This document shows, in pieces, positions 1-64,000 of a DNA stretch of 64,000 nt. The stretch's first letter is position 1. Every line of letters starts with the position of its first letter. The stretch comes from Batrachochytrium dendrobatidis JAM81 (lineage: Eukaryota > Chytridiomycota > Chytridiomycetes > Rhizophydiales), in assembly GCF_000203795.2 (NCBI RefSeq), contig NW_006281099.1:2359774-2423773 (forward strand). Direction: 5' to 3'. Under the pieces are notes generated by a model. It did no database searches, had not been told where the DNA came from, and saw nothing but the letters and a program-made list of their open reading frames with translations. The translations under genes were made by a program, and so were the position numbers.

Positions 1-1869
1 TTGTTGGAATGGACTCCACTACAGTATCAGCCTCGGATTGATTATCTACTGAAAATACTTGTTTAGTAGATTCATCAACTGCCACATATTCCTTGGTCGA
101 GTCAAACACATTCCCATCGTGTATACGTGCAAGATTATCAAAGACATGTATTGCTGAAATAGAATCAGCTAATTCCGATTCGTATTGCTCCTCATCAATT
201 TCCATTGCAGCAATTGTTTGTGATTGATGATTGTGAGGTGTTTGTTCAGTCTCTTTATAGATTGGATCTGAATCGCTGGGCAAAGCGGTCAGTTTATGAT
301 TCACACCTGTATCTCCAATTGCAATGGATCGAGATTTCTTGCCAAGGCGATATCGAATAGCACGAATTTTACTTGATGTACTACTAGATCCTTGTATAAC
401 GGGTGGGGAGGCTGCTGTCTTGGAATTACTCACCTCTTTACTGGTATTTGAAATGCATTTGGCAGCACCAGGAGTCACAGTAGAAACAAGCTTGTCGCTC
501 ACTTTTTCTTTTTTAGAAATGGGTGGAAGAACAAATGCTTTCGAAGCAATATCCACTTGCAACACCACAGGCTGCTGGCTGTTCTTGGTGTCCATTAGAC
601 CGGGTTGTAAATTCTGATGTGATTGAATAATATTTTGAAACTCTTTAATATCAAACTTGAGTCCAGCGAGAGCAAGAACCTCACAAACAACATCCATATC
701 TCCCCGAAGATGGTTGATTTCACTTTGCTTTCGTTTGTTTTCTTCCGTCATACGCTCAAGAATGCCTTGATATTTTTTTCGTTCTCGCTCAACCAGAATA
801 TATATGGGAGAGTCGGATGATCCAGTATAACCCGTCTCGCTTAAACTTACGTCTACCTTGTCATCGCTTACATTGGTTTTGGAAATATGGGGTTTACCAG
901 AATCCGATTGGACCCAATCACGCATTCTACCAATCAGATCAACTCCAGTTTTATGTGAAGTATCACCATGAGACTTGAAAAAAGTAGATGTGCGTTTGGA
1001 ATTCCCAGATAGTAGATCCAGTCCAATTGATAGCCCTCCAAGTCCTGATTTTTTCTGTGCATGTCTCTCAACACCTATATACCATGCCATGTTTATCAAA
1101 TACTTGGTTTATACATCATTCACGGTAGATTGAACGAATCGTATATATGCACCACATCAATGCATGCATCAACCAACATCATAAACATGCATTGAGATTT
1201 CGTTCAATGAGTGCATCCCATTCACATACCTTCAGTTTCTGCAACACTGACTAATTTCATGTTGGAATCTATCACCATTTAATATGACAAAAAAAATGTT
1301 GGTCATAGCATATAGATAGTTAAAATTAAAGGCTGGTAAACAAATGATGACTATGCAATTAAAATACCCAGCAACCGAATCTCAGTACACCAAATAGTTA
1401 AAACAAAAGGGGTGCGACGATTTCACTCCAACCAAAACAAACAGTTGTATCGTTTAAAACAACCCACCAACCCACCTGTAACCATCGCCTGCAATCGCTC
1501 AATTTCCTCATGTAGTTGTACCAGCATCTTTGAATGCTCTTTTTGCATGTACTCAATATTTCTTTCCAATGACTGGATACGACTGGTTTGCTTGGCATAC
1601 ACGCCATCTAGTTTTTTAGATACAAAAGATGCTTGACTAGTGTCATGTTCTGTTTGAAGCAATATATCATGGCTGACAACTGACGGCATAGTGTAAGTTG
1701 GGGGGATGCTGATGGATCTTTGTGGCATGGGTTGCGGGGGCGTGGTTCGCGGTGGATGGGCAGAGATAAGAATATGTGGACTGACGCTCAGCTCTGTACT
1801 TGCATCATTTGATTGGAGAGCATGGAGGTTGGCAATATGGTGGCTAGAGCTACTTACCAAGACCGTCAT
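1..1869 (-). CDS. CCDC74/CCDC92-like coiled-coil protein, cut by the left window edge
   Basis: Three exons join in phase. Exon 1 (1869-1476) starts at ATG 1869 and ends before GTGGGT. Exon 2 (1268-1230) follows GATAG and ends before GTATGT. Exon 3 (1074-1) follows TATAG and stays open to the window edge, so the C-terminus is missing. Residues about 109-130 read SLERNIEYMQKEHSKM and then LHEEIERLQ, the signature heptad block of CCDC74/CCDC92 proteins as I remember that family. The first ~100 residues are Ser/Pro/Thr-rich. The exon 3 product has another short coiled coil (RKKYQGILERMTEENKRKQ) and then a long acidic, disordered stretch. Family members are centrosomal or microtubule-associated in animals; a role near the basal body is only inference. 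A separate ATG at 1090 opens the same exon 3 frame, but the spliced model explains more coding sequence. Confidence 0.6.
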
Positions 1870-2246
1870 TGCAAATCTTGATGGTGTATTTTTGTCGGTT
1901 TAAATGAATTTAAAAAACTATTTTGTACAAAGTTGCCTATATTGTATTTCTCTTTGATTCAATGTGTGGATATATCAAAAAAGCCAATATATTTTATTCA
2001 AAAGTTTAATTGCTGGTGTATGAATAAGCGTGTATCTACCACTTTTGTGTGTATGTTTGAATTGGAAATTTTTCTCAACCCAATGATAGTTCAATTTATA
2101 GCCGTATTCACGTAAATGCATGGAATAAATGATTATCAAACGATGTTGGCTACAACAAAAATAAATCTTGAAAGTGCCTGAACATTGTAAACTGATACAC
2201 CAAGGCAGTATAAGTTGGCCAAATTCATAAAACCATCATTGTCGTG
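1870..2246. other. Intergenic, AT-rich, with one element end
   Basis: No convincing coding sequence. The only recognisable feature is a lone copy of the window-wide element terminus (TATAGCCGTATTCACGTAAA) at about 2097-2116. No matching opposite end lies in the next few hundred bases, so it is probably a truncated relic. Confidence 0.5.
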
Positions 2247-5200
2247 CTAAGGTCTGCCAAGACCAACAACAACATGGTGGACCTTGTCCATAATAATCCC
2301 ATCAATTCCATATGCAGACTGGATCTTGCACTGATCCACCGAGTTGTTTTTTGATCCGTATGTAAACAAAACCAATCCAGTTCGACGCACCGTGGAAATA
2401 ATACGTGGAGCAAGCAAAAGAGGAGAGACCTCCGTCACAATTCCAACACAACCGCATCTTTTAGCAAAAAGTATAGCATTCCATAGTGAATTGAGACGTT
2501 TGTCACACATTTTCTCCATGCCGCCTACTGTCAGGAAAAAAACGGGATACTTGGTCTGCTTCTTACATAGTAGCAAACAGATTTCTGGATGAAAGCTTGA
2601 AAAGTAAATGTTTCGAGATGAGTCAGCATAGGCAAACACAGTCCGCAAAATCTGGTCGCAGAATAAGTTAATGTCGGGATGGTTTAGATCAAAAAGCTCA
2701 GACTCCTCAATGGTTGGATACTTGACTTCAATATTGAATCCAATGGATTGTGGTGTTTCCTAATAATTGTTTTAAAAGATTGATAACATTTACTCAGTAA
2801 TCCGCCTTGCTTGTGCCATGGTTTTGAATATTAAAATACTCGATAAGATACCCGTATAGCATAAACACATCGGTTACCTTGAATGCTGCATCAAGAGTGG
2901 GGAATGGACTTTGAATGGATCCATATGAATTAGGATACATTCGACCTAGTGGTGGTGTAAGAGGGTAGTAGACTGGCATATGACTATCATCCAGGCTAAC
3001 AGATCTCTTGTGTTGTTTTGATACAATTGAATGCATTTTCAAAAACTTTTCAAGCGTCAAAGCATTCAATGGAGCATCAATACCTCCCTCAGTAGTAATA
3101 ACTAAGTTAGATAGGCATAAAGTATCGATCATAGATTAGCAATACTTGCATAACCAGATGATCAATACATAAAAGTAACTTACAGTTGTGGTAGATGACG
3201 GGCACATTGTCCTTGGTAAGTTGAACATCTGTGTTGATAGCAATGCAAGTTTATAAGGAGTGTCTCGGTTTGTTTTAAAAGCTCAAGCACATTAAAAATT
3301 AGTGATGCACTTACCAAACTCGACATACTCGGCACCAAATTCACCAGCCTTGACCATAGAAAGAATCGTGTTTTCGCCACATTGAAGGAAAAACTTGCCA
3401 TCAGCAGGAACAAAGTTCTTTCCAAGACCACGATGTCCAACAATTTTGGTACCAAAAGAACTCCATTGTCTGTTGGCTGATATTGAAACATCGCAAGCAT
3501 CTTCAAAGTCGGCTGGATAGTCCAAAACAGCTGGTGTAGCCAAAACAATATCCATTTGGAGAACACCAATGTTTCGAATGCAATCGCTACTGCCAATAGA
3601 TCGGCTCAACAAAGGAAGGGCAAGATGACCACACGTCACAGTTTTCTCAAGCCACATGGGAATCTTTGGTGCCATCAAACAAGTCTGGGCTTCTGCTATA
3701 AGCTTGCCTTGCTTGGTGCACTCTTTTGATACAGACAAGTCCATCATCTCAAAATGTACCACTACATCTTTTACATCTGCCACTCGAAACTCAATTGGAA
3801 ACAAAAGTGACGATTTTGTAGGAAGAGGAATCACAATAAAAGGTGGTGACACTGTCAAAGAACTTTGCAGCCATATTTTCAAAATAGGCATTGCATTTGA
3901 AGACATGACATTTGCATCGCGTATATCGACAGGAACACATTCAACTCTCTCATCTAAAGTTCCAAAATAAATCTGAACCAAACTTTCAGCATTCAAGGCG
4001 TCGCTACCATATGGCACTACCATAGCACGATCGGACTCGGGAAATTTCACGTCAGGCTCATTTGGATACGCCGAGATGTGGCAATCAAAAAGATTGGCAA
4101 CTTTTATTTCTCCACGGAGAATAGCATGTTCGTGAGCAGAAAGACCGCTACGATCTTGAACCCCGACGTCGATTTTATTTGAATCCAATAGCAACTTGAC
4201 TATTTCAACATGTCCATCAATCGATGCACATATCAGCGGTGACTGTCCAGCAGCATTACAGCCCTTCCAATCAATAGTTGTTTTTAGAAACATGACTACC
4301 AAATCAGGTTGTCCCAAACGTACAACAAAGTGTGCTAAAGTCTAAAGTTAAACAACAAAAAGGTTTAAATTGTCAACTCTACCATTACAGCCAAAAACAA
4401 TTGTAAAATACTCACGTCTCCCAATGAGTCTGTTTGCTCTAAAGCAGGTCCAAAATCAAGTAATGCTTCAACACATGGCATGTTTTTAACAATGCAAGAT
4501 ATACGCAAAGCAGATATAAAAGATGCGTGCAAGTGGTTTTTTGTAAAAGCAAGTAGCTCACGCACAACAGTGTGATGTCCATGCGTAGCAGCAAGAGCCA
4601 ACGGAGTAAGTCCAAAAATATCCACGGCATTGATCGAATCCAGTGATTTGTCAAGTTTCAGGAGATACTGTACACATTTTAAATTTCCCTTAATTGCTGC
4701 ATAGTGCAAAGGGATACGATCAAATGCATCTTTTGTAATATTCTTGGCATTTAAAAACAATGGATCTTTCTTGCATGTTTCAATAATTTCTTCAAAACAT
4801 CGTATGCTAAAACTGGAAGAGATCCCTCGCGCCAAGTAGTGGAGTATGTTTCCCCTAAATTCATCGCCATACAGTATAGTTTCAAGAGAATGTCCAGACT
4901 GGAAAAAAGCTCTTGTACATTTGGGACTATTTCGAACAGCCGATATCAATACTCTTTGGTTTGGAAGCTCAATCTATACTCAAATTGTAGAAAACAAGTG
5001 AGTTTTGTGAACAACAGTATTGTTTGAATTTCATCAGTAAATCAAGACATCACACAACATACCTTGTTAATAATTTCAAGTGCTTTTAAAAAGTGCACGT
5101 CGTTATCCTCATCAATGGAAGTGATCAGACTTGTTGCATCAGAACAACTGGATATATCCAACTCATCAAGCAACTTTTTTTCAATCTCCAAGGCACTTTT

Positions 5201-5927
5201 CAGATGATTCTCGAGAATATTGCAGGATAAAAAGGGAAATTTCGCTTCAAACACACTCCACTCTGGCAAGGTTGGTGTGGTTTTTCGAGGAAGAAGGTGT
5301 ACAAAACTAAATATAATAATCGAGGTTACACAGTAGTATATACCACTATGTTTGAGTAATTTTTCTATACGATAAAATAAAGTTTGCAGTGCATGACATA
5401 CTCATTAAACAAGCTGCGAGCAATTGCGATATTAAAGTTGATGAATCGAAAAATAGATGCAATAATATCCTTGTATAGCCATTCTTTGGAAAATGCCATT
5501 ATAATTGAATACGATACCATATCTGGCTTCTCCAACAGAGTTTTAAAATCGGTCTTGACTATTCAAACAAAACAAGTCATTACATGATAGTATGAAAAGT
5601 AGTCCAGCCTTGACAAAAGCCAGATTCCATCAACTGCACAAAAGCTTAAGCTCGTACCATTTTCAAGGATGATCGAAACAGCATGCTCAATCTTATCGAG
5701 AAACACTTGGGTCCTAGTCAATTCACCCTCCAGCGCCAACTGAAAGTCTATATTCACCATTAATCAGCACTCAATATTGCACACTGACTCAAAACACAAT
5801 GATGGCTAGAGACTAAATCAATTACCATGAGCAGCAGTGTCTGGACTAACTGGATAGTGAGTATGTTGAGCACATAGTCCTAGAATAGCACCATCGACCG
5901 CATTGGGCCGAATGTTGAACCTAATTG
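2247..5927 (-). CDS. Ankyrin-repeat glycerophosphodiester phosphodiesterase (GDE1/PHO81-like)
   Basis: Multi-exon gene ending at 2247. The C-terminal third is a GDPD domain. It has the catalytic start GHRGLGKNF near 3430, then ENTILSMVKAGEFGAEYVEF, which splices (GTAAGT donor; acceptor near 3228) into DVQLTKDNVPVIYHN, giving the His-Arg and Glu/Asp metal ligands of the family. Two further exons (3132-2794 and about 2730-2247) finish the barrel. Upstream are at least four ankyrin repeats, such as DRIPLHYAAIKGNLKCVQYL, FGLTPLALAATHGHHTVV and GQSPLICASIDGHVEIVKLL. This order matches yeast GDE1 and PHO81, which hydrolyse glycerophosphocholine or sense phosphate. Those proteins begin with an SPX domain. 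Exons between about 5307 and 5927 lie where SPX should be, but I cannot read a convincing SPX there, and the true start may lie upstream, towards 6250. Confidence 0.75.
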
Positions 5928-6249
5928 CATCATCACAATTCTAATCAGATTGACCAGATTATACAAGACCAATAAGCAACACTGGCTATTAAAACCAGTG
6001 ACATTGAGCAACACATACTCTGCCCATATAGGCTCTAAATCATTCTTCAGTAACTCTCCAACCAGCGGCATATAAAGCAATCTGATTTGGCTGTGGGGTT
6101 GATTGGCAAGTCAGGATTCGACTGTTGTCGAGACTGCGGTTTTGGTAACTGGCAAAAAACAGCTTATATGTAAGAGTATAACAAGTATACGATCTAGTTT
6201 CATTTACGGGTTATCGCGGAGTTGTTTTTGATGTAATCTACACTCGACT

Positions 6250-6744
6250 CGAACTTGCAAATATCCAGCAATCAACTGATTGTATTGGCCAGTTGACCAT
6301 GTAAAAATGCTACTAAATCATGCTAGAGCAGCTAGGTCCAAACTGATGAGAATAGCAAGCATGTTTCAAACCATCTCTACGAAAAGCAGCTGCTGGTGTG
6401 CATTGCTTGCAAATCTGCTGTCGAGTATACCAAGCATGATTGCAAGTAGGAACATTGCTCAAAAGGATTTGCCACATGAACCCAAAAGGTCTGGTGATTT
6501 CGTTACACTGGAACATCTCATGGATATTTGATCATTCAGGCGCCTTACAAGACTATATGTTACAATACTAGTGTGCCACGAATGTTTAAACTTTGTGGAT
6601 TAAGCAATATATAAACATACAATTTCATACATTCTTTTGTCTACTCAGCCTACGTGAAATACCCTGCTTGCCCCAACCCACCAAGCAATCAAGAGGTTTA
6701 ATTACAGCAATCTCCGTCTTTTGAACTCTTAAATCGCACTAGCA
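6250..6744. other. Intergenic or 5' region of the GDE1-like gene
   Basis: Holds short overlapping open frames on both strands (for example 6280-6531 on +, 83 codons) that match nothing I recognise and have no supporting splice structure. It probably contains the 5' leader of the minus-strand GDE1-like gene and the promoter of the small plus-strand frame at 6745. Confidence 0.4.
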
Positions 6745-6918
6745 ATGCGTATCTCCACTCTGATTCTGGCGATGGCCATTGGAGCACGTACTGCCGACCT
6801 TGCCTACGCAGCACCAATTGGCTTGTCACGATACTCCTCGCGGCGTCAACAGGAATCCATAACCATTATCAAAGCCGACGTACTCGATCAAATCCTTTCG
6901 ATACTTTGGTGGATTTAA
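6745..6918 (+). CDS. Possible small secreted peptide (57 residues)
   Basis: The ATG at 6745 opens MRISTLILAMAIGARTADLA, then YAAPIG, a plausible signal peptide with a cleavage site after AYA. A short basic stretch (RYSSRRQQ) and a hydrophobic end (ILSILWWI, stop 6916-6918) follow. An alternative is splicing: a GTGGAT donor at 6909 and the TTGTCAACAG acceptor near 6980 would replace the last residues with about 26 others and end near 7050. I do not recognise a family. Chytrids encode many short secreted proteins, so the frame is worth recording, but it could equally be the first exon of a decayed secreted-protein gene. Confidence 0.35.
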   Translation: MRISTLILAMAIGARTADLAYAAPIGLSRYSSRRQQESITIIKADVLDQILSILWWI

Positions 6919-7050
6919 TCAGCTAGCTCGTTACTGATAATCAGAGGCAAATACTTACTTTTAATCTCTCCTTGTCAACAGCCCTGGATATTACAAGCCT
7001 CTATTATACCACTCAGTGCTGCTGCATAAAAATAAAGGTTTCGAGATAGC

Positions 7051-7431
7051 TTAATTTGAAAGTTTGGTTTTATTTTTTTGACAGTTTGAATACTAGTCTG
7101 CTGTAAATAGTTTGGTTTATATAAAAATACAAACACCGAGTGGGTTCAGGCCCATGCGCATCAAATGTCTTTATAAATAGCCCACTAATGTATTAAAGTA
7201 AACTGATTTTTATTTCAAATTACAGCAACACTGGCAGGAATAGTTCAAAACATGTTCCAATGTTTTTAATAATATCAAGGCTCAAATAAATCCAAATAGT
7301 GGCATTTAGTAACAAAAAGTTATGTAGGAAAGGGAAACATATGAATGGCATAGAGTCGAAAGGCAATAAACCAGAAAAGAAGAGTATATGGGCTCAACGT
7401 AAAAGGTAAAGTCTGCTCAACCAAGTACAAA
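7051..7431. other. Intergenic, no gene seen
   Basis: AT-rich sequence between the small secreted-peptide frame and the stop of the BAR-domain gene at 7432. No open frame, repeat or element end stood out. It probably holds the 3' untranslated region of the minus-strand gene. Confidence 0.5.
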
Positions 7432-9893
7432 TTATTGTGGAGGGGTAAACATAGTATCAGATCCAAATCCATTTAGAGTAGATGCCTTGGGCATTTGAAC
7501 CGCTGAATCAGAAACCTCTTGGCCAGGAGCACGGAATCCACGGCAAAACCAGTCATGAACTAGCAGTGGTTTGTAGAAATATTGTATACAAGCAAAATAA
7601 TTAGAATGATTTAAAAGACCAAACCTTGATTGGCTAAAGCAAAGCATCAGGCATTACCTTCGACCACTCTGCGAATATGAGCAGAGAAATCAACGTCACG
7701 CTTCATTATTAGCAAGCCAGACTTGTCAATCATCTGTGTAGACATGGACTGATAGCGATTCTTGGCATCGTGAAATCGCTGGCGGGTGCTGTTAAGCTCC
7801 TTCTCAGCCGAGGTTGACTCACCAAGTGAAAAAGTTCCTGGAGCCTTTGCAAATGCCTTGAGCTTCTTTTCTTCAAGCTGACCAAGGCGTGAGCCATAAC
7901 TGTCCAGCTCAAGTCGAGTCAATTGCTGTTTTTTCATTGTCTCCAGTGCATCGCCAATGGCCTTTTCTTTAAAAGTACGTAAAAATTCCAAGTATTGCTC
8001 ATACGACTGAAGAACAGGTGCGCGCTCGTCTACAGCAGCCTTGTATGAAAGTGAGAGCTGCATCATGGGCTTTCTAATGGATTCAAACGATTCTTGAAAG
8101 CTAAAATTACAAAGTAATAGTTGGTGCCTAGCTCATCCAAAACACTTGCCAAATCAATCTATTAATAAAAGTTCATCTCTTACCATTGCTGTTGATAAAA
8201 CAAATACATTTCAACGTCTATATCATTAACTTTTTGGAGAGCAATCATTTGACGCTCGACCATCTTTTCAAGTCGTGCAAAGAAATCATACATATCCTGG
8301 ACTTGCTTTACAGCTTCATCAACTTCTGGTTGAGAGGTGATATGAGCCCACTATTAATATGACAGTATAGTGATATAGTTGCAATATCGAATTAGCATTG
8401 TACTAGAAATCAAGCACTTTCAAGATCGAGTTTAAATTTACCTGAGAGCCCAACCGTTCCTTGACACGCTGCTGGAATACACTATTTGTATGCAGTAACA
8501 ATCTAAAAGTTAGTCATGACTTGGTAATGGAATAAGCTCTCAAAAACATCAAGGTTGACTTCAGAGACGCACGCACCGATAGTTGCGATCAAGCGCCTCT
8601 GGAGCACCTAAAGCAAGTTTCTGCACTTGCCTCGTGAAGAACTCTGAGATCATGTACTGAATGAAAATCCCATATATTCGTCACCAGCAAGAGCAATAGG
8701 TTTGCCCCAGAGACCACAAGAAATGTTATATAGACGTTGGTATCCGCACAGACGAACATGGTAATCCAGTATGAGTATCCGGAAATAGATAGCCATACAA
8801 AAATGGTTTCCAACAGCATTGATAATCACAAGTAATATTTAAAGGATGTATTAGTAACATGCAGATAAAGTATCAAATACCGCGTTATGATCAATTGGAG
8901 ATGAAAGTATGAAACAAGCAAAACAATAAGAGCTCGTCTGAAAGTGAGTCAATAGTCAAAGACTGATAAGTGATATGGATGAGTAGGATATGCAAACGCA
9001 AGCTCAGTAGCAATAAAATTAGGGGTTGAGTAGACATCCCGTACTCAACACTACAAAAAGAATGCAAATTAGCTTACATCCAAGCGCTGGTTAAACTGCT
9101 TCGACTTTGAGTTGTCTAAAAGAGGATTGTACCTCTCTGGCTCTGGAGGGGTCGGAGTAGTGATGGGGAGAGATGGACGAGCACCCATGTCGACATGTGG
9201 TGCAGTAGGGATTGGAGCAGTGCAAGCAGGAGATGCGGTTGCAAATGTAGGCAAGCTGGATCCTTTTGGAGAGGGAGTGCAGGTATCGGTGAGCCCAGTA
9301 GCCTGCACAAGCTGAAAGCCCTGTACAGAATCATGGGAAGATGTAGGTCTACTCTGCTGTTCATTGTCTGCTGTAGCAATGCTACCAGAATGGTCGATAG
9401 GATCAGAAGTAGCAGGCAGTGTGGTGGCAGGAAAGGCACCGGAAGATGCAGTATCTGGCATTGCCTGACTGGCTTCAGCAGCATTCAAAGCACGCTCATT
9501 GTTAAGCTGAGGATTATCTACAAGAGTGTGGTCATGGTAGCGTTCACCAAGAGGAATTTCGTCATCTTCGTGTATATCATCAGCAGATCGTGCTGGGTCG
9601 GAAGGAAGCAAAGCGGTGTCAAAGGAGTTGGATAAAGCAGAATCTGCAGATACGTCATTGGAAGCAGCAACCATGGATGATGAGTGAGTAGGTGATGTAA
9701 CAGCATGCTCAGCATCGGCATTTCCAGCATTCACCGACGGAGCGAGTTCATGATCCTGTTCACCATTGGTATTTGCCAACGACTCTTGACTAGCAGAATT
9801 GTGCTGGTTCTTGAGACCAGAAACGTTGTCTATAACAGTATCAGCAGTTTTATGAGTAGTACTTTCTTGCATATTAGGAACACTCCCCAGCAT
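7432..9893 (-). CDS. Arfaptin-like (AH/BAR) domain protein with long disordered N-terminus
   Basis: Starts at ATG 9893. Exon 1 (9893-9078) encodes about 272 low-complexity residues rich in Ser, Thr, Ala and Asp, ending NQRLD before GTAAGC. The next secure exon begins near 8660 (after TTCATTCAG) with YMISEFFTRQVQKLALGAPE and continues LLLHTNSVFQQRVKERLGSQ (near 8500-8450). It then runs through an ~250-residue helical domain. The segment ETMKKQQLTRLELDSYGSRL followed by FHDAKNRYQSMSTQM parallels arfaptin's TVKQYESARLEYDAYR block, so an AH/BAR membrane-curvature domain is likely. The last exon (to 7432) gives HDWFCRGFRAPGQ and a short tail. Such proteins bind small GTPases on Golgi or endosomal membranes. 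An SNX-BAR protein is the main alternative, but no PX domain is visible. Confidence 0.6.
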
Positions 9894-10999
9894 TAATATT
9901 AGTTTAAAAGAGTAACAGAATCAATGAACTATTAATAGAACACCAACAACCAAAACGCAAGTTTTTGAAATTGAAAGAAATTTTGTCGAGTTTTAAATTG
10001 CACTTGTTTCAGATGAACTTCAATGCAGATATTACGACTGGTTTACCCTTGATTTCTATAAAAAAATATCTGATTAAACACTGCAATCAGCTGCTTTTAG
10101 TTGAAAACCCGAGTGCCACATGTTTCTTGAGTAGATGGTCTGATAGATTTACCAACTGTCTGATGCGTACAATCATAGCAAGCCAGACTGCGATGGTTTA
10201 AATCCGATGGCTACCAAAATCCTGCTCGATAATTTGTATATTGTCAGTCAGAATCAATGTTTGAAACAATCCAGAATGCTGCGCGGACAAGCAAATATCA
10301 CAATGACGAGTAACAATATCGAATCCATTGTTGGCCAACAAGTTTATGCACCAAAAGACAAACTAGCAATTTCATGTTGCGAATTCAACTTACTAAAACT
10401 CTAATAAAATGCAGCAACTTGTAACTGGGGGCACTAACAGTACTAGCAGCAATATTACACACATTCCATACATTGTCCCAGTTAACAATCATACTATTGC
10501 ATCAAATCCCTTTCTCCTTGCTTTATGGAATAGGTCGGTTTTCATTATGGATCTGATATACTCGATGTGTTTTTACCCCGACTGCCGTTAGACTTGCACT
10601 AGTTATAAACTAGTGCATGAATAATCTTACTAAAAACATTGCTTGGTACTAATATTCTATAAACTATAATATAGCCATCAGTCTATTTACGAATCCATTC
10701 TTGCTCAAGATTGGATTGTGCTTTTGCCTGTAAGTTTGCTGGCTTGACATTTCAAACATTACATTTGGGCTGTTTATCTGGCTGCTGGAGTTTGATCGTC
10801 TAACTTTGGCTATACCACAATATGTTCTACTGTTTGATTCAATAGCCACCAGAATTATTCGCAGCTACCACTGAGCTATCATTTTCTAAAGACTTCATAT
10901 GTAAGATTCATCATTGGTTTGTTTTTGCAGTATTGCAGTTTAAAAAGCGTCTTGTCAAGTGAGTGTTTCAAAAACAATAGTAGATCTCACGCCACTATT
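9894..10999. other. Intergenic, no convincing gene
   Basis: About 1.1 kb with several 60-80 codon frames on + (9965-10201, 10207-10404, 10409-10591) but no splice structure, domain or recognisable motif. Base composition is the same as other spacers here. The unidentified first exon of the VPS9 gene could lie at its right end. Confidence 0.4.
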
Positions 11000-11001
11000 T
11001 A

Positions 11002-11415
11002 CAGCCATATTCACGTAAATGGAATACTTGTATCTATCTTGCAATGATTGCTTCTTGCTTTGAGCAATGGTTGGATATTCGTTGTTTCCCTACTACAAAT
11101 TGACTTTACTAGACATTCTCAATTTTTTAAACACAACATCCATCGTATGATGCACACAGTCAAACTATCCATTTTCTACTTTTTACACAGCCGTGCATTG
11201 CATAATCATCAAGTCTGAGACCAAACTCACTCATTACAGTTCAGATATTGGACTCGATTGTCTCGAGTCTGTACAAATTCCAACTGCTTTATACAGAAAT
11301 AAGCACAAGATTGGTGAATTTTGTCAAGGAATTCAGAGGGTACAATGTGTCTAGTAAACCTCATCAAATTATTATTTCATGAGATTGAAATCCTTACTTT
11401 GCGTGAATACGGCTG
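11002..11415 (+). mobile_element. MITE-like element, copy 2 (complete)
   Basis: The left end CAGCCATATTCACGTAAAT and right end TTTGCGTGAATACGGCTG are inverted copies of each other with few mismatches. TA dinucleotides flank both (11000-11001 and 11416-11417), as expected for Tc1/mariner-type insertion. The 414 bp interior has no coding capacity. Its last 343 bp (11073-11415) match 15371-15713 at all but one position by eye. It lies just upstream of the VPS9 gene, or within its first intron. Confidence 0.8.
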
Positions 11416-11550
11416 TAAAAGTGTCCATCAATATAAAAGATCTGTATACTTGGATATTCATTAGAAACCCATGACCAAGAGCATTATTTCAAACATGCAG
11501 ATGCATTCGTTATTTTTATGATGTATATTAACAATAATACACATATTTAG

Positions 11551-14500
11551 CAACACACATTATCAAAAAGGCCATTTCAGATTTGGTTCATGTAACTCTA
11601 AATGATAAACATATCATTCTAGACGAGACAAGCATTATTACCGAAGAGGGCTTTCCATTCGAAACTTCAGTTGAAATCATTCATGATAGCCGACATGTAA
11701 ACTCTGCTGGCCGATCCTTTACTATTTTTCATATCGATAAGCCATTGATACCATTAGATTCCAGCGCCAGTCCAGTTTCAGATTCAAGTGTATCCAACTT
11801 TGTTTTAGATGACAAGAGCCTTATCCTTTTACTCAGATCTATACCTTCCGGTGATCGTACAATCGATTTTATGATGGAGCGTATCACCCTTTTTAATGAT
11901 ATTGCAATATTGATGGAAACAGTTGAAACCATTCAAGAAGATATTCAAAAACTGTTAAATGACTGCTTCAATATACTCAGCTCTCACGGAGAACAGGCTT
12001 TGCTACCCCTGTTGAATCAAAAGAATATTTCTTGGGATATGCTTTTTCAGTTGGTCGAAACATTTGTGATGGAACACACGTATGAGATTGTTTTTTACAA
12101 AATCACGGCGTCGTATCGTGCACGCGATCTAGCCATTATGGATATTGTTTCTCAGTGCCAGCATCTTGATTTGTGCCAGATGGGTCTTCCACCTCAATTT
12201 GGACCAAGTTTACTTGAAGCGTCCAAAGTAAGTTTTGCAACTTTTAATATTGTTTGAATCTGGTGGCATGTTTAATTGTGCGTTGCTTTACTGCGTCTAT
12301 CAACAGTGTTGTTTTTTGAAGCTGTATCCTTATTTAATGATTTACGAGACTCATTTTGTTGAATATTTGACTGCGTACAGATTTTTCAAGAAGTAGCAGT
12401 GCTACGAACACCTCATGAAAAAATCAAATGCCTTTCTCATAGCATTCAGGCTCTCAGCCAAACTTCATCAACCAACACTAACTCGTCAAATGCTTCGACG
12501 CTTGTTTTGACAAGTGACTATCTTGTTCCACTGCTAATTCTTATTATTATTCGCAGCAACCCTCTTAACATGCACTCAAACTTTGTTTACATGAAATCGT
12601 TTAGTTTCGAGTTTGATGTTGATTCTGGCGAATACGGATACATTCTTTCATCTTTAGAAGCAGTACTTCAATACATTGAGAATAGTCATGATCATATGGT
12701 GGATCAATCAAATCGATGCATTAAATTTTTAAATGCCGCGCGTGCAAGTGATCTTGATACTTTAAAGCACTATCTTGAAAGCGCATCTCCTGATTCGGAT
12801 GATGTTATTCCTACAGGTCGTGGATCTCAGCACAGCGTTACAGCAACTCCACGTCGGATTATCGACTGTCGAGATTGGGAGGGAAAAAATGCTTTGGTTA
12901 CTGCATGTAGATACTCACAGACTGCTGCCATCAAAATCTTGCTGGAGCATGGATTGGACTCTAATCAGCCAGATTATATTGGAAATACTCCTTTACACTA
13001 TTGTGCGAAATTCAATCTTACTGAAAGTGCTCATTTATTAATATCCAAAGGTGCAGATACAACCACTCGGAACAATCTTGGGCAAACTCCGTTATTTTTA
13101 GCTGTGGCAGCATCAAGCGATGATATGATTGATTTGCTAGCATTTCCAAAAAAAGTTTTGAATATCCCCACTAGTTCTGGAGATACCGTGCTTCATTGTG
13201 CTTTGACTGCTCAAATGGTTGCAAAGCTGATGGACCTTGGTGCCAATCCGAACATAAAAAATAACAACGGACTAACACCGATTCTTTTTCACTGCCACAT
13301 TGGTCAGTCCAATATCGCACAAGTATTCATTGAAAAGGCAAAAGTTCCTGGTATTACAGTGGATTTGACATGCCATGATTTACATCGTCGAAATATTATA
13401 CATATATGCGCTTTGCGTGGATCACTGGGAATTGTTCAACTCATTTTATCTCTATCCAAAAACGTATCCCCTGAAACCAACATAGCTGCAGAGCAAGTTG
13501 AGACCGTTCCAGCTCAAAAGCGCTGTTTTGCTATCGACTTGAACTTTCAAACACTTCGTGGCAATACTCCGCTGCATCTTGCCTGCTTATCAGGAGAATT
13601 GGAAATTGTATCCGAGTTGCTGCACGCTGGTGCCGATCCGACGCGAAGAAACTTTACAAACAAACATGCGGCAGACTTGACTCAAAACGACGATATTCGT
13701 AGTTTAATTGAGGGTAAATGATTGCAAATATGCTACTCATCAGTAAAACATGCGCATTTGAACTTGGGCTAATCTTTACTGAATCTTTTGAATACGTTTA
13801 TATTTAGACTATTCGCTATTTTTCAAGCCACCACCGCAAGGAGAAAAGTTGGTTGCCAAGGTTGTGCGTGCACAGCTTATAGATTCGGGCATTCTTTTTT
13901 TTATCAAATCAGGTCAATATCAAGACTTTAACACCATTCAAACCGTTGTTCGGACATTGAGTGATTTCGGACTCATCCGAAGTCAGCTGCTTGTTGAGCA
14001 TCCAGAGATAGGCGTTCCTGATATGCGTGAGCTATTTAGCAACCCGGCATGGGTCTATGAGAATGTAAAATCAGGCCCAAGTTCTCGGTTTCTCAAAAAA
14101 ATTGTTCGACGACTGGACAAATTTTTAACTTATCTGATTCGCCATAATGTGTTTTCTCACCATGAACTGACGACGGAATTTTTGGTTGTAGCAGAGTTGG
14201 AACCAGATATGATGTATGCACGGAGTCACTCCAAGTTGGACTATATAGGCGATTCAGTAAGATCTTGCTACTACCCTTATGTGGAGGATTTAGTTCAAAA
14301 ATCAATCAAATTTGAAGAGGAAGGCTCAAGGTTGATGGCATTGCATTCACTGGTGCGGGAGGTAGGGATCAAAGTCCGTAATGTAGGAAAAGCGCGAAAA
14401 GGTATTGCTTGATTGAACATAGTTTGTGATTATATTTGCTTTAAATATAGACAACTCACGTATGTGTGACACCTTGCTTATATGTTTATTAACGGTATCA

Positions 14501-15244
14501 CGCAGTTCTTGGATTTCAATTACGAGTTTTACGCCATCATTTGTCTGAGCCTGGAGTCACATTTTTTAAAGATAAACTTTACATTACAGAAACGTTTTGC
14601 AAGTCGGCAAAATTAATATTGGATCAAGTAGGGCTTTTGTTTTATCATCTGTATAAATGTTATATACTGCTTTGAAACTATCTACTGCTAACTATCTCTT
14701 GCATGATTTCAATATCCTACATTCATATGGGTTACAGAGCACCGCAGAGATTCAAGAAACAGGAGATTTTTTCCTGGAATGTGTTTATGAACTTTCTGGA
14801 TCACGGCAAGGCCTACTACACTATCATCATATTTCCGAGGAATATGTTGAGTTGGTTCAGCAATTAGACACCATCCACACAACCATGGAGCGCCTTCAGA
14901 CACAAGCAAGTAAATTTGGATCTGAAGATACTGTCCAAAAACTTAGCGAGACGTACTACGAGCATTCAAAAATGGCAATGGTTGTGGAGAACAAGGCGTG
15001 TTACTTGAACCATGTTACAAAATCATTGTCGGATGACGTCGAGTGGTTTCAAAGTGTAGGATTTACTCTTGTTTCAAAAAGATCAAGTAATTTAACTAAC
15101 ATTGTCATTATCTGTACTATATATGAATGTGTTTAGTATCATACTTCTATGATTGAAGAGCAACTTGCATCATATGTCCAACAGCAGGTATTCATGGAAA
15201 AAGAATTGATGGAAATATTTACTAAAGCATTACAGCACTGTTAG
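11551..15244 (+). CDS. VARP/Vrl1-like protein: VPS9 + ankyrin repeats + PX + BAR
   Basis: The first exon is not identified; the first supported exon begins after TATTTAG at 11551 (THIIKKAISDLVHVTLND) and ends at 12227. The exon from 12381 holds the end of a VPS9 domain (DYLVPLLILIIIRSNPLNMH, then GEYGYILSSLEAVLQYIE) and about six ankyrin repeats (for example GNTPLHYCAKFNLTESAHLL). The exon 13808-14400 carries a PX-type region whose end reads RRLDKFLTYLIRHNVFSHHE. A tiny exon near 14448 and one from about 14507 lead into a helical BAR-like region (STAEIQETGDFFLECVYELS). The last exon is 15137-15244. VPS9 domains activate Rab5-type GTPases. Yeast Vrl1 has a similar set of modules and pairs with a SNX-BAR partner, so a role on endosomes is the natural inference. 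Confidence 0.75.
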
Positions 15245-15287
15245 GCCGGCACTGCTACATGTGATATCATTGATCTGAAATAATTTA

Positions 15288-15713
15288 TAGCCATATTCAC
15301 GTAAAATGGAACACATCTCTATTTATCTTGCAGTGATTGTGTCCATTTTACTTTGAAATAAACAATGGCTGGATATTCGTTGTTTCCCTACTACAAATTG
15401 ACTTTACTAGACATTCTCAATTTTTTAAACACAACATCCATCGTATGATGCACACAGTCAAACTATCCATTTTCTACTTTTTACACAGCCGTGCATTGCA
15501 TAATCATCAAGTCTGAAACCAAACTCACTCATTACAGTTCAGATATTGGACTCGATTGTCTCGAGTCTGTACAAATTCCAACTGCTTTATACAGAAATAA
15601 GCACAAGATTGGTGAATTTTGTCAAGGAATTCAGAGGGTACAATGTGTCTAGTAAACCTCATCAAATTATTATTTCATGAGATTGAAATCCTTACTTTGC
15701 GTGAATACGGCTG
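15288..15713 (+). mobile_element. MITE-like element, copy 3 (complete)
   Basis: 426 bp with left end TAGCCATATTCACGTAAAAT and right end TTTGCGTGAATACGGCTG, flanked by TA on both sides. It begins 43 bp after the stop codon of the VPS9 gene. The right 343 bp are nearly identical to copy 2 at the other end of that gene, while the left ~80 bp differ clearly. That mosaic pattern suggests gene conversion or recombination. The coiled-coil gene on the other strand ends just beyond it. Confidence 0.8.
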
Positions 15714-15760
15714 TAATAGTAGATTCTTAATAGTGGCCAAATGAAATGCATGGTTTATTA

Positions 15761-18700
15761 TCAAGTTACGGGTTTTCCTCCAATAATGAGCCCATCCAAT
15801 CCCTATTTTACAAAACAAGAGTATTGAATCAGACTCTAATAACAACTGTTGCACAATACAATATGTTTGTAGAACGTGTATAAATTTACTAACCCTTGAT
15901 ACTTTAGCGCGAGATGTCTTGATACGAGACTCGATATCTTTGCGTCTTTCATTATATATCATGACTGAACCTTGTGTCATAGTGGATGTAATTGGCCGTG
16001 CCTGTAAACCACAATTAGCATGGCAATCATTGAATAGATATAAATGATACAAAATATGATCAATTATATCAATTAATAGGCATAGTAAAAATTTACCGTA
16101 TTAGGAGGAACATAGACCATAGGCTTGCATGCAGGTACATCAGTAATTGGCACAAGTTTTTGTGCCTGCTCATGGTACATTTTGGCAACTGCCAAATTTG
16201 CATCATCTAACTTGGCATATAATGGAGTCTAAATTCAACAAAAAATGCCAATTTGATTAATCAACTATGCAATTAATATTGACATTTGGCTTATAAACCA
16301 TACCACCTTTTGCCATGGTCCTGAAACATTCTCTGATACTTGATCAGCATTGGCCAATGCACGGAACTCGCCTGTGGAAAATGCTTTTGAAAGATTTTTG
16401 AATCGTTTGAGGTATCTATAAAATAAGATTGCATGCATGATAAAAATAATTTAGTTTGATTTAAAACACTACAGCATGATGACCTATTGACAATCAGACT
16501 CACACATATCCTCGCTCAAGCTCAACGTTACTTTGAAGTGTACGTACTGGAGAATGAACATCTGGAGCACGAGAAAGCTTATTCTAAAAGTGTATTATAC
16601 AATATGCTGATCAGAATCCACATATATTTATAAGCAATGACTAGATTGAAACTTACTCCTTTGTCGGGAATTCTCGCTTTGATGATTGAATGCCCGCCAA
16701 CCATTTGTTGATTTCTAAGTATTAAAAATGCACATGATATTAATACAATATCTTAGTATACCTGCTTTAAAAACTTTGCCAAACAAGGAAAATGCAAATT
16801 ACCCAATAGAATTTCGACGATGTGTTTCTAGCGTTGTAGTATCGTCTTCATCAACTATGAGTACAGTAAGCATTCAAATATTACCAATTTTAACCAAATA
16901 ATCGTGTAGTACATATCCAACCAAAAGCTCCAATGATTTACCAATCTTGGCAAGACGCTTGGCGCGATCTTTGGCTGCCTGTCTAGATCTACCAGCCAGG
17001 AATTCTTCAAATGTGTGGGTCTTCAAACAGTATATCAGTTACAGCTATTCAAATGATATTTTTACAAATACAAACCATTTAGTTGACAACACGACAAGTA
17101 TAAACTGGATTTACCATTTCGTTGAATTCTTGAGTTCTTCTGGACATTTCTTTTTCAAGAAATTCAATCATCTTTTCCCTCTCTCTAAGCTTTTTGGTCA
17201 TAAGCTGATTTTCATTTAAAGCCGCGTCATATTTTGTCCCAAGCTCATCAAATTCTGAATGCAAGTTTGCTGTTCCCTAAAATGTTTTATACAGATAATT
17301 CAAACAATAAGCAAAACTATCAACATGTAAAGTAATCAAACTGTGAGCCAGCATACTCTTGATAGACGCTTGAGCATATTTTCAATCGAATTTTCTCCTT
17401 CTCCTTTGGCATTCAGATTCAAGCGAATCACTTTGTGTCGCAAATGTTCTTTTTCTTGGGCCAGAATGGATATTCTGTCATTTGCATCTGCAATTTTTTT
17501 CTATTTTTCAAATATTAGTTTAAATTGGATTAGCGATTTACAAACTAAAAATCAGATTCATATTTGCCGACCAACAAATAATCGCAAAAACATCAACCAA
17601 TAACAAACCTGATGATCCTGCTCAATCTTTTGTTTTGATTCATCACGCTCGGTGATTGTTTTGTTTTTGACATCAATAGTATTCATAAGCTCTTTGATGC
17701 GAGACTCCATTGTTTTCAAATGCGCTTGTAATTTTTCAGTTTTGGACTCTAAACTGACGTTTTGTCGCTGAAGAAGAAGAATCACACTTTTAGATTCAGA
17801 ATCATGTTCAGATTTAACTCGCTCCAACTCTTTGACATGCTCCTTTCGGGTATTCTCCATATCCTATTCACAGGAAATATTAGCATTAGCAGATTTGTTG
17901 GTGCATATTTCATGGACAATATCCACAGCACGTTTAAACATCAATACATTACAACATCTTGGCTGAAAATTAAAACTACTTACAAGCTCATGCTTTTGCA
18001 TAATGCTTTGTAGATCTGATCCTTCAATCAACGCCATAATTTTTGCATCTTTAGCCACCATCATATCGGAATAAAACTTGTCCTTGGCTTGAATTACATA
18101 CATGATCTCTTGCTCATATCGTGATGCTTGTGACGTAATTTCGTCTTCAAGTTTTATCATTTCCATATTAAATAGTAGCTCAGCAGTTGATCTATACTCA
18201 TCAAACTGAGTTTGCATGGCTGACAAGATATTCTAATGTTGAGAATTACGTCACCACTCAATGTGTTAGTTTTTTGGAAATCCATTGAACTGGCGCTTGA
18301 GATGAAATTAGGCCAGTCATTGTTTTGAAAATACGCACCTGGTACTCCATCATTAAACGCTTTTTTTCTTCAAATGATTGATTTTTGTGATCTTCAAACT
18401 CTGTCTTGAGACTCTCATACTCTGCTTGTTGTATTGCTCGAAATGATTCGTTTTCAAGCTTGGTTATTTGAATAAATTCATCGTATTCTCTTCGTGTACC
18501 TTCAATCAACTGGTGTATTGTATCGTGTTAATAAGCATTTTATCATAAATCAATTAAACTTGAGTACTTTCTATTGCTCTAAAGCAATGGACATTCAAAA
18601 ATTGATTCATCCAAATAGCTGCATACCCCTTCAACACCTTGTAACTGATTCTGTTGAGAGTTGTGAACGCGATTTGCTTCTATTGCAATGTCTATCATTT

Positions 18701-19811
18701 GTTGTTTCATCGCTAGCCGAGATCCTTCAAGATTTTTGATCTGCAGTTGATACATTTCAACTTCCTCCGGTGTAGATTCTGCCAATATTTATACACAATA
18801 GGATCATGTAGTTTAATTACATATAGCCATTTAATTATATATTAATTGCTTACCCTTTTTAGGAACCGGTATGGTTTCTTTTAGTTCAGCCGCATTTTTA
18901 AACTCGCGCAGCTGTTTTACTTCTTCCATGATTTCGCTATTTTCCTTTGTCAATGCATCTAAACCGTGATTTGATATCGTATATATGATCAAAATAAATC
19001 GTAATTGATACTATACCTGTTAATAAACTCAATTGGTTTATAAAATAGCCAATTTAAGCTTACTTACAAACTTTTTTGGTCTCCTCATCAAAGATCAAAT
19101 GGGATTTGTTAAGCTCCTCCTGTAATTGCTTGATTTCTGTTTGCTGCCGATCAATAGAAAATTCTGCTTCTTTCAAGTCCTTGATTTTGCTGGATGAAGC
19201 GACCTCCAACTAAAACATCAAAATGCGACAAGATATTAGAGGTTGCAACTTGATTTTATCAGCCGAGCTCCGCTCATTTGCATTTATTGAAACTGCTTGT
19301 CATGTAGACATGTATTGATATTTACCTCGCTTTTTCTCTCGATAGTTTTTTTAGAAACCTGCGTCGGACCCTATTGAATTGATATTAATCATATTACAAT
19401 CCAACAAATACAGAGTAATCAACGATATTGTAAGTCCATGATTTTTGCATAGTATTCATTGATAATACGTAAATCAAAATGCTTACCGATATTGGACGTT
19501 GGGTATGCTTTGCATCCATGTCAACCTTAATCCGTAACTGCCTTATTTCTTCTTCTACATTTTCTAAAAGGTTGGCTTTGTTGTACAACTATACCAATAA
19601 TATTGCGAATTCATTTAAAAGTATATCAAATGATTAAAACCACATTGAGATTTAAAACAACTGTGCTATGACAGATGGTCGAGATAGATATATCTGAAGT
19701 TGGTTGGAGTATGATATACCGTACTTCACGCTGCTGAGCAGTGTATCGTGCTCGAAGCTCGTTGTTTTCTTTAAACAGACGCTGCAGAAAGTCGGATTCT
19801 GCCTTGTCCAT
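15761..19811 (-). CDS. Long coiled-coil protein of unknown family
   Basis: About 15-17 exons separated by short introns. It starts at ATG 19811 (MDKAESDFLQRLFKENNELR) and ends at 15761 with GLDGLIIGGKPVT. Nearly every exon before about 17.0 kb encodes charged heptad-type helix, for example ENVEEEIRQLRIKVDMDA, ENSEIMEEVKQLREFKNA, REKMIEFLEKEMSRRTQEF and FEEFLAGRSRQAAKDRAKRL. The last ~200 residues (from about 16.9 kb down) are less regular and more basic. I do not recognise the family. Long coiled-coil proteins of this kind in zoosporic fungi are often centriolar or axonemal; that is inference only. It is divergent from the WD40 gene, with a truncated element between them. Confidence 0.6.
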
Positions 19812-20462
19812 TGTTGGACGCCTATCAAGTAATTAGTTTTTAAAGTGAAACTGGCTCCATAGTCTGTTGATTTATAGCCGTATCCACGTAAAATGGAACA
19901 CTTGTATTTTGCAATGACCATTTTGCTTTGGAATGAACAATGGTTAAATGCTCGTTATGCTTTCCTATTAAGAGTTGACTTTACTAGACACTTTTCTTGT
20001 GTTTGGAATTGCTCGACAAGCAAGTTTATTCTTTATTACACCAAAACAATTCTCGACAGTGTTTTAAAATGAACAATATGAAGCAATGTAATGGAACTAT
20101 ATCTCGTGATATTATTGTCTGTTGAACGATTGGTAAACCATGGTGAGAGAGAGTTGAAGATTGAACAAGTGACAAGAGTTTGTACGCCAACTTAAACCAA
20201 TCGTGCAGTTTTACAAATATAATTCATGGTTTCAAAAGGCTGAGGCAGTAATCTGTTTGATGCTGCTAAAATGGTTTAAAAACACAATAAAATTGATCTG
20301 AAATATGAATAAATGTCTATCTGCCCATTGGTATCCCTTTTTCGGGCTAAATTAACTATTTTTAGAAATATTCGTATATACTGGTCATCACATCTTGGCT
20401 GACATTCAAACGCGTTTAGCAAATTAACTGCCATAATCTTGAAGGTTTGTCTAAAATTTAAA
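19812..20462. other. Divergent promoter region with truncated MITE (copy 4)
   Basis: A 650 bp spacer between two divergent genes. From about 19875 it contains an element end (TAGCCGTATCCACGTAAAAT) and about 60 bp of family interior including TTGGAATGAACAATGGTTAAAT. No right terminus was found, so the copy is truncated or has decayed. It begins about 64 bp upstream of the coiled-coil gene's ATG. The rest is AT-rich and featureless. Confidence 0.6.
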
Positions 20463-23400
20463 ATGCCGCTCTATACTGGTGCTGAAATCAACCTTCCAAA
20501 TTTTCATATTCCCAGTGCAGCCCCATTGCTACATAAACTATCAAGATCTGATACATATGGAATACGAGGTATAACTATGATATGATATATGTGAATGGTT
20601 TGCAGTGGTGGAAACCTGATACATAGCATCTGCCTTGTTTAAACTTTAACTCGCTTTTGTTTAGATGTATCAGATGAAATATATTGAAACGCTCACATAT
20701 TGCATAGAAAACTGATACTTCAATCAACACATATCTATATTGATATATTGTACCCTTGGATTGTGTTTGTCATAATAACTTACCATCTACTTTAATTCAT
20801 GTCAAACCACTCAGCCTATGATGCATCTCTTGGTGGTCGAAATATACGCGTTGCCAACCGTCGTATTGTGATTTCTACTCTTAAAAAGAGTCTGGCATTT
20901 GACTCTTCCATATCATGTTTTGACATCAATATCATGGCTGGTATTTTGGCAATATGTATTGGCAAAATGATTCATGTTTGGAACTGCGAGACGTATATAT
21001 TAAAAAATTCTGTAAGTTGACTTGTCCAGTTGTTGGTGTCAGCAGGGCTTGTAACGGTAAATCTATATATACTAAGGCATGTTCAAAACTTGATACGTTA
21101 TATCAATACAAAAGCTTGGAAAGGCAGGAGGAAGTTTGCATAAAGATTCGATTCTTTCTTGCTGTATCAATCTAATTGGTACAAAGATGGCAACCTGTGG
21201 AAATGACCAAAGGATTATTGTCTGGAGTCTAGAACAGTGGAAGTCAATCAAGTAAGAATACTCCAATTCTAATACAAAATCAATCTACTTGCAAAGCCAC
21301 ATTGATCCATCATGATTCAACTCATACTTTAATGGTTTTAATAGATTGTTGGAGGGACATAGAGGCGCTGTTTATCAAGTAGAGTTTAGTGTTGATTCTG
21401 AATATATTTATTCATCCTCAGACGATGGCCGTGTTGTCAAATGGGATTGGAAATCAGGCAAGTTCTTGATGTTGTGCACTGCCATAATATAAACCTCAAA
21501 TAACCAAACTGACAACTCACAATAATGGTTGCAGGGTCAATGATTAATACATGCATGAGGCACCCATTTGCAGTCCGATCGTTTGATTTCAACTTTGAAC
21601 GTCCTGAAATCATTGTTTGTGGTCGGTCGGATGGTTATGTCACAGTTTGGAACATTGATCATTTTCTGCGAATAGACAACATCATTCCAGATCCCAATTG
21701 GATGCAAAATACCATAGACGATCATCTTATTGGGTGGGCTGATAAAGATAAAAACCACTCTGGCTCGATTCTTTGCGTAAGAGTATCTCCAAACAATCGA
21801 TACCTTGCTACAGGTGCAAGCGACAACACATGCAAGATATGGAATATAATATCTTATAAAAAAAGTTTGGATACGGTTCAACGCGAATTGCAGCAAGCGG
21901 ACGCTATTTTAAAAAAACTTAACGGATATATTGATGTGACAGATACCGTATATGACGAGCAACTCAAATATCAAGAGTATAGTACACTTAAAATTGGCGA
22001 AGTTTCATTGAGTTCTGGATATCATGCTGATCTTCGTTGCACATTACGCCACGAAGCACCCGTATTGAGCGTCCGATTTACTTGTAGCTCTGATATTACT
22101 GTGACCGGTTGTATGGATTCTACTTGTAGACTATGGTCTAGCAGACGTGGCGAACTGTTGTTTCAAATCAACACACCCGCACCAGTAACAATGGTTCAAG
22201 TTGATATATGCGACCACATCTACCTATCATGTCAAAATCGACTTTTAATCTTTGGAATCAAAGCATTGTTCAAGGAAGACGATCTTCCTCTTTACTGGCA
22301 GCATTCAGAAATTAAACAGCGAGTAGAGCACATCATGGCTGGAAAAAACACCACGCGCACTGTATCTACCAATCAACCTGTGTTGCCATTAGCGTTGAGA
22401 ACTGTATCCTTGAATGAGTTGCGACGTCTGATTGCACATGGATTGGTTCTTCCACGGTTTCTTGAAACACTGTCAAACCAATTCAATGAATCCAACAATA
22501 AACAGTTGGAAATCAATATGCGACGGTATAATGTCAGTGGACGACAGGTTTTACGGCTTATTACAAACAGCAAATTCCATCCAAAAGACATTCTTAAAGC
22601 ACTTTCATCAAAAGGAAACACATCAATTTTATATTCGCTTATTTTACATGTAATTTTTAAATGCCTAAAAGAGTTTACTATACACTTGAGTTTTGTATTT
22701 GAAATGCTGGGTTTATATTAACAGAGTTATAAAAGGCTGATATTGATTGTGCGTTTGGGTTAATCTGAATGATTATTTAGGGAAATGCTATTACGGGATA
22801 CATGCTTAAACTTGGATACGAACAGCTCGATGACAATCGCGACAAATCACAAATTCAAATTGATTTTCGAGACTTTCAGCCTCCATCACTTTTCCAAAGA
22901 AACAAAGATCGTCATATGCGTGAGTTTCAATTTACTGTTTTGATTGTGAGATCCAGCTATGAATCATTACGTATTGTTTTGCCCATAATGCTGTCGATTA
23001 AACTTTGGTTTGTATTATTATTTGCAATGAAAAACAGATAGCAAACCTCATGGCGATTTTGATTATGAAAAATGGTGGCAAGGATGGTATTCGGAGAAAG
23101 ATCAAGATAACATGGACAATGATTATGACGATGAAGATGACGAATTGGGTGCTCGACCACCAACCCAGCCTAAAGGAAAAGTGCTTCATTTTATTCCTTC
23201 AATGCAAATGAAGCTACTCAAAGGTATTTTTGCAAAAATAACTTTGACTCATAGTTTCATTATATGCTACTATTTGGTTTGATTGTTGACACGTGGATAT
23301 ATTTATAAATGCAGATCTCAAGGCAAAACGAGATGTCAAGCCAATATTTTTGCGTCAACTAGCAGTGGAAACCGAGCAAGGTCGTATATTTCCCAACTTT

Positions 23401-24161
23401 GATCCACATGACAATATTTTGGATCAGCGAGTATGTTATATTTGATAATCCGTTAGATTCTTAAGCGTGCTGTAATCAATCATAAAGCAATTGGCGTTGA
23501 GCCTGTATTAATAGCTAAGATAATTGGTTTTCTGATATCACTATAGCCCATTCTTCCTAAGCATGCTGTCCCAAAACAGGGTGTCCGGTTTAATGAAAGG
23601 TAAAGATTGCAATATTTTGACTGTATTTATTCTGTGTAATATTCACTCTGGTATTTTTGGCTGTAATAAATAGTATTATAGGGAAAAGTAATATTGGCAA
23701 ACGACAAGATGCAAGAGTGAGTTTTGCGTACTTGCGTTGACTCGAATCTATTTTAGTCCTTTCATTGACGTGAATTCGACTAATCCTTTATAACATGTGG
23801 TGGAATTTAAATAATAGGAACGAGATAATGGGCCGAGACCAGTTCCACTGGGTGAATACGCTACGTGGAAAGAATCACTCAGCAGTTCACAAACGATTTT
23901 TAAACCAGAAAGGTATCCCAATTTTTCTATACAAATTGCATCACATATTCAAAGCGTGCAGTCACCATGGAGTACTGAAAATACTAACATATGCCTTGAA
24001 ATCTAAATTCTAGATATTTCCAAGCCCGAGGTTTGAACGTCACGTTTGATGCAGATCATTCAGCCGCAGTAATAGGCTTGCCAAGTAGCAATGAGCTTCA
24101 AACTCACGGACATGTATTTTTTGAGCCAATTCTTATCAGACAGAATCGTGATAGAGTATGA
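20463..24161 (+). CDS. WD40-repeat protein, unknown family
   Basis: Exon 1 begins at ATG 20463 (MPLYTGAEINLPNFHIPS) and ends before GTATAA. Later exons encode WD40 blades: ILAICIGKMIHVWN, MATCGNDQRIIVWSLEQW, IYSSSDDGRVVKWDW, IIVCGRSDGYVTVWN, YLATGASDNTCKIWN and VTGCMDSTCRLWSSRRGELL. After the propeller comes a helical part and an acidic patch (NDYDDEDDELGARPP). Short exons from about 23.3 kb follow (DLKAKRDVKPIFLRQLAVET, PILPKHAVPKQGVRFNER). The last exon (24010-24161) gives YFQARGLNVTFDADHSAAV and ends at TGA 24161. About 14 exons. WD40 scaffolds serve many complexes. A flagellar role is possible but not shown. Confidence 0.65.
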
Positions 24162-24447
24162 TTAGATGTTTTTAGTGTACAAACAGTCTGCGTATTAAAG
24201 TGAAAGCATGAACTAACAGATTACTTGAATATTTATGAAACGGAATTTCTGCGACATTAAAACAGGATGAAAAGCATCAAATGGTAGTAGGTGAGCAGGT
24301 TGCTCATCAAGACGGGGTTTTAGGACAGCCAAGTTTAGCATGATGACTATTTCCCAAAGTAGCACTGGCCGTCTAGAATTTAAATTGAAAATAAATTTCA
24401 AGTGATTCTTGGACTACGATTCTGCCAAGAATAATGGTGGCAAATAT

Positions 24448-24861
24448 TTAGCGAGTTGGAAATATGAATTTGTGAATTTCATCACCATTGAATCGCTGCA
24501 TATTTTGTGGTACAGTAAATACTAGATTAAACAAGTCCAAGTTTTTGAACATTACTCAGGCTGGTGATGAGTTGCACTTTCACGACCAAAGCCTGGTATT
24601 CAAAAATCCCTCGATATTGCACGACACTCACAACTTCAGATGAGGTATTCTCAATAACCAACACCAATAATCATGTATGTAACAGACATTACCATGAGTA
24701 ATCGAGTTATAATTATCCTTATAGATCCACTTGAAGCATTTCTAATCAAAAATGATAACGTACATGAGCCCCGTTGTAAGCGTCCATCATGGCGGACATG
24801 ACCTTGATTTTGGCACATTTCTTTGCAAACCCATCATTGGAATCTTGAGAGATATGCATAT
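24448..24861 (-). CDS. Small three-exon gene, unrecognised (about 87 residues)
   Basis: A consistent in-phase model exists. Exon 1 runs from ATG 24861 (MHISQDSNDGFAKKCAKIKV, then MSAMMDAYNGAH) to a GTACGT donor. Exon 2 starts after TTATTGAG near 24647 (NTSSEVVSVVQYRGIFEYQA) and ends before GTAATG. Exon 3 starts after AATCTAG (IFTVPQNMQRFNGDEIHKFI) and stops at 24448. The frames look protein-like and the phases agree, but I do not recognise the product. Its start lies only about 40 bp from the edge of the 0.93 kb direct repeat, so upstream exons may have been separated from it. Confidence 0.35.
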
Positions 24862-24898
24862 CAATAATGATTGATGGGTACTTGTGTCAATAATTCAT

Positions 24899-25820
24899 TA
24901 GTATGCATTAATATGCCAGTCAACAGTCATATTCAAAATCAAGTCAATAATATGTAATGAATGTCAAATCACATGCAAAGTTTAATTATGGATTCAAGTC
25001 GTGAAATTTCCATTTTGATAAATTGATTCATTTTTCCCAAATAAAATCCTAATGAACAACTCGACTCATCACATATTAAAACTACTACACTCCCACATAC
25101 TCAAACGATCATTTACCACTACCAACAGTCATGCAGCAACATCCAAACCCCTGCATGACAAGGTTCAAGATCATATCAGCAAAAACTACTTGCTGTATGG
25201 TGCAATGTTTGGAGTAGCTACTATTCTTGGTAGTTTCCTCTGTAGTCAGATCAAAGAGACAGAAGTCAAACTCAAGTCCGATGTCAGTGAAATCAAGACT
25301 ATGCTGACTCCGTTCATCGTCAAAGTCAAGATGAACAAGGAGAGACTTGATGACATCAAAAAAGACTTGAACAAGAGATGACGACTGATTGCTGATTGTA
25401 AATATACTAGCATTATTATAATATATTTAAAATAAAAACATGAATGTATCAATGACTGTAATCATGTCAACGAGACCAAAATCACTCATAATTGCCATGA
25501 CCAGAGTGTTGGATGATCTGTGAGTATTATTAGATGATTGTGTAGTTTAACTTGTAGAGTTGATTGTCTCATTTGTCTCACAGTCATGACTCACACTCAT
25601 CATGACTCAGTCGTGCGTTCCGATTGAATATTCAACATCCGATCGTGTGAATTGAATAAATTCAATCAACACATTGCATGACTTGATATCAACACTGCAA
25701 TACAATGAATTATCAATACCAAATTGTGTTACAAACACTAAACATTGTTGCTTGAATGTGTTGTATTCAATCCATAACAAACTACTAATCGTGTATTTTG
25801 AACCATTCATCCACATACAA
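24899..25820 (+). repeat. Direct repeat R1 (~0.92 kb)
   Basis: From about 24899 (GTATGCATTAATATGCCAGT) to about 25820 this segment is nearly identical to 37555-38482 in the same orientation. Only scattered single-base changes and one 9-bp difference inside the gene are visible. Each copy carries the whole small membrane-protein gene plus ~150 bp upstream and ~440 bp downstream. The two copies bound the accessory block that holds the CRN gene and the retrotransposon. Confidence 0.9.
25052..25381 (+). CDS. Small single-pass membrane protein, copy in R1 (109 residues)
   Basis: The ATG at 25052 gives MNNSTHHILKLLHSHILKRS followed by FTTTNSHAATSK. This is a basic, hydroxylated, acid-free N-terminus like a mitochondrial presequence. 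NYLLYGAMFGVATILGSFLC (about residues 45-64) is one membrane span. The C-terminal 45 residues are charged and helical (KETEVKLKSDVSEIKTML, then NKERLDDIKKDL). I do not recognise a named family. The topology resembles small inner-membrane proteins of mitochondria, which is inference. The second copy at 37705 is nearly identical, and both are intact single-exon frames, which favours a real gene. Confidence 0.6.
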   Translation: MNNSTHHILKLLHSHILKRSFTTTNSHAATSKPLHDKVQDHISKNYLLYGAMFGVATILGSFLCSQIKETEVKLKSDVSEIKTMLTPFIVKVKMNKERLDDIKKDLNKR

Positions 25821-26250
25821 TAATGTGATAATATGTTGTCAATATACAATAGTACACTATACACATGGTTGATGCAATCAATTGATGTGCATGCATGCAT
25901 TAAACACAAGTATGACTGATTGTGTGTACCAAACTGGTTATTGATTGTTGTGATGATACATCGAACAGTTGAATATTTATAACATTACAATGTTGTATTC
26001 ACATAAAATCAAACATTTGTATGTTGCAGTGATTGTCAGTAATTTGATTTGGAATACAAAATGATCAAATGTTAAGTTTGCTGGACATTGACTGAATTGT
26101 TTATTTGTGATATTTGGTTTGTATCAAACAAGAGTTGGGAATTGAGCAAGTGTCGACAATGTGGAATGTATTGAAACTGTAATTTCTAAATGAATGAATT
26201 TTAAAATAAACTCGGGTGTTGAACCACGATATGAACTTGTACAAGTATAT
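25821..26250. mobile_element. Diverged MITE-family relic (copy 5) and AT-rich spacer
   Basis: From about 25990, TTGTATTCACATAAAATC and the following TTTGTATGTTGCAGTGATTG align with the left end and interior of copy 4 (GTATCCACGTAAAA, CTTGTATTTTGCAATGA). Many differences are C-to-T or G-to-A. No right end is seen. No gene was found in this spacer. Confidence 0.45.
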
Positions 26251-29200
26251 TCTGGTGGTGTTACAAGTGTATTGATCAACTGTTGTATAACAGTCTCGGT
26301 GATGGTGCCGGAGTTGTGTTTGTTACCAATGGTACGCTATCAGCACAAACTCGATTGATCCAACAGTCAGTATTCTGTGATTGGTCCAACTCAAGTATCA
26401 GCACCACATGGCTGACAACCCATTGTTGTCAGTTACATCGAGTGTTTGTCCAAATAGGTCGATTCAAATGGGTTGCATATAACCGACTAATCCAGCATTC
26501 ATCCATTGTCAAACAACTATAATGCACAATACCACCGAGTGTGCAATTACACACGCACTGATCAGTCGTTTCACAGTATGCATCGGTCAATGTCCAACAT
26601 ATGTGTGTCTGCAACTAAATTGCAGTCCATGACACATCCACACGATCCAACATGACAAATCATGTATCATGAGTCCAAGATTGATCAAAAACCTGATCAC
26701 GGTAAATCCAGCATAGTGTTGCATATCAGACTCGATATATCGAATGACAGTTGCACACTTGCTGATGGTGTACAGCGTATCAATCACAATACATGCACGG
26801 TATTGCATTGCAGTCATTGGATGATAACTGGTTGCAATGTGATACCGATCGACATACATCAACATGGTGTGATGTGACCATAACCATAGTGGAATGTGTT
26901 GGAATTGACATTGTGAGTTGACAATCGATACACCATGCACATGACTGGAACATATGCATTTGAGTGTGGTTTGGTTGGTGTCAGGTTGATCATGCAATCA
27001 CATCGGTGCAACGAATGAACAAACTGATGGTGATCTGAACCCATTTCAACAACAAGGAGTTGACAGTCATGTATTTGCATGCATTCAATATGTGTCGCAC
27101 ACCGTTGTTGACTGTTGACTGTGTATGCAGGTCAAGTTACCAACAACCACCAACCAGATCCAGTGCATACATGACCATTACTAGACTGACTGCCAAACAT
27201 ATTCGTGTCCAAAAGTTGATTGTGAGTTGGTGGTTTGCAAAAACCGGACACAACCAACATGCTATTGGATACAGCAACCTGATTATAGTCCAGTCGCATG
27301 GTGTGATACAGTGGTTCATGCAATACAATACCCAGATATTTGTAGTGTTGAACACGACGAATCTGTTGTCCGTGTAGCATCATATCAATTAGTAATTCGG
27401 AATCAAAGTGTTGTAACCACGGAAACTGAGTATGTTGCATTTGACTACACCAAAACTTGTTTGACATTGTTCCATTCATTGTGCAAGTACACCAGATGCC
27501 AATTGGAGTGACTGATCAGAGTCAACAAATATCACGATATTGTCGGCATACATGAACCCTCACATTGATGGTGATTTACACAATACTCATGCAATGACAA
27601 TCGGTTGATATCATCGTGTATGTTGTTGATGAACACGTTGGACAACAATCCGACAGTGGACATCACCACTGGACTCCATGCTCAAATGGAAATGGGTTAA
27701 AAACCAATGATTCAGTTTGAGCACAAGCTGATGAGTATGTGTACAGCGATGTTAACAAGACCAGTGTGCGTGGTATCAATCACATGTGTTGCAGTTATCA
27801 TATCAAGGCACCAACCATGACAGTGTTGAATGCATTTTGAATGTCAATCAACACAACAATAGTATTGAGCTGCACGCACTGCCGTTGTTGAACAATATCG
27901 ACTAGTGAACCAACTTACACAACACACTTGTTTGGTTTGAAATCAACCATGCTCAGTGGTGACGAGTTTGTTGAGCACCACGATCCATCAATGTGTGCTT
28001 GCAAGACCTTGCATACCAGTTTATGACACACATCAATCAGTATAATACCGTGTTTGTCGTTTGTATCAATGTGATCACCGTTATTGTTGTCGATATATGC
28101 AATCAGCACAATGGGTACAGTGTATGCAGACTACCAGAAGATCGCATAGTGATCTTCAACATATTGCCTGAACTGTGTGTAGCAGGACACGATCAAATGG
28201 ATTGGGTGGTTCATCAGATGTATCATCATCAAGTGTATACAATGCGACTCGGTAGATTATGACCAATATCCTGTTGTTTTTCGGGTGTTTGGTGTGAACC
28301 AGCTGCTGTATCACATCAGCTAGTCGATTTCAAGGTATATCCGAGTCGAGATCAGTTGCATCGTCACGAATCGGAACCAGTTTGGATGGTGGAAGTGGAT
28401 CACGTATATGCCAGTACTGCCATTACTGCAAGTCAAGTAAATGTCCACTATCGTCCATAGCAAGATGCAAGTAGTGATTACTCGGTATGCCAAAAATAAT
28501 ATCACTGCTGTACTGAATGATACGATTGGCATCACATCGTATAGTGGAATGGAATGAAATGAAATGGAGTGATGGCTGTTGTGTGTGTTGCACCACCAGG
28601 CATGATTCGAGCTGCTGCAAATGTCATATCAAAACGATCATCAATACTGTCCGGTCAAGTGTGTCAGCAAACTTGATCCAGATCATATATTCATTGGCGC
28701 ATTCAAGTCGCTGGATTGTTGCATTGTGTTTGTCCCAGAATGCATCTAGTTGGCTGCGACAGAGTTCATTGTAATTGTCACGGATACTTGCTGTAATGTA
28801 CATCGACATTCCAGTGTTACCATGTCAAGTTGTCCGTTTGGTTGAGCGATACAGTCGACGTTTATGTTCTCGAGCAGTATGTGCATGTGCATGCAGTTTA
28901 CAGTCATTCACTGTTGCATTGGCAGCATCCAATAACTGAATGCATAGCTCGTGTGTGTCCGTGTATGATCCATCAAACGCTGCATATATTCCACCAATCG
29001 TGAACATTGCAATCCGATCATAGGCATATATGCAGAGTTGTGATATGTCAGTTGAATGAGTGGAATGGACTGAATGAGTTGGTGCATGTGTATTAGTGCG
29101 GATGCAAGTGTAAATGACACACCGTCAACAACCGCAATGTTCATGTCTACACGAGCAGATTCTACAAGTGTTTGTTCAGTCTCGTCACACACAAAGTGAT

Positions 29201-31150
29201 TGATAGAGTGTCAATGACATGCAGTCCTGCTCACTCGAGTGATGTTACTGTCTGCATATTGCCAACATACTGCATGACAGTCAAACGCAGTATTCATGCG
29301 TGTATGATGCGTTGTAATGACACATATTCAGTGTTCCAATCTGCAAACAGTAGCACTGATGAGTGATCGTCAAACGGAATAACTGCTGACAGAACATGTT
29401 GAATGGCAGACAAGACATTTCGCGTTTGATAGTCGCATGCAGCCGAGTGTCCAATGTACACAGCCAACAGTCCAAACACAGTCAGGTGTAAAGTTTGGAA
29501 TGTTTGCGACAATTATGGTGCCATAAACAGTCATTTTGTAAATCCAAACCATTTGTCAATACCGAATGGTGTCTCGATGTTCGGGAACAGTTGCCGAGTG
29601 TTGCAATACATTGAAACCACACATTGTGTGCTTGAAACTGTCCGTTGTAATGCAAGTCTCGGATAATCCACATAGTCGGTTTGGCTGAATATATGTCAAA
29701 GTAGTGAGTGTTTGCTGGAAATGTTTGACACATTGACTGACAATATTTGACAACAATTAGGAAGTGGTGGGACAGTGAGGATGTCGTTGGATGCCTGCGT
29801 TGACAGTTTTTGTGTATGTGTCAGTTGTTGTACGGATGATTGGTGACAGAGTTAATGGATAGTGTGTGCGGAACATGACTCTGACACAGTAATGCGGACT
29901 CGTGCACCGAGTTGAGTTGTCCAGCAATCGATTTTGGAAATGTGTTTGATGTGATGGTTTGAGATGAATGCCAAATGACCACGAATGTTACCCATTGTCA
30001 TGGCAGTTGATTGTTGATTCAAAACGTTGTTTGTTTGGTATTAATGGTTAGAGTGTCACTCATTGACCTGTCAGATCAGCAAGTGTTATTTTGGTGAGTT
30101 TCGTGTTTATTGTAGTCACATCAACATCAGCAGGTTGCACTACGGATTTGCTTGACAGAGTTGCAGATCCAGTTGGATTGATAGACGAGCAACTGTGCAA
30201 ACAACTGTGCGAGTTGCAGGATGTTTGAGATCCAACAAAACACTGCTTGCACACAAGTTCATGAATGCAGATTGTCAGACTTGACCATCAACTCGCAGTA
30301 TAAATTGCCTGTACGACAGTTTACATGCTTACCCATCAACAATAAACCCACATAATCAGTAAACTGTCAACGAGCAGCCAGCTCAATGGTCGGGTTGATG
30401 GTTTTTGTTGGAGTTTCTGGATCAAATCTGACCTGATTTGTATCGAGTTGGGTCATGACTACAAGTTTGACAGCAATAGATTGATCCACTAATAATCTGG
30501 TCGTGTTGTTGATTGTATGGATGTTGGTAATCCGTTGCAGATTGATACGGAATGTGACCAGAATACCACAAAGTTTATTGAGTGTGCACATTGCATTCGA
30601 TGCAAAACGCAATAAACAAATGCGAGTTGCAGCATTCATTCAAGGTTCGACACCAGTCGATACAGCATTGACCGCAATGGCATTTATGTCAACAATTGCA
30701 CGATTACGGAATAAGTCGATTGTTGCTTGGCATTCCGTATCGACAGTCTGCGTGTGTGTGCAACGTGCTGTTGTCGCATATGAACAACTTGGATTGACTT
30801 TGTGGACAAAACACAGTCACAGTTGCGGTGATGTCCACAGTCGTGGAAATGGTTTTGAGTACCACAACTGGTATAACAACTACAGGTGTTGGTGAGCAAC
30901 CAGAGTCCAGTTTGACCAAGATCTGTCCCAGTAATGATCGAATGACATTGTCGTGTTTGGTCATCATGACAACAATGTCATTGGTTTGACTCTGCAACTG
31001 ACCAAATGCGCTAGTGACAGCGTTTTCAATTGAGTTCATATTACTTGTGAGGATCGTGAACATATGACGGCACTGATAGCCGACATTATTGTCAAGTGTG
31101 TTACAGTAAATCAAAGACACAAAAGAATGAATCAATATTCGATTACGTCA
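26250..31150 (-). mobile_element. Decayed non-LTR (LINE) retrotransposon
   Basis: Read on the minus strand, pieces of a LINE appear in order, broken by stops and frameshifts. Near 30.7-31.1 kb is a helical ORF1-like piece. Near 29.3-29.5 kb, LTVFGLLAVYIGHSA and VLLFADWNTEY resemble the apurinic endonuclease (GDWN-type motif). At 27862-27800, VVLIDIQNAFNTV is reverse-transcriptase motif A with the AFD aspartate changed to Asn. At 27676-27601, GVQ-W-CPLS and then LLSNVFINNIHDDI is motif B. At 27550-27539, YADN stands for YADD. Then come QTSFGVVKCN near 27450 and YKYLGIVLHE near 27340. Cys/His-rich sequence near 26.5 kb may be the C-terminal zinc knuckle. The block is unusually rich in CA/TG. 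The element is dead; borders are approximate and no poly(A) tail or target duplication was found. Confidence 0.75.
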
Positions 31151-31322
31151 TTTATTAACAAGTGAGTGAGTGTGTTTATAATATGAAAAAACAGTGAAAG
31201 AAACCAAGAATACAGAAAAAGGCTATGCGGATCCCAGTTTAAACGTCATTGTTAATGGTTTTTGATTGTTAAACTATTCAGAAATGTCTACGATCGCAGC
31301 CTAAACATACACAGCCCACACA

Positions 31323-31403
31323 TTCACACACTACTAATGTCTCACACAATGCAAGTCAACACTCTCACACTAGTAATGTCTCACATTAATGAGACATTAA
31401 TTC
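31323..31403. promoter_or_regulatory. Repeated TAATGTCTCA motif with a perfect palindrome upstream of the CRN gene
   Basis: TAATGTCTCA (31374-31383) and TGAGACATTA (31390-31399) are perfect inverted copies around a 6-bp spacer. An extra direct copy, CTAATGTCTCACAC, lies about 40 bp upstream. The palindrome ends 157 bp before the CRN start codon. It may be an operator-like site, a transcript hairpin, or the end of a neighbouring mobile element. A related CAACACTCTCACATTA string occurs near 34777, beside the second retrotransposon fragment, which favours the mobile-element reading. Confidence 0.45.
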
Positions 31404-31555
31404 TGGTGTAAATTTAACTAATTTCCAAATATTTAAATCGTGTGAATTGTCTTGAAATATCCCAAAATTTTGTTATTTTGACTCGATTAAAAAGTCGATT
31501 TTTGTTTTACAATTTGACAAATAAATTGCTTTTTTACTCTTTTTCTTTTCATAAA

Positions 31556-33346
31556 ATGTCAAAAAGATATCTTAATGTTGAATACGCTGGAACCAGAACC
31601 AGAATCGACATTACTGACTTTGAAGACCTGAGTGACGCTCAGGATGCCATCAAGGCAAAGTATGGCCCTGCTATGGCTGACATTGGTGCTCCTCAACTCC
31701 AGCTCTACGACCAACAAGGCCAGCTTATCGCAGACCTAGATGACATAGCAATTGAAAACACTCCTCAGTACTACAAAAAACGTACTCGAGGAGGCTCCTG
31801 TGTTGTTATTGGTGTTTTACCTTTACCTCCAAGACAACCTACTCAAACTGACCTAGATTCAGCATCTGCTGCAGCCTCGACCTCTCACTTACCAGCAGAG
31901 GAAGGCCCCTCTCGCAAACGACAACGTACCGAGCCTGAATCTGAATCTGAGCCTGAACCCGATAATTTGACAACCCGACTAAAGTCGTTTGCAAATGCCC
32001 AGCTGGTCGATGAATGCATTCAGTCTCAAGACCAAAAACTGCTCCCATATCCTCAAAACGAAGTTCAAAAATTATATGTCAGAAAGTGCTATAAAGATGT
32101 CTTTAAATTGCTTCTGGCTCAAATTGGTGATAAGAAGAAATCATTTGCAATATCTGGGACGCCGGGCATTGGAAAGTCGCTATTCTTTGTCTACATTTTG
32201 TACCGCCTGATCAAGGGCTCTCGTAAGAAAACTCTGTCTCTAAAGCCAAACCGAATTGTTTATCAAGTGGGATCTACGTACGAATGCTTTGACTTGCAAC
32301 AACAATTCGTCGCCAGGACCACGAGGTTTGATGCGGAGGAATTGGTTAGGAAACAAGATACATTCTACGTTATTGATGGACGAACGTCTGAACCGCTCGT
32401 TTCGTCTTGTATTGTCTTGTTCATTTCATCCCCCCGTTCGGAATGGTACAAGGAATTTGTGAAGCAGAAGATGGCCAAGGAATGGTACTTTCCTGTTTGG
32501 ACTTTCAAAGAGTTACAGGCTTGTTGGCTCCACTGCTATCCGGATTTGCGCTCTAAAACCTTCAATGAGAGATATCGCATCTATGGTGGTGTAGCTCGTT
32601 CTGTCTTTGATACTTCATCAGATCCAATCAAGAAAGCTTTGGCCGACGTTAATGCAGTCAAAGGGACACAAAGCATTGGAGAACTGACCAAAGCATTTAC
32701 GACATCTCACACTTTGCTTCATGTTATTGTGTCAGACGACGGGAAGTACGAACTCTTGCATCTTGATATCGCTTCAAAATATGTTGGAGAAAAACTCTGG
32801 CAACGTCATTCTTCTCAAATGATTACCAATATACAGGTAATGCTTGGTACTCCAGACGAGATTTCAAGATATTTTTTCGAGATATACGGACACAGGGTTT
32901 TTTCTACTGGTAGGAAAACTCTCAAATGCAGATGCCTGGAAGATGGTAAAGCGACAAAGATTACTTTGGATGCACTCAATGGTCAACGAACTACATTTGG
33001 AAGAGATACTATCCCTACTGCTGCAGCACTTGATGGCAACTATTACGAACCGACAGATGACGATAATTTTCCAGCAGTTGATTCACTCAGTCAACAGGGA
33101 ATGTTTCAATTTACAGTTGCTGCTGAACATCCAATTCGCGGAGTTGATATTCTTACAGAACTGTGCAATTTGTATGATGAACCCAAACTTTATTTTGTGG
33201 TTCCACCTCGCCGATTTGAAGGGTTCGGGGAGCAGAGTTTCAAACCAATTGATGGCACAGAGCAGGTACAACCCATTCCTGGATTGAAACAATACGTTAT
33301 AAAACTCCCTATAACGCAATCAGATTTGAAGAGTAGAAAGTGGTAG
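31556..33346 (+). CDS. Crinkler (CRN)-type protein with P-loop NTPase domain, 596 residues
   Basis: Single-exon frame. I chose ATG 31556 because MSKRYLNVEYAGTRTRIDIT matches the start of chytrid CRN-like proteins and follows a pyrimidine-rich leader; the frame is open upstream but has no earlier ATG. Residues 1-90 form a ubiquitin-like header. A Pro/Glu-rich linker with a basic nuclear-localisation-like RKRQR (120-124) follows. The P-loop NTPase domain has Walker A GTPGIGKS at 201-208 and a hydrophobic strand ending in Asp-Gly (FYVIDG, ~280) that may be Walker B. The last ~200 residues may hold the nuclease-like domain reported for many CRN proteins, but I cannot assign catalytic residues. 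There is no obvious signal peptide. CRN proteins are proposed host-targeted effectors or genome-conflict NTPase-nucleases; the role here is unknown. The frame is intact, unlike the decayed element beside it. Confidence 0.8.
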   Translation: MSKRYLNVEYAGTRTRIDITDFEDLSDAQDAIKAKYGPAMADIGAPQLQLYDQQGQLIADLDDIAIENTPQYYKKRTRGGSCVVIGVLPLPPRQPTQTDLDSASAAASTSHLPAEEGPSRKRQRTEPESESEPEPDNLTTRLKSFANAQLVDECIQSQDQKLLPYPQNEVQKLYVRKCYKDVFKLLLAQIGDKKKSFAISGTPGIGKSLFFVYILYRLIKGSRKKTLSLKPNRIVYQVGSTYECFDLQQQFVARTTRFDAEELVRKQDTFYVIDGRTSEPLVSSCIVLFISSPRSEWYKEFVKQKMAKEWYFPVWTFKELQACWLHCYPDLRSKTFNERYRIYGGVARSVFDTSSDPIKKALADVNAVKGTQSIGELTKAFTTSHTLLHVIVSDDGKYELLHLDIASKYVGEKLWQRHSSQMITNIQVMLGTPDEISRYFFEIYGHRVFSTGRKTLKCRCLEDGKATKITLDALNGQRTTFGRDTIPTAAALDGNYYEPTDDDNFPAVDSLSQQGMFQFTVAAEHPIRGVDILTELCNLYDEPKLYFVVPPRRFEGFGEQSFKPIDGTEQVQPIPGLKQYVIKLPITQSDLKSRKW

Positions 33347-34430
33347 TTGTATTTTACAACTGAAATGGCATATTTTCAACCATTCCAACCATTCCAATTA
33401 TTTGATAATTCAATGTTAATAAAACTGGCATCATACAATTGTGTCCATTCAAGGGATTGATATGCATTTAGCATGAAAAGTCCAAATTCAAGTTTACTAT
33501 TGTAGCATACGCTTTTTGACAAATAATGGCTCTGTTAACACATCCTTGTACCATCCAATCGTGTCCGATTGAAGCATCAAGTATGAGTTTGGCAGACAAC
33601 TTGCAACTTTAATCAACTTGTATACGGTAAGCATTTTGATAATGTCGGCATTTGTCAGGATATCACACCTGACAACTTTGAATCGAATTTAGCAGTGATT
33701 ATAGGTGAAAACACCAATCTAGCACATCAACAATTTCAGACAATTCCAGACAATCCGATTCTGATTAGTTCTAAAACCAGAACTCACATTGTAACCACAA
33801 ACCAAATGCGTTCAATATCAATCACAATCATCATGGACGAATGTATCAAAGTATGTCGTCAACTTTTGAATATTTTAGCAGTCTTGCTTAAAACAAGTGG
33901 TATCATCCAGTGCACTACATATACTACTCATGGTCATTGACAACTGATTGTGTAGTAATAGTGTTAGTGTATTGTGAGCAAATTATTGATGATGGAATAA
34001 CACACATTTTGGGCATGATACTAGAAACACACAAATTTCAAATAACTGCGCAACTATATGTTCAAACTCTGCTCCAAATATATGTTGTTGTATACAGCAA
34101 ACCTGGTAAAGTGTTGTATTTTGTCATGGCTGCATTGTTCCAAGACATAATTCGAGGCTTGTTACAATGGGTTACTGGATTTGATATCCAATAGATTTGA
34201 TAAAAGTGTTGCAATTGACATTTATGTTTGTGGATAACAATATTTTGGAATCAACTCGTTCAATTTGGAAATCAGTTGGATTTCTTGCTGATATCAATAT
34301 CAATGTCAGTTCAACTCAATTGATTGGAGTAGCACTCGAGTGCTTGCAGTATTGAGTTTGGTTCAAACAGTGATCCACAGTGACACACTGATTATTATTT
34401 CAGTGAAAATGAGACATAAATGATCATTCC
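33347..34430. other. AT-rich spacer downstream of the CRN gene
   Basis: About 1.1 kb with only weak open frames (33695-33940 and 33910-34194, both +) that overlap in different frames and show no recognised domain. They may be remnants of a decayed element. No confident feature. Confidence 0.35.
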
Positions 34431-34439
34431 CAAAACAAG

Positions 34440-34820
34440 GAATCTGAATGACTGAAATGTAGATCGTGGGCATATGACTGCATGTTGATGGTCATCATTA
34501 TTGACAAGTAGATCACAGCAAATCAAAGATACAAAGGAATGATCCAATAAACTAATTGCGTTGTTTATTAAAGAACGGGAAGAGTGTGTTTTTATAATAT
34601 GGGAGAGCGATGAACAATACCAGAAGGAATGTATGCGAGCCATCGTTCAAGCATCATTGTTGAGGATACCTAATTACTATAGATCTTCCATCCGAGGTGA
34701 CTGGTGATCACAACTGATGATCGCATCCCAGATATATACAAAGGATTCACTCAGTGAAAATCAACAGACTTGACATCTCAACACTCTCACATTACAATGA
34801 CATACGCTATTAACTGTCCA
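34440..34820 (-). mobile_element. Second 5' fragment of the non-LTR retrotransposon
   Basis: The stretch from about 34465 to 34610 parallels 31060-31190. It shares a CATATGAC start, AGCAAATCAAAGATACAAAGG against GTAAATCAAAGACACAAAAG, GTTTATTAA and GTGTGTTT..ATAATATG, in the same order and spacing. Shared CTCACATTA strings near 34790 extend the match. Only the presumed 5' end is present, so this is a truncated or rearranged copy. No coding capacity remains. Confidence 0.5.
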
Positions 34821-36257
34821 ACAATATCGAGTTTAATTTGGCGGATATTAATCGGTGTTGCTTGATCATCAAATGGCATACATGTCTAATGACCGGTATC
34901 AGAAATGGACACCATCAATCTATCAAAATGACACAAATGGAGCATACATTGCAACTGATCATATATTGAGTTGTATAGCAACATATTGTGTAGTAATCAT
35001 GTGTGATCCATTGTAAATCATAACTACATGTCTAGCATACTTTGTGTCAATTACTTGTCGGTATAAAATGGATGATTTGTCCAGTTTGTATTCAATCAAA
35101 TGTATTGTAAAAATGGGGTTTTTGATCAACTAATACTATATGACCATGAATGATGGAACTGGAACATGATTACAAGTATACACATTCAAACATCTGAACA
35201 ACTCTGATACAATCAAATGTATTGTCACTTGTCAGTTCTACATGACTGTATCGGATCTGTTCAAATACCTGTGATGTGTATATCTGCAACTCAAGATCGT
35301 GAATGATGTTTGTAGTGCAATGTCTGTCATGACAACCCATATCAGTTATACAGTGTGTATCATATTTTAACAGCACTGATCATGTTTTGATGGATTGTTA
35401 TACGTCGCAACGCTTTGAAAGTCAATTCTACCACGCAAGTCGTGAGATTGCAAGTCGAACAATATCTCGTGTGGTAGTGCTTTCATATGGAGCAATATTG
35501 TATCACATCAGAACATTGTATTAGTCGACAGGCACACGATTGTGATGGTAATGGTTTGCAGTTTGATACACGTTTGACAAATGAAACGCAAGTTTATTTG
35601 GACAATTACGAGTGTTGGCTGATTGCTGCAAGATTGCACCAAGATTGCTGATATTACAACAACCACAAATGTGTCCAGGACTGCTGTGAGGTTCCAGTAT
35701 ATGGACAGTTGGTAGGATTACAACAAAATGGCATTTGCAAGTTTTATGTCATGGCTATGTGGGATCATGCTGTATTGATATGTCCATCTATGATACAGTG
35801 CCAAAAATGTTGAATGAACAATGGGTAATGAACAATGAGTAATAGAAATATAATTGGTGAGCATTTTTCAAAGCATACATTAGGTGACATTCCGTATAAC
35901 AATATCAACAAAAACAGTAGTTTAATGGATGAATCTAGAAATATTATACCATCGACATTGGATTGCTACTCGAGACTGATTGGTGGTTGATCAAATGGAA
36001 CAATGAAATATTTGACTGGTTGTGATTAAACATACATTACAAATTGTAATTTACAACGTGGTTGTAGTTGGTAAACCGATAATGTCATGCATCTACAGTA
36101 AGATCCAAACCCAAACTAATCCACTCCAATCCAATCCATTCTAGTCCAGTCCAGTCCAGTTCATTCGTGTTGTTTTGTAATCACTGGATCGTGTAATATT
36201 TCATTTAGTGACCAAGAGTTGTCAGGAATCAATTGTTGTAATGAGTGGTTCAAATTG
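34821..36257. repeat. Gene-free AT-rich stretch with short pentamer repeats
   Basis: No convincing coding sequence. Around 36118-36168 there is an imperfect 5-bp array (CCAAT/CCAGT type: TCCAATCCAATCC, then AGTCCAGTCCAGTCCAG). The stretch is CA/TG-rich like the retrotransposon, so it may be an older decayed element. Confidence 0.4.
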
Positions 36258-36425
36258 ATGTTTTGTGTGTTGATCACAATGATTGTGTATTACAAGATCA
36301 CTTGCGGTATTGATTTGTCAATCGACGAGTGTAAGTCACTCGAAAAGAGTTTACTGGACTGTATGATTGGAAACAATACCACCACTTTGGCACAATTGAT
36401 ACCCGATAGTGGATTGACTGCATGA
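36258..36425 (+). CDS. Doubtful short frame with signal-like N-terminus (55 residues)
   Basis: ATG 36258 opens MFCVLITMIVYYKITCGIDL, then a short Cys-containing tail ending at TGA 36425. The N-terminus is hydrophobic enough for a signal peptide or anchor. The frame sits inside decayed repetitive DNA with no upstream or downstream gene structure, so chance is a good explanation. Recorded only because it is intact. Confidence 0.15.
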   Translation: MFCVLITMIVYYKITCGIDLSIDECKSLEKSLLDCMIGNNTTTLAQLIPDSGLTA

Positions 36426-36578
36426 TTATTTGGCAGTTGGATCAACTCTTGTATCGTTGGAACCCAATTTGACAAGCCAGCCATATCCATACAAAACAGA
36501 CGACTCGAATGGCGTGTTTGTAGCCAGTGTTATTATTTGAACCAGTCTTTCAGTTTTTCCAACCTTTCCAACACTTTC

Positions 36579-36620
36579 AATCCACTTGATCCACTTGATC
36601 CACTTGATCCACTTGATCCT
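36579..36620 (+). repeat. 9-bp tandem repeat (CCACTTGAT)n
   Basis: Four to five perfect copies of CCACTTGAT in a row, starting at about 36582. On the minus strand the unit reads as three codons (Lys-Trp-Ile), so it leaves an open frame there, but nothing else suggests a gene. Confidence 0.85.
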
Positions 36621-37554
36621 TGTATCAAGTCGGAACATTTAAAACATCTACCATAAACCATTACAACCAGTTTTACATATTGGATCTATAAAAATGTTGA
36701 ACAAGCTCAAACCAGCCATTGATTAAATCGAGTTGTTAAATGCTGAGTTGCATGACTGGTTGTGGATAGCTTATTATTGACTACGCCATTCAAATACCGA
36801 TGATCGAAAACACCAATATTTCAATACACGATTCGATTGGTAACAGTGTGGTTTGGGTATTTACTGTTGTCAACCGATTTCAAGTCTTGTTGATAAATGG
36901 TTGCACTTTTGACAATCAGTATATCCGCAATCAGTTGAAATTGGTTTTGATACTGTATGCCAAAAACCTATTTAGTGTTGGTGTGATTCAGGTTTTGAAA
37001 TACTTGTATATTTAGACATGCCAACAACACATCAATGCAACAATACACTGATTGACAATATATACGCTGAATAATCCAGATATACTTGATACTGTATTAG
37101 AACCAATCAAGTTCAACTTTGATTTGAATGTCATGCACAATAGTAAAACTAAACGTGTGATATCAACGATCCACCTAGTGTATGTTGTATATCGACATCA
37201 TGATGCATACCACGATCACCACATGATGGTGCACAAACATGTTTGACATGTGTCATGTAAACACTCGATATGCCGTGTATTGGCATCTTTTATCATAAAC
37301 CAACAGCAAGTATATTTGACTGTAGCGATTTTTACTAGCATATTACATCAATCGACTATGCTGATCGACTGTCATACACACATAGTATACCATAGCATGC
37401 AATATCACAGTATTAGTGGAATGTATGATACTGTTGATGACAGATCCCAACAGAATCTGAATGGTTAGATTCGATATTCAAAGTAATGTATTGCTGTATG
37501 TATGTATTGGTCAAATTGTAATACAAGTAATAGCAATGCATTAGTATGCATTAG
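36621..37554. other. Gene-free AT-rich spacer before R2
   Basis: Only short frames (36800-37015, 37052-37246, 37250-37468, all +) without recognised motifs. At 37540-37565, just before R2, a TAGTATGCAT decamer is repeated about three times; R1 has only one full copy of this unit, so the array may mark a recombination edge. Confidence 0.4.
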
Positions 37555-38482
37555 TATGCATTAATATGCCAGTCAACAGTCATATTCAAAATCAAGTCAA
37601 TAATATGTAATGAATGTCAAATCACATGCAAAGTTTAATTATGGATTCAAGTCGTGAAATTTCCATTTTGATAAATTGATTCATTTTTCCCAAATAAAAT
37701 CCTAATGAACAACTCAACTCATCACATATTAAAACTACTACACTCCCACATACTCAAACGATCATTTACCACTACCACCACTACCAACAGTCATGCAGCA
37801 ACATCCAAACCCCTGCATGACAAGGTTCAAGATCATATCAGCAAAAACTACTTGCTGTATGGTGCAATGTTTGGAGTAGCTACTATTCTTGGTAGTTTCC
37901 TCTGTAGTCAGATCAAAGAGACAGAAGTCAAACTCAAGTCCGATGTCAGTGAAATCAAGACTATGCTGACTCCGTTCATCGTCAAAGTCAAGATGAACAA
38001 GGAGAGACTTGATGACATCAAAAAGGACTTGCACAGGAGATGACGACTGATTGCTGATTGTAAATACACTAGCATTATTATAATATATTTAAAATAAAAA
38101 CATGAATGTATCAATGACTGTAATCATGTCAACGAGACCAAAATCACTCATAATTGTCATGACCAGAGTGTTGGATGATCTGTGAGTATTATTAGATGAT
38201 TGTGTAGTTTAACTTGTAGAGTTGATTGTCTCATTTGTCTTACAGTCATGACTCACACTCATCATGACTCAGTCGTGCGTTCCGATTGAATATTCAACAT
38301 CCGATCGTGCGAATTGAATAAATTCAATCAACACATTGCATGACTTGATATCAACACTGCAATACAATGAATTATCGATACCAAATTGTGTTACAAACAC
38401 TAAACATTGTTGCTTGAATGTGTTGTATTCAATCCATAACAAACTACTAATCGTGTATTTTGAACCATTCATCCATATACAA
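37555..38482 (+). repeat. Direct repeat R2 (~0.93 kb)
   Basis: Second copy of R1, same orientation, about 12.66 kb downstream. Identity ends at about 38482 (CATCCATATACAA), where R1 continues into different sequence. Differences seen by eye are a handful of substitutions plus a 9-bp insertion in the coding frame. High identity over both coding and non-coding parts points to a recent duplication or conversion. Confidence 0.9.
37705..38043 (+). CDS. Small single-pass membrane protein, copy in R2 (112 residues)
   Basis: Same product as the frame at 25052, with three extra Thr in the FTTT tract (in-frame insertion of ACCACTACC-type triplets) and C-terminal HRR in place of NKR. The membrane span NYLLYGAMFGVATILGSFLC and the charged C-terminal helix are unchanged. 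Two intact copies suggest that both can be expressed, but no independent evidence of function is visible. Confidence 0.6.
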   Translation: MNNSTHHILKLLHSHILKRSFTTTTTTNSHAATSKPLHDKVQDHISKNYLLYGAMFGVATILGSFLCSQIKETEVKLKSDVSEIKTMLTPFIVKVKMNKERLDDIKKDLHRR

Positions 38483-38783
38483 CTCAACAAAATAAGTATA
38501 ACAAAGGGTATTCCTATTAACTAATATTTGCTATTTGAAAAACAAAAGATCATTTTGTCAAATAATCTAGACGGTAACAGAAATCAAAAGAGCAGCAAAA
38601 GTATGACCGGTTTCCAAAACATCAAGTAGCTGAACTCGATGATGGAAAATGCATCAAAAGATCAATTAGATAGCAGGGGGTCAGTCTAAAAGATGAAATG
38701 AGATTGTTAATATCAAAAGTGTAATGAAGAGTTGGTATGGAAATAACAAATTTCATGCAAAGAACCCATATAATGAAATGAAT
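38483..38783. other. Short spacer between R2 and the RA-PH gene
   Basis: Unique AT-rich sequence from the right edge of R2 to the stop of the minus-strand RA-PH gene. It probably contains that gene's 3' untranslated region. Nothing else seen. Confidence 0.5.
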
Positions 38784-41700
38784 CTACAGTCCAGAAAGAT
38801 CCACAAGTGGTTTAATTTTGCCCTTGCGTGATGAGCCAGAAGAACGTGAACGGCTTGTATTGCTGGTGCGAGATGGACTATCTGATTCTCTGTTAGTATA
38901 CTCTGAATATAAACCTTCTGCTCGGTCTCGCGTAGGCTGGCTTGCATTAAATGACCCTACTAATGCAGAAGGCGGTGGTGAAAAAGTTCGAAGTCCAAGA
39001 TGGCCCGTGCGACTTGCTTCGCGTGCTTCGTGTTCTCGACGCTCCATTCTGCGTCGCTCTTTTTCTCGACGATAGGCCTCTTCAGCATTTACAGAAGTAA
39101 AGCTTTGTGACTGGGGACTATCGGAAGAATACACTGTTTGATTGCCTCCAGTGCTGCTTGTCGTTGCTGCCTCTCTTGCGCGCCGAGCAGCATCGGATGA
39201 GCTGAATTGAGAGCCACTAAATGAAGTGGTAGAGAGTGGAGAGTCATTGGTTCTAACAGGAGACGCATCTGACTGTGGATTCCCGATAATAGGAAGCTGA
39301 GCAGCAAATCCATTTGAAAAAGGGGTTCTTTGAAAATCACCATGTGCATTTGAAAGAGTGCGCAGCCCTGAATGATTGGGTGACTGAGATTTGGTAGAAG
39401 TTCCATTAGTTGATGTCTGCATTGCTGCTGTTCGCCGCCGCAGTGCTTTAGATGGTATCTCGCCTTCATAGTCTTCAAACATCTCTGGACAATCCATGAA
39501 AAGATGTTCATTTCTGGCAAGTCGTAGTGCTAGCACCCAGTCATACAGTCTCTCACGCTTCTCTACTGATATAAATTTACAGTAGTCGTGTTTGTTTTTG
39601 TATAACGAGACACTACCGGTCGACCGCAATGCAAAGCAAAACTTGGTAGGCGTCTTTTTTTTGTGCTGGGACAGTGTGTATACATCAAACTGTGACAGAT
39701 TGCACAAAACTGTTTCTGTAGACTGTATCATCCAAACATGGCGTCCATTTAAAACAAGAAAGGGGTGAGCTAATGTAAAACACAATAGTGCAAGCAGAGC
39801 AACTCCAAAACGACAATCTCTTACATCAGCCTCTTGAAAATAATAAATGATAGAATCTCTAAGCACGCAAAACCGTTTATGCCATTTTCCAGGCTTCATT
39901 TCCAAGTATAAATATCCTTGAATTCTAGGGAATCTACCGGTAAGCGACTAAACTCCAAGAAAATGGATTTGTTTAGCAATTGATCGACAAAACATATCAT
40001 CATCTGCATGATAAACTACCTTGCACGAAAGAGTAACACGGTAACCATATTTTTTCATGACAATGGCATTGAGAGAATTGGTTGTATCCCAGGCAGAAAT
40101 AACATCCGTTACGATTTCCCAATCACGAACCGGTCTCTCTAAAAAGCAAATTTAAAATAAGTATATGAAACAACGTCGCCATGAGTTGGTATTAAATCCT
40201 GCAAGCTATAAAAACAAACTAATCAAAAGCTGTGCTTACCAATACCCATATCGTTACATAGTTCGAATAAAGCCCAATCAGGAGATGCATCTAGATGAAA
40301 ACTGTCAATAACATTTCGCACTACCTGATCAGCCGACATTAACGAGGTAAGGACAAGTGTTTTAAACGATCGTGCATCTTCAATGTATATACGAGTAGTA
40401 ATCTAAAAATATAGTATCTTGGTTAGTAAACGGTAATGTCATACAAGACAACTTCCTATCAACTGCACTCAAATACTACACATGTATTTAAAGTAGCAAG
40501 TCCTTACTTTCTTAACATTGGCTTCGTTTAGCTTCGATATGATCAAACTAATTTTGTCTTGTCTCAATTCCTGGGCATCTTTATATTGAGCAACGTATTC
40601 GTTAAGCACAACTTGAGCAAGACGAGACTCGGCTGATGCACTTGCATGGCGAGAAGCTTCAGTGTTATGGCCATCTTCATCATCCGATCCTTCAGGAAGA
40701 ACAAATCCAGGAATAACAGGAGTAGGGGACAGGGCAAGAGATCGATTAGTCAATCGCTGTATAGGCTGAATAGAGAGATCGTCGGGATGTGAGTGCTTAA
40801 ACGATCGGTTGCGGCGAATGATTTTATTAAGCACATTGAGTAACCCATCCATGTCCTCGTAATCTTCTACAGTGGCATTCTGAAAAGCAGATTTTGAAAC
40901 CTGTGAAACTTCAGAGGATTGAGCATAAGAAGCATCATCAAGTGTTTTTTGTAAAACATCCTCGTCTGATGGAAGTTCAATATCTTCATCCTTGTTTTTT
41001 GGTTTGGACTTGATTCTTGATGGAGGCTTGGGCTGTGCTGCATCAGACACTTTGTACTCGGAATCATATCCAGCTTTTTCTGAAGCAGAATTTTGGGCTG
41101 AAAAACCTATGTCACTATTGGTCCGAGAATTATCCGATTCAGTGTTGGTGTTGACGTGTTCGTCTGATTCAGATCCGTCTTCAGAGCTACTATACTCGTC
41201 TTCAGAGGAGTATATATTATATCGATCATAGTCTTCACCATATAGTTCGCGGTAATCATCTGAATCGTAGTTATCTTCTGCATCCAGGTCAGGAGCAAGT
41301 GGTAAAATATCGGGTTCGACCTCTGATGTGCGTGGTTTCAAAATAGACGACTTTCGACCAATCGATTGCCCAAAATTAGGGTACGATGAAGAGAAGGAAG
41401 ATACGTTACTTTTTCCAGAAGTCGCAATCGAGTTGCTACGGAGCATGGCAATTGGCTCAGCTGATGCAGACATATCAAACTGCGAGATTGAAATGGGTGG
41501 ATCGTCCTCATCAAAACTAATGGCTCGCACCATAGTAGGTGTAAGTGAATCCAAAGACAGAGGCGTTTGTCTGGTATTGTTTATCGTCTGAGAATCTTGA
41601 GTAGGCGAAAAAACAGGACTATCAGACATAGAAAATGAAGCAGCAGCAACCTCATGATAGGGAATATGAATATGGGAGCTGCTTGCAGCTACACGAGAGG

Positions 41701-42646
41701 CAAACTCAGTTGGAGATGCTTCATCTACAAATAATACTGACTTGGTGGTATCGATCGTTTGGATGTGAGCAGGGACAGCACTGCAATGATCCACGACATG
41801 TGAAGCTGGTGACACAACCAGATCACGTACAGTACCAGTATGAGCACATCCAATTGTGATACTATCCTTGCTCATTAACTTCATAGATACAAGGGACTCT
41901 GTTGCGACTAAATCCTGCAGCATTGAATCAAAGTCAATATCTGGTTGCACCGAAGGTGGAGACTGGTACCCGCAAAAATCAAGCAGTATAGTGTGGTTAA
42001 AGCATGGAGCCAGTAACAGCAAAAATTCAGTCATTGTTTTCATAGGACGTATGAAATCCAAACATACAAGTTCGATGAGTAAAAACCATCCAATCCCAGA
42101 TTAACGTGAGTGCAATGCATTGATAGAATCGGTTATTGATGTACCAAGTCCAATTGATGAATTCATATGGTAATGTCCATCCAGGTAGTGTTTGATTCAC
42201 ATGGCGTATAATGGGCAAACAGTCAGCAACAAGACAGAGCATCCAGTCAATGGCAGCCCAATAGTGGAAAACAACGCAATGCAATTGACAGAAAATAAGC
42301 CATTTGTATTGGATGTAACAAGACAATAGGAGTCATTACAGCGACAGCAAGTTGCAATAGAATATTGTAGTAATCCACCCGTAGCGCAGTAGCCACAGTT
42401 GCAATTTCATTGGAGTAAGCGATGGAGCGGAGATAACAAGAGTATGACCACAAGTAGATATGCAAATGCATTAAACGAACAAATAGTGTTTATGAGATCA
42501 AACCAACATCAGTTGTCAAAATAGAGTGCATAGAAAGAGTAAGGAGTGGTTAGCCGCCATTTTTCAAAATAGTCACTCAAGAATGACAAATATACCTGCT
42601 GGCATGAAGAGGTGGAGAGCCTAGCGGAATCTGAAGCAGTGCTCAT
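38784..42646 (-). CDS. RA-PH domain protein of the RIAM/lamellipodin (MRL) type
   Basis: Exon 1 (42646-42596, MSTASDSARLSTSSCQQ) joins in phase, across a long 633-nt intron, to exon 2 (41962-40508, beginning SPPSVQPDIDFDSMLQDLVA). Exon 2 is Ser/Asp-rich and disordered and ends with a helix (DKISLIISKLNEANVKK), like the coiled coil just before RA in MRL proteins. Exons 3 (40402-40240) and 4 (40139 to about 40031) form the RA domain: TTRIYIEDARSFKTLVLTSL, then DWALFELCNDMGIERPVRDW. The PH domain follows: GYLYLEMKPGKWHKRFCVLR, TKFCFALRSTGSVSLY and ERLYDWVLALRLARNEH. The tail is Ser/Arg-rich. In animals these proteins link Ras/Rap GTPases to actin regulators such as Ena/VASP. An actin role in a chytrid is inference. 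The start could instead be an ATG at 42043. Confidence 0.75.
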
Positions 42647-42727
42647 ATGAGCTAGTAACCGTTGTAATAGTAGTAGTAGCTATAGTAGTAATGCAATCGT
42701 AGTATAATTCCACTAAATACTCATTCA

Positions 42728-43061
42728 ATGGCAACATCAAACAATTCAAATTTTAATTGTTTCATGGCGACAACGGGTTCACTAACCACTTGCAAGCCAA
42801 CAGCCATCAACGCTGCTATATCTTATTGCGACATCCATCTGTATAATCTACAAGACTTGAAGTACAAGAATGGGCTGGACAATGGTTTACATTTTCTGGC
42901 AAAATAAATCTTAAGGCTGCCAGTTACGATCCAACTAATGGTCAAGGATTCGAAATACTGTATATTAGCCTGTCTGTCTTTGAAAATGACGGCTGCAATG
43001 CACTCAATGCCAGTCTACTAATTTTCCGAGTAGATGGTTTATACGCTACCACCAAATACTG
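42728..43061 (+). pseudogene. Possible decayed or misassembled short gene
   Basis: ATG 42728 opens a 59-codon frame (MATSNNSNFNCFMATTGSLT...) ending at 42907. In another frame, from about 42849 to 43061, an overlapping protein-like stretch reads EWAGQWFTFSGKINLKAASY, then FEILYISLSVFENDGCNALN, and ends at TGA. A single frame change near 42845 would join them. No intron of workable size fits. It might be a pseudogene, a sequencing error, or the last exon of an unseen gene. No family recognised. Confidence 0.25.
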
Positions 43062-43139
43062 ATTTCAAAAATTATTCGGGAGATTTGGGCTGGAAAAATA
43101 TTTATTTTAATCCACGAGACCATCTTGCAAGTCATATTC

Positions 43140-45205
43140 TTAATCGAAACGACAGGCGTGCCCCAGCTCCCTTAGATGCTGCTTCACGCTTTGAATAGGA
43201 ACTTCCTGGCGATGAAAGATTCCAGCTGCAAGTCCAGCGTCAGCACTTGTGGCATCAAACATACTGGAGAAATGCTCTACTCTACCAGCACCGCTAGATG
43301 CCACAACAGGAATCTTGATCGCTTTCTTCACATCCCGAATAAGACTGTGTTCAAATCCGGAGTTGGTGCCATCGCGATCCATACAGTTAAGCAAGATCTC
43401 GCCTGCTCCCAATGCTTCGCAAGCTACTACAAGCTCTTGCACATCTAGGTCTCGACCCTCACGTCCTCCCTTTACCGTACATTGGTACCAGCAATACACC
43501 TCGCCATTGGGTCCAGGAATATCACATTCAACAGTATGATGTTGTGTTGCTTTTGGAGACGAAACGTATACTCGGCGTGGATCAACAGAAACCACTACAG
43601 CTTGTGATCCATAAGCATACGCAATCTGTTCAATTGCTGTGTCGCCTTGCTTCTTACCATCGCGCTTCCAATACTGTTCAGCAGCATACACGGCATCACT
43701 GCCAATCGACACTTTGTCCGCTCCTGATCGGAAATACAAACTAACAACATCGAGTGCAGAAATCGTCACTCCTGAAGGCTCTGTAAAATCACGGATTCCT
43801 CCTCCAACTGTAAGGGGTACAAATACTGATTTTGAGGTTTCTTGGAGAACCTGTAGCATAGGCAAGTCTTTTAAAGGACAGTCCCGGAAGGATGTAATGT
43901 TGAGAAATGTAATTTCATCTGCTCCTTCCTGATAGTAGCGCTGAGCAAGCTCAACAGGTTTACCAAGGTTGCGCACATGACCACCATCTTTGGCAGATTC
44001 TCGTACATCATACTGATCACCCTTGGTCACTACCAAATCGCCATTATCATTGGCTCGCACATCTAGACACGCAATAATACGACGGCTGAGTTGACTTTGA
44101 GGCATACAGTATGCACGTTTAGAATGCGGCAAACCATCAAGAGGAATAGGCTTTGGCAATGACGCATCTGCAGGCTTTGAATCAAGAAATGCTTTAATAA
44201 CTGCAAGTCCTAAATGGCCACTCTTTTCTGGATGAAATTGTGTTCCAAAAATATTTCCCTTTTGAATTATGGAAACAAAGGTTTCATTGCCATATGTGGT
44301 TAAAGAATATGCCCAGTCCCTAAGGTCTGGTGATGCATCGATTTCAGCCTGGCTTCCTTTGACTGCAAATGAGTGTACAAAGTAGTACCGATTGTCTGCA
44401 CCGCCATGGTGGATGCGAGTGTCTTGCGCTCCACTACTAGAAGTATCCACCTATACCAATGTTGAAATGGTCACTACAACAATCCTACTAGAGCAGTATT
44501 AAGCTCATTTTAAAAAATAAATCCAATCATGTCAACCAACCTGAAGAGTAGTAGTGTTCCAGCCCATATGAGGTACTGTTTTGGTAGTCGCGTCGAACTT
44601 GGACACAGTAGCACTGATGATGCCCAGACCTTGTATATCAGGGGATTCATCAGAAGCGAGGAACAAAGACTGCATACCAACGCAAATACCAAAAAATGGA
44701 TTATTGGCACGAATATATTTTTGCAATGATTCAATATAGCCTAATTCTTGAAGCTTGACCATGCATGATCCAAATGCACCAACTCCAGGGAATATGATTT
44801 TCTAGTTTTTAAAATCATTCAAAACACAAGTCAGCAAAGTTGAATAGCTATACGCTATCATCATGTCTTTTCATGATATATTAGTCAAAGATCACACATT
44901 CACAAAAAAGCATTGGCTTATTTTGGCTCAAGTGAATGAAATGGTTATTATTTAAGGGTATGAATTCGCATGTGGTCAAATATGATTTACCAATATAGGA
45001 TATTAGTATGTTCATTACAAGAATAGTGTATACAATAAATCACCTTGGCCTTGTCAAAGTCAGCGACAGACTCAATTCGTTTGATGGAGTATCCAATGTG
45101 ATTAACGGCATTGACTAGCGACCGCACATTTCCTGCACCATAATCCAGTAAATAAATGTCTGCATCAATCAAAGCTGCATGAGTCGAGCCCTGGCTAGTA
45201 ACCAT
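43140..45205 (-). CDS. HIS7: Imidazole glycerol phosphate synthase (bifunctional glutaminase/cyclase)
   Basis: Three exons join in phase: 45205-45044, 44801-44541 and 44450-43140, giving 577 residues (yeast His7 is 552). ATG 45205 was chosen because the preceding in-frame sequence has no ATG and the domain starts right after it ([20 protein letters not shown]). The first ~210 residues are the class I glutaminase: nucleophile Cys in [12 protein letters not shown] and catalytic His-Glu in [14 protein letters not shown]. The rest is the HisF (beta-alpha)8 barrel: [20 protein letters not shown], then [24 protein letters not shown] and [13 protein letters not shown]. It makes imidazole glycerol phosphate and AICAR from PRFAR and glutamine in histidine synthesis. 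The fusion is the normal fungal arrangement. Confidence 0.95.
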
Positions 45206-45671
45206 TGTAACGCTGATATCGCTATTTTTTGAAGAAAAACTTTTGGGTAAAAATACGAATTGCTTGTTCAAGAATGTCCATTACAATAAAGCATTAATGA
45301 CAGCTAGAATCAAAATGCAGGCTGATCTAGTACACAAAAACTACTAGCACTCTCTCATTCATTGCATTTGCACCTTTTTTCCTATTCATTTATTGTCAAA
45401 CGATGTATTGTATCCATTGGTACTACTCATTTGATACAGTTTTGGTGTTTAAACCATCGCAGCAAACATTCGTACATTATAAATACTCGACACTAAATAT
45501 AGTTTTTGTTCAAGAATATTTATCGAGCCAGGTTCCAAATTCAATCAAATGATGTACAGTTTCACTTTCCGCTGTACTCATGTATAATAAACAATCGACT
45601 TCATGAAATAATTCTCAATTTACTGAACATTGTTTTTTGGACTTTTAAAGTTTGCTGATCTTTCTGTTGAT
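45206..45671. other. Intergenic, no gene seen
   Basis: AT-rich 5' region of HIS7 running up to the inverted MITE copy 6. A few pyrimidine tracts but no identifiable regulatory site. No open frame of interest. Confidence 0.5.
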
Positions 45672-46027
45672 GATTGACATGTAGAGTTGCATTTCTGAAA
45701 TGTGCAATCATTGTTCTCTTGAACTAGAACGCGAATGTATCCGATATTAGGATATAACAAAATGGAGTTTGTACAGAGTTTGATAGTCAAACTCAATATA
45801 TGGATTGTAATGGATAATTTTGATGATCGTACAATGTATGGATATTCCAAAAGTGGGGAAAGTGATAGTTTGATTGTGTGGGTATCATATGATGATGATT
45901 GTGTTTGAAAACATTCAAAATATCGATTTGTGGTAGGAAAGTACACACATATCCAACCATTGATGATTTCAGAAGCAATCACAAGATAAATTATAGAAAA
46001 ATACTCCATTTTACGTGAATGTGACTT
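45672..46027 (-). mobile_element. MITE-like element, copy 6, reverse orientation
   Basis: Its terminus, read from 46027 leftwards, is AAGTCACATTCACGTAAAAT. From there to about 45672 it matches copy 7 (46534 to about 46893) as an inverted repeat with few differences. The other terminus is lost: similarity stops near 45672. The surviving end lies 43 bp before the start codon of the DHHC gene. Chance 61-codon frames in the two copies encode nearly the same meaningless peptide, which shows how similar they are. Confidence 0.8.
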
Positions 46028-46069
46028 TAAATTCACTCGTGTAAACAATCCAATTCAACCATCACTACA

Positions 46070-47913
46070 ATGGCAGTCAGAGAAAGTCCTGCTTTTCTTT
46101 GGGCAATCATATTTGCAGGTATCACAATCCAGCACACTACTGTTAAGGTGCCTTGCATTCTTGGAAATGAGTCAAGACTATCAAAACGATCTTGGCTGGA
46201 TAGCATGCTCCATTTTAACCACCATATGCCCTGCTTCATAGCATGCATTGAAGCAATATCATGTTTAGATGATAATGGAAATACTGACTATTTCTCCTAC
46301 GCTGTCTTTCAGTCACATATCTGCCTAGTTCAACATATATTTACGTTTTAGACCCATGGCTGCGACCTTATTCTATTTCAAGCTACATTATCTTACTAGT
46401 GTGGATATTCAATTTGGTGATGGTACCAATCAACTATTGGCTTTCATGGAGAACTAAAGCAGGAGAAGTAGAACATGGCTGGAACACTTTTGAAACTAAC
46501 GAGGATCTCATGTGAGTGGTTCTGCTTGTATTAAAGTCGCATTCACGTAAAATGGAGTATTTTTCTATAATTTATCTTGTGATTGCTTCTGAAATCATCA
46601 ATAGTTGGATATGTGTGTACTTTCCTACCACAAATCAGTATTTTGAATGTTTTCAAACATAATCATCATCATATGATACCCACACAATCAAACTATCACT
46701 TTCCCCACTTTTGGAATATCCATACATTGTACAATCATCAAAATTATCCATTACAATCCATATATTGAGTTTGACTATCAAGCTCGGTACAAACTCCATT
46801 TTGTTATATCCTAATATCGGATACATTCGCGTTCTAGTTCAAGAGAACAATGATTGCACATTTCAGAAATGCAACAGTTGTTTACATGTCAATCATCAAT
46901 GTCATAGTGGTTGGTTTGAATGAAAAAAGAGCTGGAGATTGAGCAAGTCCCAAAGATTTCATATGTACTGAAACTGCGATATGAATATCCGGTCAATTTC
47001 TGTTTAGTGTTTTATTTTACGTGAACAGGGTTGTAAATCCAAAGTCGTAGTAATGCGCTATACAATTGAACTTTAAATGTTGGTAATTAACTCGAGAATT
47101 TATATTGTATTTGCTATAGGAAGATGCTGGATAGCACTGAAGAAGATATACATAATACCGAATGTCGGTATGTCGCTTTGCCATTGATATTAAGAGTAAA
47201 TTTAGATTCTTGTGTGCTGAAATAGTGCATCTACTTTACACTGACTAGTTGTCAAACCTATATAATTATAAATTATGCATAACCTACTTATTGATAGACT
47301 ATGTCGGCATGAACGACCTGCTCGGGCACATCATTGTCGCAAATGCAAGGCCTGCATCTTGCGAATGGATCATCACTGTCCGTGGATTTACAACTGCGTA
47401 GGATTTCGTAATCAAGGCCACTTTGCAAGATTACTGATTTACACTGCACTGTTGTGTACGTTGACAATTATTATGGTTTTTTTGCGTCTATACGCCTTGA
47501 TTTTGGCGATTGAAACTCCCGAGAATTTTAACATCACGCAAGGCGAAGTAAGTTAATGTGTATCAACTTTTTATACACGGCTCAATCTGGAGTTTGTAAT
47601 CAATGGCATTGACTCTATACTTTGTGACCAATTACAGGTTATTATCACCGGCATTAATCTCACAATTCTTGTTCCTTTAACAAGTATTATCGACATGTTG
47701 GCATTTAATCAGATACAGTTGATTGTGAAAAACATTACCACAATTGAAGATTTGGATTTGCAAGACAGTGTCATGATGGGAATTCCTACGGTCAATATAT
47801 ATGACATGGGTTGGTTGGAAAATACCAAGGCTATATTGGGATCTAGATGGTGGCTGTGGTGGATGCCTCAGGATATGGAAGGAACTGGTGTGGTATTCAA
47901 CACTCGGGTTTAG
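46070..47913 (+). CDS. DHHC palmitoyltransferase (PFA4-like)
   Basis: ATG 46070 gives [16 protein letters not shown], a likely first membrane segment; the exon join just after it is uncertain. The exon from 46352 ([20 protein letters not shown]) supplies another span and ends at 46511. After a 608-nt intron come 47120 to ~47168 ([16 protein letters not shown]) and the core exon with [20 protein letters not shown] and the catalytic DHHCPW, followed by two spans ([38 protein letters not shown]). The C-terminus, with [20 protein letters not shown], is typical of fungal Pfa4. These enzymes S-acylate membrane proteins in the ER; yeast Pfa4 modifies chitin synthase Chs3. The long intron contains MITE copy 7, and an inverted copy sits right before the gene. 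Confidence 0.8.
46534..47033 (+). mobile_element. MITE-like element, copy 7, inside an intron
   Basis: Left end AAGTCGCATTCACGTAAAAT and right end ATTTTACGTGAACAGGGTTG, with TA on both sides (46532-46533, 47034-47035). 500 bp long. It lies wholly within the intron between 46511 and 47120 of the DHHC gene, whose donor (GTGAGT) and acceptor (TTGCTATAG) are outside the element, so splicing should remove it. Its first ~360 bp are an inverted copy of copy 6. Confidence 0.85.
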
Positions 47914-48299
47914 AAATAGATATATTAGCACTAATGAGTCTGTTTTTATTAAATCTTCACTAGTTGATATAAATGTTCTACCAATTGAGAATTATATTTT
48001 TAAAGGCAGCCCAAGTTGCTATTTTGGTAGAAAATTGATTTTCTGGTCGTGCGATTGAGTGTAATTGTACTGCGCCAAGACACCAGAAAATCATTTTACG
48101 CAAGATTAACTAATAGACAGCAATAAATAGTAGGATACATTACCTGATGGTAGAAAGGAATAGCCAATACAATAATGACAAACAACTTGGACATGTTGAA
48201 CTAAGCCAAAGATAAATCACATCTAGTTTCTGGAATTCACTTTGCAAAATTTAACCCATTCATTTCATTTTAATCGAGAAACCACTATGCTAAAGATTC
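47914..48299. other. Intergenic, no gene seen
   Basis: About 390 bp of AT-rich DNA after the DHHC stop. Contains one short inverted match (GAAAATTGATTTTC, then CAGAAAATCATTTT) near 48030-48100 that might form a 3' hairpin. No coding sequence. Confidence 0.35.
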
Positions 48300-48715
48300 A
48301 TTGTCGTATTCACAGAAAATGAAACATTGAATAAGGATGTTGAATTAGATAATAAATGATCAGTATCGTGAAATGATAATTTCCACCAAGTCTACCGAGT
48401 AATACTGTGATGTCTGAACCCAAGTTGACTAACCTTTTTTCTGATGATTAGTATGCAAACAGTTGTCTTTTTGAACTTGAGTGCAAACTTATCCGAGTTT
48501 TTTGAAAATCGTACAATGTGTGGCGGTTATGCCAAAAGTGGATAAAGTGATCATTTGATTGTATGAATCGTATGATGGACGTGTCTATTGGATCAAGAGT
48601 GTCTATTAAAGACAGTTTGTAGTAAGCATAGAAATGCTCAACGATTGTTTATTCCAAGACAATCACTGCAAGATCATTATAAAAAATGTTTCATTTTACG
48701 TGAATATGGCTTAAA
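48300..48715 (+). mobile_element. MITE-like element, copy 8
   Basis: Left end GTCGTATTCACAGAAAATGA and right end TTTCATTTTACGTGAATATG are inverted copies of each other, about 415 bp apart. The interior shares family strings (AATCGTACAATGTGTGG; CAAAAGTGGATAAAGTGAT) with copies 6 and 7 but is more diverged. It lies about 195 bp upstream of the carrier gene start. Confidence 0.7.
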
Positions 48716-48910
48716 TGAAAATGAGTCAAATATTTGGCAATCTTTGGCTTATCTTTTGGCTGAATAGATTTCAAGGCACGTGAAGTATTCAAAGCACGCT
48801 TATTTCCGAAATTGTGCTTCAACTATTTTTCAGCAACAAGCACCGACTTTGTCCAAGTGCTCTCAACAGGCCTGTTAAAAACTACAATTATCATTGCAAT
48901 TGAGTAGATA

Positions 48911-50533
48911 ATGGACGTGAAACTCACTCCTCTAGGTGATGCTACGGCTGGAACTATCGGGGCGATATTCGCCAATGTGCTGGTGTTTCCCCTGGACGTG
49001 TGAGTAGCTTTGCTCTATTGTCTGTCTTTTTTTCCATTGGACTGTCGCTACGACTAAATATGATGGAATAAACTCGCTTCATTTTGCTATCAATCCACAG
49101 TGCTTGGAATGAATGTTCATATTAAACATTCTCTTTGAAGTCGGCTGTAGTATACTCAGCAATCAACGTCCTGTATGGATTACCTTGACCGTGCCGTCTT
49201 GTAACTTGATGTGTATGAAACAAGGGAAATTTGATATGAGCTGGGAGTTTGGCTGTTTTTTAATCAATTAGAAAAGCATTAATGAATTCATTGTCAATCT
49301 AATTTTGCTAACTTGCTGTATTATCAATCCGAAACCTGTCATCCATAACTCACCATTCCCCGGTTTTGTCGTTATAGCGTAAAAACTCGTCTTCAAGTCC
49401 AGACAGACACACTCAAAGCATCCAAATCAAATCACGGTTACAAAAATGCCGTTGATGCTCTTCTCAAGATTTATAAATCAGAGGGGCTGCAAGGATTATA
49501 TGCTGGTATGGGATCGGGCTTGTTTGGCACAGTCGTATCATCATTCTCGTACTTTTACATCTATGGGCATGTTCGTGGCGAGTATCTGAAAAGAATCGGC
49601 AACAAAGAAGTGGGAACGGCAATGGAACTGGTACTTGGTGCTACTGCTGGTGCATTATGCCAGATTTTTGTATTGCCGATTGCTGTTGTGACAACAAGGT
49701 GAGAAATTGTATTGTATCGAGTGATTCTTGGTTTTGTTGCAACAGATTGCTGAACCAGTTTATTTTGAAATCGGAACAGACAACAAACTGATCCAGACTC
49801 TAAAGGGATATCGTTTATTGAAATATTTAAAACGATTGTTGCAGAGGATGGACCCCAAGGTCTTTGGAAGGGTCTTAAGGCATCGCTTGTTTTGTGCGCT
49901 AATCCGGCCATTACATATGGTGTATTTGAGCGTTTTAAATCAATCTTGATAAAACAAAAAGGAGGCAGCTCTAGTTCATTGACCACACTCGAAGTATTTG
50001 TGATTGGCGCTTTATCCAAGACACTTGCTACAATTGTGACATGTAAGCGCACTGATTGCGGGCTATTATTGATGACTGTTTGAGCCAAAAGAGTATATTG
50101 TATTTGTTTCTACTGATTGTTAATACCGAATTACACGATCGCAATGACTTTATCTAGATCCATACATTATGGCCAAGGCACGCTTGCAGTGGAAACCACC
50201 AAAGGAGGTGGATGGACTTAGTGAAAAAGACCAAGAAAAGCTTCGCTACAAAAGCTCGTTTGATGTTCTTCGCAAAGTATATCGCGAAAAGGGATTCAAA
50301 GGATGGTATACAGTAAGTTATTATCACTGTCGTGTTTATAGGTAAACGAGATATATTGAGCCTAATCGGTCATTTGTATATTCTAACAGGGCATGAGAAC
50401 TCAAATCATCAAGGCAGTGTTATGCCAGGCAATCTTGTTTTCGTCGAAACAAAGATTAGGAATCTATACTCTAATTCTTTTTTCATTCTTTAATCAAAAA
50501 CACAGTGTTCCAATCCAAATTACTCAGAAATGA
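48911..50533 (+). CDS. Mitochondrial-carrier-family protein, peroxisomal adenine nucleotide type
   Basis: Starts at ATG 48911 (MDVKLTPLGDATAGTIGAIF). The first carrier motif is split by an intron: PLDV joins VKTRLQVQT at about 49379. Repeat 1 continues LYAGMGSGLFGTVVSSFSYF. Repeat 2 begins ELVLGATAGALCQIFVLPIA with VVTTRQQ in place of the usual PxDxxKxR signature. Repeat 3 has VIGALSKTLATIVTYPYIMA and then KARLQWKPP. The final exon gives GMRTQIIKAVLCQAILF and a stop at 50533. The VVTTRQQ signature and the PYIMAKARLQ motif fit yeast Ant1 and animal PMP34 (SLC25A17), which import ATP or cofactors into peroxisomes. Substrate is inferred from family resemblance only. Confidence 0.8.
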
Positions 50534-50623
50534 ACCCCATCAAATCAAACAGTGTATCAACATGTGATATCTTTGTGAAATATGATGAGTAAAATTATTT
50601 ATATAGGCTAGTTGAAATCAATA

Positions 50624-51304
50624 CTAGTGTAGCATTTCTGCCGGAATGTTATGGTCGCCGTATACCACCAATCGATGGATGGATACAAACGGTGCGTATC
50701 CTTTGTTGATTTTCAAGCGGAGATGGCGAGTTACTTGAGCTTCCTTTGGGCTAATGGATATAGTTTGCAAAGAACCGTCTGTATCTTCAACCACTAGATA
50801 TGATAAAAAAGTATTGGTTCAACTTGTTTGATGGTTGGGCTACAGATACGATAAGGCATGGAATTACAGTACGTTTTTTAAAAACAAACTTACCTTGATC
50901 CAAAATTGTTGAAAAGTTTACTGGAAGTTCTGTGCTAGAAGAGTCGACGCTTAAATGTCCGACTACAAATTAAATATGCGAATGAATTAAGCACAGCGTC
51001 TACAACACCCAAAGCACATGCGACTCTAGATTACCTTTCATAGATACAATAATGATTTTGGAAATCATGGCAGGGTTAGCAAATGAAACGGTTATTTCTT
51101 GTGGAAATAAACCAGTGGATACCCAAAAAGTCTTGACATCTCTATATTAGAAATAAAAGTGAGTGGATATGCTTGATATAGTTTTGGTCAGACAACTCAC
51201 CCGTCAATGATGTTGCTTGAAGGATGCTTTGGATGTTCAGAAGTGGTCAAAGCAACTCTGGAGCCAAAGGATGCAAGTGCGATATTTTCAGTAGATATAG
51301 CCAT
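50624..51304 (-). CDS. IFT25 (HSPB11-like) intraflagellar transport subunit
   Basis: Four or five short exons. ATG 51304 gives MAISTENIALASFGSRVALT, then HPSSNIIDG (exon 1 to 51201). Exon 2 (51141-51035) gives TFWVSTGLFPQEITVSFANP. Further exons encode SSTELPVNFSTILDQ and VEDTDGSLQTISISPKEAQV, and the last ends FVSIHRLVVYGDHNIPAEML, stop 50624. The pattern of ENIIDG, TFWTTTGMFPQE and FASVHSV blocks is that of IFT25, a jelly-roll (F5/8C-like) fold that pairs with IFT27 in IFT-B. The presence of this gene implies a flagellated life stage. Length (about 150 residues) fits the family. Confidence 0.8.
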
Positions 51305-51384
51305 TGTAGTTTAGACACGGAGTGGTTTATAGGTTTTGATGATTCTAATCGTTGATGCAAAGTGAATAAACGCGACTGAATTCA

Positions 51385-51896
51385 CCGCCGTATTCATAAA
51401 AATGGAACACTAAATCAAAGCGTCTGTATAATGGAACAGCCAGTTTTGTGAAATGATTGGTGTCAGTTTACTGGACAATATTGTGACCTAGACTCTTTAA
51501 AGTTGATTCATCTTTGTGTTTATTTTGTATAACTGAACGAGTATTAACATGACAGTTTCAGTGCATCCAACATCTTTGAAGCTTGCTCAATATGCAAACT
51601 GGACACTGGATGATTAGCATAAAAGCAACAGTCGCATCCTTAAACTAGAACGCAAGCATATCTGAGATTTTGGATTACAGCAAAATGGAGTTTAATTGAC
51701 AGCAGTCGAGTTCAATATCTGGATTACAATGAATCTTAAAATCATACAATGCATGACAGTCAAAGGAGGAGAAAAGAAGAGTTTTGACTGTTTATTAGAT
51801 TGCGAGTCTATTCAAGCCAGTTTAAGCACAAACATCCAGTTTATTCCAAAAAATCACTGCAACCAGAAAAGTTTCATTTTGCGTGAACACGGCTGC
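51385..51896 (+). mobile_element. MITE-like element, copy 9
   Basis: Left end CCGCCGTATTCATAAAAATG and right end TTTTGCGTGAACACGGCTG. About 510 bp. The interior carries CTAGAACGCAAGCATATC and GATTACAGCAAAATGGAGTT, shared with copies 6, 7 and 10. It fills most of the space between the divergent IFT25 and RGP1 genes, starting 81 bp from the IFT25 start codon. Confidence 0.8.
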
Positions 51897-52141
51897 AAAC
51901 AGAAATTACTAGGCTCGCCTTGATTAATCTGGTGAAACCAACAGTTGGAGTATAGGCTCTACTTGCAACCCATCATCCGAGTTGGACAGTTTAATTTGTT
52001 TAAACTGAATTCAATTCAAGATTCATTCAATATACAGCTCAATTCTAATAACATCAACTTTTATTACGATACACTGGCAGCCATCCGGTGTGGATTGTGA
52101 AACCTGCAGCAATACCTAAGCTAATTATAATTATACCACTC

Positions 52142-55100
52142 ATGGTCGTTGTACTCTCAGCATCTCTTCCGCAGGACGGTGTCTGCTTTGCTGGAGAAAA
52201 GTTTGTGTGTGTGCTGACATTCACCAACTCTGTGCAGCAGCCTGACTCTTCATCCAGCAGTCATCAGTTTCCACGGCATCCTGAGCAAACAAACGACGGT
52301 CATCACTATAAGCAGTCATTTCTTCCGGATAGAAAGTCTGGAAGCCTTAAACGGAATACCCGGCCAAACAGTAGACAGATTCTCCCATTTCCTACTGACC
52401 ATAGTGCCTCGACTGTTCCTGCTAATGGATTTGGCGAGTTGCACACTGCTCAAGATCAAAAGTATTTCGAGTCTCAGGTGATTGAAAAAACCAATGCACT
52501 TGCCATTAGGTCAGGCTCGCCTATTAATTCAAGTCAGGAACGATCTGTAAAAATATCAACTCCTACCGGGGCTACAGAGCAGTCGTCTGCATTGCCAGAT
52601 CACTATACTGCAAGTACACCTTTATTTATATCCACTGCTAGGCAAGATGCAGATTACAAGCGATTGCATTCTGCTCGTTCTTTGGATACATCAGTTGGTA
52701 ATCCATCTAAAAATATGGCGGCTTCACCAGTAACGCTGAATGATCGTCCAGCTAGCATTACAGAAAGTGGTATTGGTTCTGCATTTCGCTTGATTGCAGG
52801 AACTTTGTTTGGGACTGGCTTAAATGCTGATTCTGCTGCAACAAAACCGTCTGTGGCTTTGGAATCCAAACTGGACAATCATCCAGAAAACACATATCAG
52901 TACGAGCAAGAAACTGAAATGCTTCAACGGCAACGACAACGACAGGCATCTGAACAACTCGAAGATTTAGATTCGCTTGCCACATCACACTATACATTCA
53001 AAAACATTTTAAATATGCGAGGTGAAGCCATTCCAGAAGGCATATCGCGCGAGACTTCTTTTACGCGTCTACCACACTCTGTTTCGCAGACATCAGACTT
53101 TGCATCGCCAGGAGTCGTAGAGTATCTATCTCCTGTTTTTTCGCCTGTATCAGCCCAGAGTAGTGATACTATACAAGGTCCATGGCAGCGAGGCCAAACT
53201 AACGCAACAAATAGCGTCGTTGGTAGTAGACGCAATAGCTTTTCAAATCTTGCCTCACCTATTGATGAATCAGTCACCAAGAATGAATTGGATGAAAATG
53301 GCCAAGTTTCTGAACTGGGAGGAAAACTTCAACTTTATTCCAGTAAAACCAACATTCATCAGCCAAATCCTTCTAGAAGGCAATCGCATATTCATTCACA
53401 TTCCGTAGATGATTTAGAGTTTGCATCGCCTCGATTACAAGATGAGATGATTCGGATGGGATCTACTATCAACCATGGTTCTACACTTTCTCCAATTAGT
53501 GATAGATCTACTCATTTCGAGGGCTCGACTGTGCCTGCTATTTTGCCGCATTTGAAAACTGCTTCGATGCAGATGAAGCGATGCAACACTGAGCCCACGC
53601 GAGTTGCAGGTGTCAATGAAGACATTGCTTGGGCGTTTGCACAAATGACTGGAGAGTTTACTGTTGACACAACATATGTAAAGACAAGCTTGTTTAACTC
53701 ATTGAGACAAAAGGTGATGTACCGAGCTGCAGGAAGTCCAAGTGGCCATGGATCTCAGGGTGGTGGCGGTTCTCTTGGAATATCTGCATCTACTCCAACA
53801 ACTGTAAATCGAAATGGTAGCTAAGAAACAGTTGCCAAGTAAACTCTGCAATTAAAGAATTGAACTGACTCTTGTGTGAACTATATTTATGTATATGCAG
53901 AAACACAACCACTTCCACTTTACAGTACTCCGCCATCTATTTTATTTTGTGACATGTCATTAGCTCCAGGAGAAAGCAAATCTTGTATGTAGTTGGATTA
54001 GCTTGTTTGCTTTGTAGTTTGCTATGTTGACTATTATAATGATTGTTTTTGTACTTTAGATAAATATGAGATTTTCATACCATCAGTTCTTCCTCCATCA
54101 CACCGTGGCAAAGTAATCCGGTTCAACTATAAGCTGATTGTTGGCATTCAACGTAGTGGAAAAATTCGACAATCCCAAATCATTTCGATTCCTTTTCGCT
54201 TGTTTAATCGTACAAATTGTAAATCAATGCCTTTAAACTGGATTCGTATTGATTGTGTGTAATTTTTGATACTGACCAATACGTGAATTTAAATCTTATT
54301 AATATGCTATATTTAGCCGATGGGACGCGACCAATATACGAAATCATGAACCCAGTTATTATCAACAAGGATGAATCGGTGGTTACTCCGTTACAAACGT
54401 GGTCTAAATTGGCCGTATTTGCCCCTCTTACTCCAGGTAACTACACTGGTAATAGTGTGTCATGTTGTAAGCATTTCTAGTCGTTTTGACACTTGCTGAT
54501 TTATGTTGTAGAAGTGCCAATGAGTGCATTTTACCAACCCGAATCATCAAGAGCTACGTCCTTGACAGACTTTGAAGAATACACTACTTCCATGAACAAT
54601 ATAATGTGTGTATGTCAGACATCAAAAAAAGGTGAGTCTTTATTGCAGTGTAACTCGCTGTTCAATTTTGATCCAGCCATGCACTAATGAACTTGAATTT
54701 TTAGTGTCGTATGACATTTGTAAGAATAATGAGCATGTAGCACAGTTGACTCTTTCTCGTATCTCGTACCGTCTTGGTGAAACCATTACAATCATTTTTA
54801 ATTTTTCAAATGGGTCAATACCATGTTTACAGGTGCGATGAACATATTAGCAGTAATGTTGATACGACTCGGTAGTATTCCCATTTTTACTGACAAATGT
54901 GTGTAAATATATACTAGGCGTCTGTATTTTTGGAAAGTGTTGAGACGGTTGATCCAACATTCTCATTAAAACAAAAGCATTCTACTGTTGCTTACACACG
55001 ACGATGTCATGCCGAGTTACATCGTAGCACATTGAACTCACGACGCCTAGTGTTATCCGTAGCCATTCCTCCTACTGCCACTGCAGATTTTCAAACTACT

Positions 55101-55406
55101 GCAGGTAGCGTGATTCAATCATTTGGATGTTTATGACTTGCACAATGAGTTATGGTGTACATGTTTGGATTGCTGAATGGTTTGGGTTTGTTTTTAGTGT
55201 CAATGCAGTGGAGTCTCAGACTTGAATTCGTCACTGGTGTTGCAGGGCAACTCCAGCGTAATCACTTTGCATTGGATGAAGGATTTCAACATTATCATGG
55301 AGCTGAACGGGTCGAAGTCGAGCCATTCGATTGCATGATCCCACTCAAGTTGTTTGGAGGCATGCGCGCACTAAAACGTACCAACAAAACATATACATTT
55401 ACGTGA
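52142..55406 (+). CDS. RGP1: RGP1-like subunit of the Ric1-Rgp1 Rab6/Ypt6 exchange factor
   Basis: ATG 52142 (MVVVLSASLPQDGVCFAGEK, then FVCVLTFTNS) was chosen because this is where family members start. A large first exon inserts about 450 low-complexity Ser-rich residues before EDIAWAFAQMTGEFTVDTTY, SLFNSLRQKVMYR, the conserved block that usually follows the start closely. Later exons give PLYSTPPSILFCDMSLAPGE, VLPPSHRGKVIRFNYKLIVG, VAQLTLSRISYRLGETITII, VSVQWSLRLEFVTG and EPFDCMIPLKLFGG, ending at 55406. Arrestin-like fold; with Ric1 it activates Ypt6/Rab6 at the Golgi. The long Ser-rich insertion makes this protein much larger than animal RGP1. Most internal exon joins are short and phase-consistent. 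Confidence 0.85.
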
Positions 55407-55428
55407 CTTGGAATAAACCTTTTATTTG

Positions 55429-55460
55429 AAAATGTATTATTTTGTTCGTGAATAGCTTTA
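55429..55460 (-). mobile_element. Isolated, degenerate MITE terminus
   Basis: TTTTGTTCGTGAATAGCTTTA resembles the right end of the element family (TTTTACGTGAATACGGCTGTA). No partner end was found, and the RGP1 coding sequence ends 23 bp away. A fragment or a coincidence. Confidence 0.3.
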
Positions 55461-55533
55461 AACGCTAATGCACAACATCACTTTGAGCAAGCATACCATA
55501 CAAATGTAGGCCAGTGTCGGATAAAAGCATGAA

Positions 55534-57961
55534 TCACAGATTATGTTGAGCATGGATATGACGCTCCGTTTCTATTGAGTGCTCTTCAATCTTGGTATAG
55601 TTTCCTGGTTTCCATCTGTAAACAATAGAGAAATTGATGAGTAAAGTTGTAGAACCCTACAACAAAAGCAGTACAGTTTAAAAAGCTTACCCATTGAGAT
55701 CCTGGGTAACTTTAGCAAGATCCAAATTAAGATTCTTGATGATAAAATTGCCAATATCAGTGTTTTCATGGTTTCCAAATAGATCTTTCGAGTTGGCACC
55801 ATATGCGTATAGATTGACGTCTACAGCAGAATGTCCGTGAGTTGACCTTTAAAAACAGAAATCAAAAGTAGTTGGTTACCACAACTATTGATTTAGAAAT
55901 CAAATTAAACAATGCACAAACTGTACCATCCAAGACCGGCCCAGCTGCTCACAATACCACCAACTTTGTACTCCATCTGATCAGATGGCTGTGACGTATT
56001 AGACAGATAGTTAACATCAGAAGGATCAGGATCAGTGTTGTTGAGCCACTTGGGGAATACAGTGTTTTTGATAAAGTTGGTAGCATCGGCACCAGAGTAT
56101 TGTTTAATTTGACGAACAATATACTCAGCAGAGCGTTTTACACCTGTGATGGCTTCTGGAAACCATGCATAGATTGGATACATGGGACCAAGCTGATATC
56201 CAACGGAAAGACCACCCGTTTCATGATCAGAAGTGGAAATTAGAATGGTATCAGGATGATCATCAACAAACTTTTTTACAGCACTAATGGCTGTATTGTA
56301 TTGCAAGATTTCTCCAATATGGGCGGATGGATCGTTGCTATGAATATATCAAAAATCAAACGGTATTCAAATAAAACAATTACTTAGTATCCACACAAGT
56401 TTATCTGCCAGTATGATTAGGCAAGCCAATACATACGTATGCGCGGCCATATCGATGCGGCTGCCTTCAATCATGAGAAAAAAGCCAGTGTTTTTTTCCA
56501 AACTAGCTTTGTTGAGCAAATCAAGGGCTTTCAAACTCATGCTGGTAAGAGAAGGCTCGACGGCGTCGTCACGATCAATGTCATAGGACATATGGTCCAA
56601 AGTAAACAAGTTTAGCAATGGAAGAGTGCTATATTGTAATTTTTTACAATAATATGGTTAGATTGTATGAATGAAGCACCTTACAAAAGCATGGCACTGA
56701 CCTTTTTTCAAAGAAAATCTGATCAAAGTAGTTTTTTCCAACACCGACATTCCAGCCAAGATTACGTGCTTGTTCCATTACATCGATACCATCGGTACGA
56801 CAGCTTTCTGCTGTAGAATTAGGAAGAAAATGGCATAATCCACCTCCAAACATTAGATCAACACGACGACCCAGTTTATAGTCGCCCAGTTGCTGAAGTG
56901 CAATTTGATCTTCATCATTTCGGCTACCCACATGGGCAGAAAACGCGGCAGGAGTAGCTGAGTATCCAAGTTTGAGTCGCATTGTAAACATGACAAATGT
57001 TGAGATTTAAAAAAGATACTGCATATAGAGCACATCAATGAGTTTACCATGAGTAATACGGGAAGTAGCGACAAGGCCCGTAAACATGCCACGATCTTTG
57101 GCAGCCTCTAGCACTGTACCACATGGAATACCATTGGAATTAACACCAATGGCTCCATTGTAGGTTTTGAGAGCACAAGAAAAAGCAGTTGCTCCAGCAG
57201 CTGAATCGGTTACAAAACTAGACGAACTGCGTGTGCGTGAAGAGCCAACTATAAAATGGATTGAAGCAGCCAAATCTCGTTAAAAAACAGCAACTAAAAT
57301 GTAATACAAGAATCTGAAACAGTGAATTAGCATTTCAAGGTTTACCGAGAATAGTGTCCAATGGCAGCTGAGTGCCAACAGGCAGGTTGTTGAGGTACTG
57401 ATTGTAGTTGCGAGCCAAAGTCTGTGAAGCTGGACCAAACCCTGAAAATGAAAGCAACAATACATGGTCAGTTGCACAATGGAAGCTTGTTGTCATAGCA
57501 TAACAGTAACTTGCCATCTGATATCATCATAATAACATTACGAACTGGTACTTTGTGCATCCGTCCTGTAGCAATATAAATACAAGAAGCAGCTGGTTAA
57601 CACATTTGAAGAGCGTTGCAGCAAGCATCCAATACACAGGATTGGCAAGCCGACCAATACAATTAAATGAAAATTAATCAAAACATCACATACGCAAACG
57701 AGTATGCAGCGAGCCCAAATACCATCCAGCAGCAGTAATAACAGCGACAGTTACTAAACATGCGCTCATACACAGTAGGAAAATATAACCCTTGTTGCGC
57801 TTGCGGTATTGCAAACGAATTCCCAAGACTGACACCGTTGCAAGCTGGTCTGATGGATTCTTGGCAGCTTCATAGGGCAACGCAGGAGGTAGAAACGGAG
57901 CTCCTTCTAGGTCGTTTGGGCTGAGATCAGCGGCAGGAGAGTTGATTGTTTTTGTATTCAT
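55534..57961 (-). CDS. PHO8: Vacuolar-type alkaline phosphatase (PHO8-like)
   Basis: ATG 57961 opens a short cytosolic tail, then one membrane anchor (GYIFLLCMSACLVTVAVITA, then AGWYLGSL), the type II topology of yeast Pho8. Exons then give VPVRNVIMMISDG (first metal Asp), SSSSFVTDSAAGATAFSCAL (nucleophile Ser in DSA), DLMFGGGLCHFLPN, GFFLMIEGSRIDMAAHT, TILISTSDHETGGLSVGYQL (metal-binding DHE) and STHGHSAVDVNLYAYG (late metal His). The protein ends HIHAQHNL at 55534. All key residues of the binuclear zinc/magnesium phosphatase are visible. In yeast the enzyme is processed in the vacuole and hydrolyses phosphomonoesters; its gene responds to phosphate. About nine exons. Confidence 0.9.
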
Positions 57962-58004
57962 TGCTTGACAATGGATTACTTCTTCACGTCAAATGTAACC
58001 TAAA

Positions 58005-58392
58005 TAAGGGTGCTAAAATACGTAAATAATCTCATGAAATGATTGGTGCCAAATTGACTGGACCAAACTTTTCTGAGCTTGATTTGCTAATCGTCGTGCT
58101 CATTTCTGTATAACGAAACAAACGTTTGCATTACAGTCCATTACACACTTGTTTAATTCTCTCTCATTTAAACTCATGACATTAGCATGGAAACAACTGT
58201 TGCTTTCTTGAACTAGAAACGCGGATGTATGAGATTTTAGAATACGAGTAGAATCTGATTATGTGCGTTATACAATAGATGTGTCTGGACACTAAAGGTT
58301 CTTTATTGTCCTAGTAGGAAATCAAATATTCAACCACTATTACAAAGCAATCGCTGCAAAATACAAATATTCCGCTCACATGAATGCGGCTG
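58005..58392 (+). mobile_element. MITE-like element, copy 10
   Basis: The interior strings TGAAATGATTGGTGCCAAAT and GAACTAGAAACGCGGATGTA match copies 9 and 6/7. The right end ATTCCGCTCACATGAATGCG plus GCTG is degenerate, and the left end (AAAATACGTAAATAATC) is poorly preserved. It starts about 45 bp upstream of the PHO8 start codon. Confidence 0.7.
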
Positions 58393-58608
58393 TGAAAATA
58401 GTCGATCCAATTACAATTTGCCATCAAATGGATCGCTTGCTAACCACCAACTCAGTTACAAACCAATGAAACTTGATTGTGTTTTTATTCAAGTGCTAAT
58501 AAGCACTCATAGAAATAAAAGTAATCTTAAAATCACTGGTGCTGTCAAGTCGATATTTTCAATAGATCAGAATGTGTGTGTATGCTATGTAGATATAGGC
58601 AATGTCGC

Positions 58609-59037
58609 TCAGTATTCCTGAGATTGAGACCCAGCAATATCGCCAGGCTTTCCACCCTTGACCTTCTTGGGAAGTAGAACGTTGTGGATGTTGGGCAAGA
58701 CACCTCCTTGTGCAATGGTAACAGCACCGAGAAGTTTGTTGAGTTCCTCATCGTTACGGATGGCCAGTTGCAAGTGACGGGGGATAATACGAGTCTTTTT
58801 GTTATCACGGGCAGCATTGCCAGCCAACTCGAGAATTTCAGCTGCAAGGTATTCAAGAACTGCTGCAAGGTAGACGGGAGCACCAGCACCAACACGTTGA
58901 GCATAGTTTCCTTTGCGAAGAAGACGGTGAACACGACCTACAGGAAACTGGAGACCTGCTCGCTGAGAGCGGGATTTGGCACCGCCAGAAACCATCTTGG
59001 ATTTGTCACTGCTAGATTTTCCTTTTCCTCCGGCCAT
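58609..59037 (-). CDS. Histone H2A (H2A.X-type C-terminus)
   Basis: Intronless, 142 residues, ATG 59037. A basic tail ([20 protein letters not shown]) leads into the canonical fold: [60 protein letters not shown] and [20 protein letters not shown]. The last residues, SQEY, are the SQ(E/D)-aromatic motif phosphorylated by ATM/ATR-type kinases at DNA breaks, so this single protein can serve as H2A and H2A.X, as in other fungi. It is transcribed away from H2B across a 229-bp shared promoter. Confidence 0.97.
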
Positions 59038-59266
59038 AGTTGATATTCAAAGTTAGATGCAGATTGCTGACGAGGAATTGCAGTCCTTTATAACAGTGAG
59101 TTTGGTGAATCTGCACAATCGAATCCAGCAACACATCACGTGTCACACCCTTGAATCAAGCAGTTTGATTGGCTGGATTCCAGAGTCTTGTTTGCCAGCG
59201 AAATCCAAAAACTATTTAATTGCACCATCTTTCCGTCAGTCAACAGCAAATCTATTCTATTCAAAC
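59038..59266. promoter_or_regulatory. Shared divergent promoter of the H2A/H2B pair
   Basis: 229 bp between the two start codons. It contains TTGATTGGCTGG (an inverted CCAAT box) near 59164, a TTTATAACAG stretch near 59089 on the H2A side and an AACTATTTAATTG stretch near 59208 on the H2B side that could be TATA-like. The H2B frame happens to be open upstream through most of this region. Confidence 0.55.
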
Positions 59267-59683
59267 ATGCCTCCAAAGGACGTTACCACCACTGCTGCTG
59301 CTCCCACTGCTGTCCCTGCTGCAAAGAAACCCGCTGGCAAGGCTCCCGTAAAAACTGCCGAAAAGAAAACAAAAGATGCTACAAAGTCTAAAAAGAAGAC
59401 CAGGAAGGAAACCTACTCCACTTATATCTACAAGGTTCTCAAACAGGTCCATCCTGACACGGGTATCTCCAACAAAGCCATGTCCATCATGAACTCGTTT
59501 GTCAATGACATCTTTGAGCGTATTGCTGGCGAAGCCTCCAAACTTGCTTCTTACAACAAGCGATCTACCATTTCATCTCGTGAAGTCCAGACTTCTGTTC
59601 GTTTGATTCTTCCTGGTGAACTTGCCAAGCATGCCGTCTCTGAAGGAACAAAGGCTGTCACAAAGTACCAGTCCTCGAAATAA
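59267..59683 (+). CDS. Histone H2B
   Basis: Intronless, 138 residues. ATG 59267 ([20 protein letters not shown]) is chosen over the longer open frame because MPPK-type starts are standard and the upstream sequence is promoter. The Ala/Lys-rich tail is followed by the histone fold: [60 protein letters not shown] and [20 protein letters not shown]. It ends SSK. Codon use is more C-ending than in its neighbours (GCC, AAG, TCC), typical of highly expressed genes. Confidence 0.97.
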
Positions 59684-60118
59684 GCTCATTGCTATTTTAT
59701 ACATTCGAGGTCCGACAACACTGCCTTATTTTCCCTTCTGTGTCTGTTGACATTGTAGATATACAACCCTCACAAGAAACCTCTTGTCTTGTTGTTTCCC
59801 TAAAAAATTCGGGACATCTTTGACATTTCACTAAATAAAATCAACTTCATGTCAATTAATACTACTTGGTTTGTTTGATAGTGTAAATGCGTTTCAATTT
59901 ATGTCTGCACAAATCTCATGTTCTGGCATTCAAGTTTATTTTAGTAGATAAACCTCGCTGAAAAAGGTGCACGTAAAGAAACACGGATTTTATCTCGTCA
60001 TGGCATGCTTGTGAATGAAATTGTAGACTAGAGCATACGCAAAGATATGCATCTGACTGGTTTCAGCTATTCTATTTGACAACTCCAAACCATTATACCA
60101 AACTGCTAAAACCCTATT
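59684..60118. other. Intergenic, no gene seen
   Basis: 3' region of H2B and of the copper transporter gene. Pyrimidine-rich after H2B. No open frame, and no histone-type stem-loop that I could identify. Confidence 0.5.
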
Positions 60119-62426
60119 TTAGCAACAGTGCTCCTTTTCAACCAAATTATCACTATTGAAGGGAATATTGCCTCCAACACCATATGCCTCATGACTCCAC
60201 ATAAACTTGCCAACCGCCAGTCCTACAACGACAGATAAAAACAATCCAACGTTAAACGACATGACCAACAGCATGCAGATATATGCAAGTGTAATTGTGA
60301 CGAGACGAATCAGCGCACGACCAATTCGCATCTGTAAATGCGTCCACTTTTTTGTGTATAGGCGTGAGAGATATTGTGTTGGCGTGTGTTGGTTTGAATG
60401 ATGGGAAATATCTCCCGAGTGATGCTGCAGAAAATCTATTCAACGAGATATTGAAATGTAAAGGCAAAGCAGTTGGCATATTTAGAACAGTAATACTAAC
60501 ACTCAAAAAGCTAATATCATAAACCATTCTGGGATAGAATGGTCACCATACTATAGTAAAATATAAATCACCTGATAACCCTGCAGCCTGGCTTGTATTT
60601 CCGTGTGAGATCACACGCTGATGTATATGACTGGAAGATTCGCTCATACTATGATCAAACACGCTTTCCTCTTCTCCATCAGGACCCATATCGATTTGAT
60701 CAGTCAGATCCGTTGTAGGACATAAAGGCAAATTCTGCGACTCATGGTTTGGTTGCAGTTTTGGATGAGTAGAAATATTCAGCGATGTTCGCCTTTTTCC
60801 AGTAATCCGACTGCGTGGTCTTAGCAATGGCGTGTCGTCACTGAGTACACTGATATTGGGATTTTCCATGGGAGACCTATATAGGCCAAACGAATGATCG
60901 CTTCCAGACATGGGCAATTCCAATGTGTCGCCTAACCCTACATCATTGCTGTGTCGGCTCGACTCTACCATTTTCCATGCTGTGTCTAATCCAGATCCAA
61001 CCACAAGAAGAAACTCGTAACCTATTGCTAAAAGGAAACAAAACAAGCATCCTAAAGCATATGAAAAGGTAGATCGCGGAACCCAGGAATCAAATAAAAT
61101 GTAGTCGCTGTAGCCAAAATGAAAATACATTTTCATCGTTGGACCAAAGCGATGATTCGTATCGCCTGGTGACCCATTTTGGCCATGATCACGTTCAGGT
61201 GAATCCAAGGGACAAATATGTACCATGGGCTCTTTACTGCACATGCGTTTCCATTCATTACACTAAATACGCGATGTTACTTCAAATATCCAATTCTTGA
61301 ATCTTGATAGTGAACAGTTTAAAACAAAGCAATATTATACCTGAGGCATATCTGGCATGCTCAAACATAGGCTGCCATAAACATCAAATCCAAAACACAT
61401 ACTTTCTGGCTGGCATGTTTCGCATCCAGTCATGTACATGTCGGAGCAAATGTCCAACACAAGCTGCTTGGCGTGTTTAGTTGTTGGAAGGTATGCAATT
61501 GGAGGTTCGTCATAGCACTGCTTCACCAATGTTCCAGTCTTGCACATCTAAAACGTGAATGCATTAAATTTTGGCTACGTTTAAGCAATCTACACAACAT
61601 GGTAATACTTCAATAGAGGCTAGTAGATAAAGATGGAGACATTGAATAAATCGGCAGATTTAGAACAATAAGGATAACGCATCATCTTTTTTATCTGAAT
61701 ATTGAAACAAGTGACTTGTTGGGTAACAATGATCCAAATCCACGAATGTGGTTTACCTTGACATAGTTGCTACAGTCTCGCATGCCTGACATGTCTGCAG
61801 CACAAATATCAGCTAGTAAACTAAACTCCTTACAAAACCACTTTTTTGACGTTGGCAACTGTGTGCATGATTTACGAATACTGCAACCTATGGATAAACA
61901 ATGCAGGGTTAGCGCCAAAAGCTAAACTCGATGAAATCAAAAGTTTACAATAAGCAAGTCTATTCAATATAATCGACATTACAACAGTTCAATGGTTGCA
62001 TTGCAACACATATGTAGATATACAAGTACCTGGCATATTTGGCATGGACCCACACAATGCATTCAAGTTCTGAGTGATATTTTCTGATGGGTATTTGTAT
62101 GACCTGCATGCTATTGCCGTTGGATCGACAATACAGTCGTCTGAAGCCTTGGTAAGACGAAGAGAGTTTACTTTGGAAATGCCAGTGGCAGATACTTTTT
62201 TGACGTTTAAATCATGGCGACGACGATGACTATTGTCGCTATGCGGGTTAGGTCGGAATCGTTTAGAAAGGGATGGAGAGTCTGCACTTTCTTGTGATAT
62301 CGAAGCTGCTAATACCGTAGAGCATGTGGCCAGAAGAGTCAGCAGTAGTCTTTGAAGCAATGAAGAGTGAGCGACAGTATTTGAATTGGCAGCATCTCTA
62401 CGCTTCGATGCTCCGCTACTCATCAT
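60119..62426 (-). CDS. CTR-family copper transporter with long cysteine-rich ectodomain
   Basis: ATG 62426 (MMSSGASKRRDAANSNTVAH) leads to a signal-like hydrophobic stretch (LLLTLLATCSTVLA). A large extracellular part with many Cys follows: SMPNMPG joins CSIRKSCTQLP, then DICAADMSGMRDCSNYVK, MYMTGCETCQPESMCFGF and SLCLSMPDMPQ joins CNEWKRMCSK. The transporter core has MKMYFHFGYSDYILFDSWVP and TM1 (YALGCLFCFLLAIGYEFLLV), then a long cytosolic loop. The last exon (60435-60119) holds TM2 and TM3, with the copper-path motif MLLVMSFNV and the GLFLSVVVG (GxxxG-type) helix contact. It ends in EKEHCC, a plausible metal-binding Cys pair. CTR trimers import Cu(I). The ectodomain is far longer than the Met-rich tails of yeast or human CTR1. 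Confidence 0.85.
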
Positions 62427-62759
62427 TTCAAAGATAAAATATTCGTGTAGCAAAAATCACGCATATTCAACCATATTTTAGGGTGGGTTTGGAGCTTAGG
62501 CCCTATTCTTTTCTCCAATGCTCCAACCTGCTAAATATAAATGCTTATACATGCAATAGTAGCAGACCATAAATGGTCAATAATAATTATATTATGTATG
62601 AAAAATGAATAGATCTGAATACTAAGAGACTGGTGGGCTGCATGCTTGGTTTCTTGCGCACATTAGTTAGACTTTTCGATCACGATTCGAAATAAATTCG
62701 TTTGATCGTCTGTACCTAAATGATACTATAGCATTGTAAAAGCACCTTCTATATGTCCC
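62427..62759. other. Intergenic, no gene seen
   Basis: Promoter region of the copper transporter and 3' region of the F-box/LRR gene. No recognisable copper-response site or open frame. Confidence 0.5.
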
Positions 62760-64000
62760 TTATGTCGTATTGGAGCTGTGTATGCTTTGAGGTGTTTCAG
62801 TAGCGCAGGCAGTAGAGATGAGTAAACTCGCTCCTTCCAACTGCTGCTGATAACTATTTCTTTGCTTTGTGGACAAAATCTCTTTTGGCTTGCAGATTGA
62901 CTGACGATTGATTAGTTTTTCATGACATACCCTCAAACGTGAATGTCTGTAGATGGTAGAGAGCCATTGAGCTGACAGCTGTGGACATGCATGCACATTC
63001 AAAATAGATAGATCGACACATTGGTTTATAATAACTAATACACCATGTGCAGTAATTTCGGTCAATCCAGCCATGCCTAGCATGCGTAGCTTACCACATC
63101 CTTGGGATATTGAATAAAGACCTTGATCTGTCACTTGAAAACATTTGGTTATAATGAGTTGAGTGATTTGTTCAAATGCATTGATGGAATGAAAAATGTC
63201 ATATGGATTAGCATCATCCAAATGGATGCAGATTGAAGAATCAGACTCATTATTTTGCAAAACATCATTAAACCGAGTGTTATGTTCACATATTGACGTG
63301 GATGGCATTGTAAAATCCCTGTTGTAGTCGTTAGATGTGGGCTTATATGCCATCCAAGCCAATCCGCGATCAGTAATATGTCCACATTGGGCAAAGTTCA
63401 ACTGTCGAAGATACCGCCATCCAGACTTTGCAATGGTTTCCAAACTCGCATCTCCTATTTTTCCGCACTCGCGTAAAATCAAAGACTCGATTAATGGACA
63501 ATATTGTGCCAGTATTGCCACAGTTTCATCCGACACCTGTCTGCAGTATGAAAAATTGACAACTCGAAGTATGTGGCATGACTGTGGAATTTGATGCAAA
63601 AGGGTATCCGTTATCCACTCGCAACGGTAGAGATTCAGATGAGTTATATTGGGACATGCTAGGATTAAATTCGTGATAAGAATACGCTGACTTCTATCGC
63701 CCATGACTGGAATCATTGAAAAATTTAGATTGGCAATCTTTGATGCATGGAGCGCTCCTGATGCCGTTGCTGTAAGAACATGCAAAAGCCTAAGCCATTT
63801 TTGAATGCTGTTGAAAATAGGATATTTCCAAAAAACCTAGAGTGTGTTGTGGTGTATAAACAAGCGTCGATTCAATGGTTCAAACAAAGCATGTTAGTTG
63901 AATCTAAATGGCCATCACATTTTAAAATAAAATCAACAAGAGTAGATACGCTTGTCAGTTTAATTTGGAAAACTACCTTGTAGACACAAAAATAAAATTG
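62760..64000 (-). CDS. F-box/LRR (cysteine-containing LRR) protein, 5' end outside the window
   Basis: Main exon 63836-62760, preceded by an acceptor (CACTCTAG) and probably by a short exon piece at 64000-63977 ending in a GTAGTT donor, so the gene continues past the right edge. The exon begins FWKYPIFNSIQKWLRLLHVL, like the end of an F-box. LRR-CC repeats follow: ITHLNLYRCEWITDTLLHQI, LRVVNFSYCRQVSDETVAIL, ESLILRECGKIGDASLETI, LRQLNFAQCGHITDRGLAWM, ITQLIITKCFQVTDQGLYSI and LSILNVHACPQLSAQWL. An acidic linker interrupts the repeats. Such proteins are substrate receptors of SCF ubiquitin ligases (Grr1/AMN1-like). The substrate is unknown. Confidence 0.75.

What the first reader, a model, noticed from the sequence alone, without database searches (positions are those of the whole stretch)
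24899..38482. Accessory block framed by recent 0.93 kb direct repeats
R1 and R2 are nearly identical, in the same orientation and 12.66 kb apart. All DNA between them (retrotransposon, CRN gene, gene-poor CA/TG-rich DNA) differs in character from both flanks. Recombination between R1 and R2 would remove the CRN gene and leave one repeat, so this is a candidate for presence/absence variation. Alternatively, an ancestral tandem duplication was later filled with elements, but the old decayed retrotransposon beside such fresh repeats argues for repeat homogenisation.
Basis: partly seen in the sequence, partly recalled or inferred. Interest (0 to 1): 0.75.

Follow-up and report, generated by a model that had tools for sequence, protein, structure and literature searches.

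The report
Duplicated crinkler-gene unit in frog chytrid
The two matching stretches are copies of a small repeated gene at the seams of a duplicated 12.6 kb unit carrying a crinkler (effector-like) gene in the frog-killing chytrid fungus, and sister copies of the unit differ in parts of the crinkler gene while the DNA around it stays much more alike.

Summary
The repeats are real: R1 24893-25820, R2 37546-38482, same strand, 12,653 bp start to start, 97.9% identical. The genome is Batrachochytrium dendrobatidis JAM81. R1/R2 are not a private pair but 2 of 11 R copies in the assembly (one copy is split). R encodes a 109-112 aa protein whose 4 database hits are all Bd. The interior is duplicated too: R-X-relic-CRN-Y-R recurs at C1:2518926-2540894, and the unit stands head to tail, period 12,601 bp, at C1:3829872-3847900. 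Private R1-R2 homogenisation is not required, although R1 is R2's nearest relative. The striking part is the CRN gene: around it three sister units differ by 0-8% per 150-bp bin, inside it by up to 45% in two of them (up to 12% in the third), with dS per 60 codons from 0 to saturation and one header exchange. That points to fragment exchange among CRN genes, as known in Phytophthora. Presence/absence among isolates could not be tested.

The parts
24893..25820 (+). R1: copy of the dispersed R sequence; ORF 25052-25381 (109 aa)
   Evidence: 4 of 4 protein hits are B. dendrobatidis
25821..26239 (+). X: link between R and the relic; first 270 bp or so also follow R in copies that lack the relic
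26240..31047 (-). Decayed retroelement-like relic (weak RVT_1), including the dispersed module 29878-31022; 14 other matches of at least 3.6 kb at 93-96%
   Evidence: 40 of 114 candidates scored; for RVT_1; for the module
31048..31555 (+). CRN upstream region, shared with the 5' part of the coding region by 40 places in the genome
   Evidence: 40 of 63 candidates scored
31556..33346 (+). CRN (crinkler-like) gene, 596 codons, open
33347..34458 (+). CRN 3' region, end of the stretch shared with several dispersed copies
34459..37545 (+). Y: 3.1 kb, in full (34602-37480 searched) at 4 other places, each followed by R; its first 140 bp (34462-34601) are 75% like the CRN upstream region
37546..38482 (+). 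R2: copy of R; ORF with 112 codons; right end differs from other R copies

Best explanation
The block is one copy of a duplicated unit of about 12.6 kb in the order R gene - X - retroelement relic - CRN gene - Y, closed by a second R, i.e. 1 unit plus the start of the next (or the end of the last). Shown: the same order with R at both ends at a second place, a head-to-tail pair with the same period at a third, and R joined to different left and right partners among its 11 copies. Inferred: unequal or ectopic recombination between repeats made and spread the units, and conversion among CRN genes exchanged pieces of the CRN gene inside a more slowly diverging frame. R1 x R2 exchange could delete the unit but R1/R2 have no special status in the R family.
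For: 11 R copies (12 strong matches, two of them halves of one copy, plus one 50-bp match). Second R-to-R block C1:2518926-2540894, with an insertion and an N run inside. Head-to-tail pair at C1:3829872-3847900, relic starts 12,601 bp apart. Y followed by R at 4 of 4 other full Y copies. Left partners of R: Y 5, 72-bp Y tail 2, other 48-bp end 2, truncated/cut 2 of 11; right partners: X-relic 5, X-other tail 3, truncated 3 of 11. CRN patchiness.
Against: R1 is R2's nearest relative and one site is unique to the pair, so some local conversion is possible. The sister units have different end points, so no fixed unit boundary exists. The recombination steps are inferred from one assembly; no reads or second isolate were examined.
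Confidence: 0.75

Rival explanations
1. One reading: an accessory block bounded by a repeat pair that was homogenised recently, prone to presence/absence by R1 x R2 deletion.
For: R1 is R2's nearest relative, 11/928, and one site is unique to the two; geometry allows deletion.
Against: R1 is as close to another copy (11/928) and nearly so to others (11/838, 10/757, 6/528, 13/928); R is low in divergence in pairs without this locus; 2 sites by position against 1 by locus; interior is a duplicated unit. Deletion product not seen, but one assembly could hardly show it.
Confidence: 0.15
2. R1 and R2 are the long terminal repeats of one large transposable element with the CRN gene as cargo.
For: R at both ends in two blocks (this one and C1:2518926-2540894).
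Against: End points differ between the two blocks; no target-site duplication seen at the junctions; R sits inside a longer array or alone with other neighbours in other copies; R carries an ORF. No polymerase gene beyond a weak RVT_1.
Confidence: 0.05
3. R1/R2 are an assembly duplication.
For: Repeat-rich region of an older assembly; N runs occur in sister regions.
Against: 11 substitutions and a 9-bp indel between R1 and R2 and different junctions; the window has no N.
Confidence: 0.05

Closest known systems
CRN-like gene family of B. dendrobatidis in gene-sparse, repeat-rich regions (PMC5364385, passages seen; PMC12204190, abstract and passages; PMC11797018, abstract and passages)
   Same: Same species and gene family; expanded (162 CRN-like genes in PMC5364385), copy number differs among strains (27 to 108, PMC12204190).
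   Different: The passages I saw do not describe a repeated unit with R, relic and Y, nor CRN part exchange inside it; I did not read the full texts or supplements.
CRN fragment recombination in Phytophthora sojae and head-to-tail, helitron-associated CRN copies in P. infestans (PMC3726527, passages; PMC5289972, passages)
   Same: Different header on the same body, same header with other bodies, small fragment exchanges, duplication near mobile elements, head-to-tail copies.
   Different: Oomycete, not fungus; here the exchange is seen inside sister units whose surroundings are 0-8% diverged; no helitron signature was searched for beyond inspection of junctions.
M36 protease genes flanked by non-functional LINEs in B. 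salamandrivorans (PMC9926174, passages)
   Same: Expanded virulence-type family beside decayed LINE sequence; authors suggest repeats as substrate for ectopic recombination.
   Different: Other gene family and species; the text holds no occurrence of CRN or crinkl-.

Membership tests
CRN (crinkler-like) gene | Bd CRN N-terminal motif MPKR[YF]LNVEY (PMC5364385) | tested here: met
   Window protein starts MSKRYLNVEY, 9 of 10 positions
CRN (crinkler-like) gene | Pfam crinkler N-terminal domain PF20147 | tested here: not met
   No hit at E up to 1. PMC12204190 reports that PF20147 fails on Bd CRNs in general; relatives such as P0034 and P0040 (62-63% identity over 78%) carry it
CRN (crinkler-like) gene | Homology to named CRN proteins | tested here: met
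   Hits named crinkler/CRN in Bd JEL423, Rozella, Aphanomyces (151 hits among the 7,997 scored candidates, 120 listed)
CRN (crinkler-like) gene | Delivery into and action in host cells | not testable with these tools
   No functional data
Tandem/segmental duplication unit | Same order of segments at other places, and head to tail with the same period | tested here: met
   C1:2518926-2540894 and C1:3829872-3847900, period 12,601 against 12,653 bp
LTR element | Constant repeat ends and target-site duplication | tested here: not met
   Ends differ between copies; none seen at the junctions printed
Presence/absence accessory block | Missing in some isolates, leaving one R | not testable with these tools
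   No second whole Bd assembly was available; database proteins are clustered at 90%, so this locus's CRN (95% to P0005) cannot be followed apart

The most novel reading that the evidence does not exclude
Bd keeps a set of similar 12.6-kb frames (R gene, relic, CRN upstream region, Y) in which CRN header and body pieces are exchanged by ectopic conversion, with R as a recurrent junction: a repertoire-shuffling arrangement for an effector-like family in an animal pathogen.
Probability: 0.3. Interest if true: 0.65.

Novelty: new member of a known kind. Interest (0 to 1): 0.42.

Why it matters
CRN copy number differs among Bd strains (27 to 108, PMC12204190), yet how the genes multiply and change is open. 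Sister units with a like frame and unlike CRN pieces make that measurable: the frame gives relative age, the CRN gene shows exchange. It also warns that repeat-rich units like this one will be collapsed in short-read comparisons of isolates, a problem PMC12204190 itself reports for these families.

Tried and rejected
R as terminal repeats of an element: rejected, ends vary and no target-site duplication was seen. Private R1-R2 homogenisation: not required, not excluded. CpG- or RIP-like decay as source of the CA/TG richness: singleton C>T changes are raised at CpG, CpT and CpC alike and lowest at CpA, so CpG decay alone does not explain it; slower loss of CpA might help keep it. PMC9926174 reports no RIP signature in Bd. 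Relation of the relic to the RVT_1 locus on C4: none (the second such locus, on C12, was not compared). Module 29878-31022 as a complete transposon: 5 of 5 fetched stand-alone copies share sequence beyond its left end, and the 4 of 5 whose right end could be shown share it there too, so it is part of a larger element. RNA families in 24000-39500 and tRNAs in the window: none. Structure prediction of the R protein: not run, only near-identical relatives are known. Literature: 8 searches; from the titles and abstract starts listed, and passages of 7 papers, I saw no description of this unit; that is not proof of absence in print.

Full report
Observation. R1 (24893-25820) and R2 (37546-38482) are direct repeats, 97.9% identical over 937 columns with 9 gap columns, 12,653 bp start to start; 11 substitutions in 928 aligned bases and a 9-bp indel. 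The finding's coordinates are right to within a few bases.

Genome. The window lies at C1:2359774-2423773 of a 23.49-Mb, 33-contig assembly. Two proteins named for B. dendrobatidis JAM81 sit on contigs of 4,429,270 and 1,702,824 bases, the lengths of C1 and C15, so this is JAM81.

R is a dispersed gene-like family. A genome search with 24850-25900 gave 13 matches: 12 strong (96-100%, the window's own included) and one of 50 bp. Two strong ones are halves of one copy split by about 650 bp, so there are 11 copies. In 9 of 11 the ORF is open for 109 or 112 codons; one is split, one is cut by an N run. The protein search gave 4 hits among 6 candidates, all B. dendrobatidis, none with a Pfam domain; the best Pfam hit, DUF2703, is under its cut-off. 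Over 10 copies (the split one included) mean pN/pS is 0.50, but the coding part differs more (3.2%) than the non-coding parts of R (1.5% and 1.2%), so constraint on the protein is not clearly shown.

R meets different neighbours. Left: Y in 5 of 11, only a 72-bp tail of Y in 2, another 48-bp end in 2 (R1 here and the left R of the sister block), truncated or cut in 2. Right: X and the relic in 5 of 11, X and a different tail in 3, truncated in 3. Repeated exchange in or near R would give such a mix; this is inference.

The interior is a duplicated unit. The relic (26240-31047) has 14 other matches of at least 3.6 kb at 93-96% (40 of 114 candidates scored). Y (34602-37480 searched) recurs in full at 4 other places at 95-96%, each followed by R. 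The order R-X-relic-CRN-Y-R recurs at C1:2518926-2540894, with an insertion and an N run inside. At C1:3829872-3847900 the unit lies head to tail, relic starts at 3847900 and about 3835299, 12,601 bp apart; the second of the pair carries a CRN start only about 81% like the one here. The right flank beyond 38482 is single copy; the left flank has old relatives within 24260-24850.

Homogenisation. R1 differs from R2 by 11/928, from other copies by 6/528, 11/928, 11/838, 10/757, 13/928, 16/928, 17/927, 20/817 and 27/928. R2's nearest relative is R1, and one site has a base found only in R1 and R2 among 9 copies with data. Pairs that leave this locus out show R at 0-4.5%, X at 0-3.5% and the first 1.2 kb of the relic at 1.0-9.0%, so low divergence of R is family-wide. 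In the four-way comparison of the two R-to-R blocks 2 sites follow position and 1 follows locus. I conclude that private homogenisation is not needed, though some local conversion is possible.

The CRN gene. It is an open frame of 596 codons at 31556-33346 whose start, MSKRYLNVEY, fits the Bd CRN motif MPKR[YF]LNVEY at 9 of 10 positions. Pfam gives no hit above cut-off. Three sister CRNs are open too, 583, 603 and 583 codons from ATG; a fourth neighbouring one shows two separate open stretches. B is identical to JAM81 BATDEDRAFT_84908 (P0005), A2 to JEL423 BDEG_21402 (P0006), and A1u is 99.2% identical to a JEL423 model (P0007). The protein of this locus is not listed apart, which clustering at 90% may hide.

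CRN pieces are exchanged. In 150-bp bins wholly outside the CRN ORF the three sister units differ from the window by 0-8%; inside it by 0-45% (A1u, A2) and 0-12% (B). Further out, the 500-bp bins of R, Y and relic compared lie between 1.0 and 8.7%, leaving out the end bins that reach the CRN region. Per 60 codons dS runs from 0 through 0.74 to saturation (window against A1u), from 0 to 2.6 (window against A2) and from 0 to 0.22 (window against B). A2 has another header on much the same body. Patches of saturated dS beside patches of zero are hard to get by point mutation and selection alone; exchange with other CRN genes is the simplest reading. The upstream-plus-header DNA is found at 40 places (40 of 63 candidates scored); in the long query 5 matches end together at 31854, CRN residue 100, and 12 of 40 in the short query end at 31716. 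End points at 31860 are the end of the query and say nothing.

Known context. CRN genes recombine at the end of the header and by fragments in Phytophthora (PMC3726527, PMC5289972, passages seen); Bd CRNs lie in gene-sparse, repeat-rich regions (PMC5364385, passages); LINE relics flank M36 genes in Bsal and are proposed as substrate for ectopic recombination (PMC9926174, passages). This locus fits those patterns.

Not shown. No isolate comparison, no expression data, no direct view of the recombination events.

Noticed in passing
31048-31860 and 39 other places in the genome: CRN upstream-plus-header module; at least 16 of 40 places lie within 75 kb of a contig end (contig lengths known for only some contigs), suggesting a subtelomeric bias.
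   Followed up: partly
29878-31022: 1.15-kb module with 18 matches of 1.14-1.17 kb at 96-97% outside the longer relic copies (40 of 114 candidates scored); part of a larger uncharacterised dispersed element, and directly beside the CRN upstream region here and in other CRN loci.
   Followed up: partly
34462-34601: 75% like 31052-31185, i.e. a relic of a second CRN upstream region just downstream of the CRN gene; relatives of this stretch recur elsewhere.
   Followed up: partly
24893-38482: Strong CA/TG excess of all non-coding segments of the block, not explained by CpG decay; C>T changes are least frequent at CpA.
   Followed up: partly
25052-25381 and the other R copies: Amino-acid differences among R copies cluster in one short stretch after the hydrophobic segment (KETEVKLKSDVSE in R1 and variants of it): conversion tract or selection, not resolved.
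   Followed up: no
10997-11422 with 15283-15720; 45667-46030 with 46531-46899: Other repeat pairs in the window: direct, 94.5%, and inverted, 96.2%.
   Followed up: no
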